Origin: a bacterium | GTDB lineage: Bacteria; Myxococcota_A; UBA9160; UBA4427 | Assembly (NCBI GenBank): GCA_024742285.1 | Contig: JANSYR010000009.1 | Span: forward strand, 62,001-126,000 | DNA: 64,000 nucleotides | Direction: 5' to 3' | In this document: one piece after another, positions 1-64,000 of the stretch | Position numbering within the stretch: position 1 is the stretch's first letter | How the letters are laid out: each line of letters starts with the position of its first letter | Position numbers and translations under genes: made by a program | Notes under the pieces: model-generated | Databases searched by the model: none | The model's input: the letters and a program-made list of their open reading frames with translations, nothing else | Told to the model about the DNA's origin: nothing

Positions 1-1
1 C

Positions 2-1804
2 CACTTCTGCTGGTCGGACTGTGCGACCGACGCGAATACGATGCTCACGGAGATCCAGAACTGGCAGGACGCGATCGAAGCGTCCGGCGGTTCGACTGCG
101 AGCGTCGACGTGGCGAACCTGACGAGCAACACCCGGACGAGCCTCGACGGCTTCGAAGAAGTCGGCGACGAGCGCTACGAGACCGGTGTCATCGCGCGTT
201 GGGACTTCAAGGAGCTCACGGGCACCGTCGCCGCCGATACCAGCGGTGTCGCGCCGCCGATGGACCTGACCCTCGAGGGCGACGTCGAGTTCATGACGAG
301 CTACGGCATCGACCTCACCGGCGGCCGCGCGATCGCGGACGAGACCTCGAGCCGCAAGTTCTACGACCGCGTCGCGGACGTGGACACCGGCTCCCAGCAG
401 TACACGCTCGAGATGTGGCTCGCGCCGGCGAACATCACCCAGGACGGTCCTGCGCGGATCTTCACCTACTCCCGGTCGACCGGTCAGCGCAACATGATGC
501 TCGGCCAGGTCGCCTATCAGTACATCGCCCGGAACCGAAGCTTCAGCACGGAGACGAACGGCAACGGCAGCCCGGAGCTCGAGACCTACGACGTCGACCA
601 GGACGCGCAGGCGACCCTTCAGCACGTCGTGCTCACCTACGACCAGGTCGCTGGCCGTCGCATCTACGTCGACGGGCGCTGGACCGACGACATCGATGAG
701 ACGCCGTCGAGTCGCCTCTGGAACTGGCTCACGAACCAGCAGGTCATCATCGGCAACGAACGCTCCAACGATCGGCCGTGGATCGGCAAGGTCCGCTTCG
801 CGGCGGTCTACGATCGGGTCATGCCGGCGGCTGCCGTTCGCCAGAACTACGAGGCCGGCATCGGAAAGCGCATCACCCTCGCGTTCGACGTGTCCGAGTG
901 GACCGGCGGCAACTCGACGATCGAGTTCTCGCTGACCGAGCTCGACAGCTACTCCTATCTCTTCTGTTCGCCGACGTTCGTGACCGACGTCGGGGCTCCG
1001 ATCCGCGTCCAGAACATGCGCATCTCGCTGAACGGCGTCGTGCCGGTCTCGGGTCAGGGCTTCACGACGATGGACGCGCTCGTCACGTCCTCGCGACAGC
1101 TGCTCTCCCGACAGTGCTCCGTGGTCGGCGGGCTGGTCGATCCGAACACCGACACCTTCCAGCTCTCCTTCGAGCAGCTCGGCATCTTCCAGGAGCCGGT
1201 CGTCGCTTCGACGCCGCCGACGCCGGGTGCCGAGGACTTCGGCGACCCGGTGCCGGTCCTCGGTGTCCGGAGCTTCGCTCGCGTGAACGCTTCGATGGCC
1301 GCGGTCTCGGGCGTCGATCCCCAGACCGCCGCGGTCGACACGACCTACGACGCGCTCGTCACCCAGCTGCCCGCGACGAACGACCTGCGGAGCTTCGTCT
1401 CCGCGAACCAGGTCGGCATCGCGAAGCTCGGCATCGAGTACTGCGACACGATCGTCGAGGACTCCGGGGTCGGGGGCATGCGCGAGACCTTCTTCGAGGG
1501 TTCGGCCGGCTTCGGCTGGACCTCGCCGCCGGCGACGGCCTTCGCGGATCCCGCGGACGTCGATCTGATCACGGACCCGATTCTCGACAAGATCGTCGGT
1601 GCGGGTCTGCGTGGCATGGTCGGCGGGAACCCCGCCCGCGACGAGGCCGAGGCCACTCTCGACCTCTTGGTCATGGACCTTCTCGGAAGCTGCGGTGGCG
1701 CCGGTCCGCCGGTCCAGCCTGCCTGCGATGACGAGTACACGCGCTCCATCGTGAAGGGCCTCTGTACTGCGGCCATCTCGAGCGGCGCCGTCCACATCCA
1801 CTGA
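2..1804 (+). CDS. LamG/concanavalin A-like surface protein, 5' end missing
   Basis: The frame is open to the left edge of the window, so the true start lies outside; the first Met inside is at 41. Residues from about 50 to 290 look like a LamG/concanavalin A-like jelly roll, with stretches such as YTLEMWLAP, HVVLTYDQ and IYVDGRW that are typical of this fold. The part just before it (FCWSDC) resembles the tail of a Cys-containing, possibly cytochrome-like, domain that is cut off. The C-terminal half is unfamiliar and has several Cys residues, which suits an exported protein. It is the first visible gene of a same-strand series leading to Tat-exported, ExbD-like and TonB-like genes, so a surface or periplasmic role is likely. 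The fold assignment is by eye. Confidence 0.75.
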   Translation, partial: HFCWSDCATDANTMLTEIQNWQDAIEASGGSTASVDVANLTSNTRTSLDGFEEVGDERYETGVIARWDFKELTGTVAADTSGVAPPMDLTLEGDVEFMTSYGIDLTGGRAIADETSSRKFYDRVADVDTGSQQYTLEMWLAPANITQDGPARIFTYSRSTGQRNMMLGQVAYQYIARNRSFSTETNGNGSPELETYDVDQDAQATLQHVVLTYDQVAGRRIYVDGRWTDDIDETPSSRLWNWLTNQQVIIGNERSNDRPWIGKVRFAAVYDRVMPAAAVRQNYEAGIGKRITLAFDVSEWTGGNSTIEFSLTELDSYSYLFCSPTFVTDVGAPIRVQNMRISLNGVVPVSGQGFTTMDALVTSSRQLLSRQCSVVGGLVDPNTDTFQLSFEQLGIFQEPVVASTPPTPGAEDFGDPVPVLGVRSFARVNASMAAVSGVDPQTAAVDTTYDALVTQLPATNDLRSFVSANQVGIAKLGIEYCDTIVEDSGVGGMRETFFEGSAGFGWTSPPATAFADPADVDLITDPILDKIVGAGLRGMVGGNPARDEAEATLDLLVMDLLGSCGGAGPPVQPACDDEYTRSIVKGLCTAAISSGAVHIH

Positions 1805-1878
1805 TCGATCCCGGGCGGTCGTCCGCGCAAGGACGCGCAGGCGCGTCCTTCGGACCGACTCCCTCGCGGAGGAACGAC

Positions 1879-3441
1879 ATGAAACCCCTGAAGCGACTGA
1901 AGAAGACGCCCAAGTTCGAGGGCCGTGGCAAGGAGAGCGACGCGCCGATGTTCCATCCGGATCATCCGCGCCCGGTCTCGCGACGGCAGTTCCTCGGGCA
2001 GGGATTCATCACCGGTGCGGCCACGATCGCCGCTCCTTCGATGCTCTCGATGCTCGGTGCTCGCGAAGCGGCGGCTCAGGCGAGCTGCTCGCTGACCGGC
2101 GCCGGCGCCGGCCTGGTCCCCTTCATCGCGATCGATCTCGGCGGTGGTGCGAACATCGCGGGCTCGAACGTGAGCGTCGGCGGCCCGGGTGGGCAGGAAG
2201 ACCCGATGACCGAAGAGGGCTACGAGCGGCTCGGACTGCCTCTCGACATGACGCCCTTGAACGGCGCGATCGATTCCTACGACCGGACGATGAACCTGCG
2301 CTTCCACTTCGACTCGGCGTTGATGCGCGGGATCCTGGATCGCGCCGATCCGGTCCTCACGCTGCCGAACGTGGAGGGCGTGATCGTTCCGTCGCGCTCT
2401 TCGAACGACACGCAGAACAATCCGCTCAACCCGATGTACGGGATCGCCCGGTACGGTGCCGATGGCGGGCTGCTCCGCCTGATCGGTTCGGCGAACTCCG
2501 AATCCGGCGGTCGCAGCATGGCGCCGGCCTCGCTGGTCGTGCCCGAGTGGCGGCCGACGAAGATCGATCGTCCGGACGACGTCACCGGTCTCGTCGACAC
2601 GGGCAAGCTCCCGCTCCTGCTCGGTACGGACGGTGCCGGGCAGGTGGCCGACGCGATCCAGGCGCTCTCCGCCCTCAAGGTCGAACAGATCAACGAGGAC
2701 GCGGCGGTCAAGGATCTCGTCAACTGTGCCTACCAGCAGAGCAACGATCTGATCACGCTCTTCGGCAGTCCCGACGCCCTGGATCCGCGGCTCGATCCGG
2801 TCATCTACGACCCCGATCCGGCGAACCCGAGCGGCGCGATCTTCTTCGGGGACGACTTCGACGAGAGCGAGTTCCGAAAGACCGCCTCGGTCATGAAGCT
2901 CGTCTGTGAAGGCCACGCTGGTGCCGGCACCATCGAGATGGGCGGCTACGACTACCACGGCGGCACGCGTTCGCGCGGTGAGCTCAAGGACTTCACTGCC
3001 GGCCAGTGCATCGGCGCGATCCTCGAGTACGCGCGCCGCAACCCGCTCGTCGGTGACGTGATGATCTATCTCTTCACCGACGGCTCGCTCTCTTCGGACG
3101 GCCAGATCGACAACTCCGCGGACGGACGCGGCAAGGGCGCCTGGCAGTCGGACAACTCGAACACGGCCTGCGGCGTGTTCCTGGTCTACCGCCAGTCGGC
3201 GAAGCCGGACCTCGTGCCGGCCTTCGCGACCACCCGGCAGATCGGGCACTTCCGAACGAGCGGCACCGTCGAGACGGGCGCGAACCCGGTCGCCAACAAT
3301 CCCGAGGCGCTCGCCCAGCTGGCGATCCTCAACTACATGGCGCTCCACGGATCGACCGCCGGTGACTTCAACACGCTCTTCCCGGGCAACGCCCTGGGAA
3401 CGGAGGCCGCGAACCTGATCGCGTTCACGCAGATCAGATAG
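1879..3441 (+). CDS. Tat-exported protein of unknown function
   Basis: A 520-residue protein. Near residue 35 it has the twin-arginine motif SRRQFLGQG, followed by a hydrophobic stretch and an Ala-rich cleavage region (REAAAQA), so it should be exported folded by the Tat system. The mature part is rich in Gly, Asn and Asp, with segments such as IDLGGGANIAG and GGYDYHGGTRSRGE that loosely recall DUF1501-type exported proteins; this family link is weak. A good ribosome binding site (GCGGAGGAA) precedes the ATG. It follows the LamG gene by about 75 bases and precedes an ExbD-like gene, suggesting one transcription unit. A redox or ligand-binding periplasmic role is possible but not shown. Confidence 0.8.
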   Translation: MKPLKRLKKTPKFEGRGKESDAPMFHPDHPRPVSRRQFLGQGFITGAATIAAPSMLSMLGAREAAAQASCSLTGAGAGLVPFIAIDLGGGANIAGSNVSVGGPGGQEDPMTEEGYERLGLPLDMTPLNGAIDSYDRTMNLRFHFDSALMRGILDRADPVLTLPNVEGVIVPSRSSNDTQNNPLNPMYGIARYGADGGLLRLIGSANSESGGRSMAPASLVVPEWRPTKIDRPDDVTGLVDTGKLPLLLGTDGAGQVADAIQALSALKVEQINEDAAVKDLVNCAYQQSNDLITLFGSPDALDPRLDPVIYDPDPANPSGAIFFGDDFDESEFRKTASVMKLVCEGHAGAGTIEMGGYDYHGGTRSRGELKDFTAGQCIGAILEYARRNPLVGDVMIYLFTDGSLSSDGQIDNSADGRGKGAWQSDNSNTACGVFLVYRQSAKPDLVPAFATTRQIGHFRTSGTVETGANPVANNPEALAQLAILNYMALHGSTAGDFNTLFPGNALGTEAANLIAFTQIR

Positions 3442-3488
3442 CGCCACGGCCTTGCATCCGCGCGAGGAGCGCGGATCAGGAGGGGACC

Positions 3489-3956
3489 ATGCAGCAGACG
3501 GACGGCGCCGCGCCGGCCTGGCTCTTTTCTTTCGTCGATCTGGCATTCCTGATGCTGATCGCGATGACCCAGCTCGCGCCCGATCCGGGTGCGAAGATCC
3601 CGAACCTCGGCGAGATGATCGTCCCGAAGGTCGGCGCTGCCGCGTCGACCGAGATGGGCGACAGCGCGGCGGAGGTCTGGCAGCTCCGCGTCCATCCGCC
3701 GCAAGAGGAAGCATCGAGCCCCTACGAGCTCGTGCGCGTCATGGGTGGTGAAGTCGCGGAGGAAGGTGTGCGGATCGAAGCCGACGCGCTTCGTGTGCAG
3801 CTCGCGGACCTGAAGGCGGGCAGCCTGGCGAAGCCGATGCTCGCGCCGCACGAGGACTCCCGGAGCCAGGACATGCTCGAGGCCGCCGCCATGCTCGAAG
3901 AGCTCTGGCCGGGTCGGCGTCGCGTTGCCGTCAATCGGGTCTTCGATCGCGGATGA
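3489..3956 (+). CDS. ExbD/TolR-like protein
   Basis: A 155-residue protein with a single N-terminal membrane segment around residues 10-30 (WLFSFVDLAFLMLIAM). The aspartate inside that segment is the hallmark of ExbD/TolR proteins, where it carries protons with an ExbB/TolQ partner. The remainder is a short periplasmic domain. AGGAGGGG lies just upstream of the ATG. Its stop overlaps the start of the next gene (ATGA), so the two are probably translationally coupled. The matching ExbB-like gene lies at the end of the same cluster. The periplasmic part is not typical, so the assignment rests on the membrane segment and the context. Confidence 0.75.
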   Translation: MQQTDGAAPAWLFSFVDLAFLMLIAMTQLAPDPGAKIPNLGEMIVPKVGAAASTEMGDSAAEVWQLRVHPPQEEASSPYELVRVMGGEVAEEGVRIEADALRVQLADLKAGSLAKPMLAPHEDSRSQDMLEAAAMLEELWPGRRRVAVNRVFDRG

Positions 3957-5338
3957 GCAGCTGGCGCGTTCATCGCCACTACGGCTTCGGTGCCGCGCGG
4001 ATCCCCCTGCACGCGCGACCGCTTCGCGCGAAGGCCGGCGGCTTTCGCGAAGGCGTGTCGACGATGTTCTGGGAGTTCTTCCAGGGCAGTCCGCTCGTCG
4101 TGGCGCGTCGGATCGTCGCGCACACGCCGGCGCTCGCCCTGGGCTTCCTGATCCTCGCGACCTTCGTCACGACGCTGACCCGGGACCACTCCGACACGTC
4201 GGACATCGAAGTGGTCATGTTCCAGACGCCCGTCGCGCCGCTCGAGGAAGAGCTGCCGCCGCCGATCGAGGTCGCCGAGGTCGAGCCGCCGCCCCCGCCG
4301 CCCGAGCCCGCGAAGCCCGAACCCCCGCCGCCTCCGAAGCCGAAGCTGGCCGAGAAGCCGCCGCCGCCTCCGAAACCGGAGAACGTCAAGCCGAAGCCGC
4401 GTCCGAAGCCCGTGATCCCGCAGATCGCGAAGGTCGAGCCGCCGCCCCCGCCCCCGAAGCCGCGCATGGAGCGACCGAAGCGGGAGATGCCGAAGCTCGC
4501 GCCGAAGCCGCGGGTGGCGATCGATCGGATGAAGGCGCCGCCGAAGAAGGCCCCGGCTCCCGAGCGGATCGCGCGGGCCAGCCGTGCGCCGAAGCCCGAG
4601 ATGGCCCGCGTCGCGCCCGCTTTGACGGCGCCCGCGGCGCCGGCGTACGAGGCGCCGCCCCCGCCGGAGAAGCAGTTCCGCGTCGCGACCGCCCGCCCCA
4701 CGGCGGGAGCGCGGCCGCGCCCGATGCCCGGTCTCGCGCCCGCGCCGGCCCAGCCGAAGGTGGCGCCGCCGCCGCCCGGACCGCGCCCGGATCGGACCCG
4801 CGCGCCTGCGCCGAGTCAGGCTCGACGACCGCGCGCGCCGGCTCCGGCGATGGCCGCGGCCGCCGTCCCGAACAAGCCGCGCCCGTCGCTGCCCGCCCCC
4901 GGTCGAACCGAGCGGACCGCCCCGAAGGCGCAGGCTCCCCGCCGGGCCCCGCGCCCGGCCGCGGCCCCCGCTCGGGCGCCCAGGATGCCCGTCGCCCCGC
5001 CGCCGCAGCTCGCGGCGCGTCAGGGGCGGTCTGCGCCGACTCAGGCGCCGTCTGAAGGTGTTCGCCCCGGTGTGGCCGGAGTCCCCCTCGGCTCGCTCGC
5101 TGCCTGTGTCAGCGACCGCGAAGAGGATCGCCTCAAGCAGGCGGTCGTCGCGGCCGTAAAGACGCAGGAGGAGTGTGTAAGTCGAAAGGGCACCTATCGA
5201 TTCGTCGAGACCAAGAACCTGAATGCGTTCTTGATGTGGATCGATCGGGGGGCCGGGGGCGCAGCGGGCGATCGCTGCGACGAGCTTCGTAATGCACTCG
5301 AGTGTCTCGAGAGCGCCGGCCTTCGTGCGGCGCGTTAG
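3953..5338 (+). CDS. Proline-rich TonB-like protein
   Basis: A 461-residue protein. After a basic, aromatic N-terminus there is one membrane segment at about residues 58-80 (TPALALGFLILATFVTTL). Then comes a very long Pro/Lys/Glu/Ala-rich region of about 280 residues with PPPPP blocks and XPKPXP patterns. This is the usual build of TonB, which spans the periplasm and passes energy from ExbB/ExbD to the outer membrane. The last 80 residues are globular with four Cys and do not look like the standard TonB C-terminal domain, so the partner may be unusual. It overlaps the ExbD-like gene by four bases. Confidence 0.7.
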   Translation: MSSWRVHRHYGFGAARIPLHARPLRAKAGGFREGVSTMFWEFFQGSPLVVARRIVAHTPALALGFLILATFVTTLTRDHSDTSDIEVVMFQTPVAPLEEELPPPIEVAEVEPPPPPPEPAKPEPPPPPKPKLAEKPPPPPKPENVKPKPRPKPVIPQIAKVEPPPPPPKPRMERPKREMPKLAPKPRVAIDRMKAPPKKAPAPERIARASRAPKPEMARVAPALTAPAAPAYEAPPPPEKQFRVATARPTAGARPRPMPGLAPAPAQPKVAPPPPGPRPDRTRAPAPSQARRPRAPAPAMAAAAVPNKPRPSLPAPGRTERTAPKAQAPRRAPRPAAAPARAPRMPVAPPPQLAARQGRSAPTQAPSEGVRPGVAGVPLGSLAACVSDREEDRLKQAVVAAVKTQEECVSRKGTYRFVETKNLNAFLMWIDRGAGGAAGDRCDELRNALECLESAGLRAAR

Positions 5339-5350
5339 AGGGAAAACGCG

Positions 5351-7405
5351 ATGACATCCAACCCGATCCGCATCCTCGGCCTGACCGCGACCGTCCTGGT
5401 CGCGCTCTTCCTGGCCGTCGGCACGGCGCACGCCAACCAGCCGACCTGGGATGACTACCTCGACTTCGCCTACGTCTTCAGCTCTTCCGACGCGGAACAG
5501 CTGATGGATCGGCTCGACGGCTATGCGGCCGAGATCGGGCTGCCCCTCGACGCGTACATCAAGCGGACGATCGAGGACCGCGAGGCGAAGGGCGGCGAGG
5601 ACTCGTCGGTCACGCGTCGCCGCGCGATCGCGCAGCTCCTCCAGTACCTCTCGACGCGCGAGCCCGCCGAGCTCGACAAGAGCGTCGACACGATCGAGAT
5701 CTTCGCGGACGAGAACAGCCGGCACGAAGATCGCTACTGGTACCACTACATCCACGCCCACCGCGCCCTCGAGCGGGGCAGCGACTCCGACTTCGTCCAG
5801 CACGTTCTCGCGCTCTGGATGGACGTGGTCGTTCCGCTCGAGTCGCCCTTCGAGACCCTCCAGGCCCTCTCGCTCTCGCAATCGGCGAACTCGGGCTTCG
5901 TTTCGGCCCTGCCCTACGTCTTCGAGAACGTTGCCCGGCTCACCCTCCTGCGCAGCCAGGAGATGGGCATGAGCATCGGCCTCGACCCGCTCGCCTCGGT
6001 CGTCCGGCTCCTCGCGGACCAGCGCGTCGGCGCGCACCCCGAAGTGATTCCCGTCGAGGCCTCCGTTCGCGACTACCTCGAGCGCATCATCAACCGTCTC
6101 GAAGGTCCCGAGTCCGATGGCGGCAGTTTGACCTTCACCCTCGTCCTCTTCGAGGCGACCAAGCTCCACGACGAGAGCCGAGGTCTGCTCGCGAGCGAGG
6201 GACTCTCCGACAAGACGATCGCTTCGATTCGCGCGGCCTCGTCCGCCTACGGTCGGGCGATCGACCTGGCGGAGACGCCGTCGGGTCAGTCGGCGGTCTA
6301 CACCCGGGTGCTCCGCCAGATGGGCGAGGTGTTCGCCGCGAAGCAGCGCCTCGGGGTCGACCCCGACGTCGAGGTTCCGTTCACGATCGAGGGCGCGCTC
6401 CAGGTCTACGGCATGCTCCATGAGGCCCGCGACGGCGGCTGGGCGAAGCTCGGCTTCCGCACGAGCGGCTACGAGAGCTATCTCGAGTCGATGCGCGGTC
6501 TCTGGGAGGAGATCCAGGAGGCGACGCTCAACAGCGCCGACTACTACCTGTCCCGCGCCCTCGAGGATCCGGCCCGGAGCTCGGACCTGACCCGGAACGC
6601 CGCGCGGCTCTACGCCCGCTACCTGGCTCACTTCGACCGCTACGCGACGGCGGACGCGACGGACTACGTCCCGGACTCCGCCTACTTCGCCGCCTACGAG
6701 GCGGCGCGCGGATACGGTGACGCGTTCGTGGCCTACGGCTTCGCGAACCCGGGACCGGCGGAGATCCAGCTCGCGGTCGAGCGCTATCAGCTCGCCCTGC
6801 GCGCCTATCCCTTCGACCGTACGCTCTGGCCGGCGCTCACGACGGCCCTCGAGCGGCGGGGCCGCGCCAACGACTTCCTGGCGCTCGCCCGACCGATCGC
6901 CGAGACGGTCGCCGGCTCGCGTCACGCCGCGTCCTGGATCGCGCAGAACGGCGCGGGTTCGCGCACGATCGCGACCTTCCGCAAGGGGCTCGGGGACGAG
7001 CTCGTGCTCATGTACATGGGCTTCGCGGACGCGACGGGTCTCGCCGAGCTCGAGAAGAGCCTCGACGATCTCAAGACGCGCCGCGGGCAGCTTCGGAGCA
7101 AGCTCGACCAGCTGGCTTCCCGCCGCGATGCGAACCAGCGCGGCAACCCCGGCCCGGCCGCGATGGGCGCCGGCGAAGGCGAATCGACCGTCGCCTTCGG
7201 GACCGCCGAGTCGCGGCGAATCGCGCGCGAGCTCGAGGACGGGGGCCGTCAGCTCTCGAAGCTCGAGAAGCAGATCGCGGCGCGCGCTCGGGCGCTTCCG
7301 CTCTTCCGCGCGGTCGTCGAGAGCAAGGAGCTCGCCCCGGATCTGCGCAGCCAGCGCCAGCACCCGGTCCACACCCTTCTCCGCCGCCTCTACCACGAAG
7401 GCTAG
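5351..7405 (+). CDS. Large exported alpha-helical (TPR-like) protein
   Basis: A 684-residue protein with a clear Sec signal peptide (hydrophobic residues 8-24, cleavage near AHANQ). The rest is rich in Ala, Leu, Glu and Arg with many predicted helices, and stretches such as LAVERYQLALRAYPF resemble tetratricopeptide units. A charged, coiled-coil-like region lies near residues 560-640. No catalytic motif was recognised. It starts 12 bases after the TonB-like gene. By analogy with TPR partners of Ton/Tol-type systems it may be a periplasmic scaffold; this is an inference. Confidence 0.75.
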   Translation: MTSNPIRILGLTATVLVALFLAVGTAHANQPTWDDYLDFAYVFSSSDAEQLMDRLDGYAAEIGLPLDAYIKRTIEDREAKGGEDSSVTRRRAIAQLLQYLSTREPAELDKSVDTIEIFADENSRHEDRYWYHYIHAHRALERGSDSDFVQHVLALWMDVVVPLESPFETLQALSLSQSANSGFVSALPYVFENVARLTLLRSQEMGMSIGLDPLASVVRLLADQRVGAHPEVIPVEASVRDYLERIINRLEGPESDGGSLTFTLVLFEATKLHDESRGLLASEGLSDKTIASIRAASSAYGRAIDLAETPSGQSAVYTRVLRQMGEVFAAKQRLGVDPDVEVPFTIEGALQVYGMLHEARDGGWAKLGFRTSGYESYLESMRGLWEEIQEATLNSADYYLSRALEDPARSSDLTRNAARLYARYLAHFDRYATADATDYVPDSAYFAAYEAARGYGDAFVAYGFANPGPAEIQLAVERYQLALRAYPFDRTLWPALTTALERRGRANDFLALARPIAETVAGSRHAASWIAQNGAGSRTIATFRKGLGDELVLMYMGFADATGLAELEKSLDDLKTRRGQLRSKLDQLASRRDANQRGNPGPAAMGAGEGESTVAFGTAESRRIARELEDGGRQLSKLEKQIAARARALPLFRAVVESKELAPDLRSQRQHPVHTLLRRLYHEG

Positions 7406-7422
7406 GAAGCGAGGAACGAGAG

Positions 7423-7965
7423 ATGACGATGATTCGAACCCACGCGCTCCGCGCACTCGCCTGCCTGGCGATCGTTCCCTTCCTCGCTTGTGCGGGTGGA
7501 GGCGAGCCCGACTTCGAGGCGATGGAAGCGGCGTCCGGCGTCGAGGAGGCGCCGCTCGGGGGCGAAGCCCTCGCCCAGCGCCGGATGGATCTCGACCGCG
7601 CCTGGCGCGACCTCATGCACTTCGAGGCGACCATGGAGAGCATGGTCGACCGCAAGGACAGTCGATCGGTCGCGCTCCTCGACGGCTTCCTCGACGAGTA
7701 CATGGGCACCCATCTCGCCGCGCTTCTCCGCCCGCAGTGGCAGAGCAGTCATCCCGAGGTGATGGCCCTCGATGCGAACCTGCGCTTCCTGCAGGCCGAA
7801 CTCTTCGCGCAGATGCGGTACACGCGTCGGGTGCAGGAGTCGATCGAGGACATCGAGAATCGCTTCCTCGGTCGCGAGGGCATGCTCGTCGAGTATCCGC
7901 GCGGAGAGCAGCGACCCCTCGGTGAAGCGCTTCAGATGCTCCGCGATCGCAAGTGGTCGAGCTGA
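7423..7965 (+). CDS. Small lipoprotein of the ExbBD/TonB-like cluster
   Basis: A 180-residue protein with a lipoprotein signal: a basic start, a hydrophobic stretch and the lipobox FLAC near residue 23. It should be lipidated and anchored in a membrane. The mature part is acidic and helical, without a recognised domain. It lies 17 bases after the exported helical gene, with a purine-rich ribosome binding site (GGAACGAGAG). Its place between that gene and the ExbB-like gene suggests it is part of the same envelope complex, perhaps an outer-membrane tether. Confidence 0.75.
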   Translation: MTMIRTHALRALACLAIVPFLACAGGGEPDFEAMEAASGVEEAPLGGEALAQRRMDLDRAWRDLMHFEATMESMVDRKDSRSVALLDGFLDEYMGTHLAALLRPQWQSSHPEVMALDANLRFLQAELFAQMRYTRRVQESIEDIENRFLGREGMLVEYPRGEQRPLGEALQMLRDRKWSS

Positions 7966-8068
7966 GCGCCGATCCCAACTCACGAGAGGCGCTGATGGCT
8001 CCATCCAAGGAGCGCTGAAGGCTCCCTCCGAATCCAGACGACCTGCGTAGCACGCAAGGGGAATCCGA

Positions 8069-8689
8069 ATGCTCGGTGATGAAACGATGACCTTCCTGGT
8101 GACGGGCGTAGCGCTCGCCGCCGTCTGTGTTCCCTTCTTCCAGGGGATCCGTATCTGTCTCGCGGGTTGGGCGGCGACGCGCCGCGTGCCCACCGAAGAG
8201 CTGCGCAAGAACCGCCCGGCGGACGACGGCAAGACTGAGCCGCTGGCCTGCCTGATGCTGCGAGTGCTCCAGAAGTCGCTCCGCGACGGCGAGCGCGAAG
8301 GGCAGCCGGCGGATTTCGTCTTCGATGCGACGCGTCAGTACGTCGTGAACGAGTACGAGCACAACTACGCACGGCTGATCACCATGTACGCGAGTCTGCT
8401 CCCGCCGATCGGCTTCATCGGGACGACCGGCGGCATGTTGATCCTCTTCCTCTCGATGCATCTCGCCGACGACTCCCTCGAGCTCGGCGCGCTCGCGATC
8501 GCGCTCACGTCGAGCGTCTTCGCTCTCGTCGCCTACGCGGCGCTCGAAGGCCTGAAGATCCGGATCTACGCGCGTCTCCTCGAGTCGCTCCGCGACGTGG
8601 AGGTGCTGTATCAGAAGGCCGACGCGCGCCGTGAGCAGGCTTCGGCCGATCGCTCGGCGAAGCCGTTGGGTGCGCCCGCTTCCGCCTGA
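8069..8689 (+). CDS. MotA/TolQ/ExbB-family proton channel
   Basis: A 206-residue membrane protein. It has an N-terminal membrane segment (about residues 8-27), a cytoplasmic loop, and two further segments, one with the conserved pattern LPPIGFIGTTGGM and one with IALTSSVFALVAY. These match the paired helices of ExbB/TolQ that form the proton path with an ExbD/TolR Asp helix. It closes the cluster that begins with the LamG protein and is the likely partner of the ExbD-like protein at 3.5 kb. A 100-base gap separates it from the lipoprotein gene. ATG at 8087 is an alternative start. Confidence 0.85.
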   Translation: MLGDETMTFLVTGVALAAVCVPFFQGIRICLAGWAATRRVPTEELRKNRPADDGKTEPLACLMLRVLQKSLRDGEREGQPADFVFDATRQYVVNEYEHNYARLITMYASLLPPIGFIGTTGGMLILFLSMHLADDSLELGALAIALTSSVFALVAYAALEGLKIRIYARLLESLRDVEVLYQKADARREQASADRSAKPLGAPASA

Positions 8690-8697
8690 TCGGATCG

Positions 8698-8715
8698 CAC
8701 CGCCGCGAGGCGGTG
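8698..8715 (+). terminator. Hairpin after the ExbB-like gene
   Basis: A perfect 7-bp stem (CACCGCC / GGCGGTG) with a four-base loop lies nine bases after the ExbB-like stop. There is no T-run, so termination is possible but unproven. Confidence 0.35.
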
Positions 8716-8868
8716 TCCTCCGCGAGGCGTGAAGCGAAGGCGCCGACGTCCGCGAGCGAACGGCGCGCGCGGCCTTCTGATCCCTCGCGACCTCCGGCCG
8801 CCGCGGGGCGCGCTTCTTGCCTTTCCCCCCGCGCCTGCTTAACTCCGGCCCTCGGAGGCGCAGGACGC

Positions 8869-10512
8869 GTGGGCAAGCCTGATTTCGATCCCTATTTCTC
8901 GCATTGGGCCGACGTTGCTGCGCGCAAAGTCGTCGCCGCCCATCCCCGTGAAGAGGGCGACGAACGCCCCATCGTCTGCGCGGCCGGGATCACGCCCTCG
9001 GGCGTCGTCCACATCGGGAACTTCCGCGAGGTCATGACCGTCGACCTCGTCGCCCGCGCGCTGCGCGACCAGGGGATCCCGGTGCGTTTCATCTATTCGT
9101 GGGACGATTTCGACGTCTTTCGCAAGGTGCCGAAGGACGCGCCGCAGCAGGAGATGCTCGCCGAGAACCTGCGGCGGAGCGTGGCGGACGTGCCGGATCC
9201 GTTCGCCGACGAGAAGGCCGAACCCGCGGACTCCTACGCGAGCCACCACATCGCGGCGTTCGAATCGAGCCTCGCGCCGCTCGGGATCGCACCGGAGTTC
9301 ATCCGCCAGTCGAAGGCCTACCGCGCCGGGACCTATGCCGAAGGGATCCGCAAGGCGCTCCAGGACAAGGACGTGATCCGCGGCGTCCTCGACGAGTTCC
9401 GCAAGGAGCCCCTGGCCTCCGATTGGCTTCCGCTCGCGGGCTTCTGTCCGGCCTGCGGCCGAGACGATCTCGACTTCACCTGGGATGGCGACTGGACCGT
9501 CGATCTCCGCTGTCGGGACTGCGAGACCGAGTCGCGCGTGGATCTGCGCGAGGGCGGAAACGTGAAGCTGCCCTGGCGGATCGACTGGCCCATGCGCTGG
9601 GCGTACGAAGGCGTCTGCTTCGAGCCCGGCGGCAAGGACCACAGCTCCGCCGGCGGCTCCTACGACACGGCGAAGAAGATCGTGGGACCGGTCTACGACG
9701 GCTGGGCGCCGGAGTACGTGCCCTACGACTTCGTCCGGATCAAGGGGCGGGGCGGCAAGATCTCGAGCTCCGCCGGTGAGGCCGTCACGGTCGCCGACGC
9801 GCTCCAGGTCTACGAGCCGGAGATGCTCCGCTGGATCTTCGCGAGCCAGCGCCCCAACTCCGAGTTCCAGATCAGCTTCGACCTCGACGTGATCAAGCTC
9901 TACGAGGACTACGACCGCGCGATCGCCACGGCCTACACCCCGGACGACGGGAGCAAGAAGGACAAGAAGCGCCAGATCGTGCGGCGGACGATCGAGCTCT
10001 CCTCCACGGCCGGCCTTCGCATCTCAGCGGACGACGTGCCGATTCGGGTGCCTTCGTTCCGGCCGCTCTCGATGATCCTGCAGATCTACGACGGCGACGT
10101 GGAGCGGGCGCTCGCGTGGTACGAGGAGACGGGCGAGGTCGCGACCGACGCCGAGCGCGCGCGTTTTCGTATGCGCGCGGAGCGCGTCTGGAACTGGATC
10201 GTCGACTTCGCGCCGGACGAGTTCCGCTACCGGATCCGCGAGACGCCGGGCGACGCGACCCTCGAGGGCGAGCCCCGCCAGATCCTCGAGCGCCTGGTCG
10301 GCGTCCTCGAGGCGGATCCGGAGATCGCCGAAGACGCGCTGATCGGACACCTGAAGACGCTCTGCGACGGAACGTCGCTCGGTCCGAAGGAGTTCTATCC
10401 CTACGCGTACGAACTCCTGATCGCGCGCGAGAAGGGGCCGAAGTTGTCCACCCTGATCACGGCGATGGGCAGCGCGCGGGCACTGCCGCTGCTCCGGGCC
10501 GGGCTGGCCTGA
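8869..10512 (+). CDS. lysS: Lysyl-tRNA synthetase, class I
   Basis: Charges tRNA-Lys with lysine in the cytoplasm. It is the class I type, known from archaea and some bacteria, rather than the common class II enzyme. The HIGH-like signature is seen as VVHIGNFRE near residue 45 and the KMSKS-like loop as GKISSSAG near residue 300. Between them is a Cys-rich zinc-like region (CPACGRDD ... CRDCE). At 547 residues the length fits the family. The GTG start at 8869 is chosen because homologues begin near HWAD and a GGAGG lies about 11 bases upstream; the frame is open further upstream to an ATG at 8713. Confidence 0.93.
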   Translation: MGKPDFDPYFSHWADVAARKVVAAHPREEGDERPIVCAAGITPSGVVHIGNFREVMTVDLVARALRDQGIPVRFIYSWDDFDVFRKVPKDAPQQEMLAENLRRSVADVPDPFADEKAEPADSYASHHIAAFESSLAPLGIAPEFIRQSKAYRAGTYAEGIRKALQDKDVIRGVLDEFRKEPLASDWLPLAGFCPACGRDDLDFTWDGDWTVDLRCRDCETESRVDLREGGNVKLPWRIDWPMRWAYEGVCFEPGGKDHSSAGGSYDTAKKIVGPVYDGWAPEYVPYDFVRIKGRGGKISSSAGEAVTVADALQVYEPEMLRWIFASQRPNSEFQISFDLDVIKLYEDYDRAIATAYTPDDGSKKDKKRQIVRRTIELSSTAGLRISADDVPIRVPSFRPLSMILQIYDGDVERALAWYEETGEVATDAERARFRMRAERVWNWIVDFAPDEFRYRIRETPGDATLEGEPRQILERLVGVLEADPEIAEDALIGHLKTLCDGTSLGPKEFYPYAYELLIAREKGPKLSTLITAMGSARALPLLRAGLA

Positions 10513-10715
10513 TCGAGCGGCCGCCGCCGATTCCTCCACGGGCCGCGCGAGGCGCTCGCCCGGGGGCTCGAGGCTCTCGGAATCGAGCCCAGGCGTTTCT
10601 CTTCGTTTACCTGTTCCCCGCCATGTTAGGCTGATCGGGTTGCCCCGTGAGGGGCGGGCGACGATCGCCACCTGGATCTCCCGGGTCGGGGTCGTCTCGA
10701 CAGGAGGAACGGGTG

Positions 10716-11717
10716 ATGAAGAAGATCGAGATCCGTATTCGCAAGTCGCTGTGGGTGACACTCGTCGCGTTGCTGCTCGCTCCGGCTGCGAGCTGGGCGG
10801 AAGGCGGTTCGTCGCTGCGAATCGTGCTGACCAACGACGACGGCTTCGAGACCGAGAACATTCAGGCGCTCTTCGATGCGCTCGTCGACGCGGGCCATGA
10901 CGTGATCATGGCCGCGCCCTATCTGGGCCAGAGCGGAACCGGCGGGCAGATCGCTTTCCTGCGGCCGATCCTGCCGACGTCGGAGCCGTCGGAGGGGGGA
11001 CTGCTTCCGGCGGGCTCGCCCGGCGTCGGGCCGACCACGATCGCGCCCCAGCAATTCTACGTCGACGGGTCGCCGGCGGCGTCGGTACTCTACGGGATCG
11101 ACGTCGCAGCAGAGCAGATCTTCGGAGGGCCGCCCGACCTGGTGTTGTCCGGCCCGAACGAGGGCAACAACCTCGGCCTCGTCACGCCTCACTCGGGTAC
11201 GCTGGGTGCGACGGTGACCGCACTCAACCTCGGGATCCCGGCGATCGCGATCAGCGCGGACAGCGAGGACGAGACGGCCGAGGAGGCGGAGCTGATCGCG
11301 GCGATCACGCTTCGCGTCGTGGAAGCGGTCGCCGGCCGCCACGGAATCCGCTTGCCCCACGGCACCGGCCTGAACGTGAACATCCCGGACGTCGACCCGG
11401 CGAACTCGGCGGACGACTACGACTTCGCGCTGACCCACGTCGGGACGGCCACGAACATCGGCCTGCAGTTCTACGAGCAGATCGGCGACAGCCCGATCGC
11501 CGTCGCGTTCGGAATCCCGGCGGGCACGCCCTTCCCGGGTGTCTCGGTCGAGATCCCGTACACGGTGGCCGGCTATGCCGAGGACACGTCCACGCGAAGC
11601 GAGGGCAACGTGCTCGGCGGCACGACGGTGACGGTGAGCCCGATCCAGGGCACCTACCAGGCCGACTTCTTCCGGAGTCTCGTCGTGCGGCGCAGCTTGC
11701 GGGGTCTCTTCCACTGA
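10716..11717 (+). CDS. surE: Exported SurE-like 5'-nucleotidase
   Basis: A 333-residue SurE-family phosphatase. The family removes phosphate from nucleoside monophosphates using a metal bound by an acidic N-terminal motif, seen here as VLTNDDGFETENI; the later SGPNEGNNLG segment is also typical. Unlike usual cytoplasmic SurE of about 250 residues, this one carries a signal peptide (hydrophobic residues about 13-25, cleavage near SWAEG) and a longer C-terminal part. AGGAGG stands 9 bases before the ATG at 10716. It is flanked by gaps of 200 and 120 bases, so it is probably transcribed alone. A periplasmic nucleotidase role is inferred. Confidence 0.88.
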   Translation: MKKIEIRIRKSLWVTLVALLLAPAASWAEGGSSLRIVLTNDDGFETENIQALFDALVDAGHDVIMAAPYLGQSGTGGQIAFLRPILPTSEPSEGGLLPAGSPGVGPTTIAPQQFYVDGSPAASVLYGIDVAAEQIFGGPPDLVLSGPNEGNNLGLVTPHSGTLGATVTALNLGIPAIAISADSEDETAEEAELIAAITLRVVEAVAGRHGIRLPHGTGLNVNIPDVDPANSADDYDFALTHVGTATNIGLQFYEQIGDSPIAVAFGIPAGTPFPGVSVEIPYTVAGYAEDTSTRSEGNVLGGTTVTVSPIQGTYQADFFRSLVVRRSLRGLFH

Positions 11718-11837
11718 GGCGCTGAAGCGATGTGCCGATGATCACGGGCCGCTCGTCCGCCGATCTCGGATCGGTCCGACGGGCGGCCCGTCGACGCTCG
11801 GCGCCGGGTTCTCGGCGGAGACCGCTATCTTCCAGCC

Positions 11838-13193
11838 ATGCCCGCGACGCCGGACCTCGTCGAGCTCGTTCGCTGCCCCGCTTGTGGGGCGAGTCCGTCC
11901 GCGGGCGAATCGAGCCTCGACTGTGCGTCCTGTGGTGCCTTCTATCCGATCCACGACGGGATCCCCTGGCTCTACCGCGATGTCCCCGGTTCGCGGGCGC
12001 AGTGGGCCGCCAAGCTCCAGCGCTTCCGCACGGAGCTGCTCGCAGAACTCGACGAGCTCGACGCGGCGATCGCGCGCGACGACCTCGTCGACTCGACCCG
12101 GGAACGGCTCGCGCGACAGCGCGCGGGACTCGAGCGGTTCGGGGAGCAGGTGATGACGCTGCTCGCCCCGTTCTCCTTCGAACACGGCGAAGCGGGCGCG
12201 GTCCTGCCGACGGATCGGATCCCGAGCGCCCAGCACGTGACGAGCTATCTCGACACGGCCTATCGCGACTGGGCGTGGGGCCAGGCGGAGATCGACGAGA
12301 CGACGGCCCTCGCCGCGCCGCTCGTCGGCGAGGCGTTCACACGCGCCCTCGTGCTCGGCGGCGGTCCGGGGCGATTCGCCTGGGAGTTGGCGAGGCGAGC
12401 GCCGGAAGCGACGGTGGTCCAGCTCGACCTGAATCCGCTGCTCACGCGGATCGGGTCACTCGCGTCCGCGGGCGAGTCGATCCCGCTGACCGAGCTCGCC
12501 CGCTTCCCGCTCTCCGTCGAGGACGCCGTCGTCGATCAGACCCTCGAAGCACCGAGCGAGAGCGCCAATCCCCCGATCTTCCTGCTCGGCGACGCCTTCG
12601 CCCCGCCCTTCGCGGACGAGACCTTCGATCTCCTCGTCACGCCCTGGTTCCTCGACATCGTGCCCGAGGCCTTCCCGTCCCTCGCCGCCCGTCTCGCTCG
12701 TCGTCTCGCGCCCGGCGGCCGCCTGGTCGGCTTCGGTCCGCTCTCCTTCGAGAGGCAGGGCCCGGCGGATCGGCTCACTCCGGAAGAGATCGCCGATGTG
12801 CTCGATGCTTCGGGCTGGGAGGTCCTGCAGGCCGGAACGGAGACCGTGCGGTACCTCCATTCTCCGCACGCGATGCCGCGTCGGAACGAGGAGATCTTCG
12901 CCTTCGAAGCGCGTCGGCCCGAAGCCCTCGGCGACGTCGCGCCCTTCGCGTTCTATCCCGAGTGGATGACGGATCCGCGCAAGCCGATCCCGGCGGATCC
13001 GCGCTTCGAATCGCTGCGCGCCGAACGGATTTTCGACGTCGAGATCCTGAAGTGCATCGACGGCCGCACGACCATCGAAGACCTCGTCGTCATCCTCGCG
13101 AGCCAGTACGGCCTCGCCGAGGACCGCTGTCGGGCGACGGTCGAGCGCTTCTTCGCGCGCTGGTTCGAGGACGAAGGCGGGATCGGTCGCTAG
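11838..13193 (+). CDS. SAM-dependent methyltransferase with Trm112-like and PqqD-like ends
   Basis: A 451-residue protein in three parts. Residues 1-45 carry two CxxC pairs (CPAC, CASC) and read like a Trm112-type zinc ribbon. The centre has a Rossmann methyltransferase motif LVLGGGPGRFAWEL near residue 172, then VVQLDLNP and a later LLVTPWFLDIV. The last 55 residues (IDGRTTIEDLVV ... VERFFARWFE) resemble a PqqD-like peptide-binding domain. The substrate is unknown; the C-terminal part hints at a peptide or protein target, which is an inference. It stands alone on the strand. Confidence 0.75.
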   Translation: MPATPDLVELVRCPACGASPSAGESSLDCASCGAFYPIHDGIPWLYRDVPGSRAQWAAKLQRFRTELLAELDELDAAIARDDLVDSTRERLARQRAGLERFGEQVMTLLAPFSFEHGEAGAVLPTDRIPSAQHVTSYLDTAYRDWAWGQAEIDETTALAAPLVGEAFTRALVLGGGPGRFAWELARRAPEATVVQLDLNPLLTRIGSLASAGESIPLTELARFPLSVEDAVVDQTLEAPSESANPPIFLLGDAFAPPFADETFDLLVTPWFLDIVPEAFPSLAARLARRLAPGGRLVGFGPLSFERQGPADRLTPEEIADVLDASGWEVLQAGTETVRYLHSPHAMPRRNEEIFAFEARRPEALGDVAPFAFYPEWMTDPRKPIPADPRFESLRAERIFDVEILKCIDGRTTIEDLVVILASQYGLAEDRCRATVERFFARWFEDEGGIGR

Positions 13194-13383
13194 GCGACGC
13201 GTCCGCCGTCTCGGACCCGAAGGCGCTGGCCCGAAACGAAGACACCCGCCACGACGCGACCCCAGCGGTCGAATCGGGCGGGTGGCTGCGGCTGGAACGC
13301 GCCTCGGCGGGGAGCCACGGCGTCGGATTCCATGGAACGCGGCGGGTCGAACGAGGAGTGCGCCGCGGCCCGGAGAGAAGGGC

Positions 13384-14010
13384 TCAGGCCGACTGCGCGA
13401 CGTTGCCGAGGACGACGTCGAGCTCGGGGACGTTGTCGGCGAGGACCGCGCGGCTGCGGCGCAGGCTCACCTTCACGGCCTCGTTGCTCTTGCCGACCTT
13501 CTCGGCGATGGCCTTGATCGAGTGGCTCTCGCCGTAGCGCAGGTGGAAGATCTCCTGGTGCGCGGGGCGTCGGTTCTCCGAGAGGATCTCGTCGCAGCGG
13601 TCGAGGACGCGCGCCGCGTCGACCTTGCGTTCGATGGTCGACTCGACCGGCTTGTCGTCGAGCTCCCGGGCATCCTTCGGGCCGACCATCCAGCGGGAGC
13701 AGTGGCGGAAGAAGCGCGAGCAGACGTTGTGGGCGATGCCGAAGGTCCAGGTCAGGAGGCTCGAGCGGCCCTCGAAGGAGGGGAGCGAGCGGTAGAGCTG
13801 GACGAAGGTCTCCTGGGTCAGGTCCTCGGCTTCCGCCGGATCGCCGACGCGCTTGAGCGTGAAGGCGTATACCCGCGGGAAATAGTTGTCGTAGATCTCC
13901 GAGAAGGCCATCTGATCGCCGGCGAGCACGCGGTCGACGAGCTCGCGGTCACGGGCGCGGTCGCTCTCGGAGGTCTGGTTCCGGGTCTTGGAGGGTCGCT
14001 GGGGCTGCAT
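13384..14010 (-). CDS. ECF-type RNA polymerase sigma factor
   Basis: A 208-residue sigma-70 family protein of the extracytoplasmic-function type. Region 2 runs from about residue 20 to 95 (AFSEIYDNYFPRVYAF, AEDLTQETFVQLYRSL) and region 4 from about 140 to 195 with a helix-turn-helix (SIKAIAEKVGKSNEAVKVSL). The start at 14010 is preceded by AGGAG at good spacing. No anti-sigma gene is adjacent, which is unusual for an ECF factor. Upstream lie a 16-bp palindrome and two GAAAC hairpins, which could belong to its control. Confidence 0.92.
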   Translation of the reverse strand: MQPQRPSKTRNQTSESDRARDRELVDRVLAGDQMAFSEIYDNYFPRVYAFTLKRVGDPAEAEDLTQETFVQLYRSLPSFEGRSSLLTWTFGIAHNVCSRFFRHCSRWMVGPKDARELDDKPVESTIERKVDAARVLDRCDEILSENRRPAHQEIFHLRYGESHSIKAIAEKVGKSNEAVKVSLRRSRAVLADNVPELDVVLGNVAQSA

Positions 14011-14107
14011 GTCGTTCACTCCTGATTGAGTCGGCGAATTCGCCCGGCCGACTCGGTCCTCGTTCTGTGAATGCGGCCCTAGAGTGTTCTGGATCACGGA
14101 TTCCCAC

Positions 14108-14123
14108 TGTGAAGCACTTCACA
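14108..14123. promoter_or_regulatory. Palindrome upstream of the sigma factor gene
   Basis: TGTGAAGCACTTCACA has perfect 7-bp arms around a CA centre. It lies about 100 bases before the sigma factor start and beyond the end of argC. The symmetry is right for a dimeric repressor or activator, but no regulator is identified. Confidence 0.4.
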
Positions 14124-14251
14124 CAAGGATCAGTTTTTCCCGGGTCTGCTGCGCGTGAGGCGCTCTAGACGAGAATTCCCCCGGATTCTCGACAGGAGTG
14201 TGCCCGCCCGGCCGGATGGGGGACGGGCCTCCGGCGGGCTTCTCGTGGCGG

Positions 14252-14322
14252 CTGAAACGCGCCTGAGGGCGGTTTCGCGGCCGTCGACGGCGAGCTGAAA
14301 CGGAACTGAGGGCGGTTTCAGC
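14252..14322. repeat. Two tandem GAAAC/GTTTC hairpins between sigma factor and argC
   Basis: Two related units lie 43 bases apart. The second (14294-14322) has perfect 8-bp arms GCTGAAAC / GTTTCAGC around CTGAGGGC; the first (from 14252) is less perfect. They lie just past the argC stop and in the leader region of the sigma gene, so they could be terminators or a control element. The remainder of the 318-base gap (14011-14328) holds the palindrome and nothing else recognised. Confidence 0.45.
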
Positions 14323-14328
14323 GGTCGA

Positions 14329-15294
14329 TCAGGGCGGGGTCGGGAGGCCCGTGGTCTCACCGAGCCCGAGCATCAGGTTCAGTGACTGGATCGCCACGCC
14401 CGACGCGCCCTTGCCGAGGTTGTCGAGGATCCCGACGAGCAGCACGTGGCCGGCGGCGTTCGGGAGGACGTGGAGGCGCAGCCCGTTGGTGTCGTTCAGG
14501 ACCTGGGGGTCGAGGGCGAAGTCGTCGACGGGCTCGAGACCCCGGAACTCGGCGACCTGGACGAAGGGCTCGCCCGCGTAGCGCTCCGCCAGGACCTGCC
14601 AGACCTGCGCTCCGGTCGTGCCGGCGGGGAGCAGGCTCCGATGGATCGGGACCTCGACGCGCATGCCGCACTTGAAGGGGCCGACCGCCGGAACGAATTG
14701 CGGCGGGTGCTCGAGCAGCGTGTAGGTCTGCATCTCGGGCACGTGCTTGTGGATCTTGTCGAGGGCGTAGGGGGCCTCGTAGGGCAGGCCGACGCGGCCT
14801 TCGTCCGGGGACTCCCAGCGCTCGATCAGCGTCTTTCCGCCGCCCGAGTAGCCGGACAGGCCGTGGACCGAGAGGCCGGCGCTCTTCGCGAGCAGGCCCT
14901 CGTCGACCAGCGGCCGGACCAGCGGGATGAAGATCGAGGGGTAGCAGCCGGGATTGCTGACGAGCTGGGCGTTCGCGATCGCGTCCCGGTGGTCCGGGGT
15001 CAGCTCGGGCAGGCCGAAGACCCAGTCCTCGGCGACCCGGTGGGCCGAGCTCGCGTCGACGATCCGTCCGCCGCTCTCCTTGGCCCAGCCGGCGGCTTCG
15101 ATCGCCGCGTCGTCCGGCAGACAGAGGACCGAGACGTCCGCCTCGGCGATCGCCTTCTTCCGGGCCTCCTCGGATTTCCGTTCCGACTCGGGCAGCGTCC
15201 AGATCTCGCAGTCGTCCCGTCCCGCGAGCCAGTCGCGGATCCGGAGGCCGGTCGTGCCGACGTGGCCATCGATGAAGATCCTGGGGGTAGACAT
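14329..15294 (-). CDS. argC: N-acetyl-gamma-glutamyl-phosphate reductase
   Basis: Reduces N-acetylglutamyl phosphate to the semialdehyde with NADPH, the third step of arginine synthesis. The catalytic cysteine is in the motif SNPGCYPS near residue 120. The N-terminus (FIDGHVGTTGLRI) is the nucleotide-binding part, and the 321-residue length fits the shorter, type 2 form of ArgC. Start at 15294 is chosen over an ATG at 15312, as MSTPRIFIDG matches the usual beginning. No other arginine gene is adjacent. A candidate hairpin follows its stop. Confidence 0.9.
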   Translation of the reverse strand: MSTPRIFIDGHVGTTGLRIRDWLAGRDDCEIWTLPESERKSEEARKKAIAEADVSVLCLPDDAAIEAAGWAKESGGRIVDASSAHRVAEDWVFGLPELTPDHRDAIANAQLVSNPGCYPSIFIPLVRPLVDEGLLAKSAGLSVHGLSGYSGGGKTLIERWESPDEGRVGLPYEAPYALDKIHKHVPEMQTYTLLEHPPQFVPAVGPFKCGMRVEVPIHRSLLPAGTTGAQVWQVLAERYAGEPFVQVAEFRGLEPVDDFALDPQVLNDTNGLRLHVLPNAAGHVLLVGILDNLGKGASGVAIQSLNLMLGLGETTGLPTPP

Positions 15295-15470
15295 GGCGGC
15301 GGACCGTAGCAAAAGGGGCCGAGCGCAACGATTTCGGCCTTCCTGCTCCCGGATCGGGCCGGCTTGGACCGTCGGACGGGTCGGGTCTGCCGAAGGACGA
15401 TGCCTTCACGCGCGCTTCTGCGTACCGTGGGGCGCGCCGCGCGACGCTGCGCGGGTGCGTGGAGTGTAAG

Positions 15471-16583
15471 ATGAGTGAAGAAGAGACGAGTCTCGATCGC
15501 GTGATGTCCGGGAAGACCTGGGAGGAGTTCTGCGACACCTTGAAGGCGGCCGGGAACGTGATCCTCGCCGAGGGCTCTCCGACGGATCCGCTCGATCGCT
15601 CCGAAGGCTTCCGGTACCTCTCGCGGATCACCCGTGCGTCCCTCGAACAGTTCATCGAGCACGCCGATCCGAAGGCTCCGGTCCTCCACCGCCCGGTCCA
15701 CGAGACCGCGAAGATCGGCGCCGACAATCCCGACAACTACTACCAATCCGCCGCGATCTCGGGGCAGTACGACTACCGGATCCGGGGCCAGCGCGGAACG
15801 ATCCATTACATCGACTTCGGGACCCAGTCCGATGGCGTCGCGGGAAGCGGCGAGTCGACCCAGGCGGGACACCTCGATGTCGCCGACATCGAGATGGACG
15901 CGGACGGGAACTTCGAGATCCTGCTCTCCTGCGAAGAGAAGCCCGGCAACTGGCTGCCGATGCAGCCGGACACGTCGATGCTCATCGTCCGCCAGACCTT
16001 CCTCGACCGCGACGTGGAGGTCCCGGCGAAGCTCGTGATCGAACGGATCGGGGGCGACGGCAAGCCCACGCCGCTCACGCCGGAGGCCCTCGACGGCGGA
16101 CTCAAGCAGGCGTCGGGTCTCGTGCTCGCGTGCTCGTCCCTCTTCTCGAACTGGGCGCAGGGGTTCCGCGCGAACCACAACAACCAGCTGCCCAAGTTCG
16201 ACGACTCGGTCTCGATGGGCGCCGGGGGCGATCCGAACATCTGTTACTACCACTCGTACTGGGAGCTCGCGCCCGACGAGGCCCTCGTGATCGAGGCCCA
16301 GGTTCCCGAGTGCGAGTCCTGGAACTTCCAGCTCGACAACCACTGGATGGAGAGCCTCGACTACCGGTACTTCAAGATCCACGTGAACAAGCACACGGCG
16401 CAGTACCAGGAGGATGGCTCCGTTCGGATCGTCGTGGCGCACGAGGATCCCGGCGTCCCGAACTGGATCAACACGGTCGGGCACGCGCGGGGCACGATGT
16501 GCTTCCGCTGGATCCGGGCGAAGGAGCACCCGCAGCCGGCGACCCGCGTGGTCAAGTTCTCCGAGATCCCGGGGCGCGCGTGA
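15471..16583 (+). CDS. DUF1214 domain protein
   Basis: A 370-residue protein whose C-terminal half (YYHSYWELAPDEALVIEA, WNFQLDNHWMES) carries the DUF1214 pattern. These proteins have no settled function; in actinobacteria and deltaproteobacteria they often sit beside lipid or steroid enzymes. There is no signal peptide. ATG at 15471 is chosen; an in-frame GTG lies 12 bases upstream. The stop overlaps the sulfotransferase start (GTGA), and that gene overlaps the next one, so this is the first gene of a tight three-gene operon. Confidence 0.85.
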   Translation: MSEEETSLDRVMSGKTWEEFCDTLKAAGNVILAEGSPTDPLDRSEGFRYLSRITRASLEQFIEHADPKAPVLHRPVHETAKIGADNPDNYYQSAAISGQYDYRIRGQRGTIHYIDFGTQSDGVAGSGESTQAGHLDVADIEMDADGNFEILLSCEEKPGNWLPMQPDTSMLIVRQTFLDRDVEVPAKLVIERIGGDGKPTPLTPEALDGGLKQASGLVLACSSLFSNWAQGFRANHNNQLPKFDDSVSMGAGGDPNICYYHSYWELAPDEALVIEAQVPECESWNFQLDNHWMESLDYRYFKIHVNKHTAQYQEDGSVRIVVAHEDPGVPNWINTVGHARGTMCFRWIRAKEHPQPATRVVKFSEIPGRA

Positions 16584-17842
16584 GCGAGGGCTGCCAGGTC
16601 CCGCCCTTCCCGCTGCCGATGCGCGCGGCGCTGGGAGCGTGGAAGGCGGTCGCGCGGCTCGGCGTCGGCGTGCCGCGCTTCGACGAGGCCCGGATGATCG
16701 CCGAGGCGAGGCGGAACACGGGCCTCCACGACTTCGGCGACGACGACTTCGTCGAGCCGATGCGGCGGCTCTTCTACTCGTTCGAGGAGGAGGCGGGGCT
16801 CCACCTGCTGGGACGCGCCGTGATGCGCGGCGCCGCGGTCCGTGCGCTCGAGTGCCGGCTTCGGTTGAACCAGCTCCGCGATCTCCATCCGGAGCTCGTG
16901 ACGCTCCCCGTCGATCGCCCCGTCTTCATCACCGGGATGCAGCGCACGGGCACGACCAAGCTCCACCGTCTCCTCTCCTGCGCCGACGAGCTCCGCCATC
17001 TTCCGGCGGTCGAGGCCCTCCGGCCCGCGCCCATGGGCCGGCCGATCGCGAACGAGCCCGGCGACTTCGAACGTCGCGCGCGACAGGCGAAGATCGCCGA
17101 GTGGGGGATGAAGTATCTGTCCCCGGATCTCTTCGCGATCCACCCCATCGAGGCGGACTCGCCCGAGGAGGACGTCTTCCTCTTCGACGTGACCTTCATC
17201 AGCCCGGCGGTCGACGCCTCGCTCTCGGTTCCGTCCTATACGCGTTGGATCCGCGAGATCGATCAGCGTCCGCCCTACGCCTACGTGCGCCGCCTGATCC
17301 AGCTGCTCCTCTGGCAGCGCCCCGGCCGGTACCTGGGCAAGACGCCCCACTACCAGGAGAACCTCGACGTCCTCTTCGACGTGTTCCCCGACGGCAAGGT
17401 CATCCATACCCATCGCGATCCGCGCAAGGTCGTCCCGTCCTTCGCGAGCATGATGGCCCACGCGGGTGCCCTCCTGACGAACGACGTCGACGGCGCCGAG
17501 GTCGGCCGACGGGTCGCCGATCAGATGGCCAACAGCGTGGAGCGCGCGATCGTCGCGCGACAGGCGGTCGGCGAGGGGCGGGTCCTCGACGTCCACTACC
17601 TCGATCTGATCGGGGACACGATGGGCACGATGCGGAAGATCTACGACTTCCTGGAGCTCGACTGGTCCGAGGGGGCCGTCTCGCGCATGCAGCAGTGGGT
17701 CGGCGCCAACCCGCAGCACAAATACGGTCGACATCGCTACACCCTCGCCGACTTCGGCCTGGACGGCGACGAGCTCGACGAACGATTCAAGGCCTACCGC
17801 GAACGCTTCGGCGTCGAGCGGGAAGAGCAGGGGAGGGCGTGA
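16580..17842 (+). CDS. Sulfotransferase-family protein
   Basis: A 420-residue PAPS-dependent sulfotransferase-like protein. The 5'-phosphosulfate loop is seen as ITGMQRTGTTKLHRLL near residue 115 and the 3'-phosphate site as THRDPRKVVPSFASM near residue 275. This type is common in mycobacteria and deltaproteobacteria and is thought to act on lipids or small hydroxylated molecules; the acceptor here is unknown. GTG at 16580 is chosen because it overlaps the previous stop (GTGA). It is followed without a gap by an SDR gene. Confidence 0.87.
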   Translation: MSEGCQVPPFPLPMRAALGAWKAVARLGVGVPRFDEARMIAEARRNTGLHDFGDDDFVEPMRRLFYSFEEEAGLHLLGRAVMRGAAVRALECRLRLNQLRDLHPELVTLPVDRPVFITGMQRTGTTKLHRLLSCADELRHLPAVEALRPAPMGRPIANEPGDFERRARQAKIAEWGMKYLSPDLFAIHPIEADSPEEDVFLFDVTFISPAVDASLSVPSYTRWIREIDQRPPYAYVRRLIQLLLWQRPGRYLGKTPHYQENLDVLFDVFPDGKVIHTHRDPRKVVPSFASMMAHAGALLTNDVDGAEVGRRVADQMANSVERAIVARQAVGEGRVLDVHYLDLIGDTMGTMRKIYDFLELDWSEGAVSRMQQWVGANPQHKYGRHRYTLADFGLDGDELDERFKAYRERFGVEREEQGRA

Positions 17843-18723
17843 TGGCGAAGCCGCCGCTCGATACGGACATGACGGGACGCGTCTGCCTCGTGACCGGCGC
17901 GACGGATGGGCACGGACGCGCTCTCGCGAAGCTGCTCGCGGCGCGAGGAGCCGAAGTCGTCGTCCACGCGCGAAGCGAAGACAAGGCCCGCCGGGTCTGT
18001 GCCGAGATCGCGCGCGAGACCGGGGCGAAGGAGCCGGAGATCCTGCTCGCGGACCTGTCGCGGGCGAGTGACGTCGATGCCGCCGTCGAGCGGTATCGCG
18101 CGAGCGGCCGTCCGCTCCACGTGCTCGTCAACAACGCGGGGCTCGTCGGTCTCGGTCGCGAGACGAACGAGGCCGGCTACGAGATGACCTTCGCGGTCAA
18201 CTATCTCGCGATGTTCCGCCTGACCCTCGGGCTGCTGCCTCTCCTCGAGACCTGCGGACCCGCCCGGATCGTGAACATCTCGTCGGACACCTACCGGGTG
18301 GCGAAGCTCGAGCTCGACGACCTCATGCTCGAACGCGACTACGGGATCATGAAGGCCTACGGCCAGTCGAAGCTCGCGATCCTCTACTTCACGCTCGAGC
18401 TCGCGCGGCGCATCGAGGGGCGCGGCGTGTCCGTCAATGCGGTCGATCCCGGGCCGGTCGCTTCGAACATCGGTGCGAACAACGAAGGGCTCGCCTATCG
18501 CCTGGTCGGGCCGCTGATCCGTGGCCTCTTCCCGAGCGCCGAGCGCGCGGCGCGGACGGCGCTCTGGGTCGCGACGGATCCCGGCCTCACCGAGCGGAGC
18601 GGTGGCTACTACCGGTCGCTCAAGCACCGGGTCGATCCGCTCGACTTCGATGCGGAGACGAGCGATCGGCTGTGGGCGGAGAGCCTGCGGCTGAACGAGA
18701 TGTCCGACCCGCTCCGCGACTGA
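17842..18723 (+). CDS. Short-chain dehydrogenase/reductase
   Basis: A 293-residue SDR oxidoreductase. The nucleotide-binding motif TGATDGHG lies near residue 19, NNAG near residue 95, and the catalytic Ser and YxxxK are seen in IVNISSD and AYGQSK. It should oxidise or reduce a hydroxyl/keto group with NAD(P). It overlaps the sulfotransferase stop (TGATG), forming the last gene of the DUF1214-sulfotransferase-SDR operon. Resemblance to retinol/WW-domain-type SDRs suggests a lipid-like substrate. Confidence 0.9.
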   Translation: MAKPPLDTDMTGRVCLVTGATDGHGRALAKLLAARGAEVVVHARSEDKARRVCAEIARETGAKEPEILLADLSRASDVDAAVERYRASGRPLHVLVNNAGLVGLGRETNEAGYEMTFAVNYLAMFRLTLGLLPLLETCGPARIVNISSDTYRVAKLELDDLMLERDYGIMKAYGQSKLAILYFTLELARRIEGRGVSVNAVDPGPVASNIGANNEGLAYRLVGPLIRGLFPSAERAARTALWVATDPGLTERSGGYYRSLKHRVDPLDFDAETSDRLWAESLRLNEMSDPLRD

Positions 18724-18738
18724 GTCGGCGGGCCGCGG

Positions 18739-19296
18739 TCAGCCGACGCCCGTCGGTTGGGAAAAGACGGCGAGCGAGATCACCGTCAGCAGGACGAGCA
18801 GCCCCGCCGCCAGGCCGGCGTGCACCTTCGGCTCGTCCGAGAGCGCGCCGGCGACTCCCGCGGCCAGCACGGCCGCCTGGATGCCTCGCAAGGGATGGAG
18901 CAGCGGGATCCCGAGGACGAAGGTTCCGGCGGATCCGATGGCGATGACCCAGAGACACACGCCCGAGAAGAATCGTCGGCGCACGGCGAAGTAGTGGCTC
19001 CGCCAGGAAGTGACTTCACTCGGGTCGTCGGGAATCAGCGCGCAGACGTTGAAGTAGAGGAGCGCGGGGTTGGCGAGGACCAGAAGAAAGGCCGGAAAGG
19101 TCCATTCCACGTCCCGGTAGAGCCAGAAGGCCCAGAAGACGACGGCGGTCGCGAAGAGTTTGCAGAAGACGAAAGCGAGATGGATCCAGAATCGACGCTC
19201 GGGATCCAGCGCGTGGGGAAGGCCGCCGACGAGACGCATCGCCGAGAACGAGAACACGAGGGAGAAGGCGATCGCGAGGTACTCGAAGAGGGTCAT
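18739..19296 (-). CDS. Membrane protein of unknown function
   Basis: A 185-residue protein with about five or six membrane segments (for example YLAIAFSLVFSFSAM, FVFCKLFATAVVFWAF, LWVIAIGSAGTFVLGI). No known family was recognised. It is convergent with the SDR gene, leaving 15 bases between their stops. The ATG at 19296 is chosen as the first start that gives a sensible membrane topology. Confidence 0.7.
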   Translation of the reverse strand: MTLFEYLAIAFSLVFSFSAMRLVGGLPHALDPERRFWIHLAFVFCKLFATAVVFWAFWLYRDVEWTFPAFLLVLANPALLYFNVCALIPDDPSEVTSWRSHYFAVRRRFFSGVCLWVIAIGSAGTFVLGIPLLHPLRGIQAAVLAAGVAGALSDEPKVHAGLAAGLLVLLTVISLAVFSQPTGVG

Positions 19297-19400
19297 CGTC
19301 GATCCAGCCTTTCGGTCGACTGCGTCATTCAGGTCGTCTTTCGCGGCTTCGGGCGCTCGGACCCGTTGGCCGCCGGACGGGTCGGCTTCGCTTCCCGCGC

Positions 19401-19742
19401 TCAGTGGTCCGCCACGAAGTAGGTGAGCGAACGGATCAGCCCCGCCTCCACCTCGAAGAGATCGACGACGTGCATCGACGTACCGTCGGCGAGCGCGATC
19501 CGGATCTCCGCAGCGACCCGTGGTCCGGAAGCGAGGAGCTCGCCGACGAGCTCGGGCGTCGGGCTCGCGTTGGCGATCGACTCCGCGTAGAACGCGCGGA
19601 TGGCCTCTCTTCCGGACGTCACGCGCCCCAGTCCGATCAGCGCCCCCGACGCGTGAAAGAGATCCGCGACGCCCGGGTCGCGGCTCCGGATCCGATCGAA
19701 GTACGCGAGTACCGTGTCGGTCGCAGGTCGGTCCGTCGCCAT
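19401..19742 (-). CDS. SnoaL-like (NTF2-fold) protein
   Basis: A 113-residue protein with the pattern of SnoaL-like polyketide-cyclase/nuclear-transport-factor-2 folds: an N-terminal helix (VLAYFDRIRSRD), a hydrophobic pocket region and GREAIRAFYAES. Such proteins are small isomerases, cyclases or binding proteins; the ligand here is unknown. It ends 104 bases from the membrane protein start on the same strand. Confidence 0.8.
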   Translation of the reverse strand: MATDRPATDTVLAYFDRIRSRDPGVADLFHASGALIGLGRVTSGREAIRAFYAESIANASPTPELVGELLASGPRVAAEIRIALADGTSMHVVDLFEVEAGLIRSLTYFVADH

Positions 19743-19918
19743 CGTTCGACTCCCGTGAGGATTCAGGTCGTGGCGAGCCCGTGCTCGCGCCGCTCCATCC
19801 CGCCTTACCTCGACTCGGTCGCCGGAGCTGAGCCCGGCAGGGCGCATGATTGGCGGAATAACTCTGATCCAGGGAGAGTCGCCCATCCAAGGGACGAGAG
19901 CGAACCCTTCGACGCCTC

Positions 19919-20530
19919 TCAGCCTGCGAGCGCATCCAGGGAACGTCTCAGGTTCCGCCGAGCGCGCTCTTCGAGACGCTCGAAAAAGTACTCGGTGTGG
20001 TAGAGCCTCGGGCGCGCTGCGAAGTGGGAGAGAATCCTGGTTCGCGCTTTTCGGTACGCGTCTTCTGGGACCCACTCGTATTCCCGTCGGATCTGCTCTT
20101 CGTAGGCTCCGAAGCGATCCTTGGCCGCGCCCAGGATGGAGAGGTCGATGTCGAGCAGCAGCCGCTGGTCGTCGTCGGAGGGGACTCCCGTGTGCGCCGT
20201 GACGAGAATGTGGCGTGCGACGGCCTCGGTCCGGGCGGCACCGATCCCCCCGATCGCGGTCGAGGCCCAGTCGGCGCTTCGGGCTTCGTTGTCCGAGGCC
20301 TTGGTGTCGTAGATCGCGTCGTGGAACCAGATCGCGAGTTCCAGCGCACCGCGATCAGCGAGCGTCGCCGGTGAACCGTCCAGCTGGCCGAAGCACTCGG
20401 CGAGATGGTCGGTCGTGTGATACGCGCGGTGGGGTTCGTCGTAGGCCGCGACGAGCTCCTCGAAGAGCCCCGTCGGAGCCTCGATCCCTACGCGTTGCCA
20501 GGTTTGCTGCCACCGAGTGTGAAGATCCAC
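19919..20530 (-). CDS. HD-domain metal-dependent phosphohydrolase (COG4339-like)
   Basis: A 203-residue protein of the predicted HD superfamily phosphohydrolases. The metal-binding residues are visible in AYHTTDHLAEC (His), IWFHDAIYD (His-Asp) and later VTAHTG. The usual beginning of such proteins, a Trp-rich helix (RWQQTWQRVG), supports the GTG at 20530; the frame is open to an ATG at 20623. The substrate is unknown. It is the first gene downstream of the cassette array and may be its last cassette, although no clear attC follows its stop. Confidence 0.82.
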   Translation of the reverse strand: MDLHTRWQQTWQRVGIEAPTGLFEELVAAYDEPHRAYHTTDHLAECFGQLDGSPATLADRGALELAIWFHDAIYDTKASDNEARSADWASTAIGGIGAARTEAVARHILVTAHTGVPSDDDQRLLLDIDLSILGAAKDRFGAYEEQIRREYEWVPEDAYRKARTRILSHFAARPRLYHTEYFFERLEERARRNLRRSLDALAG

Positions 20531-20671
20531 CGTTGGTCTCGTCCGTCGAGTCGCGCAGCGCGTGCTCTCGAGGTTCGTTCCAGCCTTCTCCTGGAAGGTA
20601 GGCGTTCGGGCGTCGAGCGGCACGAAGGGCGTCGCGAGTGCAGCGGCCTGTCGCGCAGCATGCGGAGAGGC

Positions 20672-21001
20672 CTATCCGCGAGTCAGCGATCCGACACAGA
20701 CGACACCGGCAGAGATCCCAAAGAAGCCACCCATCGATCCGAACGAGAACCACTCTGGAAGCAATGCCAGAGAGAGTCCGAGGGCGGCAACCGAAAGCAG
20801 AAATCTCGAAGCCAGGTCCAGTCGAGGGAAATGTGCGACTCGCTGAAAGGCGTCTACGAACGCGATGAGGAGCACGGCCGTGAAGGATCCGAGGAGTCCT
20901 CCCACCAGGCCACTCTGATCACGAAGACCCCAGTAGCCAGCGATCGTCAACAGGAAGACGATCATCGTGCAGCCACCGAGATACACGGCGAAGAATTTCA
21001 C
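20672..21001 (-). CDS. Small membrane protein, cassette-borne
   Basis: A 109-residue protein with about four hydrophobic segments (FFAVYLGGCTMIVFLLTIAG, LLGSFTAVLLIAFVDAF, FLLSVAALGLSLALLP, FFGISAGVVCVGS). No family is recognised. The GTG at 21001 is preferred; an ATG at 21034 lies almost inside the attC end. The stop lies in GGATAGG, next to a degenerate attC-like region reaching down to about 20590 (GTGCAGCGGCCTG). Function unknown. Confidence 0.65.
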   Translation of the reverse strand: MKFFAVYLGGCTMIVFLLTIAGYWGLRDQSGLVGGLLGSFTAVLLIAFVDAFQRVAHFPRLDLASRFLLSVAALGLSLALLPEWFSFGSMGGFFGISAGVVCVGSLTRG

Positions 21002-21044
21002 GTGGACCGACCTCGGTCTGCCGCGTCGCCGCATACCGCATACC

Positions 21045-21210
21045 GCATGCCGGATCAGCCGATCCGCCGCGAGTTCGCCGGGGCAGACTGATCGAGGTCC
21101 GACCATCATGGCCCTGTGAGGGGATCGGCTTCGAAGGAGAAGCGCCAGGAAGCCGCGGAGATCCGAGATCCTCTGGGCGAATCGACCGCCAGGACGAAGG
21201 CCTTTCATGC
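21045..21210 (-). repeat. attC-like site G
   Basis: Begins at GCATGAA, in which the TGA is the stop of the upstream 204-residue gene, and ends GGCTGATCCGGCATGC. The middle shares ATCTCCGCGGCTTCCTGGCG with other sites in inverted orientation. The end box GGCATGC departs from GTTRRRY, so this copy may be inactive. TATGC is duplicated just beyond it. Confidence 0.6.
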
Positions 21211-21819
21211 GGCTGGAGGCTCGCCCGTCAGATATCGACTCACGGGATCGTCCGACCACACCTGAATCTCGACGAAGATCTCGAAGGGACGTCGGTGGTA
21301 CCCGTCGTACGCGAGATCGAGTTGCGGATCGGGGAGTCCCCACCGCTCGGCGATCGCGGGGATCTCATCCAGCAGAAACACCTGTTCATGATAGGGCTTC
21401 GGCTCTTGTGGGAATCCGAACTCGAGACTGAGCGCCATCGCCACGAAGCTGTCGGGGTACGTCACCGAGGTCGATCGCGGCGGTAGGTCCTTCAGGTCGA
21501 TTCGAATCGCGCGCGTGTCGGGATAGAGTCCGGCGAACCAACGGCACTCCCCGAGACAGAAGTAGTGTGGAGATGCCCGCTCCGTCATGCCGCCTCGGGT
21601 CTCGAACATCTGCCGGAGGCGCGACTCGGTCCGCCGACGCATGTCCATGTACTTCGGGCCGTAGGTGCGCTTGTACGCGTCGTCGGATCGCGAGTCTCGG
21701 CTCAGATCGCGAAGAACGTCGTCGAGTGTATTCCCTTCCAGGTCACTCAGGTTCTGGAAGGGGTGTCGTCGACCGTCGTAGTAGTGCGTCGCGAAGTCAG
21801 GGACCTTCGTAGGGACCAC
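21205..21819 (-). CDS. Cassette-borne protein of unknown function
   Basis: A 204-residue soluble protein with no signal peptide, rich in charged and aromatic residues (THYYDGRRHPFQNL, YFCLGECRWFAGLY). No known domain was recognised. The GTG at 21819 is the only sensible start and has GAGGAAGGAG directly before it. The stop is embedded in the following attC-like site. It is the largest soluble cargo in the array. Confidence 0.7.
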   Translation of the reverse strand: MVPTKVPDFATHYYDGRRHPFQNLSDLEGNTLDDVLRDLSRDSRSDDAYKRTYGPKYMDMRRRTESRLRQMFETRGGMTERASPHYFCLGECRWFAGLYPDTRAIRIDLKDLPPRSTSVTYPDSFVAMALSLEFGFPQEPKPYHEQVFLLDEIPAIAERWGLPDPQLDLAYDGYHRRPFEIFVEIQVWSDDPVSRYLTGEPPAA

Positions 21820-21834
21820 CTCCTTCCTCGCAGT

Positions 21835-21961
21835 GGGCTGATCGAGGTAAGGGGATCGTAGCCTGTCGGCCCGAGCGACCTTGGGCGCGAAGCGCCGGGA
21901 GACCGCGGAGCTCCATACCCGACTCAGGAAGATGTCTTACGGGTTCAGAGGCTCGCTATGC
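21835..21961 (-). repeat. attC-like site F, truncated
   Basis: Begins GCATAGCGAGCC, matching GAATAGCAAGCC of site C, and keeps the shared middle (GCGCTTCGCGCCCAAGG). After TACCTCGATCAGCCC it breaks off, and the final GATCCG-plus-box segment found in other sites is missing, replaced by the ribosome binding site of the next gene. Confidence 0.55.
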
Positions 21962-21975
21962 GGCTGCGGCGGGGA

Positions 21976-22287
21976 TCAGCGGAAGATCCGATCGCACGCG
22001 ACGACCAGCCCGGGAAGCACGAGTACAACGAATCGCGCGAGAGCCAGGGTTCGGCCGAGCGAAGAGGTTCCGAGCTGCTCAGGCTCTCCGCTGTGTCGCG
22101 CCATGTCCTCTTCTGAGATCAACACGACGAACACGAAGATTCCCACGGTTCCGATCGCGATTCCCGTCCACAGGTAGCCGGCCGCGAAGAGTAGACCCCA
22201 CCCCACGAGCGCTGCGGCGCCACCAAGGATTGAGGGAAGATCTCGAAGACTCAGATCTCGATGATTCGCGTTCCGGCCAGCGCTCAC
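21976..22287 (-). CDS. Small membrane protein, cassette-borne
   Basis: A 103-residue protein with two or three membrane segments (AALVGWGLLFAAGYLWTGIA, GIFVFVVLIS, FVVLVLPGLVVA). No family was recognised. The start is GTG at 22287, at the end of attC-like site E; the stop TGA at 21976 lies 15 bases before the first box of site F. Function unknown. Confidence 0.65.
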   Translation of the reverse strand: MSAGRNANHRDLSLRDLPSILGGAAALVGWGLLFAAGYLWTGIAIGTVGIFVFVVLISEEDMARHSGEPEQLGTSSLGRTLALARFVVLVLPGLVVACDRIFR

Positions 22288-22494
22288 ATGCTACGGATCG
22301 ACCGAGCGAAGGCTGAGCTGAAGCCGTACAACGAATCAGTCAAATTCCTGCGGCGCTTGCCATCGTCGCCATCTGGAGTAGATCCAGGTCGTCGCGAGCA
22401 CAGCACGAGCGGCCTTTTCGGTGGAGCCGAGATGGGGATGAAGAGGTCGCACATCGCCAGCCAACGCCCTGTCGGCTTCGAGAGCTTGTTGTTC
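22288..22494 (-). repeat. attC-like site E
   Basis: The first box is GAACAAC (22488-22494), followed by AAGC as in site B; the other end is GATCCGTAGCAT. Between them is the common CACGAGCGGCC segment (inverted). At about 207 bases it is the longest copy and its ends differ from consensus. Confidence 0.5.
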
Positions 22495-22511
22495 GGCGGT
22501 CGTCGATGGTG

Positions 22512-22796
22512 CTAGGGATGCCAGGTCTCGCCGCAGATGTCGTGTTCGCGACACTCCTGACGAGCGTTCTCTTCGTATTGCTCCCACTCGCGACTCGCCG
22601 CTTGGCGGAGAGACTCACAGCGCTCGGGTTCATGCGAGTGAGCCTCGAGACACTCTCGGTAGTCGGCTCTGGCTTGCTTCGTTTGTTCGAACTGCGCTTG
22701 AACGCAGCCCGCGGCAGCCAACACAGCGAAGGCCAACGTCAGGAGCGGCCTCCCGCCGACGGATGCAGGATTCGAGCGAACGTTTCGGATCAGCAT
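22512..22796 (-). CDS. Small lipoprotein, cassette-borne
   Basis: A 94-residue protein with a lipoprotein signal: basic start, hydrophobic stretch PLLTLAFAVLAAAGC, and lipobox AAGC near residue 31. The mature part is very hydrophilic and helical, with four Cys spaced along it (ECLEAH, RCESL, ECREHDIC), which could form disulfides in the periplasm. No family was recognised. It begins 15 bases after the end of attC-like site D. Confidence 0.7.
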   Translation of the reverse strand: MLIRNVRSNPASVGGRPLLTLAFAVLAAAGCVQAQFEQTKQARADYRECLEAHSHEPERCESLRQAASREWEQYEENARQECREHDICGETWHP

Positions 22797-22810
22797 AGTC
22801 TGCGCATGCC

Positions 22811-22977
22811 GCGTGACGGATCAGCCAATCACCGGCGGAGTTCGCCGGGGAGGACGGTTCGAGGTACAGCGATCGTAGCCCATGGACACGAGCGGCCTTG
22901 GGCGCGAAGCGTCAGGGGCGGCGTAGCCCCGTTGCAAACTCGAGAAACTGTCTGTCGGGTGCAGCGCCTTGCTATTC
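22811..22977 (-). repeat. attC-like site D
   Basis: Begins GAATAGCAAGGCGCTGCAC; the TAG is the stop of the upstream lipoprotein gene. Ends GGCTGATCCGTCACGC. The two halves pair imperfectly and the middle closely matches sites C and F. The end box GTCACGC differs from GTTRRRY. Confidence 0.65.
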
Positions 22978-23493
22978 GGCGTGCGCGTCCGGGCACGAGT
23001 AGACGGTCATCATCAGGCGAGTCGCGAATCGTGTTCCGTCTTCCGACCAGTACTGGCGGGATCGATTTCCGCACTCGTCCAGAGAGTCTCGAAATCGAAG
23101 CGTAGCAGTCGGAACGCCGCGGACTTCAAGTCGCCCCTGGCCCGCTTCGAGCGAATCGACCACCAACCGGAGCAAATAGCGCCGGCTGGATTCGTCGAGA
23201 AGCGCTATCTGGCGAGAGCGATCGGCGAGCTCGTCGAATGACGAGAGGGCGTGCGGCTTCAATCGGCCCTCGTCGATCATTTCCTCGATCCGATCTTGCA
23301 CCAGCCCGCGGTCTAGTTCGATCTGCGCTTCGCCCCAACTGAACTGAACAACTGCCTCGGAGAACGTGCCGGCGAGGTTCACAGATGATGCATTCTCACA
23401 TTCGCGCGCGGAGCATGGCGGATATGACGCGCAGCCATTGACTAGCTGCAATGTGAGAATGAGTATCGGCAGGAAGCGTGTCGATACGGTCAT
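22972..23493 (-). CDS. Lipoprotein, cassette-borne
   Basis: A 173-residue protein with a lipoprotein signal (FLPILILTLQLVNGC; lipobox VNGC near residue 21). The mature part has mixed helices and strands, with no recognised domain. ATG at 23493 is chosen; GTG six bases upstream is possible. Its last residues are Ala-Glu followed by TAG, all within the first box of attC-like site D, a layout typical of integron cassettes. Confidence 0.75.
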   Translation of the reverse strand: MTVSTRFLPILILTLQLVNGCASYPPCSARECENASSVNLAGTFSEAVVQFSWGEAQIELDRGLVQDRIEEMIDEGRLKPHALSSFDELADRSRQIALLDESSRRYLLRLVVDSLEAGQGRLEVRGVPTATLRFRDSLDECGNRSRQYWSEDGTRFATRLMMTVYSCPDAHAE

Positions 23494-23513
23494 CGTCACT
23501 CGCAGGGCATGCC

Positions 23514-23681
23514 GTACTACGGATCAGCCCATCACTTGCAGACTTCGCCGGCGCGGGCTGATCGAGGTATCGCGATCGTAGCGAAGCGGCACGAGCGGCC
23601 TTGGACGCGGAGCGTCAGGAGGCCGCGGAGCCCCGTTCCAATTTCGGCCAACTGTCTGTCAGGTTCATGGGCTTGCTATTC
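23514..23681 (-). repeat. attC-like site C
   Basis: Begins GAATAGCAAGCCCATGAACC and ends GGGCTGATCCGTAGTAC. The middle (GCTCCGCGGCCTCCTGACGC and GTGCCGCTTCGC) is nearly the same as in sites D and F. The first box starts eight bases past the upstream stop. Confidence 0.65.
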
Positions 23682-23688
23682 GGCGGAC

Positions 23689-24081
23689 CTAGGGCTCAGA
23701 GACCGGGGACCAGAGCACAAGGACTCCGCCGTGGACTTCGGCGGTCTCTTCGACCAATGCACTCTCGGCGTTCAGCTCTTCCACGGAGAGAACGAAGCGC
23801 TTTCTCGCATGGCAGTCGTACGCCCCGCTCGTCTGATCGACGATCACTTCCGAGGCGAAGCCGATATTTCCGAGTGATTCGCAGGCTTCGGACGCGGCTT
23901 CGTATGTGTCGAAGACGAGCTCGAAGTCGATCAAATGGGGCTTCTCGAGCTCCCACCCGGCATCTCGAGCAACCTCGATCATGTGCGCATTCAGCTCGCG
24001 TCTGGAGCTCGACGGCGACATCGGGTCGCAGCCGACGGCTACGAAGAGAATCACGATTGCCGCGGTCGAGATTCGGCTCAT
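23689..24081 (-). CDS. Small lipoprotein, cassette-borne
   Basis: A 130-residue protein with a short signal (ISTAAIVILFVAVGCD; lipobox AVGC near residue 16). The mature domain has an alternating pattern and conserved-looking Cys residues (ACESLG, YDCHARK), without a recognised family. The ATG at 24081 starts 16 bases after the attC end box; the frame runs upstream into attC, so earlier starts are unlikely. Predicted to be membrane-anchored in the periplasm. Confidence 0.72.
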   Translation of the reverse strand: MSRISTAAIVILFVAVGCDPMSPSSSRRELNAHMIEVARDAGWELEKPHLIDFELVFDTYEAASEACESLGNIGFASEVIVDQTSGAYDCHARKRFVLSVEELNAESALVEETAEVHGGVLVLWSPVSEP

Positions 24082-24097
24082 GCGGTCGGTGTCTTCC

Positions 24098-24271
24098 GCA
24101 TAACGGATCAGCCGATCACCTGCGGGCTTCGCCGGCGTCGGTCCGATCAATGTTCAGAGTCTGCCGCCAGGTGGCATGAGCCGACCTCTTTCGGCGTACA
24201 GCTGGAAGTCTGGGCGGCGGAGGCCGCGCACGCAAGGCCAACCGCCCGCCAGGTGCAGCGGCTTGTTATTC
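24098..24271 (-). repeat. attC site B, best preserved
   Basis: First box GAATAAC, then AAGCCGCTGCACCTGGCGGG; end half GCAGGTGATCGGCTGATCC and last box GTTATGC. The halves form the imperfect palindrome expected of attC (AGCCGcTgCACCT against its complement), with a long loop between. The stop TAA of the upstream gene is within the first box. Both boxes fit or nearly fit RYYYAAC/GTTRRRY. Confidence 0.82.
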
Positions 24272-24550
24272 GGCGTTTTTGCCTCGAAGAATCATGACCG
24301 CAAGCGCAGTCGCCACCACGAGTAGAAACGAGGATTGAATCGAGAGCGGCGTCTCGAAAGATCCTTGAACGACGTTCCGACCGATTCGGTATGCGTGAAT
24401 CAACGCGAACTCGACCGACTTCGGATCATCGACCTGGTATTCAACGCCGCTTGGGATCGTCTCCGCCCAGGTGATCACGAATGGTGAGTACGCATACAGC
24501 GACACAAGCACGGCGACGACCACGATCGATCCGGCAACGACGTATCTCAT
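24266..24550 (-). CDS. Small two-segment membrane protein, cassette-borne
   Basis: A 94-residue protein with an N-terminal membrane segment (VVAGSIVVVAVLVSLYAYSPF) and a C-terminal one (SSFLLVVATALAVMIL), joined by a loop of about 50 residues. No family was recognised. ATG at 24550 is chosen because the alternative at 24568 lies in the attC box. It ends with Ala-Glu-stop inside attC site B. Confidence 0.72.
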   Translation of the reverse strand: MRYVVAGSIVVVAVLVSLYAYSPFVITWAETIPSGVEYQVDDPKSVEFALIHAYRIGRNVVQGSFETPLSIQSSFLLVVATALAVMILRGKNAE

Positions 24551-24564
24551 CTGCTTAGCATGCC

Positions 24565-24625
24565 GCATAACTAGCTGGCCGCCAGATAGCCGCCCACTGG
24601 CTGCCTGCAGTGCTACCGGTTAGCA
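24565..24625 (-). repeat. attC-like site A, short type
   Basis: Runs from TGCTAAC to GTTATGC in 61 bases, the usual length of a compact attC. The inner parts (CTGCAGGCAGCC and GGCTATCTGGCGGCC) are partly complementary. It differs in sequence from sites B-G, as expected for a cassette of another origin. Confidence 0.6.
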
Positions 24626-24805
24626 CGGTCGGTTGGGGCGGAAGGCAGACGCAGTCGAGCCGCATCTGGGGGGACGAATACAGTGATCGAACCGGCCAGC
24701 GGGGGTTGAGAAGCTCGCGAGCGTGTCGCTCTTCACCAACGCAAGTGCCCGGCCCCTGCGGAAGCGTGTCCAGGTCAACGAGCGACGCTGACTCCGGGCG
24801 CAGGG

Positions 24806-25636
24806 CTACTCCTCGAGACGGACCCAACCGAATCCTGAGAGACACTGTTCGAGCGTGTCGACGGTTCCGAGTGCTGCACACGTTCCGCGAGCGTCACGTC
24901 GCAGGCCCGGCAGCGCCTTGGTCTCTTCGCGAGGCACGAACGCCAAGATTCGTCCGTCCGCGAGTCGGAAGATTATTGTGTTCGCGGACATCATCGTCAG
25001 GCATTCCGCCAACTCAGCGCCCGCGCGGCCTCCGCGTCGATCGCATTCGCGCTTCCACTGATCGAAGACGCCCTGCGTCCGTCGGTCATTCTCGGGCCCG
25101 AATCCAGGGTCCCGGAGACTCGATTCGTAGGGTGACTTGTCTTCGTCAGGGCAGGGTTCGTTCCGCTCCTCGTTCTGCGCCTTTCCGACGAGTCGACAGG
25201 TCGAATCGCATTCGAGGCCTTCGAGCTCCATGCCGTCATCGCGGATGAACGACGGCTCCAGGGCGTAGACGGTCCACCGGAATCCCATCTCACGACCTGC
25301 TCTTGACACCTGCCTCCGCCGGAGTGGCGCACGGAAGGCATAGCGAGAACCCGCCTCCGCCTCGAAGGCGATGCTGCAGGTCATCGACACGATGGGAGTC
25401 CCGAACATCCCCCGCCCCGCGTTTCGCGAGAACCCGAGAACGTGCCTGCCGGGCAGGACCTGGGCGGTGCTCGTCCCGACGTCTTTGCCGTCGACACTGA
25501 CGAGCCTTGCGCGATCTCGCGTCTCGATGACAGCGATCTCACTCGACTCGCGTTCGGGGCCGGCGTACATCCGGGCGGATTCACACGCGAGGAGGACCAT
25601 GGAAAGGGCGGTCAGGCTGGCGAAGCGGCGGGTCAT
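24806..25636 (-). CDS. Lipoprotein, first cassette-like gene of the array
   Basis: A 276-residue protein with a lipoprotein-type signal (ASLTALSMVLLACES; lipobox LLAC near residue 16). The N-terminal half contains a segment ARLVSVDGKDVG...LPGRHVLGFS that resembles PEGA-like surface folds; this is tentative. The C-terminal half has many Cys (ECDSTC, EPCPDED, ECDRRGG), likely disulfide-bonded. ATG at 25636 is chosen because the signal peptide begins there. A gap of 180 bases with nothing recognised separates its stop from attC-like site A. No attC was seen upstream, so it may be the array edge. Confidence 0.7.
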   Translation of the reverse strand: MTRRFASLTALSMVLLACESARMYAGPERESSEIAVIETRDRARLVSVDGKDVGTSTAQVLPGRHVLGFSRNAGRGMFGTPIVSMTCSIAFEAEAGSRYAFRAPLRRRQVSRAGREMGFRWTVYALEPSFIRDDGMELEGLECDSTCRLVGKAQNEERNEPCPDEDKSPYESSLRDPGFGPENDRRTQGVFDQWKRECDRRGGRAGAELAECLTMMSANTIIFRLADGRILAFVPREETKALPGLRRDARGTCAALGTVDTLEQCLSGFGWVRLEE

Positions 25637-25718
25637 GGCATGCCTGACCTGGTTCGATCGGGTTCGATCTCGCGAGTATTCTCGAACGAGTCGATCATGC
25701 GTGATCCAGCGAGACGTT

Positions 25719-26183
25719 TCAATCGACCCGGCCTGCGAGTGGCTGCCCTCGCTGCCATCGAGGACCGTAGAGATCGTCGATGCCGAGCCCAGCCTCGAGC
25801 CGATCCTCTCCACACGGCGCTACAGGCGGCGGATCCAGCGCCTCGAAGACTTCGCGCACCCGTCCGTCCTCGGCATCGAACGTCAGCCGCCCCGTGCGGA
25901 AGCCGAAGAGGACCTTGATCTCACCGACCACCGTGTCGCCCGCGACGAGGTGGATCGGCTGCCCGTAGTGGCGCTTCGCGAAGAGCTCGAACGCGCGTCG
26001 TCCGTCGGAGCGTAGCTGGACCTCGATTTCCGAAGTCTCGTCGGGGTCGGCGCGGACCGCCGCCACGTTCGATGCGCAGAGGTGGAAGACGGGTTCGGCG
26101 GATCGCGGAGCCAGGGCGCACGCGCTGATCGCGAGGGCGAGGCCCGAAGCAAGGATCCGTTCGGTCCGCGTCCCCGACATCAT
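25719..26183 (-). CDS. Small lipoprotein-like exported protein
   Basis: A 154-residue protein with a signal (ILASGLALAISACALAP; lipobox ISAC near residue 21). The mature part includes VFHLCASNVAAVRADPDE and FELFAKRHYGQPIHLVAGD, without a recognised family. The start lies two bases past the stop of the upstream membrane protein, so the two form an operon. It is not bounded by attC-like repeats, so it is taken as chromosomal. Confidence 0.7.
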   Translation of the reverse strand: MMSGTRTERILASGLALAISACALAPRSAEPVFHLCASNVAAVRADPDETSEIEVQLRSDGRRAFELFAKRHYGQPIHLVAGDTVVGEIKVLFGFRTGRLTFDAEDGRVREVFEALDPPPVAPCGEDRLEAGLGIDDLYGPRWQRGQPLAGRVD

Positions 26184-26185
26184 GC

Positions 26186-26593
26186 TCAGAAGGGCCCTGC
26201 CGGGTCGGAGCGGCCTTCCCGGATCTGTCGCCACCCGATGAACGCGAGCGTCGGCGCCAGCACACCCAGCCCGTTCAGCGCCACGCCACCCCATCTCGCC
26301 CAGGGCGACGGCCAGAGCGACGGGTCCGCCACGAGCGCGTTCTGGATCGTGAGCAGCGCCGGGACGGCGAGGAGCGACGCGATCGCGACGTAGACGCCCG
26401 GGAACGCCCGGACGAGCGCATAGAGCGCGCCGGTCGACGCGACCGCGAAGATCGCGACGTTCCCCGACGCGGTCGGGCCGAGGGCCTGCTCCCCCTGGCC
26501 GAGACGCCAGAGGCCGACGATCTGCCACAGCGCGACGAGTACGCCGTAGGCGATCTGGAGCTGGACGGCGAGGCGCATCGTCGGCGGAATCAT
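26186..26593 (-). CDS. Small four-segment membrane protein
   Basis: A 135-residue protein with four membrane segments (LQIAYGVLVALWQIVGLW, VAIFAVASTGALYALV, VYVAIASLLAVPALLTI, ALNGLGVLAPTLAFIGW). No family was recognised. It is followed after two bases by the small lipoprotein gene; 51 bases separate it from the gene upstream on the same strand. Confidence 0.7.
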   Translation of the reverse strand: MIPPTMRLAVQLQIAYGVLVALWQIVGLWRLGQGEQALGPTASGNVAIFAVASTGALYALVRAFPGVYVAIASLLAVPALLTIQNALVADPSLWPSPWARWGGVALNGLGVLAPTLAFIGWRQIREGRSDPAGPF

Positions 26594-26644
26594 GGCTGGA
26601 TACTAGGCGCTGACGCTCCGGATGCCGCCGGAGCGATCGGCGGC

Positions 26645-27442
26645 CTACTCGCAGTCCGAGGCGGCCACGTCGATCGAGGCGATCGGATCTCCCGCGGTCG
26701 TCGAGTAGGCCAATCGGATGACGACGCCCTGGTCGATGAAGTCCCGCCGGAGTTCTTCGTCCGCGCAGACGTTCTCGCCGACGATGGGCTTCATCCGGGC
26801 CGCGAAAACGGCGGGGTCGACGCCCTCGAAAACGGCGGCCGGCGCCCGATACTTGAACACGAGGACTCCCTCGAGACCCTCGGCTTCGTAGAACTCGGTC
26901 TGTTCGTCGATCATGATTGGCAGGTCACGGTTCGTCGCGGTCGCGACGTCGTCGAGGGCCGCCTTCGAGGTCGGGTCCCGGAAGGCCTCCAGGGCGAGCT
27001 GGAAGGCGACCGCGCATACTGCGAAGACGACGAGCGCGATTGCCGAGGCAACTGCGCTCAGCGCATACCTGGAGACCACGGGGCGATCGCTGCGGAAGAT
27101 GCGAGCACTGGAGTAGGCGGCCGAGAGACCGATGAGCGCTCCGAGGGCGCCGCCGCTGACGACCAGCATGACCGGGAGGCCCATCCAGACGTACTCGTAC
27201 CACTCGAGCGCGCGCGCGACGCGGATCTCGGTCCCGTCGATCACGACGGTGGGGATCGGGTCGATCCAGTTCACCTTGAACTTGATCTCCCGCTCTTCGC
27301 CGTGGTTGTCGCGAAGGACGAACTTGCCGCGCCCGGAGACCTGGGCGGTTCCGTCGTAGAGCTTCGCGGACCCGAAGAACCCCTCGATCCGCACCTCGAG
27401 GTTTCGCCCCTCGAAGTCTTCGTGAGCGACCGGGAACCTCAT
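26645..27442 (-). CDS. Membrane protein of unknown function
   Basis: A 265-residue protein with an N-terminal soluble region rich in beta strands (residues 1-90), two membrane segments (GLPVMLVVSGGALGALIGLSA and ALSAVASAIALVVFAVCAV) and a C-terminal domain of about 110 residues. The ATG at 27442 overlaps the stop of the 41-residue gene upstream (ATGA), so translation is likely coupled. No family was recognised. It is the last gene of the acetolactate synthase-like operon. Confidence 0.72.
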   Translation of the reverse strand: MRFPVAHEDFEGRNLEVRIEGFFGSAKLYDGTAQVSGRGKFVLRDNHGEEREIKFKVNWIDPIPTVVIDGTEIRVARALEWYEYVWMGLPVMLVVSGGALGALIGLSAAYSSARIFRSDRPVVSRYALSAVASAIALVVFAVCAVAFQLALEAFRDPTSKAALDDVATATNRDLPIMIDEQTEFYEAEGLEGVLVFKYRAPAAVFEGVDPAVFAARMKPIVGENVCADEELRRDFIDQGVVIRLAYSTTAGDPIASIDVAASDCE

Positions 27443-27564
27443 GGATCCCTGGGCGGCTCGTAGCACCCCTTGTCCAGGGTGCAGGTGCGGCGATAGCCGT
27501 CTTCGGAGGTCGCGCCGATGGAGGCGAGGGCGACGACGGCGGCGAGGAGCAGGAGGACGCGCAT
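27439..27564 (-). CDS. 41-residue exported peptide
   Basis: A short gene starting one base after the synthase stop (TAG-G-ATG). The peptide begins with a signal-like stretch (MRVLLLLAAVVALASIGATS), leaving a tail of about 20 residues with two Cys (RRTCTLDKGCYEP) that could pair. Its stop overlaps the next start by four bases (ATGA). The two tight junctions and the sensible signal peptide support a real gene. Function unknown; a small periplasmic or secreted partner of the next membrane protein is possible. Confidence 0.6.
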   Translation of the reverse strand: MRVLLLLAAVVALASIGATSEDGYRRTCTLDKGCYEPPRDP

Positions 27565-27565
27565 C

Positions 27566-29218
27566 CTACTTCTTCCCGAGGCTCGCATTCTCCGCGTAGT
27601 CGATCGGACACTCGATCACGTTCACGCCGCCTTCCTTCAGGCACTTCTGCAGGATCGACAGCAGATCGTCGGTCTTCTCGACGCGGAAGCCGCGGGCGCC
27701 GTAGCTCTCGGCGTACTTCACGAAATCGGGATTGCCGAACTCGAGGCCCCAGTCCTGGAAGTCCGCGTCGTCCTGCTTCCAGCGGATCATGCCGTAGGAG
27801 TCGTCGCGCAGGACCAGGGTCGTCACGTCCCGCTTCATCCGGACGGCGGTCTCGAGCTCCTGGGAGTTCATCATGAACCCGCCATCGCCGCAGATCGCGA
27901 GGACCTTTCGCTCCGGGTAGACGAAGCTCGCACCGATCGCGGAGGGCAGACCCGCGCCCATGGTGGCGAGCGCGTTGTCGAGCAGGATCGTGTTGGGCTG
28001 ATAGGCGCGGTAGTTGCGCGCGAACCAGATCTTGTACATGCCGTTGTCGAGGCAGATGATGCCGTCGTCGGGCATGGCCTTGCGCACGTCGGCGACGAGG
28101 CGCTGGGGGCAGAGCGGGAAGCGCGGGTCGTCGGACTTCTCGCTGGTGTGCTCGTCGACCTGGGCCTTCACGTCCCGGAAGGTCGAGAAGTCCCAGTGGT
28201 CCTGGTTCGCGATCGATTCGTTGATCTGCCAGACGGCGTTCGCGATGTCGCCCACGACCTCGAGCTGGGGGAAGTAGATCGAGTCGACCTCGGCGGAGGC
28301 GAAGCTGATGTGAAGGACCTCGAAGCCGTCCTCGGACATGAAGAAGGGCGGTTTCTCGATCACGTCGTGGCCGACGTTGATGATCAGATCGGCGGCGGCG
28401 ACGGCGTCGTGGACCGAGTCGTTGTCCGAGAGGGCGGCGGTTCCGAGATACTGGTCATTTCGCTCGTCGATCACACCCTTGCCCATCTGGGTGCAGATGT
28501 AGGGGATGCCGGTCTGTTCGACGAAGCGGGTGAGCTGCTTGCTCGTGCGCTTGCGATTCGCGCCGGCGCCGACGAGCAGGAGCGGACGCTTCGCCTTCTC
28601 GATCATCGCGACCGCGCGCGCGATCGCCTTGTCTTCTGCTGCCGGTCGACGTGCCGCTTCGGGATTGAAGAAGAAGGGGTCGTCGACCATCTCCTCCGCG
28701 ATGTCCTCCGGGAGCTCGAGGCAGACGGCGCCGGGGCGCTCCTCCTCAGCCAGGCGGATCGCCTCGCGTACGGCGGACGGCACGTTCGCGCCGTGCACGA
28801 TCTGACGCGAGTACTTGGTCACGGGCTGCATCATCTCGACGACGTCGACGATCTGGAACCGCGCCTGCTTGCTCTTCTTGATCGGCTTCTGGCCGGTGAT
28901 CATCATCATCGGCATCGCGCCGAGCTGGGCGTACGCCGCTGCGGTCACGAAGTTGGTCGCCCCCGGTCCGAGGGTCGAGAGACAGACCCCGATCTTGCCC
29001 GTCAGACGACCGATCGTCGCGGCCATGAAGCCGGCACCCTGCTCGTGACGCGTCAGGACGAGCTGGATCTTCGAATGACGTAGACTTTCGAGGATGTCGA
29101 GATTCTCTTCACCCGGGATCCCGAAGACGTACTCGACGCCTTCGCGTTCGAGGGCTTCGACCATCAGATCAGAGGCCTTGGCCGGCTCCCCGGGAGACCG
29201 GTCGGAAATCGCACTCAT
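27566..29218 (-). CDS. Acetolactate synthase large subunit-like ThDP enzyme
   Basis: A 550-residue thiamine-diphosphate enzyme of the acetolactate synthase family. The N-terminal Glu needed for ThDP activation lies in FGIPGEEN, and the ThDP/Mg site is GDGGFMMNSQELETA near residue 440. The central domain is present. The family condenses two pyruvates to acetolactate; the lack of a nearby small subunit and of ilvC points to a catabolic (AlsS-like) or other decarboxylase role, so the substrate remains open. It heads an operon with the 41-residue peptide and a membrane protein. Confidence 0.85.
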   Translation of the reverse strand: MSAISDRSPGEPAKASDLMVEALEREGVEYVFGIPGEENLDILESLRHSKIQLVLTRHEQGAGFMAATIGRLTGKIGVCLSTLGPGATNFVTAAAYAQLGAMPMMMITGQKPIKKSKQARFQIVDVVEMMQPVTKYSRQIVHGANVPSAVREAIRLAEEERPGAVCLELPEDIAEEMVDDPFFFNPEAARRPAAEDKAIARAVAMIEKAKRPLLLVGAGANRKRTSKQLTRFVEQTGIPYICTQMGKGVIDERNDQYLGTAALSDNDSVHDAVAAADLIINVGHDVIEKPPFFMSEDGFEVLHISFASAEVDSIYFPQLEVVGDIANAVWQINESIANQDHWDFSTFRDVKAQVDEHTSEKSDDPRFPLCPQRLVADVRKAMPDDGIICLDNGMYKIWFARNYRAYQPNTILLDNALATMGAGLPSAIGASFVYPERKVLAICGDGGFMMNSQELETAVRMKRDVTTLVLRDDSYGMIRWKQDDADFQDWGLEFGNPDFVKYAESYGARGFRVEKTDDLLSILQKCLKEGGVNVIECPIDYAENASLGKK

Positions 29219-29281
29219 CGAAACCCTCCCGCATCGGACACGATGCGAGGGGGATCCTACCAGAGGACGCTTTCCCTTTCG

Positions 29282-30655
29282 CTAGGCGACGCCGTTCGCG
29301 ATCGGAGGCGAAGCCTCGTTCGTGGGGGCGGAGCGTTCGGGGGTCGGCTCGATCCGCCTCGTCGCCTTCTCGAGGGGCGGGGTCCGGCCCAGGTCTTCGG
29401 CGTTCGCGATCCCGAGCTCGGCCATGCGTCGGGCGGAGGCGTGGACCCGGGTCTCGAGGCTGCCGATCGCGGTGTTGTAGGCCTCGACGGCGCCATCGAG
29501 CTTCCTGCCCAGGTTCGAGAAGCGATCGTTCAAGGCGACGATCCGCTCGAAGAGCTCCCGGCCGAGCTTCGAGACCGCCAACGCGTTCTCTGCCATCGCT
29601 TCCTGCTGCCAGCCGTACGCGACGGCCCGGAGGAGCGCGATCAACGTCGTGGGCCCCGCCAGCAGCACCTTCTTCCCCACGCCTCGCTCGATCAGCTCCG
29701 GATCCGTCGCGAGGGCCGACGCGAAGAAGGGTTCTCCGGGCAGGAAGAGGACGACGAACTCGGGCGACCCCTCGAGCCTGGACCAGTAGGCACGCCCGCT
29801 CAGGTCGTCGACGTGACGTCGCACGTGACGCGCGTGCTCCACGAGGAGCGTCTCGCGCTCGGCGTCGTCCTGGGACTCGGCGGCGGCCAGGTAGGCCTGG
29901 AGCGGGGCCTTCGCGTCGACCACGATCGAGCGTCCACCGGGGAGCCGCACGACGAGGTCCGGCCGCGAACGGCGATCGGGATCGTCGAGGGTCACCTGCT
30001 CCTGGAAGTCGCAGTGCGGGAGCATGCCGGCGAGCTCGCAGACGCGGCGTAGCTGGAGCTCACCCCAGCGACCGCGCACGTTCGGCGTGCCGAGCGCCTG
30101 ACGGAGGCCCTGGGTCTCCGAGGCGAGGGCGCGGTGGTTGGTCGCGACGAGCTCCAGGTGGCTCGTGAGCGATCGGTAGTGGCCTTCGCGTTCCGTCTCG
30201 ACCCGCTGAAGCTTCTCGTCGACCTTGTCGAGGGATTCCCGCAGCGGCCGGACGAGGGCTTCGACGGCGGCTTCGCGCCGCTCGAGCGCCTGCTCGTTCG
30301 ATTGCGTGGCGGCGCCGAGGCGCTCGCCGGCGAGGGCCAGGAAACGGTCGCTGCTCCGGTCGAGCGCCTCGTTCGAGAGGGACTCGAAGCGGTCTCGGAG
30401 CCGGGCCTGGGATCGGCCCAGGACGAGCGAGACGAAGCCCGCCCCCAGGAGCGCGCCGAGGCCCAGGCCGACCACGAGGCCGATCGCGAGGGCCCAGCCG
30501 GCGATCAGGGCGGCGTCGCCTTCGAGGGCCGGGACGAAGGCCGAGAGGGATTGGGACAGGGATTCGGGGAGGGCGAGCAGGTGCGGCACGGGCGGGACCT
30601 CTCTCTGGATGGGGGTCCCCGAACCATCGGCAGGGGGTGTGTCGGATGCGGTCAC
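29282..30655 (-). CDS. rmuC: DNA recombination protein RmuC
   Basis: A 457-residue RmuC-family protein. It has an N-terminal membrane segment (LIAGWALAIGLVVGLGLG, about residues 50-70), a long coiled coil to about residue 200, and the nuclease-like core with NVRGRWGELQLRRVCELAGM and PDLVVRLPGG...VVDAKAPL, where the Asp and Lys match the PD-(D/E)xK fold. RmuC limits DNA inversion and acts on DNA at the membrane. It is divergent from the oxidoreductase gene. Confidence 0.93.
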   Translation of the reverse strand: MTASDTPPADGSGTPIQREVPPVPHLLALPESLSQSLSAFVPALEGDAALIAGWALAIGLVVGLGLGALLGAGFVSLVLGRSQARLRDRFESLSNEALDRSSDRFLALAGERLGAATQSNEQALERREAAVEALVRPLRESLDKVDEKLQRVETEREGHYRSLTSHLELVATNHRALASETQGLRQALGTPNVRGRWGELQLRRVCELAGMLPHCDFQEQVTLDDPDRRSRPDLVVRLPGGRSIVVDAKAPLQAYLAAAESQDDAERETLLVEHARHVRRHVDDLSGRAYWSRLEGSPEFVVLFLPGEPFFASALATDPELIERGVGKKVLLAGPTTLIALLRAVAYGWQQEAMAENALAVSKLGRELFERIVALNDRFSNLGRKLDGAVEAYNTAIGSLETRVHASARRMAELGIANAEDLGRTPPLEKATRRIEPTPERSAPTNEASPPIANGVA

Positions 30656-30727
30656 GATCGGGCCGGCAACTCGCGCGCAGCCGGCCTAGGATGAATGGCC
30701 CTCCGCGATTCGCGGAGCCGAGAGGAG

Positions 30728-31711
30728 ATGACGATGTTCACGATGCGCTTCGACATGCGCGCGCCCGAGTTCGGGGCGCCCAGGGCAGATCTCTACGCGG
30801 CGGCGATCGAAATGTCGGAGTGGGCGGAATCCCGCGGATGCGTGTCGATCCAGGTCTGCGAGCACCACCGCTCGAAGGACGGCTATCTGCCGGCGCCGAT
30901 GATCCTGGCGAGCGCGATCGCGGCGCGGACGAAGACGGTCCCGCTCCAGATCGCCGCGCTGATCGTGCCCCTCCACGATCCGATCGAGCTCGCCGAGCAG
31001 ATGTCCGTCCTCGACATCGTCTCCGGCGGTCGCGTCACCTACGTCTGCGCGATCGGATACGTGCCGGCGGAGTACGCGATGTTCGGCCAACAGATGAAGG
31101 GACGCGGCAAGCGGCTCGAGGAATCGATCCGCGTGATGCAGCGCCTCTGGAAGGGCGAAGAGGTCGAGTACGAGGGTCGCCTCGCGAAGGTCACGCCGCT
31201 TCCGCACACGCCGGGTGGACCGCCGCTCCTGCTCGGCGGCGGCGTCGCCGCCTCCGCCCGTCGCGCCGCGCGCCTCGGCCTCGGCATCCTCGGCATGGGC
31301 ACCGACCCGGACCTCGAGCGCTACTACCTCGAAGCCTGCGAAGAGGAAGGGATCGAGCCCGGACTCTGCATGAATCCGACCGACGGTGCGCCGCTCTCCG
31401 CGTTCGTGGCGAAGGATCCCGACGCCGCGTGGGCGAAGTGGGGGCCGCACCTGCTCCACGATGCCCAGGCCTACGCCGAATGGATGGGCGACGACATCGA
31501 CTCCGCGACCAAGAGCATCGCCTCGACCGTCGAGGATCTGCGTGCCGAGAACGGCAACTACCAGATCCTCTCCGTCGAAGAAGCGATCGAAGCGGTCAAG
31601 ACCCGCGGTGTGATCATGACGCAGCCGCTCTGTGGCGGGATGCCGATCGAGTACGCGTGGGAGTCCCTCGAGACCCTCGTGAACGACGTGCTCCCGAAGG
31701 CCCATGGCTGA
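30728..31711 (+). CDS. LLM-class flavin-dependent oxidoreductase
   Basis: A 327-residue luciferase-like monooxygenase. The TIM-barrel fold is suggested by QVCEHHRSKDGYLPAP, IAALIVPLHDPIELAEQ and a phosphate-binding GGGVAASARRAARLG. It should use FMN or F420 with a small organic substrate. ATG at 30728 follows GAGAGGAG; an earlier ATG at 30695 lacks a site. Its end overlaps the next gene start by eight bases. Confidence 0.88.
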   Translation: MTMFTMRFDMRAPEFGAPRADLYAAAIEMSEWAESRGCVSIQVCEHHRSKDGYLPAPMILASAIAARTKTVPLQIAALIVPLHDPIELAEQMSVLDIVSGGRVTYVCAIGYVPAEYAMFGQQMKGRGKRLEESIRVMQRLWKGEEVEYEGRLAKVTPLPHTPGGPPLLLGGGVAASARRAARLGLGILGMGTDPDLERYYLEACEEEGIEPGLCMNPTDGAPLSAFVAKDPDAAWAKWGPHLLHDAQAYAEWMGDDIDSATKSIASTVEDLRAENGNYQILSVEEAIEAVKTRGVIMTQPLCGGMPIEYAWESLETLVNDVLPKAHG

Positions 31712-32690
31712 GATGCGGAAGACGGCCTCCGCCGCGTTCGTTCTCATCTTCGCATTCGCTGCCCTCGTCGCGACGGCGCTCGAGGACGGAGAGGGCGCGG
31801 GTCGTCGCTTCGCCTTCGAGTACGAAGTGGTCGTTCCGGCCGAGGTCGAAGGTGCCGAAGTGCTCACGCTCTTCGTTCCGATCGCCGACGACACGACTGG
31901 CCAACGCATCCTCTCCGTCGACCTCGACGCCAGTGAGGGCGTCGAGGGCCGCTTCGGCCGCGAGGCGCGTCACGGCAACAAGTACTGGGTCGCCGAGCTT
32001 CCGGCGAAGCGGGCGAAGCCCTTCCGGGTCGCCGTTCGCTACGACGTCGAGCGCGCGGTCGTCCGCGCCGGGGACGAGCGTGGCGACGCCGACTCGGCGA
32101 AGGCCTTCCTCGGTCCGGACCAGCGGGTCCCCGTCGGCCATCCGGTCCTCGAGCCGATCCTCGAAGAGATCCGCGCGGCGAGCCCGGGCGGATCGAAGTC
32201 GGAACGCGCCCGCGCGATCTACGACTGGGTCGTCGACAACGTCGAGTACAAGAAGACGGGAACCGGCTGGGGCAACGGCGACACGTTCTGGGCCTGCAAC
32301 GAACGCTACGGCAACTGCACCGACTTCCATTCGCTCTTCATCTCGCTGGCGCGAACCGAAGGGATTCCGGCGCGCTTCGAGATGGGCTTCCCGGTTCCCG
32401 CGGATCGCGAATCCGGCACGATCGCGGGCTATCACTGCTGGGTCGAGTTCTGGCTGCCCGGCGAAGGGTGGGTTCCGATCGACGCGAGCGAGGCCTCGAA
32501 GCACCCGGACAAGCGTGAGCTCTTCTACGGGACCCACCCGGCGGATCGCCTCCAGCTCTCGCGCGGTCGCGATCTGCGGCTCGGCGAGGACCATCGCGGC
32601 CGTACGCTCAACTACTTCGTCTATCCCTACCTGGAGGGCGACGGCAAGCGACTCGACGCCCCGCTCGAGACCCGCTTCTCGTACGAGTAG
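31704..32690 (+). CDS. Exported transglutaminase-like protein
   Basis: A 328-residue protein with a signal peptide (SAAFVLIFAFAALVATALE) and a transglutaminase-like core. The triad residues are visible as Cys in YGNCTDFHSLF, His in GYHCWVEFW and Asp in VPIDASEA. Such proteins are periplasmic amidases or crosslinking enzymes, or inactive binding modules; all three residues are present here. It overlaps the oxidoreductase gene by eight bases and converges on the antiporter gene. Confidence 0.87.
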   Translation: MAEMRKTASAAFVLIFAFAALVATALEDGEGAGRRFAFEYEVVVPAEVEGAEVLTLFVPIADDTTGQRILSVDLDASEGVEGRFGREARHGNKYWVAELPAKRAKPFRVAVRYDVERAVVRAGDERGDADSAKAFLGPDQRVPVGHPVLEPILEEIRAASPGGSKSERARAIYDWVVDNVEYKKTGTGWGNGDTFWACNERYGNCTDFHSLFISLARTEGIPARFEMGFPVPADRESGTIAGYHCWVEFWLPGEGWVPIDASEASKHPDKRELFYGTHPADRLQLSRGRDLRLGEDHRGRTLNYFVYPYLEGDGKRLDAPLETRFSYE

Positions 32691-32707
32691 GAGAACGAGC
32701 GCGCTGC

Positions 32708-33667
32708 TCAGTAGATCGCGTTGGCGAGATAGAGCAGATACGTCCCGACGAGGACCGCGCCCTGGATTCGGCCGATCCCGCCCGGACGCGCGACGAGCAC
32801 GAGTCCGGCGAGGCTCGTCGCCATCAGGATCGCACCGTCCACGAGATCGACGTCGTTCGCCGGCAGGGGCCGGATCGAGGCGGTCGCGCCGAGTACGCCG
32901 AGCAGGTTGAACACGCTCGAGCCGATCGCGTTGCCGACGGCGAGATCACCATGGCCTTTCTGGGCGGCGATGATGGAGGTCCCGATCTCGGGGACACTCG
33001 TGCCGAGCGCGACGACGCTGATCCCGATCGCGGCTTCGGAGAGCGCGTAGGGAGCGAGAGTCTGGAGCGATCCGTCGACGAGCCATTTCGCGCCGAGGCC
33101 GAGGAAGGCGATCCCGAGGACGGCGCGGCCGACCGGAAGCAGCCAATTCTCGTCCTGATCGCCCAGCGCCTCGGCGACCTCCTCACCGAGGAACTCGCCC
33201 ATCTCGACGTCTTCGGCGGCGCGTCGCAGGTTCCAACCGACGTAGGTGAAGAGGCCGAGGGCGAGGAGGACGCCCTCGAACCGCGAGATCAGCGCGTCGT
33301 TGACCATGAAGGTGAAGATCGCGGAGACGGCGATCAGGATCGGAAAGTCGACCCGGTACACCTCGCGTGAAGCGCGGAGTGGACGGATGAGGGCACAGAG
33401 TCCGAGCACGAGGATGATGTTGCAGACGTTCGAACCGACGACGTTTCCGACGGAGATGCCCGAATGGCCGGAGAGGGCGGCGTCGAGGCTGACCGAGAAC
33501 TCCGGCGCACTCGTCCCGATCGCGACGACGGTCGCTCCGATCGCGATCGGACTCATCCCGATCCGGTTCGCGATGAACGTCGAGGCCGAGACGAGCATGT
33601 CTCCACCGACGTAGAGGAGCGCGCATCCGGCGAGGATCAACAGGAGCGACACGACCAGGTCGGGCAC
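32708..33667 (-). CDS. Calcium/sodium antiporter (CaCA family, YrbG-like)
   Basis: A 319-residue membrane protein with about ten segments and two repeated halves. The alpha-repeat motifs are plain: VAIGTSAPEFSVSLDA with GNVVGSNVCN in the first half, VALGTSVPEIGTS with GNAIGSSVFN in the second. It should exchange Ca2+ or K+ for Na+/H+ across the inner membrane. It is convergent with the transglutaminase-like gene and divergent from the histone-fold gene. Confidence 0.93.
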   Translation of the reverse strand: MPDLVVSLLLILAGCALLYVGGDMLVSASTFIANRIGMSPIAIGATVVAIGTSAPEFSVSLDAALSGHSGISVGNVVGSNVCNIILVLGLCALIRPLRASREVYRVDFPILIAVSAIFTFMVNDALISRFEGVLLALGLFTYVGWNLRRAAEDVEMGEFLGEEVAEALGDQDENWLLPVGRAVLGIAFLGLGAKWLVDGSLQTLAPYALSEAAIGISVVALGTSVPEIGTSIIAAQKGHGDLAVGNAIGSSVFNLLGVLGATASIRPLPANDVDLVDGAILMATSLAGLVLVARPGGIGRIQGAVLVGTYLLYLANAIY

Positions 33668-34013
33668 GGGCGCGGGGGTCTCCAGGTCGTCGCGGCAGAG
33701 CAGGCTGCGGTGGGAGGGGACGGACGGACGTTCGGGCCGAACGCTGCGGCTTCGCGGGAAGGCAGCCGGGGCCGGGGCCGGCCGAGTCTAGCTCCAACTG
33801 CACGAGATTCGAGCGCCCGAATGGAGTAGGAGGGCTCGTTCGGCCGCTGCTCGACCCGAGGGGCCGCAGGGCGAGGAGGCGAGGCGGTCTCTCATATGTA
33901 CTCCGAGCGGTTCATTCCACGAATCGACGTCCGTGCTGGACGAGCTCGCCGAAGATCGCGACGCTTCGTCCGCCTGCGGCGCGGGCGCGGGTATGGAGAC
34001 GAGGGAGAACCGA
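33668..34013. other. Divergent intergenic region
   Basis: This 346-base gap lies between the antiporter start and the zinc-finger/histone-fold gene start, so promoters for both should be in it. I see no strong sigma-70 match, repeat or hairpin. Confidence 0.5.
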
Positions 34014-34544
34014 ATGAGCCAGGGCGGCGGCGAGCGATGGCGACGTTGCAGCGCGTGCAAGAACGACATCGCGCTCGGCGCCGTTCATTGGGTGTGCAGC
34101 GTGTCCACCTGCAACCGGAAGCGAACGGGGCTCGTCTTCTGCTCCGTCGACTGTTGGGAGATCCACCTTCCGACCGAACGTCATCGCGAGGCCTGGGCGG
34201 TCGAGGCCCGCGCGCCCACGACGCCGGATCCGCCGGAAGGCGCCCCCGCGAAGAAGGCCTCCAGTGGATCGAAGACGTCGACGTCGCGGGCGTCCTCCGA
34301 TGAAGACATCCTGGTCGTCGCGAGCAAGCTGAAGGCGTACGTGAAGGCCGCGTCCGGCTTCAATACCTCGGACCGCGTCCTGCCCGTCCTCTCGGAGGCG
34401 CTTCGAAAGTTCTGCGACGAGGCGATCGAGAACGCCCGGCGCGCGGAACGCCAGACGGTGCTCGATCGAGACGTCCCTCGACCCGAACGCACGCTCGGTC
34501 CGAGCGGCCGCCCCGCTCTCATCCGGAGACGGGGCGACCGCTAG
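34014..34544 (+). CDS. Zinc-finger plus histone-fold protein
   Basis: A 176-residue protein in two parts. Residues 8-60 have C12, C15, C28, C33, C43, C47, H51 and H57, a zinc-binding pattern like ZZ/MYND-type fingers. A Pro/Ser/Lys linker follows. Residues about 97-155 (ILVVASKLKAYVKAASGFNT, LSEALRKFCDEAIENARR, VLDRDVP) have the helix-loop-helix pattern of the histone fold, including the TVLDRDVP end typical of bacterial histone-fold proteins. I recall a zinc-finger ('ZZ') histone class in prokaryotes; this could be one. A DNA-binding chromatin role is inferred. ATG at 33993 is another possible start. Confidence 0.75.
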   Translation: MSQGGGERWRRCSACKNDIALGAVHWVCSVSTCNRKRTGLVFCSVDCWEIHLPTERHREAWAVEARAPTTPDPPEGAPAKKASSGSKTSTSRASSDEDILVVASKLKAYVKAASGFNTSDRVLPVLSEALRKFCDEAIENARRAERQTVLDRDVPRPERTLGPSGRPALIRRRGDR

Positions 34545-34566
34545 AACCCGGCCTCGACGCGTTCGC

Positions 34567-35967
34567 CTAACGTGACGGCGCGACGTCGAAGATCGGCAGC
34601 CCGTGTCGTCGGGCGACCCGGACGAGCGCGCGTTCGAGGGCAGCGAAGCCGTCCTCGAGCTCGGCCTCGGTCAGGTTGAGCGGAGGAAGCAGTCGGATCT
34701 TCATCGGATCCCCGCCCGCGGTCTGGACGAGCGCGCCCTCTTCGGCGGCGATCTCGACGAGCTCCGTCGTGACCTTCGCGTCGCCTTCCCACGGAACGAA
34801 GGCCTGCATCGCGCCCGCCCCGGATCGCGCGGTGATCACACCGGGAAGCGCCGCGTCGAGGCGGGCGAAGGCGCCATCGATCCAGCCCGCCAGGCGGTCG
34901 ATCCGGCCCCCCGCCCCCGAGTAGCCCTCGGACGCGAGGCGCTCCAGGATGCGCGCACCGAGGGCCATGCCGACGGTCGAACCGGCCCAGGTCCCCGCGA
35001 TCAGCTTGGGGCGCGGTGCAATGTCCGAAGTGAAGAGGGTCGCGCTTCCTTGAAGGATCTTGCCGACCGTCACGACATCGACGAACGCGTCGAGTCCGAG
35101 GGTCCGGAACGCGAAGAGGTCCCGGGTCCGACCGAAGGTCTGGATCTCGTCGATCCAGACGCGGATTCCGGCGCGTTGACACGTCTCCATCAACGCCACG
35201 AAGAATTCGCGCGGCGCATCGTGGAAGCCGCCTTCGCCCTGGATCAGTTCGAAACACATGGCGGCATGGCCGCCGGGCTGCGCGGTGATCAGCGCCTCGA
35301 GCGCCGCCACGCTCTTTCGTGTCGAGTCCGGATCGGACGGGTCGTAGAAGGGCACGCGATCGACGAAGTCCCGGGTCGGGAGGCCGTCCCGATAGGCGGG
35401 GCGGTCGGTCAGCTCGGCCATCGCGAGGGTCCGCCCGTGAAAGGCCCGCGCGAAGGCGATCACCCGGTCCGCCGGGGCGCTGCGCTGGAAGAGCATCTTG
35501 AGCGCGTTCTCGTTCGCCATCGATCCGGAAAGCGCGAGCCAGGCGTGCTGGAGCCGCGGTCCCGCCAGCTCGACGAGGCGCTCGGTCAGCGTGAGGTACT
35601 GCGGGCCGGGCAGCACGTGACTCTGGAAGGCGACGTCGCTCGCGGCTGCGATCGCCGCGGTCTCGAGGAGGTCCTCGTCGTGATGGCCGAAGACGTAGGG
35701 GCCGAGTCCTGCGACGAGGTCGACGACCCGCCGACCGTCGGCGAGGACGACCCGCGCGCCTTCACCGTGTCCGGAGGACAGGACCGGGAGGGCTGGGGCG
35801 GCGGCGCGGAGGGTGCCGAGCCGCTCGAGGGTCTCGTGGTAGACGGGCCCATCGAGGGGCCCGGTCGCCCGCCCGCGATCCCGGAGCGCGGCCACGAGAT
35901 CCCGGGCCGACGCGGCTACGGCAGGGGGCGGGGGAGACTGGAGGGAAGTCGATTCAGAAGCGGACAT
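34567..35967 (-). CDS. Class III PLP-dependent aminotransferase
   Basis: A 466-residue aminotransferase of the acetylornithine/GABA/lysine transaminase type. The PLP-lysine is in VVTVGKILQG near residue 310, and the cofactor Asp is in IRVWIDEIQTFGRTRD. ALSGSMANENALKMLF is the phosphate-binding loop region. The substrate cannot be read from the sequence; the IDEIQTFGRT pattern recalls lysine epsilon-transaminases. No pathway gene is adjacent. It is divergent from the endonuclease/phosphatase-fold gene. Confidence 0.87.
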   Translation of the reverse strand: MSASESTSLQSPPPPAVAASARDLVAALRDRGRATGPLDGPVYHETLERLGTLRAAAPALPVLSSGHGEGARVVLADGRRVVDLVAGLGPYVFGHHDEDLLETAAIAAASDVAFQSHVLPGPQYLTLTERLVELAGPRLQHAWLALSGSMANENALKMLFQRSAPADRVIAFARAFHGRTLAMAELTDRPAYRDGLPTRDFVDRVPFYDPSDPDSTRKSVAALEALITAQPGGHAAMCFELIQGEGGFHDAPREFFVALMETCQRAGIRVWIDEIQTFGRTRDLFAFRTLGLDAFVDVVTVGKILQGSATLFTSDIAPRPKLIAGTWAGSTVGMALGARILERLASEGYSGAGGRIDRLAGWIDGAFARLDAALPGVITARSGAGAMQAFVPWEGDAKVTTELVEIAAEEGALVQTAGGDPMKIRLLPPLNLTEAELEDGFAALERALVRVARRHGLPIFDVAPSR

Positions 35968-36635
35968 GGCGAGACCTCGCGCCCGATCGGAGCCGGGGCG
36001 CTCGAGAGAAACGAAGCGGGGCCACGTTCCGGTGGAACGGCGCGCCGCGATCGGGTTCGAAGCGGAGGTGGGCTCGCGTCGGTCGCGGCGATCAACGGAT
36101 ACCCCGAGGGGGGATCCGCGCTGGCCCGAAAATCAGGGGCCTGGATCGCGGGCGGAGCCGGCGGCGAGCCTAGGGACGGCTCGGACGGAGCGAGCGCGCG
36201 GTCGCGGGTCGGCGGCGGCGGCCGCAGGTCGCCTCTCGTCGGCCACGCACGGGTCCACGGGCCGCCGAGGGGCGGTCCACGAAGGCGCGGAACGGGAGGA
36301 AGGACGACATGCGGGCTCCGGAGCGGCCGAATTCGGGGGTGTGGCGCCGGATCACCCGGGGCCTGACCGAATCGGGCGCCGCATCCTACCCCCGATCGGG
36401 CGGTCGGGCACGCCCCGACCCGCAGCCTCCCGCTGCGCGACCCCCACGGCAGACGGCTTACAATGCGGGTCCGCGTGCAGCCGGGGGGACGCCATACAAT
36501 GCGGGTCCGCGTGCAGCCGGGGGGACGCCATACAATGCGGGTCCGCGTGCAGCCGGGGGGACGCCATACACTCCCGCTGCGCGCCCCCCGCCCCTGGCCG
36601 AGTCCCCTCGGCCCTGCCCGGACAGTGAGGAAACC
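35968..36635. other. Repeat-containing intergenic region
   Basis: A 668-base, very GC-rich gap between two divergent genes. It contains the 36-bp triple repeat at 36459-36566 and otherwise no recognised site. A GGGAGGAAGG stands before an ATG at 36309 that is in frame with the downstream gene, so part of this region could be coding. Confidence 0.45.
36459..36566 (+). repeat. Three perfect 36-bp tandem repeats
   Basis: Copies at 36459-36494, 36495-36530 and 36531-36566, identical to one another, each beginning TACAATGCGGGTCC. TACAAT is one base from the -10 consensus. A partial fourth start (TACACT) follows. If the frame from 36309 is translated, each copy adds YNAGPRAAGGTP. Confidence 0.9.
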
Positions 36636-37691
36636 GTGGCTGCGAAGCCCAAGAAGGCCACCCGGCGCCGCGAGACCGAGGCGGCGACCCAGGAGTTCCG
36701 CGATCGCGCGAACCGCGCCGGCGACCGCGCCTCCGAGGCGACGGCCCGGGCGCGGGTCCTCGTGCGCAACGCGCGGGACCAGTCCGTCGAGCGGGTACGC
36801 AACGCGCGGGACCAGTCCGTCGAGCGGGTGAAGGCGTTCGGGACCCAGGCTCGGGACTCGGTCAATCAGGCCCGGGACGCCGTCGAGACGGCTCGGAAGC
36901 TGCCCCTCGAGCCGCATTTGTGCTTGGTCATGGGACCCAGACGGCCGATACCGCCTCTGATCATGTCCGACTCAGTGCGCGTGGCCACGTACAACGTCCA
37001 TCGTTGGCAGGGAGCGAACGGGCGAGCGAAGCCCGACGTCGCACGGGCGGGGTACGTCATCTCGGAGATCGATGCGGACGTGATCGCCCTCCAGGAGGTG
37101 CTCCGGCCCTTCGACGAGGAGGGGCCGACGGCGGACGACGAGCTCGGCCAGCTCTGCGAGGAGCTCGACCTCTACATGGCCTTCGCGGCGACCCGCCGCC
37201 ATCGCCGCGGTCAGCTCGGCAACGCGATCCTCTCCCGCTACCCGATCACCGGCGTGTCCGTCCTCGACATCTCCTACTCGCGGATCGAACGTCGCGGCGC
37301 CCTGGCCGCCCATGTCGGGACCGCCGGCGCGAACCTCGGCGTCGTGGCGACCCACCTCTCCCTCGTCGACCGCACCCGCCATCGCCAGGTCCAGTCGCTG
37401 ATGGAACACCCCGCCCTCAACGCGGGGCCCGCCGTCCTGATGGGCGACATGAACGCCTGGCGCAACTGCAAGGGCTCGCAGGTCCTCGAGGAGAGCCTCG
37501 GTCTCCATCACAACCGCGACTGGCCCGCGAGCTTCCCGTCGGGTCGCCCGCTGCTCTCCCTGGATCGCATCTACTCGAGCAATGCCGACGTCGTCGACGT
37601 TCGCGAGCACGACTCTCCTGCCGCGCGCAAGGCGTCGGATCATCTGCCGGTGGTCGCGACGGTCCATCTGAAGGACGGGGCCGGGTCGTAG
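36636..37691 (+). CDS. Endonuclease/exonuclease/phosphatase-family protein with basic N-terminal extension
   Basis: A 351-residue protein from GTG 36636. The first 90 residues are a basic, helical, Ala/Arg-rich region with a duplicated 11-residue unit (VRNARDQSVER). The enzyme domain runs from about residue 110 to the end: ATYNVHRWQG, IALQEVLRPF, THLSLVDRTRHR, LMGDMNAW, LDRIYSS and SDHLPVVA hold the Asn, Glu, Asp-Asn, Asp and Ser-Asp-His residues of the Mg-dependent phosphoesterase fold. The substrate may be DNA, a phosphoinositide or another phosphodiester. The start is uncertain: ATG 36309 has a better ribosome site, and ATG 36964 would give the enzyme domain alone. Confidence 0.75.
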   Translation: MAAKPKKATRRRETEAATQEFRDRANRAGDRASEATARARVLVRNARDQSVERVRNARDQSVERVKAFGTQARDSVNQARDAVETARKLPLEPHLCLVMGPRRPIPPLIMSDSVRVATYNVHRWQGANGRAKPDVARAGYVISEIDADVIALQEVLRPFDEEGPTADDELGQLCEELDLYMAFAATRRHRRGQLGNAILSRYPITGVSVLDISYSRIERRGALAAHVGTAGANLGVVATHLSLVDRTRHRQVQSLMEHPALNAGPAVLMGDMNAWRNCKGSQVLEESLGLHHNRDWPASFPSGRPLLSLDRIYSSNADVVDVREHDSPAARKASDHLPVVATVHLKDGAGS

Positions 37692-37718
37692 CTCGCCCGG
37701 CGCGCGACCGGTGTCCCT

Positions 37719-38573
37719 TCAATCGACGGGATCTCCGGCTCGTTCGGCGAAACGAGCGAGTCGACGCCTCGCTTCTTCGTAGAGGCGCGGATGCATGACG
37801 AAGTACTGACGGCCGTCGACCTCCGCCTGCGCTCGCTCGTCCGCGCCGCCATCGCGAACCCAGCGCAGGCCTTCGAGGAGGATGTCGACCATCACGGGCT
37901 CGAAGCGGCGTCGCAGCCGTTCCATGGTGTCGCCGTGACGGATCGGGACGGGATCGATCCGGACGATGGGGCCCGTGTCGATGCCCTTGTCCATGAAGTG
38001 CAGGGTGACCCCGAGCTCCGGGCCCTTCGAGCGCGCCTCGGATTCCGCGTCCGCTTCGAGGATCGGCCATTCGACCACGTCCATTCCACGGTATGCGGGG
38101 AGCGGCCCCATGTGGGTATTGAAGATCCCGCGGCCCGCGACGTCGATCAGTTTCTGGCGGATGATGCCGCCCCCCGTGAATCCGACGACGTCGGGTCGCA
38201 TGTCCCGAATCGCAGCGATCGATTCGTCGTCGTTGTGGTCGGCGACGTGGACGATCGGGATGCCGCGCTGTCTGGCGAAGGCATCGAGGGAGAGGTCGGC
38301 CACGCCCGCCTCCCTCGTGCGATCGTGGAACCCCGGCTCGTCTCCTGCGCTGTCGTCCGCCTCGGCGAGCACGATCTTTCGGAAGGCTTTGCGGGCGAGC
38401 CGGACGCCGTCGCGCTTCAGCTCGCTGCGGAGTCGAGCCGGGTTCAGGATGCGTCGGCATACGATCCCGACGAGCTCGAGTCCCGGTTCCTCTGCGACGA
38501 GCGCGCAGACCGAGCGGGAGAAGGGGCTGTTCGCGATCGGGGCGAGAACGACGACGCGGGTCGAGCTGCTCAT
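37719..38573 (-). CDS. Formyltransferase-family protein
   Basis: A 284-residue protein of the formyltransferase fold that uses 10-formyl-tetrahydrofolate. NTHMGPLPAYRGMDVVEW near residue 150 is the family's catalytic-loop region, with GVTLHFMDKGIDTGPIV after it. The C-terminal tail differs from methionyl-tRNA formyltransferase. Given the glycan genes beside it, formylation of an amino sugar is likely; this is an inference from context. It overlaps the upstream gene by four bases (ATGA). Confidence 0.82.
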   Translation of the reverse strand: MSSSTRVVVLAPIANSPFSRSVCALVAEEPGLELVGIVCRRILNPARLRSELKRDGVRLARKAFRKIVLAEADDSAGDEPGFHDRTREAGVADLSLDAFARQRGIPIVHVADHNDDESIAAIRDMRPDVVGFTGGGIIRQKLIDVAGRGIFNTHMGPLPAYRGMDVVEWPILEADAESEARSKGPELGVTLHFMDKGIDTGPIVRIDPVPIRHGDTMERLRRRFEPVMVDILLEGLRWVRDGGADERAQAEVDGRQYFVMHPRLYEEARRRLARFAERAGDPVD

Positions 38574-39430
38574 CCGGTCAGTACCTCGGACAGACGTTCC
38601 TCCTGCAGGCAGAAGGCGAAGAGGTAGGCGAGCGCCACGTCGGCGTTTCGCGCATCGGCGATCTGGCCACGCTGATCCACGAGACCCCGGTCCACGAGCT
38701 TCATGGCGGTATTGAGGTAGCGGAGGTCGCCGAAGACGCGGCTCGCTTCGATCAGGGCCATCGCGAACCGAAGCCGCTCGACCTGCGCCGCCGCTTCGCT
38801 CCGCGTCTGGCGGGCTGCATCGACGTGAAAGGGAAGGGCGTCGTTTCGGCGGACTTCGATGTGCTTGATCAAACGATCGAGCACGTCGACGAGCGCCCGC
38901 AGCGCGGCCGAGCCCGTGGATCGGATCGCCGGATCTCGCGGCGCGTCTCCCTGGGTGTCGGCCCAGCGGACGAGATCCGCGAGCAGGACCGACGTGCCGG
39001 GGAAGACACCCCGCTTGAAGATGAACCAGCGCTCCGGCGGAAAGGAGTCGAGCAGGGCGGCGACGTCGCGCTCGTTCGTTCGTTCGTGATCGAGTCTCGC
39101 CCACGCCGCACGTCCCGTCGCTTCGCCCTTCGTGGTCCAGGCCTCTTCCGTGAACGTCTCGGGGGCCGGATGGGGTTCGGTCGGAGGAAGCTCCGGCCGA
39201 TCGGGATCGTGCACGAGCCACAGCGCGAAGGGCGATGCGTCCGGATCGCCCGCGCCGCCGATGCGCTCCGAGACGGCCGCGAACGCCGGCCGCTCGCGCA
39301 GGCCGTCGGCCGGTTCGCTCGTCAGGCGTCGCACGGTCTCGAGGTGGGTCGCGAGATGCGTCGACGAATCGAAGCGGTCCACCACCGCGTCGAAGGCCGG
39401 TTTGATCAGCTTGCCGATCGTGGCCCTCAC
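38570..39430 (-). CDS. Protein of unknown function in formyltransferase operon
   Basis: A 286-residue soluble, mostly helical protein. No domain was recognised; stretches such as RWFIFKRGVFPGTSVLL and VDVLDRLIKHIEVRRN may be worth searching. GTG at 39430 overlaps the previous stop (GTGA) and is preferred; ATG at 39451 is possible. The stop overlaps the formyltransferase start. The three genes 40548-37719 are evidently one operon. Confidence 0.7.
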   Translation of the reverse strand: MRATIGKLIKPAFDAVVDRFDSSTHLATHLETVRRLTSEPADGLRERPAFAAVSERIGGAGDPDASPFALWLVHDPDRPELPPTEPHPAPETFTEEAWTTKGEATGRAAWARLDHERTNERDVAALLDSFPPERWFIFKRGVFPGTSVLLADLVRWADTQGDAPRDPAIRSTGSAALRALVDVLDRLIKHIEVRRNDALPFHVDAARQTRSEAAAQVERLRFAMALIEASRVFGDLRYLNTAMKLVDRGLVDQRGQIADARNADVALAYLFAFCLQEERLSEVLTG

Positions 39431-40548
39431 GCTTCGTTCTCCAGTCTGCACAGCATCGAGATCCCGTCGAGTCCTTCGACCCCCTCCCCCGAGACCCAGA
39501 AGCCCTCACTCGTGAGCTCGCCCGCCGGAAGCCACAAGGAGCCGAAGCCGAAGCCTCGCATCGGATACCGGTCCTTCGGGAACTCGGCCACCGTGACCCA
39601 TCGCTCGGCGTCCCGGGACGCGAGCAGCCGCACGCGATCCGTCTGGATCCCCGGGCCGGGCTCGACCGTCGTGGTCGCGAGCAGATCGCCCTCGCGCGTT
39701 TCGGCGATGTACCAGCTGGAAGCGTCGCGCTCTCCGTGGATCTCGGGCTCCGTCGCGTCCCGGCGCAGCGAGACGATCCGGTTCTGGTCGATGTGCGTGT
39801 CGGTCAGCCAGTGGAGCGAGTCGGCGGAGAAGTGGAGGCCGACCGCCCGCCAGAGCTGATCGCCTTCGCCGATGGCGTGGACGGTTTCGAATCCGTCGTC
39901 CGAGTAGAAGAGGAAGCACTCGCCGGCGAAGTCGCCGGTCGTCGACCACAACCGCCCCGGCGCGTAGGGATCCGCGTGGATCGCGTGGACGTGGCGGACG
40001 CGGGGCTCGTCGAAGGCGTACACGGGTCGCCCCTCCGAGAGGTCGGCGTCGACCTTCCAGATCTTCACGGGCACTCGATCCGCGTTCATGAAGTACTCGC
40101 CGAAGTAGACGTTCCCGGCGGCATCCTCTGCGAGGGCGCGACTCATCACGCAGTCGCCCTGGATCTCGAAGAGCGCGTCGACCCGGTCCGTCTCGGGGTC
40201 GATTCGGTAGACCTTCCCGCCACGGATCCCGAGCAGGAGTCCGTTCCGCATCGGCCAGACGTTGCACTTGTCGAGGCGGAGGAGGCGCTCGGTCAGCCGC
40301 AGGGCGCCCAGCGCGTCGACGGCGCCCGAGAACGGGAACCGTGCGACCGGGGTCCATTCGCCGTTCCGTTCCCGGCGGAGAATCGTGCGCCGAGACGTCG
40401 CCCAGTCCCCTCGAGGCCCGGTGGCGTGGACGAAGCGAACGTCGCGACGTGTTTCCAGGACCCGGAGGCGCACGCCGCCGACCGTAGCATCGCGCCGGTC
40501 GGACTCTCCGAGCGACGTCCCGGACAGACGAAGGAGTCGTTCGGTCAT
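39427..40548 (-). CDS. Beta-propeller/sialidase-like protein
   Basis: A 373-residue protein with repeated short beta-strand segments ending in Asp-containing turns (GNVYFGEYF, GRLWSTTGDF, FLFYSDDGF, LLASRDAERW), the pattern of six- or seven-bladed propellers such as sialidase/BNR proteins. SDDGF resembles the Asp-box SxDxGxTW only in part. No signal peptide was found, so it may act in the cytoplasm on a glycan precursor, or as a scaffold. First gene of a three-gene operon with the formyltransferase. Confidence 0.7.
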   Translation of the reverse strand: MTERLLRLSGTSLGESDRRDATVGGVRLRVLETRRDVRFVHATGPRGDWATSRRTILRRERNGEWTPVARFPFSGAVDALGALRLTERLLRLDKCNVWPMRNGLLLGIRGGKVYRIDPETDRVDALFEIQGDCVMSRALAEDAAGNVYFGEYFMNADRVPVKIWKVDADLSEGRPVYAFDEPRVRHVHAIHADPYAPGRLWSTTGDFAGECFLFYSDDGFETVHAIGEGDQLWRAVGLHFSADSLHWLTDTHIDQNRIVSLRRDATEPEIHGERDASSWYIAETREGDLLATTTVEPGPGIQTDRVRLLASRDAERWVTVAEFPKDRYPMRGFGFGSLWLPAGELTSEGFWVSGEGVEGLDGISMLCRLENEA

Positions 40549-40788
40549 GGGGTCGGATGCCCCTGAGGGAGGAAACGCGGCAGGTCCGCTAGTCTCGCGG
40601 TCCTCGCGCGACGGTTCGAACCGCGATGGGCGTCGGCCGGTCGGTGGAGGGAGCGCAGAAATGGGGTGTAAACACACCATTGAAACGGGCGGAAACGTCT
40701 TTGCGAGATCGTCGATTCGGCCGATACCGGGTTCTGTCGCGAAGGCCCCCAGGCACGCGCGCCTCTCGGGCCTCCCAGCCGGACTTCC

Positions 40789-42183
40789 ATGAACCTCGAT
40801 TCCATTTATACGCGACTCCCGGTTTCGCTCCAGCACGTCGCCTGCACCTGGGCCGGCTGGCAGCGTTCGCGCGCCCGATTCACTCCCTACTTTCATCGGA
40901 CGCTGGCGGCGTGGATGAAGTCGGGCACGGGGCCGCGCGAAGAACTCCATCGAATCCAGCTCGCGCGGCTCCTCGATCTGCTCCAGCGCGCCCGGGACCA
41001 CGTGCCCTACTACCGCGATCTCGCCCTCACCTGGCCGTCTCCGGACGGCGACCCCGAGGCGGCGATTCGCGACATCCTCGACCGCCTCCCGATTCTCGAG
41101 AAGTCCGACTACCGAGCGTCGCCGGAACGCTTCCTCGCCGAGGACGTTCCCCGGGATCAGCTCGTCGAGGGGAAGACCAGCGGCACGACCGGCACCGCTC
41201 TGCCGCTGTGGTGGACGCCCGAGGCGCTCGCCGAGGAGTTCGTCGCCCTCTGGCGCGGCCGCATGTGGGCAGGGATCGAGCTCTACGATCGGCACCTCAC
41301 CTTCGGTGGTCAGATCCTCGTCCCCCACGAAGCGAAGCGCCCGCCTTTCTGGCGCTACAACGCCTGGAATCGTCAGACGCTCTTCTCCCTCTATCACATG
41401 ACCGCGGAGCACCTTCCTCACTACATCGATGCGATCCACCGCTTCGAGGCGGCCTACGTCCAGGGGTATCCCTCCTCGCTCCATCTCATCGCGCGGGCGA
41501 TGCTCGAGGCGGATCGACCGCTGTCCAGGGGCCGCCTCAAAGCGGTGCTGACCTCGTCCGAGTCGCTGCTCGCGTTCCAGCGCGCCTCGATCGAGGACGC
41601 CTTCGGTGCGCCCATCGTCGATCGCTACGGCTCGAGCGAGTTCGTCGTCTCGATGGCGAGCTGTCCCGAGGGCCGTCTCCACGTCGACATGGAGTTCGGC
41701 CTCGTCGAGGTCGAGGTCGAGGAGGAGACCGAGGACTACGTGCGCGGACCGCTCCTCGTGACCGGTCTCTCTCGCGCGGCGACGCCCTTCGTCCGCTATC
41801 GCATCGGCGACGTGGCGACCCGATCGAAGCACGCCTGCCCCTGTGGCCGGCCCGGAGACGCCTTCCTCGAGATCGATGGTCGCGTGGAGGACTACGTGGT
41901 CACCCCCGACGGTCGCTTCATCGGCCGTCTGGATCACGTGTTCAAGGAGCAGCTCGACGTGGCCGAAGCGCAGGTGCTGCAGGCGTCGAAGGACGCGATC
42001 GACGTGCTGATCGTGCCGCGGGGGAGCTGGGACGAACGCTCGGAGGCCTCCCTGATCAAGGAGTTCCGTTCGCGGCTGGGCGAAGAGATCCGAATCGATC
42101 TGCGTTTCGTCGCAGAAATCCCGCGCGAAGCGAATGGTAAGTTTCGCGCCGTGAAGTCATCCGTTGGGAGAAATCAGGCATGA
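40789..42183 (+). CDS. CapK/PaaK-like adenylate-forming enzyme
   Basis: A 464-residue protein of the phenylacetate-CoA ligase-like group found in capsule and exopolysaccharide loci. The ATP-binding signature is KTSGTTGTALPL near residue 130; YGSSEF and VRYRIGDVATR follow, and a Cys-rich CPCGRPGDAF segment lies near residue 350. It should activate a carboxylate as an adenylate. Its C-terminal part includes NGKFRAVKSSVG. First gene of the plus-strand glycan operon; it overlaps the DUF362 gene by four bases (ATGA). Confidence 0.85.
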   Translation: MNLDSIYTRLPVSLQHVACTWAGWQRSRARFTPYFHRTLAAWMKSGTGPREELHRIQLARLLDLLQRARDHVPYYRDLALTWPSPDGDPEAAIRDILDRLPILEKSDYRASPERFLAEDVPRDQLVEGKTSGTTGTALPLWWTPEALAEEFVALWRGRMWAGIELYDRHLTFGGQILVPHEAKRPPFWRYNAWNRQTLFSLYHMTAEHLPHYIDAIHRFEAAYVQGYPSSLHLIARAMLEADRPLSRGRLKAVLTSSESLLAFQRASIEDAFGAPIVDRYGSSEFVVSMASCPEGRLHVDMEFGLVEVEVEEETEDYVRGPLLVTGLSRAATPFVRYRIGDVATRSKHACPCGRPGDAFLEIDGRVEDYVVTPDGRFIGRLDHVFKEQLDVAEAQVLQASKDAIDVLIVPRGSWDERSEASLIKEFRSRLGEEIRIDLRFVAEIPREANGKFRAVKSSVGRNQA

Positions 42184-43724
42184 CCGCCAACCACCCCGGA
42201 ACGCGAGTCGGGCTCGCGCGATGCCGGCCGGACTACGACGGGATCGCCGCACCGTGGGGACCGGGAAAGAGCTACCCGGAGATCGATCGCCTGCTCGGAG
42301 AAGGAGCGGACGAAGGACCGCCGAACGGGGTCTACGCCGCCGTTCGCGGCGCACTGATCGGCCTCGGTCTGGACGCTTCGAACTACGGCACGCCCGACTG
42401 GAATCCGATCGGAGATCTCGCGCGACCCGGATCGCGGATCGTGCTCAAGCCGAATTTCATTCGACACTGGAATCCCGCCTCGGATGGTCGCGGGGGAACG
42501 GTCGACAGCGTGATCACGCATGGCGCGATCGTTCGCGCGGTCGCGGACTACGCGATGATCGCCGCCGGCCCAGACGGCAGCGTCGCGATCGCCGAGGCGC
42601 CCCAGATGGACTGCGATTTCCCGTCCATCCGGCGGATCGTCGGTCTCGACCAGATCGTCGGCGTCTACGAAGACTCCATCCGTCGCGAGCTCGAGGTCAT
42701 CGACCTGCGACGAGAGGCGGTGATCTACAAGGACGGCATCATCGACGAGCGGCACCCGCTCCCGGGTGATCCGGCGGGCTACCGCGCGGTCGATCTCGGA
42801 GATCGCAGCTTCTTCACCGGCTCCGGCCTCGACCCGAATCGATTTCGCGGCGCCGACTACGATCCGGGCCCGACCGCCGAGCATCACAGTGGCGGCCGAA
42901 ACGCCTATCTCCTGTCCGAGACCGTGCTCTCCGCCGATCTCGTGATCAACCTGCCGAAGCTCAAGACCCACAAGAAGACGGGCGTGACCCTCGCGCTCAA
43001 GAACCTCGTGGGCATCAACGGCGACAAGAACTGGCTGCCCCATCACAGCCTGGGATCCGTCAGCGAGGGCGGCGACGAATTTCCGCAGGACTCGTTGATC
43101 GATCGGCTGCGCAGTCGAGCGACCGAGATCGCTCGCCCGCTCCTCGCGAAGGGCAAGGGACTCAAGATCTTCCAGATGGCGCGGCGTGTGGAGACGGCCG
43201 CCCGGGGCGACCAGTTCATCCGCTCCGGGAACTGGTACGGCAACCGCACGACGTGGCGCATGTGCTGCGACCTCAATCGCTGCCTCTACTACAGCGACAA
43301 GGAGGGGCTCCATCTCGACCACGACGGTCCGGTTCGCACCGTGCTCACGCTGATCGACGGTGTTCTCGCCGGTCAGGGGGAGGGTCCGCTCGCGCCGGCC
43401 GACGTCCCGCTCGGCGCGGTGATCGCCTCGGCGGATCCCGTCGCGGTCGATCTCGCGGCGATCCGACTCATGGGCTTCGATGAGCAGCGTCTCGCCGTGG
43501 TGCGCGGGCCGATGGAGGACGAGGATGCGCGAATCACGGGCGTCCGGAGTGCCGCGGACGTGACGGTCGGCGAGTGCGCCGAAGACGCCGACGGCGTCGC
43601 CGAGAAGACCCTCGACGACATCACGGCGGCGTCACCCTTCGAGGCGCACGCCGGCTGGGTCGGTCACATCGAGCAGGGCGCGACAGGCGAGGCGCCGCCG
43701 GACTGTCGGGGGAGCACGAGGTGA
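42180..43724 (+). CDS. DUF362 domain protein
   Basis: A 514-residue soluble protein with the DUF362 pattern: RIVLKPNF, then LVINLPKLKTHKKTGVTLALKNLVG near residue 265 and SADPVAVDLAAIRLMG near residue 420. Members are of unknown function and are often linked with iron-sulfur proteins; no ferredoxin-type Cys cluster is seen. Its place between the CapK-like and oxidoreductase genes, with overlaps on both sides, ties it to glycan synthesis. Confidence 0.85.
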   Translation: MTANHPGTRVGLARCRPDYDGIAAPWGPGKSYPEIDRLLGEGADEGPPNGVYAAVRGALIGLGLDASNYGTPDWNPIGDLARPGSRIVLKPNFIRHWNPASDGRGGTVDSVITHGAIVRAVADYAMIAAGPDGSVAIAEAPQMDCDFPSIRRIVGLDQIVGVYEDSIRRELEVIDLRREAVIYKDGIIDERHPLPGDPAGYRAVDLGDRSFFTGSGLDPNRFRGADYDPGPTAEHHSGGRNAYLLSETVLSADLVINLPKLKTHKKTGVTLALKNLVGINGDKNWLPHHSLGSVSEGGDEFPQDSLIDRLRSRATEIARPLLAKGKGLKIFQMARRVETAARGDQFIRSGNWYGNRTTWRMCCDLNRCLYYSDKEGLHLDHDGPVRTVLTLIDGVLAGQGEGPLAPADVPLGAVIASADPVAVDLAAIRLMGFDEQRLAVVRGPMEDEDARITGVRSAADVTVGECAEDADGVAEKTLDDITAASPFEAHAGWVGHIEQGATGEAPPDCRGSTR

Positions 43725-45820
43725 AGCAGGTCCTCCAGAGTCCGCGGTCCGGTTCCCTCGAGATCGTCGAGGTGCCCGCCCCGGCCGTCGGTCCGGGACA
43801 GGTCCTCGTCCGGAACGTCCATTCGGTCATGTCGCCCGGGACCGAGAAGATGGCGATGGACTTCGCGCGGAAGTCGATGCTCGGGAAGGCGCGGAGCCGT
43901 CCCGACCTCGTCGACCAGGTCCTTCGCAAGCTCAAGCACGAGGGACCGCTCCCGACCTATCGCACCGTCGTGAACAAGCTCGACGCGCCGCAGCCGCTCG
44001 GTTATGCGAGTGCGGGGGTGGTCGAAGCCGTGGGCTCCGGCGTCTCCTCGTTCGTGCCGGGCGATCTCGTCGCCTGCGCGGGCGCGGGCTACGCGAACCA
44101 CGCCGAGCTCGTGGTCGTTCCCGAGAACCTGACCGCCCACGTCCCGGACGGCCTCTCCCTCGAGAAGGCGGCCTTCGCGACCCTCGGCGCGATCGCGATG
44201 CAGGGCCTGCGCGTCGGCGATCCCTCCCTCGGCGAAGTCGTCGTGGTGATCGGCCTCGGGCTGATCGGGCAGCTGACGGTCCAGCTCCTCCTCGCCAACG
44301 GTTGTCGCGTCTACGGGATCGATCTCGATCCGACGCGAATCGAGCAGGCCCGGGCGCAGGGCATGGAGTTCGGCGCCGCGCCGGGCGACGACCACGCGCC
44401 CTTCCTGGCGAGCGTCACCGGAGGCCACGGCGCCGACATGGCGATCGTGACCGCCGCCTCGGACAGCTCGGCGCCGATCCAGCTGGCGGCGGAGCTCTGC
44501 CGTCACAAGGGGCGGGTCGTCGCCGTCGGCGCGACGGCGATGGATCTCGACCGCCGCAGCTTCTACGAGAAGGAGCTCGATCTCCGGATGAGCATGTCGT
44601 ACGGGCCCGGCCGGTACGATCGCCGCTACGAAGAGGTCGGTCTCGACTATCCGATCGCCTACGTCCGCTGGACCGAGCAGCGGAACCTCCAGGCCTTCGT
44701 GGACCTTGCGGCGCGCGGCGCCATCGACCCGCTCGCGATGGACGTCGAGAGCGTCCCCTTCGAGAAGGCGACCGAGGTCTACGAAGCCCTCGCGAAGGGT
44801 GAGCGCAAGTCGCTCGCGGCGGTCTTCCGCTACGCGGAGGATCCGGACCGCTCGCGGTCGGCGGCGGTGGCCTCGAAGGGGACGACTCGCACGAAGAAGG
44901 ACGAGGTCGGGGTCGGGTTCGTCGGGGCAGGCAACTACGCGAAGGCGGTGCTCCTGCCGATGCTCGGGTCGGCGAAGGATCTTCGCCTCGAGACCGTCGT
45001 GACCTCCACGGGTCCTTCGGCGATGCGAACGGCGGAGCGGTACGGATTCGAGCGCGCAGGAACGGATCCGAGCGAGGTCTTCGAGGACGATTCGGTCGAT
45101 CTCGTCTTCGTGACGACGCCTCACGACTCGCACGCGGAGCTCGCGTGTGCGGCGCTTCGGGCGGGCAAGTCGGTCTGGCTCGAGAAGCCCGTGGGCCTCA
45201 CGATGGAAGAGGTCGAGGCCGTCACGCGAACCGCCGACGAGACCGGCGGCTTCCTGATGGTGGGCTACAACCGCCGCTTCTCCTCCCACGCGCGTCGAGT
45301 CCAGGCGACCTTCGCCCAGCGCGCGGGTCCGATGGCGATCCAGTACGTGGTTTCGGCGGGACCGACGCCTTCGGGCACCTGGATCACCGATCCGGCGGTC
45401 GGGGGCGGAAGGCTCGTCGGCGAGGCCTGTCATTTCGTGGATCTGTGCAGCTACCTGGTCGGATCGGACCCGGTCGGTGTGGAGTCGGTCCGATTGGGAC
45501 GCGATCCCGAGAGCGACGACTCGACGATCGCGCTCCTCCGGTACGGGGACGGATCGACGGCTTCCCTCTCCTACCTGGCGAATGCGAGTACCGAGCTGCC
45601 CAAGGAGCGCTGGGAAGTCCATGCGGACGGGAAGAGCGCCGTCTGCGACAACTATCGCCAGACGACGCTGCCTGGGGGCGAACGGGTCAAGGGCATCAAT
45701 CAGGACAAGGGGCAGGCGACCGCGATCCGGGAGACCTTCGAAGCGATCCGGGCCGGCGAGGCGTCTCCCCTCACCCTCGATTCGATCCTGGCGACGTCGC
45801 GCGCCTGCTTCGAGCTCTGA
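43721..45820 (+). CDS. Two-domain oxidoreductase: zinc-type alcohol dehydrogenase plus Gfo/Idh/MocA
   Basis: A 699-residue fusion. Residues about 1-370 are a medium-chain dehydrogenase (GYASAGVVEAVGSGVSSFVP, then the NAD loop VVVIGLGLIGQLTVQLL); residues about 390-699 are a Gfo/Idh/MocA oxidoreductase (VGFVGAGNYAKAVLLPML, VWLEKPVGLTMEE, the latter with the catalytic Lys). Such fusions occur in polysaccharide loci and presumably process a nucleotide sugar in two redox steps. The GTG start overlaps the DUF362 stop (GTGA). Confidence 0.88.
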   Translation: MKQVLQSPRSGSLEIVEVPAPAVGPGQVLVRNVHSVMSPGTEKMAMDFARKSMLGKARSRPDLVDQVLRKLKHEGPLPTYRTVVNKLDAPQPLGYASAGVVEAVGSGVSSFVPGDLVACAGAGYANHAELVVVPENLTAHVPDGLSLEKAAFATLGAIAMQGLRVGDPSLGEVVVVIGLGLIGQLTVQLLLANGCRVYGIDLDPTRIEQARAQGMEFGAAPGDDHAPFLASVTGGHGADMAIVTAASDSSAPIQLAAELCRHKGRVVAVGATAMDLDRRSFYEKELDLRMSMSYGPGRYDRRYEEVGLDYPIAYVRWTEQRNLQAFVDLAARGAIDPLAMDVESVPFEKATEVYEALAKGERKSLAAVFRYAEDPDRSRSAAVASKGTTRTKKDEVGVGFVGAGNYAKAVLLPMLGSAKDLRLETVVTSTGPSAMRTAERYGFERAGTDPSEVFEDDSVDLVFVTTPHDSHAELACAALRAGKSVWLEKPVGLTMEEVEAVTRTADETGGFLMVGYNRRFSSHARRVQATFAQRAGPMAIQYVVSAGPTPSGTWITDPAVGGGRLVGEACHFVDLCSYLVGSDPVGVESVRLGRDPESDDSTIALLRYGDGSTASLSYLANASTELPKERWEVHADGKSAVCDNYRQTTLPGGERVKGINQDKGQATAIRETFEAIRAGEASPLTLDSILATSRACFEL

Positions 45821-45825
45821 GCCCC

Positions 45826-46980
45826 GTGGCCGTCTCCCGCGCGAACGCGCCTTCGATCCTGCTCGCGCTGACGGGACTCTCGATCGATGGTGGCATCGCG
45901 AGCGTGAGCCGATCCATCGTCGACGTCCTCGAGAGAGCGCGCGACGAAGGACGCTCTGGCCCGATTCATCGCGTCCTGCTGCTCGAAGAGCACGGCACGC
46001 CGAGATACGGGACCGGGGAGGGGCGCGAATCACGGGCGGCCGGGAGCCAGGCGCGCTTCGTGTTGCAGCTCTGGCGGGAGATCCTGCGCGGCCGGCCGGA
46101 CTTCGTGCTCTTCGATCACGTGGGGCCCGTCCGCGGCCTCTTCCCCGGTTGGCCTCTCCCTCTCCCTCTCCCTCGCCCGGAGTTCAGGATCTTCGTCCAC
46201 GGGCTCGAGCTTCGCGGTGCCGATTCCGACCGGAGGGCCGATGCGCTCCGGGGCGCCCGCTCGATTCTCTCGAACTCGGACTTCACGAACGAGATGCTCT
46301 CGGAGATGATCCCGGAGATCGCCTCGAAGATCACGACCGTTCCCCTCTGCGTCGAACCGCAGCGGATTCGCGAGTGGAACGACCGGCGTCCCGACTCCGT
46401 CGCGACCGCCCGCCGTCGGCCCGCCGCCCTGATCGTCGGTCGGATGTGGAAGGACCAGCCCGGCAAGGGCCACGAGGCGTTGATCGATGGCTGGTCGCGG
46501 GTCGTCGAGCGCGTCCCCGACGCGGAGCTCTGGATCGTCGGCCAGGGCGATCAGGTCGAAGAGCTCGAGGCGCGGGCGACCGCGTGCGGTGTGGCCGAGT
46601 CCGTGGTCTTCCAGGGGCGCGTGTCGGACGAACGGCTTTCGGAGCTCTATGCCGAGGCGTCGGTCTTCGCCATGCCGAGCGCGCAGGAAGGCTTCGGGCT
46701 GGTCTACCTCGAAGCGATGTGGCACGGGCTGCCGTGCGTCGCTTCGACGATGGACGCCGGCCGGTTCGTCGTGGACGAGGAGTCCGGGGTCCTGGTTCCG
46801 TACGCGGACCCGGAAGCGACGGCCGAGGCGATCGCGACCCTGCTCTCCGATCCCGAGGGCCTGGAACGAAGAGGTCGCCTGGCGCGCGCCCGCGTCGAGA
46901 CCTCGTTCTCGTTCGACGCGTTCGAAGCCAATCTCTGCCAGGCGTTGGGTCTCGCGAAGCCTTCCGGCCCGGCGGACTGA
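45826..46980 (+). CDS. GT4-like glycosyltransferase
   Basis: A 384-residue glycosyltransferase of the GT-B fold. The C-terminal half has the usual family features: ALIVGRMWKDQPGKGHEALI, IVGQGDQVEELEA, FVFAMPSAQEGFGLVYLEAM-like text (seen as VFAMPSAQEGFGLVYLEA), and E..G.P.VAS. It should transfer a sugar from a nucleotide or lipid-linked donor in the cytoplasm. GTG at 45826, five bases after the previous stop, is chosen. Followed closely by a cupin gene. Confidence 0.87.
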   Translation: MAVSRANAPSILLALTGLSIDGGIASVSRSIVDVLERARDEGRSGPIHRVLLLEEHGTPRYGTGEGRESRAAGSQARFVLQLWREILRGRPDFVLFDHVGPVRGLFPGWPLPLPLPRPEFRIFVHGLELRGADSDRRADALRGARSILSNSDFTNEMLSEMIPEIASKITTVPLCVEPQRIREWNDRRPDSVATARRRPAALIVGRMWKDQPGKGHEALIDGWSRVVERVPDAELWIVGQGDQVEELEARATACGVAESVVFQGRVSDERLSELYAEASVFAMPSAQEGFGLVYLEAMWHGLPCVASTMDAGRFVVDEESGVLVPYADPEATAEAIATLLSDPEGLERRGRLARARVETSFSFDAFEANLCQALGLAKPSGPAD

Positions 46981-46984
46981 CGTC

Positions 46985-47443
46985 GTGCCGCCGCTGCGAG
47001 TCACCCGCGACGCGATCGGTTCCGACTCTGCCCTCGATCGTGGCAACGAGCAGGCGCGGGGTGACCGGAAGGTCGTCGTGACGGAGATCTGGCCCTCCGC
47101 CGAGCGCACTGCCGACTCCGAGGACTGGCGGCCGGCCTCGAGCGGAGAAGCGACGCCCGTCCTCGAGTCGGTGGACGTCGAGTTCGCCTACTTCAACGAA
47201 CGCGCGAAGCAGGATCGGCACTTCCACCGACGAGCCTACGAGATCTATACCGTCCTCGAGGGCGCGTGCGAGATCGAGGTCGAAGGCCGAGCGTATCGAT
47301 TGGAGGCAGCCGACTCCCTCGTCGTGTGCCCCGGCGACCGGCACGAAGTCCTCGGCGGCTGCGGGCCGTTCCTCGCGCAGGTGGTCGTCGCGCCTTGCGC
47401 CGGCGTCGAGGACAAGTTCCCGAGCCCGTCCGACACGCCCTAG
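46985..47443 (+). CDS. Cupin-domain protein
   Basis: A 152-residue protein. The cupin core is visible as RHFHRRAYEIYTVLEGACEI, with the metal-type His residues, and later VVCPGDRHEVLG. It could be a sugar isomerase/epimerase or a small binding protein of the glycan pathway. GTG at 46985 begins four bases past the glycosyltransferase stop. The N-terminal 60 residues have no recognised pattern. Confidence 0.8.
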   Translation: MPPLRVTRDAIGSDSALDRGNEQARGDRKVVVTEIWPSAERTADSEDWRPASSGEATPVLESVDVEFAYFNERAKQDRHFHRRAYEIYTVLEGACEIEVEGRAYRLEAADSLVVCPGDRHEVLGGCGPFLAQVVVAPCAGVEDKFPSPSDTP

Positions 47444-47479
47444 GGCGCAAGCGGCGGATCGAGAAGCGAATGCGGTTCG

Positions 47480-48616
47480 TCAGCGGGATCGAAGGGTCTC
47501 TTCGAAGACCTCCAGCAGGCGCTCGGCGGTGCGCTGCCAGGAGAAACCGGTCAGGCGACGTCGACCTGCTTCGATCAGGTCGTCGCGCACGCCCTGCTCG
47601 AAGAGCACGCGCTCGAGTCGCGAAGCGAACTCCGACGGTTCGTTCGGGTCGGCGTAGAGCGCCGCGTCGCCGGCGATCTCCCTGAAGACGGGGATGTCCG
47701 AGGCGATGAGCGCGGTCCTGCTGGCCATGGCCTCCAGGAGGGGATGCCCGAAGGTCTCCAGGTAGGACGGAAAGACGAACACGCTCGCGTGCTGGTACCA
47801 CGCGGGGACGTCGGAATAGGGCACCTCACCCAGGATGTGCAGGCGCTCGCCCAGCGCTCCGAGCTCACCGCGGACGCGGTCCATCTCCGAGGAGTATTCG
47901 GCGTCCTGGTCGTCTCCGATGATCACGAGGTCGGGTGTCTCGGGACGGCGTTCGCAGAGCTCGGCCCAACCCTGGATCAGGGGGACGAAGTTCTTGTAGC
48001 GGTAGATGGAGCTGACCGAGAGGATGTAGTCCGCGGGTGAATCCGGTCGCGCGCGGTCGCGCCCCCAGAGCGCGACGTCGATGCCATGATGGACGACCCG
48101 CATCTTCTCGTGGGCGAGATCGATCGAGGCAGCGATCTCGCGGGCCGAGTCCTCGCTCACGAAGACGATCCGAGAGGCCGTTCCTGCCGTCGCGCGGGCG
48201 AGCAGTCGCAGGACGCCGAGTCGCACGCGTTGCTTGATCGGCCAGCCCTGCTCGACCGGGGTGAAGATCGCTCGGTTTCGGAAGGCGGCGATCACCGCGA
48301 AGGGACCTCGGAGCGGCGCGTACTCCGTGACCGAGAAAAACAGGTCTGCGTTCCACTCTCGCGCGAGCCTCGGTGCATCGACGAAGATCCACCAGATCCG
48401 CGCGACGAATCCCGTGTCGGGGACCTGCCGAATCTCCAGGTTGGGGAGCTCGGGAAGGTCGTCGGCGATGTCCTTGCGGTGGACGAGAAGCAGGAACTCG
48501 TGGTCCGGCGCGAGCGCGACCAGGACGGGGATGACGTTCACGAGATACGTGAAGCCGCCGCCGCCGCGAGCCATGCTCCCGTCGATCACGATTCGCGGGC
48601 TCGGGGAGGTGGTCAT
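47480..48616 (-). CDS. GT4-like glycosyltransferase
   Basis: A 378-residue GT-B glycosyltransferase. N-terminal IDGSMARGGGGFTYLVNVIP is the typical donor/acceptor loop; C-terminal motifs are YILSVSSIYRYKNFVPLIQG, LHILGEVPYSDVPAWYQHA and VFPSYLETFGHPLLEAMA, with the Glu-x7-Glu region. It is on the opposite strand from its neighbours and converges on the cupin gene. Likely adds a residue to the same surface glycan. Confidence 0.9.
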   Translation of the reverse strand: MTTSPSPRIVIDGSMARGGGGFTYLVNVIPVLVALAPDHEFLLLVHRKDIADDLPELPNLEIRQVPDTGFVARIWWIFVDAPRLAREWNADLFFSVTEYAPLRGPFAVIAAFRNRAIFTPVEQGWPIKQRVRLGVLRLLARATAGTASRIVFVSEDSAREIAASIDLAHEKMRVVHHGIDVALWGRDRARPDSPADYILSVSSIYRYKNFVPLIQGWAELCERRPETPDLVIIGDDQDAEYSSEMDRVRGELGALGERLHILGEVPYSDVPAWYQHASVFVFPSYLETFGHPLLEAMASRTALIASDIPVFREIAGDAALYADPNEPSEFASRLERVLFEQGVRDDLIEAGRRRLTGFSWQRTAERLLEVFEETLRSR

Positions 48617-48902
48617 GCGATGCTCCGGATCCAGGGTCCCATCGAGGGTGCCGCGACCCTCCCCTCGTCGGCGTGGACACGGTCGCAGTGACTACTCAAT
48701 CGGCTCGAAATCGGGCCGTTCACAGCCGAATCCGACCTGTTCGACGAGAAATCGGAGTCGTGCGGCCCGGGCGTCGACTCGCGGGGCGTATCGTGCCGTG
48801 TCGGCGCCGAGGGCGCTATAGATCCGGCCGCGTCCGTCCGATGCCGGTAGAGATGCGGGTCCCTCTCGGGGCACGGTACGATTCGGAGTTTCAGGAGCCC
48901 AC

Positions 48903-50438
48903 ATGGACGCGAACGACGCCCCGATGCTCGCTCGAGAACGCCGTCCCGCGCTCTGGGGGCTGGGTCTCCCCCCCATCGTGCTCTTCGTGCTGCTCATCAT
49001 CGGCGCCGCGCGGGGATACTCCGGGGACGTGATGACCATCTGGGTCCTCGGCACCGTGACGCTGTCCCTCGGCCTGATCCCGATCGCGGTCAACAACTCG
49101 CTCCCACGAGGCCGAGGGCACGTGTTGATCGCCTTCCTCGCCCTGATCTACGGGGGCTACTTCGGGATGCCCGCCCTCGTTCGGTACGCGCCCGAGGGCG
49201 GCAATGCGGTTCCGGGCTCGATGGGCGACCAGTTCGTGGTGGCGCAGGACGTGGTGAGCGCGCAGTGGATCGCGCTGATGGGTCTCGTCGCGCTCCTGCT
49301 CGCCTACGCGAATCCCGCACTCGGCGCGGCGATCCGAAGGCTGCCGCCCCTGCGCCACGACTGGCCGACAGGGACGACGACGGCCGTCGCCACCGGGATG
49401 CTGGTCGTCGGCTGGGCCTTCACGGTCGTGTTGGCTGCCGCGGCTTCGTCCTCGGGTCTCGGCTCCGGCTTCTCCTCGACGCTGAGCAGCGCGCAGCTCT
49501 TCGCGCTCATCCTTCTCGTGCGCGAGTGGGAGCTGCGAAGGAACAGGGGCATGCTGATCGCGCTCCTCGTCCTGGTGCCGATCGCCACGATCTTCGGCGC
49601 CCTGACCGGGAGCAAGCGCGAGGCGCTGAACGCCGTCGCGATCGTGGTCATCACGCGCATGGTGATCAAGGAGACGATCGGCTGGCGCTGGGTCGTGCTC
49701 GGGGTCCTCGGTATCGCGATCCTCTACCCCTTCAATCGCTACTACCAGGACTATCTGATCGGGGGGGCGCGGACGTCCGCGGTCGAAGCGCTGGCCGATC
49801 CCGGCCGGATCGTGAACTCGCTCAGTCGGTTCGTCGCCGAATCGAACGTGTTCGATCTCCTGGAGGAGGGGCTCGACGCGACCGCGCTCCGCATCGACGG
49901 GTTGGGCGTCACCTCCGTGATCGTCCGTGAGACCCCCGGCCTGGTTCCCTACCAGAACGGGCGGACCATCGCGCTGATCTTCGTCGCACCGATCCCGAGG
50001 GCGATCTGGCCAGACAAGCCTGAGTTCACGGTCGGGCAGTGGGTGACCGACACCTACTCCCATGGCCTCGATACGCGGACCGCGCCGACCCAGATCGGCG
50101 AGCTCTACTTCAATTTCGGATGGGTGGGTGTCCTCGTCGGCATGTTGGTCCTGGGCTCACTCATGCGCGTGATGAGTGAGGCGCTGACGGGAGAACACGC
50201 GACGGCAGCGTCGATGCTCGTCTCGATCGTGGTCATCTACTACTTCTGTACGAAGTTCGAATCCGCGATCGCGAAGCAGTACTCGAACGTGCTCTTCGCA
50301 GTCGTGCCGTTGATCCTCGTGCACGCCGCCATCCGGATCCTGGGGATGTCGGAGGAGCGATCGCTCGTGCGCGGATCGACCGGTTCCTCCACCGCTTCGC
50401 CGGCCGACGGCCCGCTCGCCGTGAGCTATCCGGAGTAG
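48903..50438 (+). CDS. Wzy-like O-antigen/oligosaccharide polymerase
   Basis: A 511-residue membrane protein with about ten to twelve segments (for example LPPIVLFVLLIIGAARGY, VLIAFLALIYGGYFG, IALMGLVALLLAYANPALG). The large loop near residues 330-390 contains PRAIWPDKPEFTVGQWV, a pattern common in oligosaccharide repeat unit polymerases. Expected to join glycan repeat units at the periplasmic face. Followed after eight bases by the sulfotransferase-like gene. Confidence 0.85.
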   Translation: MDANDAPMLARERRPALWGLGLPPIVLFVLLIIGAARGYSGDVMTIWVLGTVTLSLGLIPIAVNNSLPRGRGHVLIAFLALIYGGYFGMPALVRYAPEGGNAVPGSMGDQFVVAQDVVSAQWIALMGLVALLLAYANPALGAAIRRLPPLRHDWPTGTTTAVATGMLVVGWAFTVVLAAAASSSGLGSGFSSTLSSAQLFALILLVREWELRRNRGMLIALLVLVPIATIFGALTGSKREALNAVAIVVITRMVIKETIGWRWVVLGVLGIAILYPFNRYYQDYLIGGARTSAVEALADPGRIVNSLSRFVAESNVFDLLEEGLDATALRIDGLGVTSVIVRETPGLVPYQNGRTIALIFVAPIPRAIWPDKPEFTVGQWVTDTYSHGLDTRTAPTQIGELYFNFGWVGVLVGMLVLGSLMRVMSEALTGEHATAASMLVSIVVIYYFCTKFESAIAKQYSNVLFAVVPLILVHAAIRILGMSEERSLVRGSTGSSTASPADGPLAVSYPE

Positions 50439-50445
50439 CGCGAGG

Positions 50446-51222
50446 GTGCGGTACTTCTTCGTGCTCTCGATGGGGCGCGCCGGGACCCAGATGCTCTCGG
50501 CCCTACTGGATCGCGCCGAGGGTGCCTCCGTCCGCCACGAACCGTGTCCGGACGACGTCAAGCTGGTCGGGATGCGCCGAGCGGGGGTCTTCGACCGCGT
50601 CCTCGACGGTCAGCTTCGGAGACGATTCGACGCGCTCGAGATCCCGCCGGGCACCCGCGTCTACGGCGAGGTCAACAGCTACCTGCGCTACGAAGCCGCG
50701 TGGTTGCGGGACCAGCTGGATGCCTCGCTCGTCTTCGTCTGCCGCGACGGACGTGATTTCGTCCGGTCGGCCTACGAGCGGGTGGTCTATACCGCCGCCG
50801 ACCACCAGACGCCCATCGTTCCCGCGGATGCGGATCCGGCCAGTGCGAACTGGGATCGATTCGACCGCTTCGACAAGCTCTGCTGGTACTGGGCGCACAC
50901 GAACGAAACGCTCCTCGAGTCGATCGGCAGCCCGGTCCAGATGGAGCGGACGCTCTCGGACTACGACTACTTCGACGAGCACGTCCTGCGGGCGGTCGAT
51001 CTCCACGTGGACGCATCGACCTGGCAGTCGATGGTCGATCGTCCCATGAACACGCGTGCCCAGAGCCGCCGCCGTCGACTCGTTCGCGCGATCGTACGCA
51101 GGACGCGGGGCGAAGTCGAAGCCCCGCGACTGCCGCATTGGCGCGAGTGGAGCACGAAGCAGACGGACCGGTTCCGGGAGATCGCGGGACCGACCATGGA
51201 GCGTCTGGGCTACTCGCTCTAA
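50446..51222 (+). CDS. Sulfotransferase-like protein of the glycan locus
   Basis: A 258-residue protein. FFVLSMGRAGTQMLSALLDR at the N-terminus is the sulfate-donor loop and VFVCRDGRDFVRSAYERVV is the 3'-phosphate-binding region. It is smaller than the sulfotransferase at 17 kb. Given the location after a polymerase gene, it may sulfate the surface polysaccharide. GTG at 50446 is the start, seven bases past the polymerase stop. Confidence 0.8.
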   Translation: MRYFFVLSMGRAGTQMLSALLDRAEGASVRHEPCPDDVKLVGMRRAGVFDRVLDGQLRRRFDALEIPPGTRVYGEVNSYLRYEAAWLRDQLDASLVFVCRDGRDFVRSAYERVVYTAADHQTPIVPADADPASANWDRFDRFDKLCWYWAHTNETLLESIGSPVQMERTLSDYDYFDEHVLRAVDLHVDASTWQSMVDRPMNTRAQSRRRRLVRAIVRRTRGEVEAPRLPHWREWSTKQTDRFREIAGPTMERLGYSL

Positions 51223-51232
51223 CCGGGTCGGG

Positions 51233-52768
51233 TCAGCGGCCCTTGCGCCCCGGACCCCACGCCCCGGTGGGCCTGCCCTCGATCCGGGCGGGTACCTCCG
51301 ACGCATCGATCTGGAGAGCGACGCCCTTTCCGCTCCCGCGAAAGGCGGGAGCGTGTACGACGACGCCGCCCGCGTCTCGGGCGCGCAGCCCGAAGCGCTG
51401 GCCGGCCTCGAGGTGCGAGATCTCCGACCCGATTCGAACGTCGTCGTATCCTCTGAGGTTCACCGCCGAGTCGCATTGCGTCCGAACCACTTCGTTCCCC
51501 GAGAGCTCGACGCCCGTAGCGGGTCGTTCGTCCGGCGCCGAAGGTCTCGTCTGGACGTCGATCGCGCCGAGGGCCTTCCCGACTCGGAGGCAGGAGTCGG
51601 TGGTCCGATTCGCCGTGGCCTCGATCTGGCAGGTCTTCTCTCGGGGGTCCTCGAGGAACGGGCGGCAGGAGCAGCCGATGTCGAATCCGACGCCGCCGGT
51701 GCGGAGCGCGCGATTCCGCAACCACCGCGACCCGACGCCGTCGTGGGCGCAACCGAATCCCTTCCCCACGTTGCCGTACATCCAGGCCGGGGAGAGATCG
51801 CGCGCGACGTTGTCGCTCACGGTCCATTCCCGGGTTCGGACCAGCGCGATCCCGGTCAAGCCCCATTCGACGGTGTTGTTCGCGACCCGACCGTTGCGCG
51901 GGTGCGCGCCGGTCCCGGCGCCGTCGCTCGAGATTCCCTGGATGCCGATCTTGGTGAAGTACTGAACGAGGTTCGAATCGATGTCGACGTCGTGCGAGTT
52001 GCGCGTGATCTCGATCCCGATTCCCGGCGTGATGCGACCCGGTTGATTGAACTCGTCGGGCTGGTTTCGCCCCCAGGAACCGCAGCCCATGCGCTCGGCC
52101 GGAATTCCGTTCGGCCGCCACGGGACCTGGGACGTGCCCGTCGCATCCCAGCATCCGATGTACCGGATCCGGTTGCCACGGATCGTCCAGCCGGGCGCAT
52201 CCTCGAGGAAGAATCCGATCTTGGCCACGCTCTCGCAGGTGACGTTCTCGATCAGACCGCCGACCAGCGTGTGCAGCGTCTTGTCGCCGATCCGGATGCA
52301 GTTGTGTCGCGTGCCGGGCGAGATCGCGAGCTGCTGTTTCACGCCGTCGATCCGGAACGAGACGAAACGCGTCGCATGTCCACGCTCGGACGGACGTCGA
52401 TGGAGGATCGGGCCGACCTTCCCTTCGATGCGCCCGACCAACGTCGACGCATCCCCGGTTCCGCGAAGCTCGGAGACCGTCGGGGGCACGACCAGCTGAA
52501 CGTCTCGATAGATGGCGGGAAGCAGAGACACGATGCAGCCGCCGGGAGTCGGTTTCTCGCCGCAACGCCCGAAGGCGAGGCGCAGATCCTCGCCGTCGAG
52601 GTCGCCGTCCTCGTCGAGATCCGAGGCCTCCACGAATCGCGCCCCCGGCGGGGGGGCGGGGGCGTCGCCGAGCTGACCCTTCACGGGATGGGGACCGCCG
52701 ATCAGAACGAGCAGCAGGGCGATCAGGGCCGGCCATGCGCGGGGAGACCGGGATGCGGCGAGGGTCAT
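51233..52768 (-). CDS. Exported right-handed parallel beta-helix protein
   Basis: A 511-residue protein with a signal peptide (ALIALLLVLIGGPHPVKGQ). Residues 49-62 have a dockerin/EF-hand-like calcium loop (DLDEDGDLDGEDL). The rest shows repeated short strand units (GLIENVTCESVAKIGF, WTIRGNRIRYIG, DIDSNLVQYF, GRVANNTVEWGLTGI, WTVSDNVARDL) typical of parallel beta helices such as pectate lyases, polysaccharide lyases and epimerases. It lies on the opposite strand inside the glycan locus. Enzyme activity is not established. Confidence 0.82.
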   Translation of the reverse strand: MTLAASRSPRAWPALIALLLVLIGGPHPVKGQLGDAPAPPPGARFVEASDLDEDGDLDGEDLRLAFGRCGEKPTPGGCIVSLLPAIYRDVQLVVPPTVSELRGTGDASTLVGRIEGKVGPILHRRPSERGHATRFVSFRIDGVKQQLAISPGTRHNCIRIGDKTLHTLVGGLIENVTCESVAKIGFFLEDAPGWTIRGNRIRYIGCWDATGTSQVPWRPNGIPAERMGCGSWGRNQPDEFNQPGRITPGIGIEITRNSHDVDIDSNLVQYFTKIGIQGISSDGAGTGAHPRNGRVANNTVEWGLTGIALVRTREWTVSDNVARDLSPAWMYGNVGKGFGCAHDGVGSRWLRNRALRTGGVGFDIGCSCRPFLEDPREKTCQIEATANRTTDSCLRVGKALGAIDVQTRPSAPDERPATGVELSGNEVVRTQCDSAVNLRGYDDVRIGSEISHLEAGQRFGLRARDAGGVVVHAPAFRGSGKGVALQIDASEVPARIEGRPTGAWGPGRKGR

Positions 52769-52796
52769 CTCGGGTCGAGCCTCCGAGTGCCGGGCT

Positions 52797-54215
52797 TCAA
52801 GCCCGCCCGTAGCCGTCTTCGAAGCGGACGATGTCGTCCTCGCCCAGATAGCTGCCCGACTGGACCTCGATCATCTCGAGGGGGAGCTTGCCGGGATTCT
52901 CGAGCCGGTGCTTCGCGCCGAGCGGGATGTACGTCGATTCGTTCTCGGTCAGCTGGAAGGTCTCGTCGTCGCGCGTGACGAGGGCGGTTCCGCCGACGAT
53001 GATCCAGTGCTCCGCGCGGTGGTGGTGCATCTGGAGCGAGAGGCGCTCACCCGGGTTCACCACGATCCGCTTGACCTGGTAGCGCTCGGAGAGTTCGATC
53101 GTCTCGTAGCTGCCCCAGGGCCGGTAGACCCGGGAGTGGATCTTGGCTTCGGGGCGTTCACGACGTTCGAGCTCGGTCACGATCTTCTTCACGTCCTGAG
53201 AGCGATTCTTGTCGGCGATCAGGACCGCGTCCGGCGTGTCGACGACGAGCAGGTCGCGCACGCCGAGCGTCGTCACGAGACGGTTGCCCGAGCGTACGTA
53301 GGAACCCTCGGAGTCGATCAGCACGGCGTCGCCTTCGACGACGTTGCCCGCCGCGTCTGCGTCTCCCTCGCTCATGACGGCGCTCCAGGACCCGATGTCG
53401 TTCCAACCGGCGTCGAGGGGAACCATGACCGCGCGATCCGTCAGCTCCATCACGGCGTAGTCGATCGATTCGGACGGGCAGTCGAGGAAGGCCTCTTCGT
53501 CGACGCGCGTGAAGTCGAGATCGGAGTAGCGCGCTTCGAAGGCGCGAAGGCAGGCTTCGTGGATCGCCGGGCGGTGCTTGGCGAGCTCGTCGAGGAAGAC
53601 GTCGCTCCGGAACGCGAACATGCCGCTGTTCCAGGTGTAGGTTCCGGCGTCGAGGAATTCACGGGCCCTCGCGGCATCGGGCTTCTCGACGAAGCGCGCG
53701 ACTTCGTAGGCACCGCCTTCGGCTTCGGCGCCGCGCTCGATGTAGCCGTATCCGGTCTCCGGGGCGGTCGGGACGATGCCGAAGGTGACGAGATGGCCCG
53801 TGCGCGCGAGCTCGATCGCTCGTTCGCCGGCGGCCGCGAAGGCCGCCTGGTCGCGGATGAGGTGGTCGGAAGGCAGGACGACGATCACGCTGTCCGATTC
53901 CCCGGAGAGCACCTGGGACTGGAGGGCGGCGAGGGCGACGGCGGGGGCGGTGTTGCGGGGCGCGGGTTCGAGGACGATCGCGCCCGGGCGGTGGCCCGCC
54001 TGTTGCATCTGCTCGCCGACGGTGAAGCGGTGCTCCTCGTTGCACACCACCATCAGGCCGTCGACGCCGGGGATGGCGGCGCTGCGGAGCGCGGTGGCCT
54101 GCAGGAGCGATTCCTCGCCGATCAGGGGCAGGAGCTGCTTCGGGAATGCGGCGCGAGAAAGCGGCCAGAGCCGGGTTCCCGAGCCGCCAGAAAGCAACAC
54201 ACCATGCACGGTCAT
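52797..54215 (-). CDS. manC: Mannose-1-phosphate guanylyltransferase/mannose-6-phosphate isomerase
   Basis: A 472-residue bifunctional enzyme. The N-terminal nucleotidyltransferase has LLSGGSGTRLWPLSRAAFPK at residues 6-25 and FVEKPD near residue 180; the C-terminal cupin (PGERLSLQMHHHRAEHWIIV) is the type II phosphomannose isomerase. It makes GDP-mannose, the donor for mannose, fucose or rhamnose units in the surface glycan. ATG at 54215 is chosen because MTVHGVLLSGG is the normal beginning. It is divergent from apt. Confidence 0.94.
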   Translation of the reverse strand: MTVHGVLLSGGSGTRLWPLSRAAFPKQLLPLIGEESLLQATALRSAAIPGVDGLMVVCNEEHRFTVGEQMQQAGHRPGAIVLEPAPRNTAPAVALAALQSQVLSGESDSVIVVLPSDHLIRDQAAFAAAGERAIELARTGHLVTFGIVPTAPETGYGYIERGAEAEGGAYEVARFVEKPDAARAREFLDAGTYTWNSGMFAFRSDVFLDELAKHRPAIHEACLRAFEARYSDLDFTRVDEEAFLDCPSESIDYAVMELTDRAVMVPLDAGWNDIGSWSAVMSEGDADAAGNVVEGDAVLIDSEGSYVRSGNRLVTTLGVRDLLVVDTPDAVLIADKNRSQDVKKIVTELERRERPEAKIHSRVYRPWGSYETIELSERYQVKRIVVNPGERLSLQMHHHRAEHWIIVGGTALVTRDDETFQLTENESTYIPLGAKHRLENPGKLPLEMIEVQSGSYLGEDDIVRFEDGYGRA

Positions 54216-54520
54216 CGTGATCTCCACGGGGATGTCGGTCGCGAGGCACGGACTCGCCCGTCTGCCGGCGCGCTGCGACTCTCCGCTGGATCGGCGCTCT
54301 GGACGGGATTCTTGAGATCGCCCGGATCCGCGAGCACCGGAGGGGGCCGACAGGGTACCGGTATGATGCGCCGCCGCAGCCTGCGGTTCGCGATCTCCGT
54401 CTCGCCGGCCGTGACGGGTCGGTGAGGGAACCGAGACGCCCCTGTTCGCCGTGAGCGCTCCGGGATCTCCCGGGTGCCGCTCCACTCACTCCCTCGAGGT
54501 GCTCCGCTATCCTGCCCGCC
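54216..54520. other. Divergent intergenic region between manC and apt
   Basis: A 305-base gap that should hold promoters for both genes. I see no clear operator, repeat or hairpin. Confidence 0.5.
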
Positions 54521-55069
54521 GTGTCGACCGCCCCTGCCGATCTCCGCCGGTACATCCGGACCATCCCCGATCATCCGAAGCCCGGAATCCAGTTCCGGGA
54601 CATCACGACCCTGGTCGGGGATCCGCAAGGTCTGGCCGCCTCGATCGACGCCCTCGCGGCGCCCTGGGCCGAGGCGTCCGAGCCGGCGCAGCTCGTCGCG
54701 GGGATCGAAGCGCGAGGCTTCGTGTTCGGAGCGCCCCTCGCGGCGCGGCTGGGCGTGGGCTTCCTCCCGCTTCGAAAGCCCGGCAAGCTTCCCGGAGAAA
54801 CGATCGGCCGCGACTTCGAGCTCGAGTACGGCACCGACCGGATCGAGATGCACGTCGACGCCTTCACGCCCGGGACGCGCATCCTCCTCGTCGACGACCT
54901 GATCGCGACCGGCGGGACCGCGGAGGCGGCGGTCGAGCTGCTCCGGGAAGCGGGGGCGATCGTCATCGAATGCGCGTTCGTGGTCGACCTGCCGGATCTC
55001 GGCGGGACGACGCGGCTCGAGAAGCTCGGTTGCTCCGTGCGATCGCTTTGCGCCTTCGAAGGCGAATGA
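54521..55069 (+). CDS. apt: Adenine phosphoribosyltransferase
   Basis: Makes AMP from adenine and PRPP in purine salvage. The PRPP motif is seen as ILLVDDLIATGGTA near residue 125, and IPDHPKPGIQFRDIT near residue 15 is characteristic of Apt. At 182 residues the length fits. GTG at 54521 is the start. mtnA follows after 22 bases; pairing makes sense because methylthioadenosine breakdown releases adenine. Confidence 0.94.
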   Translation: MSTAPADLRRYIRTIPDHPKPGIQFRDITTLVGDPQGLAASIDALAAPWAEASEPAQLVAGIEARGFVFGAPLAARLGVGFLPLRKPGKLPGETIGRDFELEYGTDRIEMHVDAFTPGTRILLVDDLIATGGTAEAAVELLREAGAIVIECAFVVDLPDLGGTTRLEKLGCSVRSLCAFEGE

Positions 55070-55091
55070 TGGCCCGGGCGTCTTCCTCGCC

Positions 55092-56237
55092 GTGTTGATC
55101 GAAGGACAGCCCCACCGCTCGATTCGTCGCGACCCGGTGACCGGCGCCGTTTCGATCATCGATCAGACCCGGCTGCCGCATCGCTTCGAGACACGCGTGC
55201 TGGGCGATCTCGAAGCCGCCTGCGAGGCGATCCGCGTCATGCGCGTTCGCGGCGCGCCCCTGATCGGCGCGACCGCTGCCTACGGACTCTCTCTCTCGCT
55301 CGAGGCCGATCCGTCGGATGCGGCGCTCTCCTCGGCTGCGGAGGCCCTCGTCGCTACGCGCCCGACCGCCGTGAATCTCCGTTGGGCGGTGGAGCGCGTC
55401 GTCGGCTGCGTGCGCCCGCTCCCCCCCGCGGCCCGCGCGGCGCGCGCACGCGACGAAGCCGATTCGATCTGCGAGGAGGACGTCGCGGCGTGCGCGTCGA
55501 TCGGTGATCACGGCCTCGGCCTCCTGCGAGCGCTCGCGGAGGGACGCGACGGCGCGCCCCTTCGGATCCTGACCCACTGCAACGCGGGCTGGCTCGCGAC
55601 GGTCGACTGGGGGACCGCCCTGGCGCCCATCTACAAGGCGCACGCCGCGGGGATCCCGGTCCACGTCTGGGTCGACGAGACCCGCCCGCGCAACCAGGGC
55701 GCGAGTCTGACCGCGTTCGAACTTCGGGAGATGGCGATTCCGCATACGGTGATCGTCGACAACGCCGGAGGCCATCTGATGCAGCGCGGGGAAGTCGACG
55801 CCGTGATCGTGGGGAGCGATCGCACGACCGCGAGCGGCGACGTCTGCAACAAGATCGGGACGTACCTGAAGGCCCTCGCGGCGCACGCGCACGACGTGCC
55901 CTTCTACGTCGCGCTTCCCTTCTCGACGATCGATTGGTCGATTCACGACGGGGTCTCGGAGATCCCGATCGAGGAGCGGGGCGAGGACGAGGTGCGCGAG
56001 ATCGTCGGCCTGGGTCCGGACGGGGAGGTCCGGACGATCTCGCTCTTCGATTCGGCGAGCGCCGCCGCCAACCCCGCCTTCGACGTGACGCCGTCCCGCT
56101 ACGTCACGCGACTCGTGACGGAGCACGGCATCTGTGAAGCGAGCCGGGAGGGACTCGCGACGCTCCGGGCGAACGCGGCGCGTCAGGCGCGCGACCTCAG
56201 CGTCCCCGTCTCGGACGATCGGTCTCAGACGGAATAG
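55092..56237 (+). CDS. mtnA: S-methyl-5-thioribose-1-phosphate isomerase
   Basis: Isomerises methylthioribose-1-phosphate to the ribulose form in the methionine salvage pathway. The catalytic Cys is in ILTHCNAGWLAT near residue 160 and the catalytic Asp region is VGSDRTTASGDVCNKIGTY near residue 240. MRVRGAPLIGATAAYG is the phosphate-binding segment. At 381 residues it is a little longer than usual. Start is GTG at 55092. Its end overlaps the convergent epimerase gene by 13 bases. Confidence 0.94.
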   Translation: MLIEGQPHRSIRRDPVTGAVSIIDQTRLPHRFETRVLGDLEAACEAIRVMRVRGAPLIGATAAYGLSLSLEADPSDAALSSAAEALVATRPTAVNLRWAVERVVGCVRPLPPAARAARARDEADSICEEDVAACASIGDHGLGLLRALAEGRDGAPLRILTHCNAGWLATVDWGTALAPIYKAHAAGIPVHVWVDETRPRNQGASLTAFELREMAIPHTVIVDNAGGHLMQRGEVDAVIVGSDRTTASGDVCNKIGTYLKALAAHAHDVPFYVALPFSTIDWSIHDGVSEIPIEERGEDEVREIVGLGPDGEVRTISLFDSASAAANPAFDVTPSRYVTRLVTEHGICEASREGLATLRANAARQARDLSVPVSDDRSQTE

Positions 56238-57232
56238 TAGTCGCGATACCAGTCGACGAAGCGCGCCATGCCCTCTTCGAGCGGGACGCTCGGGCGGTAG
56301 CCGACGGCTTCCGAGAGCGCGGAGACGTCCGCGCAGGTGGAGTGCACGTCGCCGGGCTGCATCGGCAGCATGTTCTTGATCGCTTCCCGCCCGGTGCAGC
56401 GTTCGATCACTTCGATGTAGTCCAGGAGGTGGACAGGGCGCTCGCAACCGATGTTGAAGATCCGCCACGGGGCGCTGCTGCGGTCGGCCGGGGGCGCGCC
56501 GGGGTCGTAGTCCGGCGCCGGGGCCGCAGGGTGGTCGTGGACCCGGACGACGCCTTCGACGATGTCGTCGACGTAGGTGAAGTCGCGCTGGTGGTCGCCG
56601 TGGTTGAAGACGTCGATCGGCTGGCCTTCGAGGACGCGCTTCACGAAGAGGAAGGGCGACATGTCCGGCCGACCCCAGGGACCGTAGACGGTGAAGAACC
56701 GGAGGCCCGTCGTCGGGATCCCGTAGAGGTGGGCGTACGCGTGGGCCATCGCCTCGTTCGCCTTCTTCGTCGCGGCGTACAGGCTGACCGGATGGTCGAC
56801 GGCATCGCGCTCGGAGAACGGGGTCTTCGTGTTGCCCCCGTAGACCGAGCTGCTCGACGCGTAGGTCAGGTGTTCGGCCTCGGCCGAACGGCAGCCCTCG
56901 AGCACGTTCAGGAAGCCGGTCAGGTTCGCGTCCGCGTACGCGTTCGGATGGTCGATCGAGTATCGGACGCCGGCCTGGGCAGCGAGGTGGATCACGCGCT
57001 CGGGACGCGTCGCGGCGAAGAGGGTCGCGGTACGTCCGGCGTCGGCGAGGTCGAACTCGTGATGGTCGTAGGCGGCAGAGTCCGAGAAACGGGCCAGTCG
57101 GGCGCGCTTGAGCGCGGGGTCGTAGTAGTCGTTGACGCTGTCGACGCCGACGACCTCGTCGCCGCGCGCGAGCAGGCGTTCCGCGACCGCGGCGCCGATG
57201 AACCCCGCCGTGCCGGTGACCAGGACCTTCAT
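56225..57232 (-). CDS. NAD-dependent epimerase, UDP-glucuronate 4-epimerase-like
   Basis: A 335-residue SDR-fold sugar nucleotide epimerase. VTGTAGFIGAAVAERLL binds NAD, SSSSVYGGNTKTPFSE and YAATKKANE hold the catalytic Ser/Tyr/Lys, and RFFTVYGPWGRPDM is typical of UDP-glucuronate epimerases. It would supply UDP-galacturonate, fitting the nearby glycan locus. The exact substrate is inferred. Confidence 0.9.
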   Translation of the reverse strand: MKVLVTGTAGFIGAAVAERLLARGDEVVGVDSVNDYYDPALKRARLARFSDSAAYDHHEFDLADAGRTATLFAATRPERVIHLAAQAGVRYSIDHPNAYADANLTGFLNVLEGCRSAEAEHLTYASSSSVYGGNTKTPFSERDAVDHPVSLYAATKKANEAMAHAYAHLYGIPTTGLRFFTVYGPWGRPDMSPFLFVKRVLEGQPIDVFNHGDHQRDFTYVDDIVEGVVRVHDHPAAPAPDYDPGAPPADRSSAPWRIFNIGCERPVHLLDYIEVIERCTGREAIKNMLPMQPGDVHSTCADVSALSEAVGYRPSVPLEEGMARFVDWYRDYYSV

Positions 57233-57402
57233 TGGATCGAGTCGACTCCCCTGCGAGCGCGCCGATGATACACGCCGTCTCCCTGCCGACTTCCATCGGA
57301 TCTCCGGTCTCGGATCTGAACCGGCCCGGTGGTCTCGGCTACCCTGCGGTCAGTGGGCGTTCGAACGCCGTCGGGGAGTCGTGGGTGCATCGTCGGGATT
57401 TC

Positions 57403-57804
57403 ATGCGGAAAGCGACGGGGCGGCGGTTGGACCGCGTGCGGCGCATGGCCGTTTCGCTCCTCGTAGGACTGCTCGTCTGGAGCGCTCTCGCCTGCGAGAG
57501 CCATGCAGTCCGGAGCTTTCGCGGGGGCCGGCTCTACGTGACCGGGACGGAGGCGCTCGATCGAGGGGATGCGACCGCGGCGGTGCGTGCGCTCGAAGAG
57601 GCCGCCGTCCTCGTGCCCACGGCGAGCGAGATCCGCAACCACCTGGGCCTCGCCTACCAGGCGACGGGCGACCGCGACCGGGCGCGGGACGCCTTCGAGG
57701 CGGCGATCGATCTCGATTGCGACAACATGGCGGCGCGCAGCAACCTGGCCCGCCTCGACGCGGGCCCGGGCGCCCCGGTCGAGGAGACGCGTAGTGAGCG
57801 ATGA
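57403..57804 (+). CDS. TPR lipoprotein
   Basis: A 133-residue protein. The signal is MAVSLLVGLLVWSALACES, with lipobox ALAC near residue 30. Two tetratricopeptide-like units follow (GTEALDRGDATAAVRALEEA and IRNHLGLAYQATGDRDRARD). Predicted to be a small membrane-anchored periplasmic scaffold. ATG at 57403 is chosen because the basic start precedes the signal; the open frame extends upstream to TTG at 57232. Overlaps the next frame by 11 bases. Confidence 0.75.
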   Translation: MRKATGRRLDRVRRMAVSLLVGLLVWSALACESHAVRSFRGGRLYVTGTEALDRGDATAAVRALEEAAVLVPTASEIRNHLGLAYQATGDRDRARDAFEAAIDLDCDNMAARSNLARLDAGPGAPVEETRSER

Positions 57805-58066
57805 CGGTCGGAAGCCCAGCTTCAGCGAACGGGACCGGCTGCGTCGGGAAGGTCGAAGGGAAGCGGGGCGTCCTTCCTCGGGCCGTGCCCGCGCGGCCGA
57901 AGAGAAGGCGTCGAAGACCGCGCTCGACCTCGCCGGGGGCTCCTGCGCCAGGTGCGGCGCCTCGCCGAGGACTTGGACGACGATCTCGCGTCCCGTGCCG
58001 AGGGCCTGCTCGACCGATCGTTTCTCGACTTCGGGGACGTGGCCGAGACTGTTGCCGGGAGCGTGA
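57794..58066 (+). pseudogene. Frameshifted hypothetical gene
   Basis: From GTG 57794 the frame reads a basic, helical sequence (FSERDRLRREGRREAG, AAEEKASKTALDLA) up to a five-G run at 57935-57939. Beyond it the plausible sequence continues in another frame (LRQVRRLAEDLDDDLASRAE, LLDRSFLDFGDVAET) while the original frame turns to unlikely composition and stops at 58066. One missing G would explain it. It may be a true pseudogene or a sequencing slip. The second frame has no stop before fur, so the intact end is unclear. Confidence 0.5.
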
Positions 58067-58078
58067 TACCTTCCCCTC

Positions 58079-58513
58079 ATGGCCCACGAAGTCGAGCTCG
58101 AGGCGCTTGCCACCTACCTCGAGAAGAACCACCTGAAGCAGACGAAGCAGCGCGAGCTGATTCTGCACACGTTCCTCGACGCCAATCGTCACGTGACGAG
58201 CGAGGATCTCTACCAGGCGGTCCGCAAAGAGCACTCGAACATCGGGTACACGACGGTGTACCGGACGATGAAGCTCCTCGTGGAGGCGGGGCTCGCGACC
58301 GAACGCCACTTCGACGACGGGATCACGCGCTACGAGATCGAGCACGAACACCACGATCACCTGGTCTGCGTCAAGTGCGGGAAGATCCAGGAGTTCGAGT
58401 GCGAAGAGATCGAGGAGCGCCAGCGCGAAGTCGCGACGGAGCACGGCTTCGAGATCCTGCGCCACCGGCACGAGCTCTACGGCCATTGTTCGTCGTGCCG
58501 GGAGAACGCGTAG
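58079..58513 (+). CDS. fur: Fur-family metal-dependent regulator
   Basis: A 144-residue Fur-family transcription factor. The winged-helix part has LKQTKQRELILHTFLD and IGYTTVYRTMKLLVEAGLA; the metal sites are HHDHLVCVKCGKIQEFEC and the C-terminal CSSC pair. The family represses or activates genes in response to Fe, Zn or peroxide; iron is the default guess and the paralogue type is not settled. Confidence 0.92.
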   Translation: MAHEVELEALATYLEKNHLKQTKQRELILHTFLDANRHVTSEDLYQAVRKEHSNIGYTTVYRTMKLLVEAGLATERHFDDGITRYEIEHEHHDHLVCVKCGKIQEFECEEIEERQREVATEHGFEILRHRHELYGHCSSCRENA

Positions 58514-58727
58514 GCGGATTCCGGGCAGCGGGGGCCTCAGGCGACGCCGAGGGAGTTCGGGGCGCCGGGGCTCTCAGGCGCCGCTCGTCGCGCGCCCGGA
58601 GACGACGCGCCGACGAGTTGCCGACTGTTTTCCGACTACGCGCTGACGACGCCAGCACCCCCGGCGACGGTCGTCGAGGGCGGGCGGAAGTCGGCGCGAT
58701 TCGATCGGGATCGCAGCAGGGAATGGC

Positions 58728-58970
58728 CTACCCGCAGAGGGCGGCGTCGTCGTCGGCGAGGAGCTGGACGCGCCCGGAGCGCAGCATGTAGGTCACGGTC
58801 GCGACCACCTCATCCTCGGTGTCGCTCACCTCGCCGACGGCTTCGATCAGCTCCATCAGGGTCAATGACGGGAGGCCGGTGTCCGCGGCGGGCTCGATCT
58901 CGTGGACCGCGAGCTGGTGCTCGATCGGGATGACGGTCGCGCTCGTGCGTGCGGTGGTCTCTCGGTCCAT
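58728..58970 (-). CDS. Short protein of unknown function
   Basis: An 80-residue acidic soluble protein. The central part (LTLMELIEAVGEVSDTEDEV and VVATVTYMLRSGRVQLLADD) is a helix followed by a wing-like hairpin, resembling small proteins seen in other Myxococcota; a short winged-helix-like fold is possible. AGGAG precedes the ATG at 58970. Upstream lie a GAAAC-type element and a 9-bp direct repeat. Confidence 0.72.
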   Translation of the reverse strand: MDRETTARTSATVIPIEHQLAVHEIEPAADTGLPSLTLMELIEAVGEVSDTEDEVVATVTYMLRSGRVQLLADDDAALCG

Positions 58971-59072
58971 GGGTCGTACTCCTGACTCGAGCCCCTCTCG
59001 GGCCCGATGCATCCTTCATCGGCACGGTTGCTGAGCTCGTGAACGGCAACTCGCCGGTCGATTCGTGAGAAG

Positions 59073-59091
59073 GCCCTGAGGCGCGTTTCAG
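59073..59091 (-). repeat. GAAAC-type element, third copy
   Basis: The minus strand reads CTGAAACGCGCCTCAGGGC, differing by one base from 14252-14270 on the plus strand. It is about 100 bases before the start of the 80-residue gene. Confidence 0.5.
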
Positions 59092-59119
59092 TGCTTCTGC
59101 CAACCGCTCCTGCTTGTCT

Positions 59120-59137
59120 CTTGCACATCTTGCACAT
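59120..59137. promoter_or_regulatory. Direct 9-bp repeat upstream of the 80-residue gene
   Basis: CTTGCACAT occurs twice in tandem between comM and the short gene. It may be a binding site; the binding protein is unknown. Confidence 0.3.
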
Positions 59138-59197
59138 CGCATGCCGGAGATAATCAAGAGCGTCTGGATGGGTGGAAAACCCCCAGTGTTTTCGGGC

Positions 59198-60706
59198 TCA
59201 TGGCGGTGCCCCTGGCATCCGGAGCTGCAGGGCCTCCGCGATCGCGGAGCGGTTCGTCGTCGCGTGTCCGGCGAGGTCGGCGATGGTCCGCGCGACCCGC
59301 ATCACGCGTCGTGCGCCGCGGGCCGAGAGCGCGAACCGCTCGACGGCCTCGCCGAGCAGATCGAGCGCGCTCGCCTCCGCGGCGACCTGCTCGTCGAGCG
59401 CACGGTCGGGGATCTCGGCATTGCAGCGCACGCCGCGTCTGCGTTGCCGGTGCCTCGCTTCGAGCACTCTTTCGCGAACGAGGGCGCTGGTCTCGCTCGG
59501 CTGCCCGCCGCGGAGCGCGTCCCAGGCGACCTCGCCGACGCGGACCGAGAGATCGATCCGGTCGAGCAGCGGACCCGAGAGTCGCCGGCGATAGCGCGCG
59601 AGGGCGGCATCGTCGCAGCGGCAGTCGCGGTCGGGCGTGCCATGGAATCCGCACGGACACGGGTTCGCCGCGGCCACCAGTTGGAAGCGGGCCGGAAGCT
59701 CGCAGCGCACGCTCGCCCGGGCGATCCGAACGACGCCCTGCTCGATGACTTCGCGCAGAGATTCGAGGCAGCGCCGATCGAACTCCGGCAGCTCGTCCAG
59801 GAAGAGCACGCCGTGGTGGGCGAGGGAGACCTCGCCGGCGCGGATCGGCGAGCCCCCGCCCAGCAGCCCCGCCGCGCTGGCGCCGTGATGAGGGGCGCGG
59901 AACGGCGGACGGGCGCTGGCGTGGGCGCCCTCCGGCGCCAGCCCGGATGCGTCCAGGATGCAGAACGCCTCGAGCCGTTCCGGATCGTCGAGCGGGGGCA
60001 GCAGTCCCGGAAGTCGTCGCGCGAGGAGGGTCTTGCCAGCGCCGGGCGGTCCGGTGAGGAGCAGCCCGTGTCCGCCGGCCGCCGCGATCTCCAGCGCGCG
60101 GCGGGGCAGCGCCTGTCCCCGTACGTCCGATAGACAGACCACTTCCTCGATCGGGTCGTCGAAGACGCCCGGCGGCTTCGCGATCGCGCAGGTCCCGCGG
60201 CCCTCGAGGTGTTCGATGACGGCCTGGAGATCGGCGGCGGCGATTACGCGCACGCCGGGTGCCTGCGCGGCACGCGCCGCGCAGTCGTCGGGCACGATCA
60301 CCTCGTCGAGTCCCGCGTCCCGCAGCGCGAGCACCGCCGCGAGCACGCCGCGCGTGCCACGCAGTCGTCCGTCGAGAGCGAGCTCGCCGACGAATCCTCG
60401 TCCTCCGAGCATCTCCGCATCGAGTGCATCGCCCACCGCACCGAGCACCGCGATTGCGATCGGCAGATCGAGCCCGGCCCCCTGCTTGCGGAGCTCGGCC
60501 GGTGCGAGGTTGACCGTGACCCGCCGGTCGGGGAAGGAGAGCCCGGCGGCGGCGATCGCGCCGCGGATCCGGGACGTGCTCTCGCGGACCGCGGCCTCCG
60601 GCAGCCCGACGACATCGACCCGCGGCAGCTGGGACGAAAGCCGCACTTCGACCTCGATCGGCACCCCGCGGAGTCCATCGAGGGTCGCGCTCCACACGCG
60701 GATCAT
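59198..60706 (-). CDS. comM: ComM/YifB-family Mg-chelatase-like ATPase
   Basis: A 502-residue AAA+ protein; ComM promotes branch migration in natural transformation. An N-terminal LonC-like domain (residues 1-170) is followed by Walker A GLLLTGPPGAGKTLLARRLP near residue 215 and Walker B GVLFLDELPEF near residue 300, then AANPCPCGFHGTPDRDC with Cys residues typical of the family. ATG at 60706 is the usual start (MIRVWSATLDG). A weak GAAAAC/GTTTTC hairpin (59175-59193) follows its stop. Confidence 0.94.
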   Translation of the reverse strand: MIRVWSATLDGLRGVPIEVEVRLSSQLPRVDVVGLPEAAVRESTSRIRGAIAAAGLSFPDRRVTVNLAPAELRKQGAGLDLPIAIAVLGAVGDALDAEMLGGRGFVGELALDGRLRGTRGVLAAVLALRDAGLDEVIVPDDCAARAAQAPGVRVIAAADLQAVIEHLEGRGTCAIAKPPGVFDDPIEEVVCLSDVRGQALPRRALEIAAAGGHGLLLTGPPGAGKTLLARRLPGLLPPLDDPERLEAFCILDASGLAPEGAHASARPPFRAPHHGASAAGLLGGGSPIRAGEVSLAHHGVLFLDELPEFDRRCLESLREVIEQGVVRIARASVRCELPARFQLVAAANPCPCGFHGTPDRDCRCDDAALARYRRRLSGPLLDRIDLSVRVGEVAWDALRGGQPSETSALVRERVLEARHRQRRRGVRCNAEIPDRALDEQVAAEASALDLLGEAVERFALSARGARRVMRVARTIADLAGHATTNRSAIAEALQLRMPGAPP

Positions 60707-60868
60707 GAGGCACCGCCTGGGACCGACGAGCCTCGACAGCATGCCGCGCCGCCCCCGCCCGCGGAACCGATCCGACGAGAACCGGAGCCTCCCCGGTTGG
60801 AAATCGGAGATCCGGCCCCTACGGTGTGGCCGGACCGATCCACCCCAACCGGCCCCGCAGCCGAGCGA

Positions 60869-61110
60869 GCGCTCAACCCGGGCACGCCGCCCCGAGCAAG
60901 AAAGCGTGCACGGCCCAGGGGGCGCTCATCGCGAGCACGCCGCCCCGAGCAAAAAAGTATCCACGGCCCAGGGGCAGGGGGCGTTCATCGCGGGCACGCA
61001 GCCCCGAGCAAGAATGCGCCCGCGGCCCAGGGGGCGCTCAACGCGCCCCACCGCCTCAAGCAGAGAAAAAAGCGCCCGCGGCCCAGGGGGCGCTCAACGC
61101 GCCCCCAAAA
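60869..61110. repeat. Four imperfect tandem repeats of 53-59 bp
   Basis: Units start at 60869, 60922, 60981 and 61034, with a partial one at 61090. Each has GCGCTCA-CGCG, GCCCCGAGCAAGAA (or close variants) and GCGGCCCAGGGG. The copies differ at several positions and in length. Confidence 0.85.
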
Positions 61111-61149
61111 AAAAGGGAGGCAGAGCTCTCAGGGTAGAGCTCTGCCTCC
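61108..61149 (-). terminator. Strong intrinsic terminator, minus strand
   Basis: A perfect 14-bp stem (GGAGGCAGAGCTCT with its complement) around a six-base loop at 61116-61149, followed on the minus strand by CCC and a T8 run. It has the form of a Rho-independent terminator. No minus-strand gene was seen upstream of it, so its transcript is unknown. Confidence 0.8.
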
Positions 61150-61302
61150 GACTTTCGAAAAGCCCCGCGAGGAGCGGGCCTACATCAGGGAAGTGTCCCT
61201 GAGTGCTCGAATGTGTCAATCAATCTGCATGCGAAACGCCGATACCAGAGGGCTCGTGAGGGTCGAGGGCTCGTTCAGGTGATTTCGAGAACGCGATCGC
61301 AT

Positions 61303-62241
61303 ATGGCAAAACGCTTGTTTTACAAGGGTTTGCGGAACGCTCTGGCATGTTGTCTGCTGGCCCTGGGGACCGCCTGCTCCGGGCTTCCTCCGCACCCGGA
61401 GATCGATGCCCGCGCCGAGAAATTCTCGGCCAGGCGGGCGCGGGCGCACTTCGCGGCGCTCGCCGGCCTCGGCGAACGGCCGCGGGGCAGCGAGAACGCG
61501 GCCCGCGCGCGGGCGTACGTGGAGCGTGAGCTCGGTTGGGCCGGGGCGGAGGTCGAAGAGCCGGGGCCGGACAGCGTGGGGGGCGACTCTCCGGTGCTCG
61601 CCTGGCTCCCCGGCTCGACCGAGGGACGGATCCTGGTCGTTGCGCCCTGGTCTCCCGCGCTGGACGGGGCCGGACCCGACGATTCCGGGGTCGCCACGTT
61701 GCTGGAGCTGGCCCGAGCCCTCTCTCGCCAGCCCTCGCGGTATTCGGTCGGCCTCGCGGTCGCCGTCGTGGCGCCGCCCGCGCCCGTTGCCGGTTCGGAC
61801 CGGGAGGCGGTCCGCACGTCGGGGGCGGCGCTGGTCGAGTCGCTCCGGGCGGACGGGCAGCTCGAGTCCATCCGCGCGGTCCTCGTCCTCGAGCCCCGAG
61901 TCGGCACGTCCACCCGGATCGCCCGCGACCTCCGTTCCCACCCGGTGTTCCGCGACCTCTTCTGGCGGACCGCAGCTCGGCTGGGGCACGGTGGAGCGTT
62001 TCCCGAAGAGGGCGGCTGGTCCACGCCCGAGGGCGTTCAAGGCGCGTTCCTCTCGGCTGGCTACGGGCGGGTCCTCTCGCTGGTGGACGAGGGGCAGACG
62101 CGGGTGCGGAGGGGCCGGGCCGTCGAGGACGCCCTGGTGTTGCCGGAACCCAGCGCATTCGAGCCGGTCGGGGCGGTGGCGTACGAGGGGCTGCTCGCGC
62201 TGATGGCGCGACTGGCGCGTGTCGACGCGTTCTCGCCCTGA
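61303..62241 (+). CDS. M28-peptidase-like lipoprotein, probably inactive
   Basis: A 312-residue protein with a lipoprotein signal (ALACCLLALGTACSG; lipobox GTAC near residue 25). The core recalls M28 aminopeptidases: a region like GSENAARARAYVERELG, then VVAPWSPALDGAGPDDSGVA. In active enzymes the first metal ligand is a His before that Asp stretch; here it is Pro-Trp. The bridging Asp in PDDSG is kept, but the usual Glu pair is not seen. It may therefore bind rather than cut peptides. ATG at 61303 is chosen since the signal begins there. Confidence 0.75.
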   Translation: MAKRLFYKGLRNALACCLLALGTACSGLPPHPEIDARAEKFSARRARAHFAALAGLGERPRGSENAARARAYVERELGWAGAEVEEPGPDSVGGDSPVLAWLPGSTEGRILVVAPWSPALDGAGPDDSGVATLLELARALSRQPSRYSVGLAVAVVAPPAPVAGSDREAVRTSGAALVESLRADGQLESIRAVLVLEPRVGTSTRIARDLRSHPVFRDLFWRTAARLGHGGAFPEEGGWSTPEGVQGAFLSAGYGRVLSLVDEGQTRVRRGRAVEDALVLPEPSAFEPVGAVAYEGLLALMARLARVDAFSP

Positions 62242-62645
62242 CCCGATTCCGACTCCGTGAAGCGCTCTGTGAAGCGACTGCAACGGCGTTTCGTTTGGGC
62301 GCAATCGGTGGGACGCAGGCGGGCAACGCTCATGCGAAACCGGTCGGAGTGCCCATATCTATCTGATTTCTTTAGCGAATTCCCTTGCGCCTGCGGGAAA
62401 TCGCTGCTAGTCTCCGCGCCCTTGGTTCCGGGGAATCCCCCCGTGAAGCCGACTTCTCGGATCGTGACCCCGTCGTCACACCCCGGCTGCACCGCAATCG
62501 CGCCGGCCCGCCCCCACCGCGCTGCTCGAACCGGTCGTTCGTCGCGACCTGAGCGTTCCCGCTCCGCGTGTGCAAAGCGAGCCGACCCGATCGTCCGCCG
62601 GCGAGCGACGGGGCACGCAACCAGCGAAGGAGCCAGCGCCGAAGT
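62242..62645. other. Intergenic region upstream of the TANGO2-like gene
   Basis: A 404-base gap. A weak sigma-70-like pair (TTGCGC, 17 bases, TAGTCT) is at about 62383-62411. No repeat or hairpin of note. Confidence 0.35.
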
Positions 62646-63599
62646 ATGTGCACGCTGATCGTCCTCCATCGCTGCTTCGACGGTCGACCCCTCGTGGTCG
62701 CCGCGAACCGGGACGAGTTCCTGGCACGGCCGGCGGAGGACTTCGCGATCCGCACTTCGGCCACCGGTCCGATCCTCTCTCCCCTCGACCTCGAGGCGGG
62801 CGGAACCTGGGTCGGTCTCAGTCAGCGTGGTGTCTTCGCGGGTCTCACGAATCTTCGGCCGCTGCCCGGGAGCGCGATCGAGAACAAGTCGGCGAGTGAG
62901 CTCGAGAGCCGCGGCGACGTCGTCATGATGGCGCTCGAGTCGGAGAGCGCCGCGGACACCGCCCGCAAGGCCGCGGCCCTCGAGACTGCCGCGTACAACC
63001 CCTTCCAGCTGCTGGTGGCGGATGGCCGCGACGCTTTCCTGGTCGTCTATCGCGATCGCGCGGAGGTCCTCGAACTCGAAGCCGGTCCGCACATCGTCGG
63101 GAACGTCGAGGACGAGGCCATCGCGGAGCGGCTCGGACGGACCTTCCTGCTCGACGGGCAGGACGATCGAGGCGACCTGGCGGCGAGCGAGTCGTACCCG
63201 GGCTTCGAAGGGCTCGAGAGCGTCGTCGATTCGCTCGGCGAGTCGGCGCGAGAGCCCCGCGCCCTCAAGCTGACGCGCATCCGATCGCGCGTAGAGAAGA
63301 TGGTGACGGAGCCGTCCTTCGATCTCTTCGATGGACTGGCCCGGATCTGCCGTGAGCACGTCGGCGGTGAAGGGATCGACAGCCCCTTCGAAGCGACCTG
63401 CGTTCACATTCCAGAGGCCAAGGGCGCCCACGATGCGCCCCGGCCCGATCGCTACGGAACGAGGAGCTCGCTCCTGCTGGAGCTCTCCGAAGACGAGGGA
63501 TCGAGTCGTCTCTGGACGACTGACGGGCCGCCGTGTGTGCGGCCCTTCGAGAATCGATCGGTACTGCTGAAGGACCTGGGCGTGAGGCTCGGGGGCTAG
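62646..63599 (+). CDS. NRDE/TANGO2-family protein
   Basis: A 317-residue protein of the NRDE family (TANGO2 in animals), related to N-terminal nucleophile hydrolases. It starts MCTLIVLH, so Cys2 would become the nucleophile after Met removal, and the NRDE signature is in VVAANRDEFLARP. GGTWVGLSQRGVFAGLTNLR is also typical. Its role is uncertain; animal members are linked to haem or lipid handling. The TATGTGC start context is plain. Confidence 0.9.
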   Translation: MCTLIVLHRCFDGRPLVVAANRDEFLARPAEDFAIRTSATGPILSPLDLEAGGTWVGLSQRGVFAGLTNLRPLPGSAIENKSASELESRGDVVMMALESESAADTARKAAALETAAYNPFQLLVADGRDAFLVVYRDRAEVLELEAGPHIVGNVEDEAIAERLGRTFLLDGQDDRGDLAASESYPGFEGLESVVDSLGESAREPRALKLTRIRSRVEKMVTEPSFDLFDGLARICREHVGGEGIDSPFEATCVHIPEAKGAHDAPRPDRYGTRSSLLLELSEDEGSSRLWTTDGPPCVRPFENRSVLLKDLGVRLGG

Positions 63600-63628
63600 G
63601 CAGGCCCTTACGATGCGAGGAAGAACCG

Positions 63629-63955
63629 TTGAGACGAATCGGTAGCAACATCCGAAAGAAGAGTTCCGAGGAGCGGTCCCACCGCCTGACGAAGAACATC
63701 ATCGAGTATTCGGATTCGGACGCCCCCAAGAACGACTACCCGCGCAAGATCGTGTCGCCGACGCGACCGTCGAGCTGCTGCACCGACGCCAACAAGATGG
63801 ACGTCGGCTCGGTGCGCGAGGTCGAGGGCTTCAAGTTCTGTTATCGCGTGTGCCAGGAGTGCGGCCACGCCGTGAAGTACTTCTACCCGTCGGTCGAGTC
63901 GACGAGCTCGGCGCTCAAGGCCTACCGCGAGCGACAGAAGTACATGCTCCAGTAG
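63629..63955 (+). CDS. Small Cys-rich protein of unknown function
   Basis: A 108-residue protein with PSSCCTDANKM and FCYRVCQECGHAVKYF; the Cys pairs suggest a zinc ribbon. The N-terminus is basic (RRIGSNIRKKSSEERSHRL). The TTG at 63629 is chosen because GAGGAAG precedes it and no ATG/GTG fits; the frame is open upstream to a GTG near 63533. It follows the TANGO2-like gene by 29 bases. No family was recognised. Confidence 0.65.
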   Translation: MRRIGSNIRKKSSEERSHRLTKNIIEYSDSDAPKNDYPRKIVSPTRPSSCCTDANKMDVGSVREVEGFKFCYRVCQECGHAVKYFYPSVESTSSALKAYRERQKYMLQ

Positions 63956-64000
63956 TCGCGGCGCCCGCGAGGGTCGTTCCGGCCCGGTGCGCGCGAGCGA

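Follow-up and report, generated by a model that had tools for sequence, protein, structure and literature searches.

Genes and repeat blocks at the locus

The window analyzed here is a stretch of 64,000 nucleotides (positions 62001-126000 of contig C9) from a 6.55 Mb genome in 56 contigs (95% complete, 4% contaminated). Between window positions 20541 and 24607, on the minus strand, seven open reading frames (ORFs) are interleaved with related repeat blocks. The features of this array and its surroundings are as follows.

20541-26213, no strand assigned: variable segment delimited by blastn breakpoints, with conserved flanks, i.e., an HD-like protein on the left and a membrane protein (26186-26593) on the right
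24806-25636, minus strand: putative lipoprotein of 276 aa, upstream of the attI-like site and within the segment absent from the related genome G003; by the sites found, no cassette
24561-24607, minus strand: attI-like site with which the array begins; the L box is eroded, the R box (CTAGTTATGCGGCA) intact
24266-24568, minus strand: cassette 1 ORF, putative membrane protein of 100 aa whose ends look hydrophobic by eye, no family at cut-off
24094-24274, minus strand: attC1, the one site whose boxes are intact and that folds into a full attC hairpin; crossover intact; 151.8 bits (in the model's training set)
23689-24081, minus strand: cassette 2 ORF, 130 aa, lipobox-like start, RraB (PF06877; 33.3 bits versus a cut-off of 23.3)
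23510-23684, minus strand: attC2, crossover mutated (GTA), core lost; 179.8 bits (in the training set); 89% identical to an attC on contig C27 by blastn
22972-23499, minus strand: cassette 3 ORF, 175 aa, lipobox-like start, no family
22807-22980, minus strand: attC3, crossover mutated (GTC), core lost; 146.9 bits (in the training set); poor fold, z -0.4
22512-22796, minus strand: cassette 4 ORF, 94 aa, lipobox-like start, no family at cut-off
22322-22497, minus strand: attC4, diverged, crossover GTT kept; 48.5 bits, E 2e-10 (outside the training set)
21976-22287, minus strand: cassette 5 ORF, 103 aa, putative membrane protein
21822-21934, minus strand: attC5, partial, R' end and crossover lost; 58.9 bits over model positions 34-146 (outside the training set)
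21205-21819, minus strand: cassette 6 ORF, 204 aa, no family
21041-21213, minus strand: attC6, eroded, core GGC (lost); 55.6 bits, E 4e-12 (outside the training set)
20672-21109, minus strand: cassette 7 ORF, membrane protein of at most 145 aa (start uncertain), with a DUF417 match below cut-off

The array is a CALIN, i.e., an integron cassette array without an integrase, and as such is ordinary in kind and well supported. It holds six attC sites, where at least two are called for, and no integron integrase was found nearby, either by a genome-wide TIGR02249 search or by tblastn on C9:22001-146000. An initial annotation had described eight genes alternating with related repeat blocks. The alternation itself was borne out, and blastn with C27 sequence, which does not depend on the covariance model, recovered the window blocks with up to 89% identity over 184 nt (E 4e-64); six attC sites were recognized, not one per gene. 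A covariance-model search, proposed in the same annotation, matched all six blocks, with rough E values of 2e-10 to 6e-43. As the model was trained on attC1-3 among the window blocks, it is circular for these three, for which the blastn comparison provides independent evidence; the three untrained sites, attC4-6, reached E 2e-10 or better, and attC5 is also 79% identical over 134 nt to a C27 attC by blastn. A seventh attC at around 20630-20682 scored 9.1 bits, which is noise level, and Rfam scans gave no match.

The best block reads GCCGAATAACAAGCCGCTGCACCTG ... CAGGTGATCGGCTGATCCGTTATGCGG on the minus strand, in the order R''-L''-spacer-L'-R' that constitutes the attC layout. The attribution of attC architecture was further upheld by folding of the bottom strand, in which attC1 forms an R helix, a 4-nt spacer (GATC) and an L helix with extrahelical bases (z -2.3). 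A full attC hairpin, i.e., an unpaired central spacer, extrahelical bases and a variable terminal structure, was obtained for attC1 and for one C27 attC, whose bottom strand likewise has an R helix, an unpaired spacer and an L helix with extrahelical bases, but not for attC3; fold z-scores were weak for attC2 and attC3. Pairing R''/R' boxes with a G|TT crossover are present in attC1 and attC4 and in all ten C27 sites, and are lost in attC2, 3, 5 and 6. The GAATAAC and GTTATGC boxes reported for the array are intact in attC1 only, the box of attC4 being changed with GTT kept. Stop codons had been placed in the first box, which is true of three of the seven cassette ORFs (GAATAA in cassette 1, GAATAG in cassette 3 and GCATGA in cassette 6) but not of the others. 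The attC family is 171-185 nt in length, with a longer terminal structure, and thus lies outside the 57-142 nt of known attC sites, a range that is observed rather than strictly defined (PMC2727003).

Might the blocks be ordinary dispersed repeats or terminators, whose alternation with genes is coincidental? They do form strong hairpins. Genome-wide, however, covariance searching mapped 51 sites at E < 1e-4, nearly all in arrays; the repeats occur almost exclusively between single ORFs in cassette arrays, one of which starts at intI and attI, and not unrelated to genes. This map contradicts the coincidental reading, which we regard as extremely improbable. One lone attC-like site was seen at G000:C2:60287-60456; it scores 40.8 bits and lies next to a weak match to a tyrosine recombinase at C2:59949-60134.

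A known family was recognized in one of the seven cargo ORFs, the RraB protein of cassette 2; the other six have no family at cut-off. Judged by eye, the seven include three ORFs that start with a lipobox-like motif and three that encode hydrophobic membrane proteins. PADLOC detected no known defence genes among the cassette proteins, and no relatives of cassette 6 were present among 40 related genomes.

The complete integron and the attI-headed arrays

A single integron integrase scored above the cut-off genome-wide (C27:37377-38318; TIGR02249, 438.9 bits versus a cut-off of 265). Its full-length alignment with 2A3V, a solved integrase structure from Vibrio, has an E value of 3e-76, and the catalytic R, HxxR, H and Y are readable in the C27 protein. 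The attI of this integron, GGTTACTAACTAGTTATGCGGCA (core 38713-38733), lies on the upstream side of intI, and ten attC sites of the window family, the best of them 89% identical to a window site by blastn, lie beside intI and attI and extend to the contig end. The ends of C27 and C1 share an overlap of 141 identical bases by which the contigs can be joined; the integron thus continues into C1 with 23 further recognized attC sites (C1:819379-834710), and comprises intI, attI and at least 33 attC. An intI adjoining attI, as in a complete integron, is present on C27 but not in the window. Here the initial annotation was right that no integrase is visible at the array: tblastn with the C27 integrase revealed no convincing intI or remnant within ~60 kb, the best match on C9:22001-146000 having an E value of 1.9. 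Its call to look for intI elsewhere in the genome led to this complete integron with the same attC family.

By sequence comparison, the head of the window array qualifies as a putative attI, in that a G|TT core precedes the first cassette and the site is homologous to the attI beside intI. It is identical to the C27 attI at 35 of 45 positions, with 15 nt exact at the R box, while its L box reads GGCGGCCAGC as opposed to GGTTACTAAC in C27. In a weight-matrix scan, with a matrix built from four heads (C27, C30, G003 and G008) and the window site left out, it scored 32.8 bits, the next best score in 124 kb being 6.4. Chance resemblance was considered and rejected, since shuffled sequences peaked at 28 (n = 200) compared with 40 for the site, and the matrix scan also speaks against it.

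Alternatively, the array may have been seeded away from attI, with main-integron cassettes inserted by the integrase into a non-classical, attG-like site of the genome, the head being a look-alike or the terminus of an attC since lost. The attC family common to the window array and the main integron would fit such an origin, and cassette insertion at attG sites is documented in work cited in PMC12444791. However, the similarity of the head to attI spans 45 nt and takes in the stretch upstream of the R box, no other such site exists in 124 kb, and its position coincides exactly with the start of the array; moreover, the attC family reads GATCCGTT before the crossover, versus TAGTT or similar in attI. 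Off-site seeding is accordingly judged unlikely.

With the attI-like site as the proximal end, the gene at 24806-25636 falls outside the array in which it had initially been counted, upstream of the head; a covariance search with filters off found no attC for it. This putative lipoprotein has a 28% identical relative at C10:145124-145981, and the sequence before its start (GGCATGCC) resembles the cassette starts of the window array.

A genome search with the attI core pattern, allowing up to three mismatches, gave three matches, each of them exact: on C27 with intI, at C30:19833 and at C1:490999. The reversed control pattern gave none. The C30 and C1 sites each precede attC sites in the right orientation (C30:20267; C1:489511 and 488880), and no intI lies beside either. 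In total, the genome has one integrase and four attI-headed arrays (C27, C30, C1 at 489-491 kb and the window), and all three integrase-less arrays with an assembled head start with attI.

On C30 (region 15001-20833, local positions 4793-4854), an array without intI begins with a near-identical copy of attI, which aligns with the C27 attI region over ~62 nt; both this attI and the first attC are intact. This array may continue on the end of C9, although the two contig ends do not overlap, so that their joining is conjectural. On C1 (region 480001-495000, local positions 8698-11021), the array is small, with two attC sites that both lack the crossover, two ORFs in the first cassette and no intI. 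Its attI carries the CT variant also present in the attI beside intI of G007, and hence may stem from another integron lineage. Among relatives, contig C286 of G008 has an attI-headed array with no intI match on the contig. Integrases that read toward the array are known from Treponema, and in G003 (C212), G007 (C328) and G008 (C534) intI appears to do so instead of reading away; G003 and G007 have a second intI in the usual orientation, and the G008 intI contains an internal TGA.

These arrangements raise the possibility, which we hold to be rather doubtful, that several attI-headed satellite arrays rely in trans on a single integrase, with at least the C30 array still gaining cassettes from the C27 integrase. 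The integron would then be a dispersed, multi-platform system.

Decay of the sites and history of the locus

In the C27-C1 array, the 13 attC sites nearest attI all retain the G|TT crossover, and nine of the 20 that follow have lost it, most of these lying at the distal end; over all 33 sites, crossover loss rises with distance from attI (Mann-Whitney p = 0.0001). This fits insertion at attI followed by outward ageing. In the window array, cores are intact in two of six attC (attC1 and attC4), so this array is mostly fossil, which suggests that it is no longer renewed; the difference in decay from the first six main-array sites was suggestive but not significant (Fisher p = 0.06).

In G003, a genome of the same genus, both flanks of the variable segment lie on one contig with mostly 78-89% DNA identity, and two unrelated genes lie between them. 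No attC array was detected at this locus, where the covariance model gave one marginal match (18.8 bits) at the edge. As the flanks lie together there without the array, the 5.7-kb segment, which takes in two genes upstream of the attI-like site, is either lineage-specific or was lost in G003.

Taken together, the data make it very probable that this is a relic integron array, one that either lost its own integrase or never had any. An integron integrase, which recombines folded bottom-strand attC with attI, would have added the cassettes one by one at the attI-like site; this enzyme would be either one formerly encoded at this locus or that of C27 acting in trans. Because new cassettes enter at attI, the far end would be the oldest. 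Renewal presumably ceased, after which the sites eroded; today, cassette 1, with its intact attC1, could perhaps still be moved by the C27 integrase, and most other cassettes would be locked in place, persisting as ordinary genes. Action in trans, the order of loss and the present inactivity of the array are what we infer from these observations. Against this explanation, no cassette was found to be shared with another place in the compared arrays and relatives, so there is no sign of past movement in the window array. Further points against it are the length of the attC sites (171-185 nt versus 57-142 nt), the weak folds of attC2 and attC3 and the above-mentioned p value of 0.06.

As to whether the integrase was lost or the array was founded without one, we lean slightly towards a second complete integron at this locus, whose integrase was removed by deletion or replacement. 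Two intI genes are present in several genomes of the order (G003, G007, G019, G032 and G039), and integrase loss would be expected to leave an attI-headed array behind; foreign DNA may also have replaced intI, given that G003 lacks the DNA at 24607-26213, upstream of attI. On the other hand, no intI fragment is left near the array and an intact integron was found at this locus in no relative.

Relation to known integron systems

CALINs are about as numerous as complete integrons, accounting for about half of the elements detected by IntegronFinder, and it has been suggested that they represent degraded integrons (PMC9024848). In Xanthomonas genomes they occur away from the intI locus, and they can be mobilized in trans (PMC12444791). 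As IntegronFinder does not detect attI outside class 1 (PMC9024848), attI remnants at the heads of CALINs go unseen. The present genome is unusual in having several integrase-less arrays that each retain attI. We found no paper on such a case, albeit with partial coverage of the literature, which makes this weak evidence. The observation bears on the origin of CALINs, i.e., as degraded integrons, by off-site insertion, or as platforms used in trans; with attI at all three assembled integrase-less heads, decayed or satellite platforms are favoured over random off-site insertion. Searching for attI at array heads is a simple test that can be applied to the CALINs of other genomes.

Mobile integrons with a truncated intI1 are a known case of an attI-headed array left without a working integrase, and the window array is likewise attI-headed and integrase-less. 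It differs from these in being chromosomal, with no transposon or resistance gene seen, and in its eroded sites.

Sedentary integrons usually carry their own homogeneous attC family. The family in this genome, put forward as new in the initial annotation, is homogeneous and the genome's own, and new in that sense only. With the sedentary chromosomal integrons of Vibrio and Xanthomonas, the system further shares a long array beside intI and attI (on C27 and C1) and mostly unknown cargo, whereas the window array has no intI and the attC sites exceed 57-142 nt.

The window array resembles the CALINs of IntegronFinder in having at least two attC in a single orientation, few and eroded, with no intI nearby. 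The presence of a complete integron at another place in the genome is also seen in Xanthomonas (PMC12444791, PMC9024848). In contrast to these, the window array retains a recognizable attI at its head.
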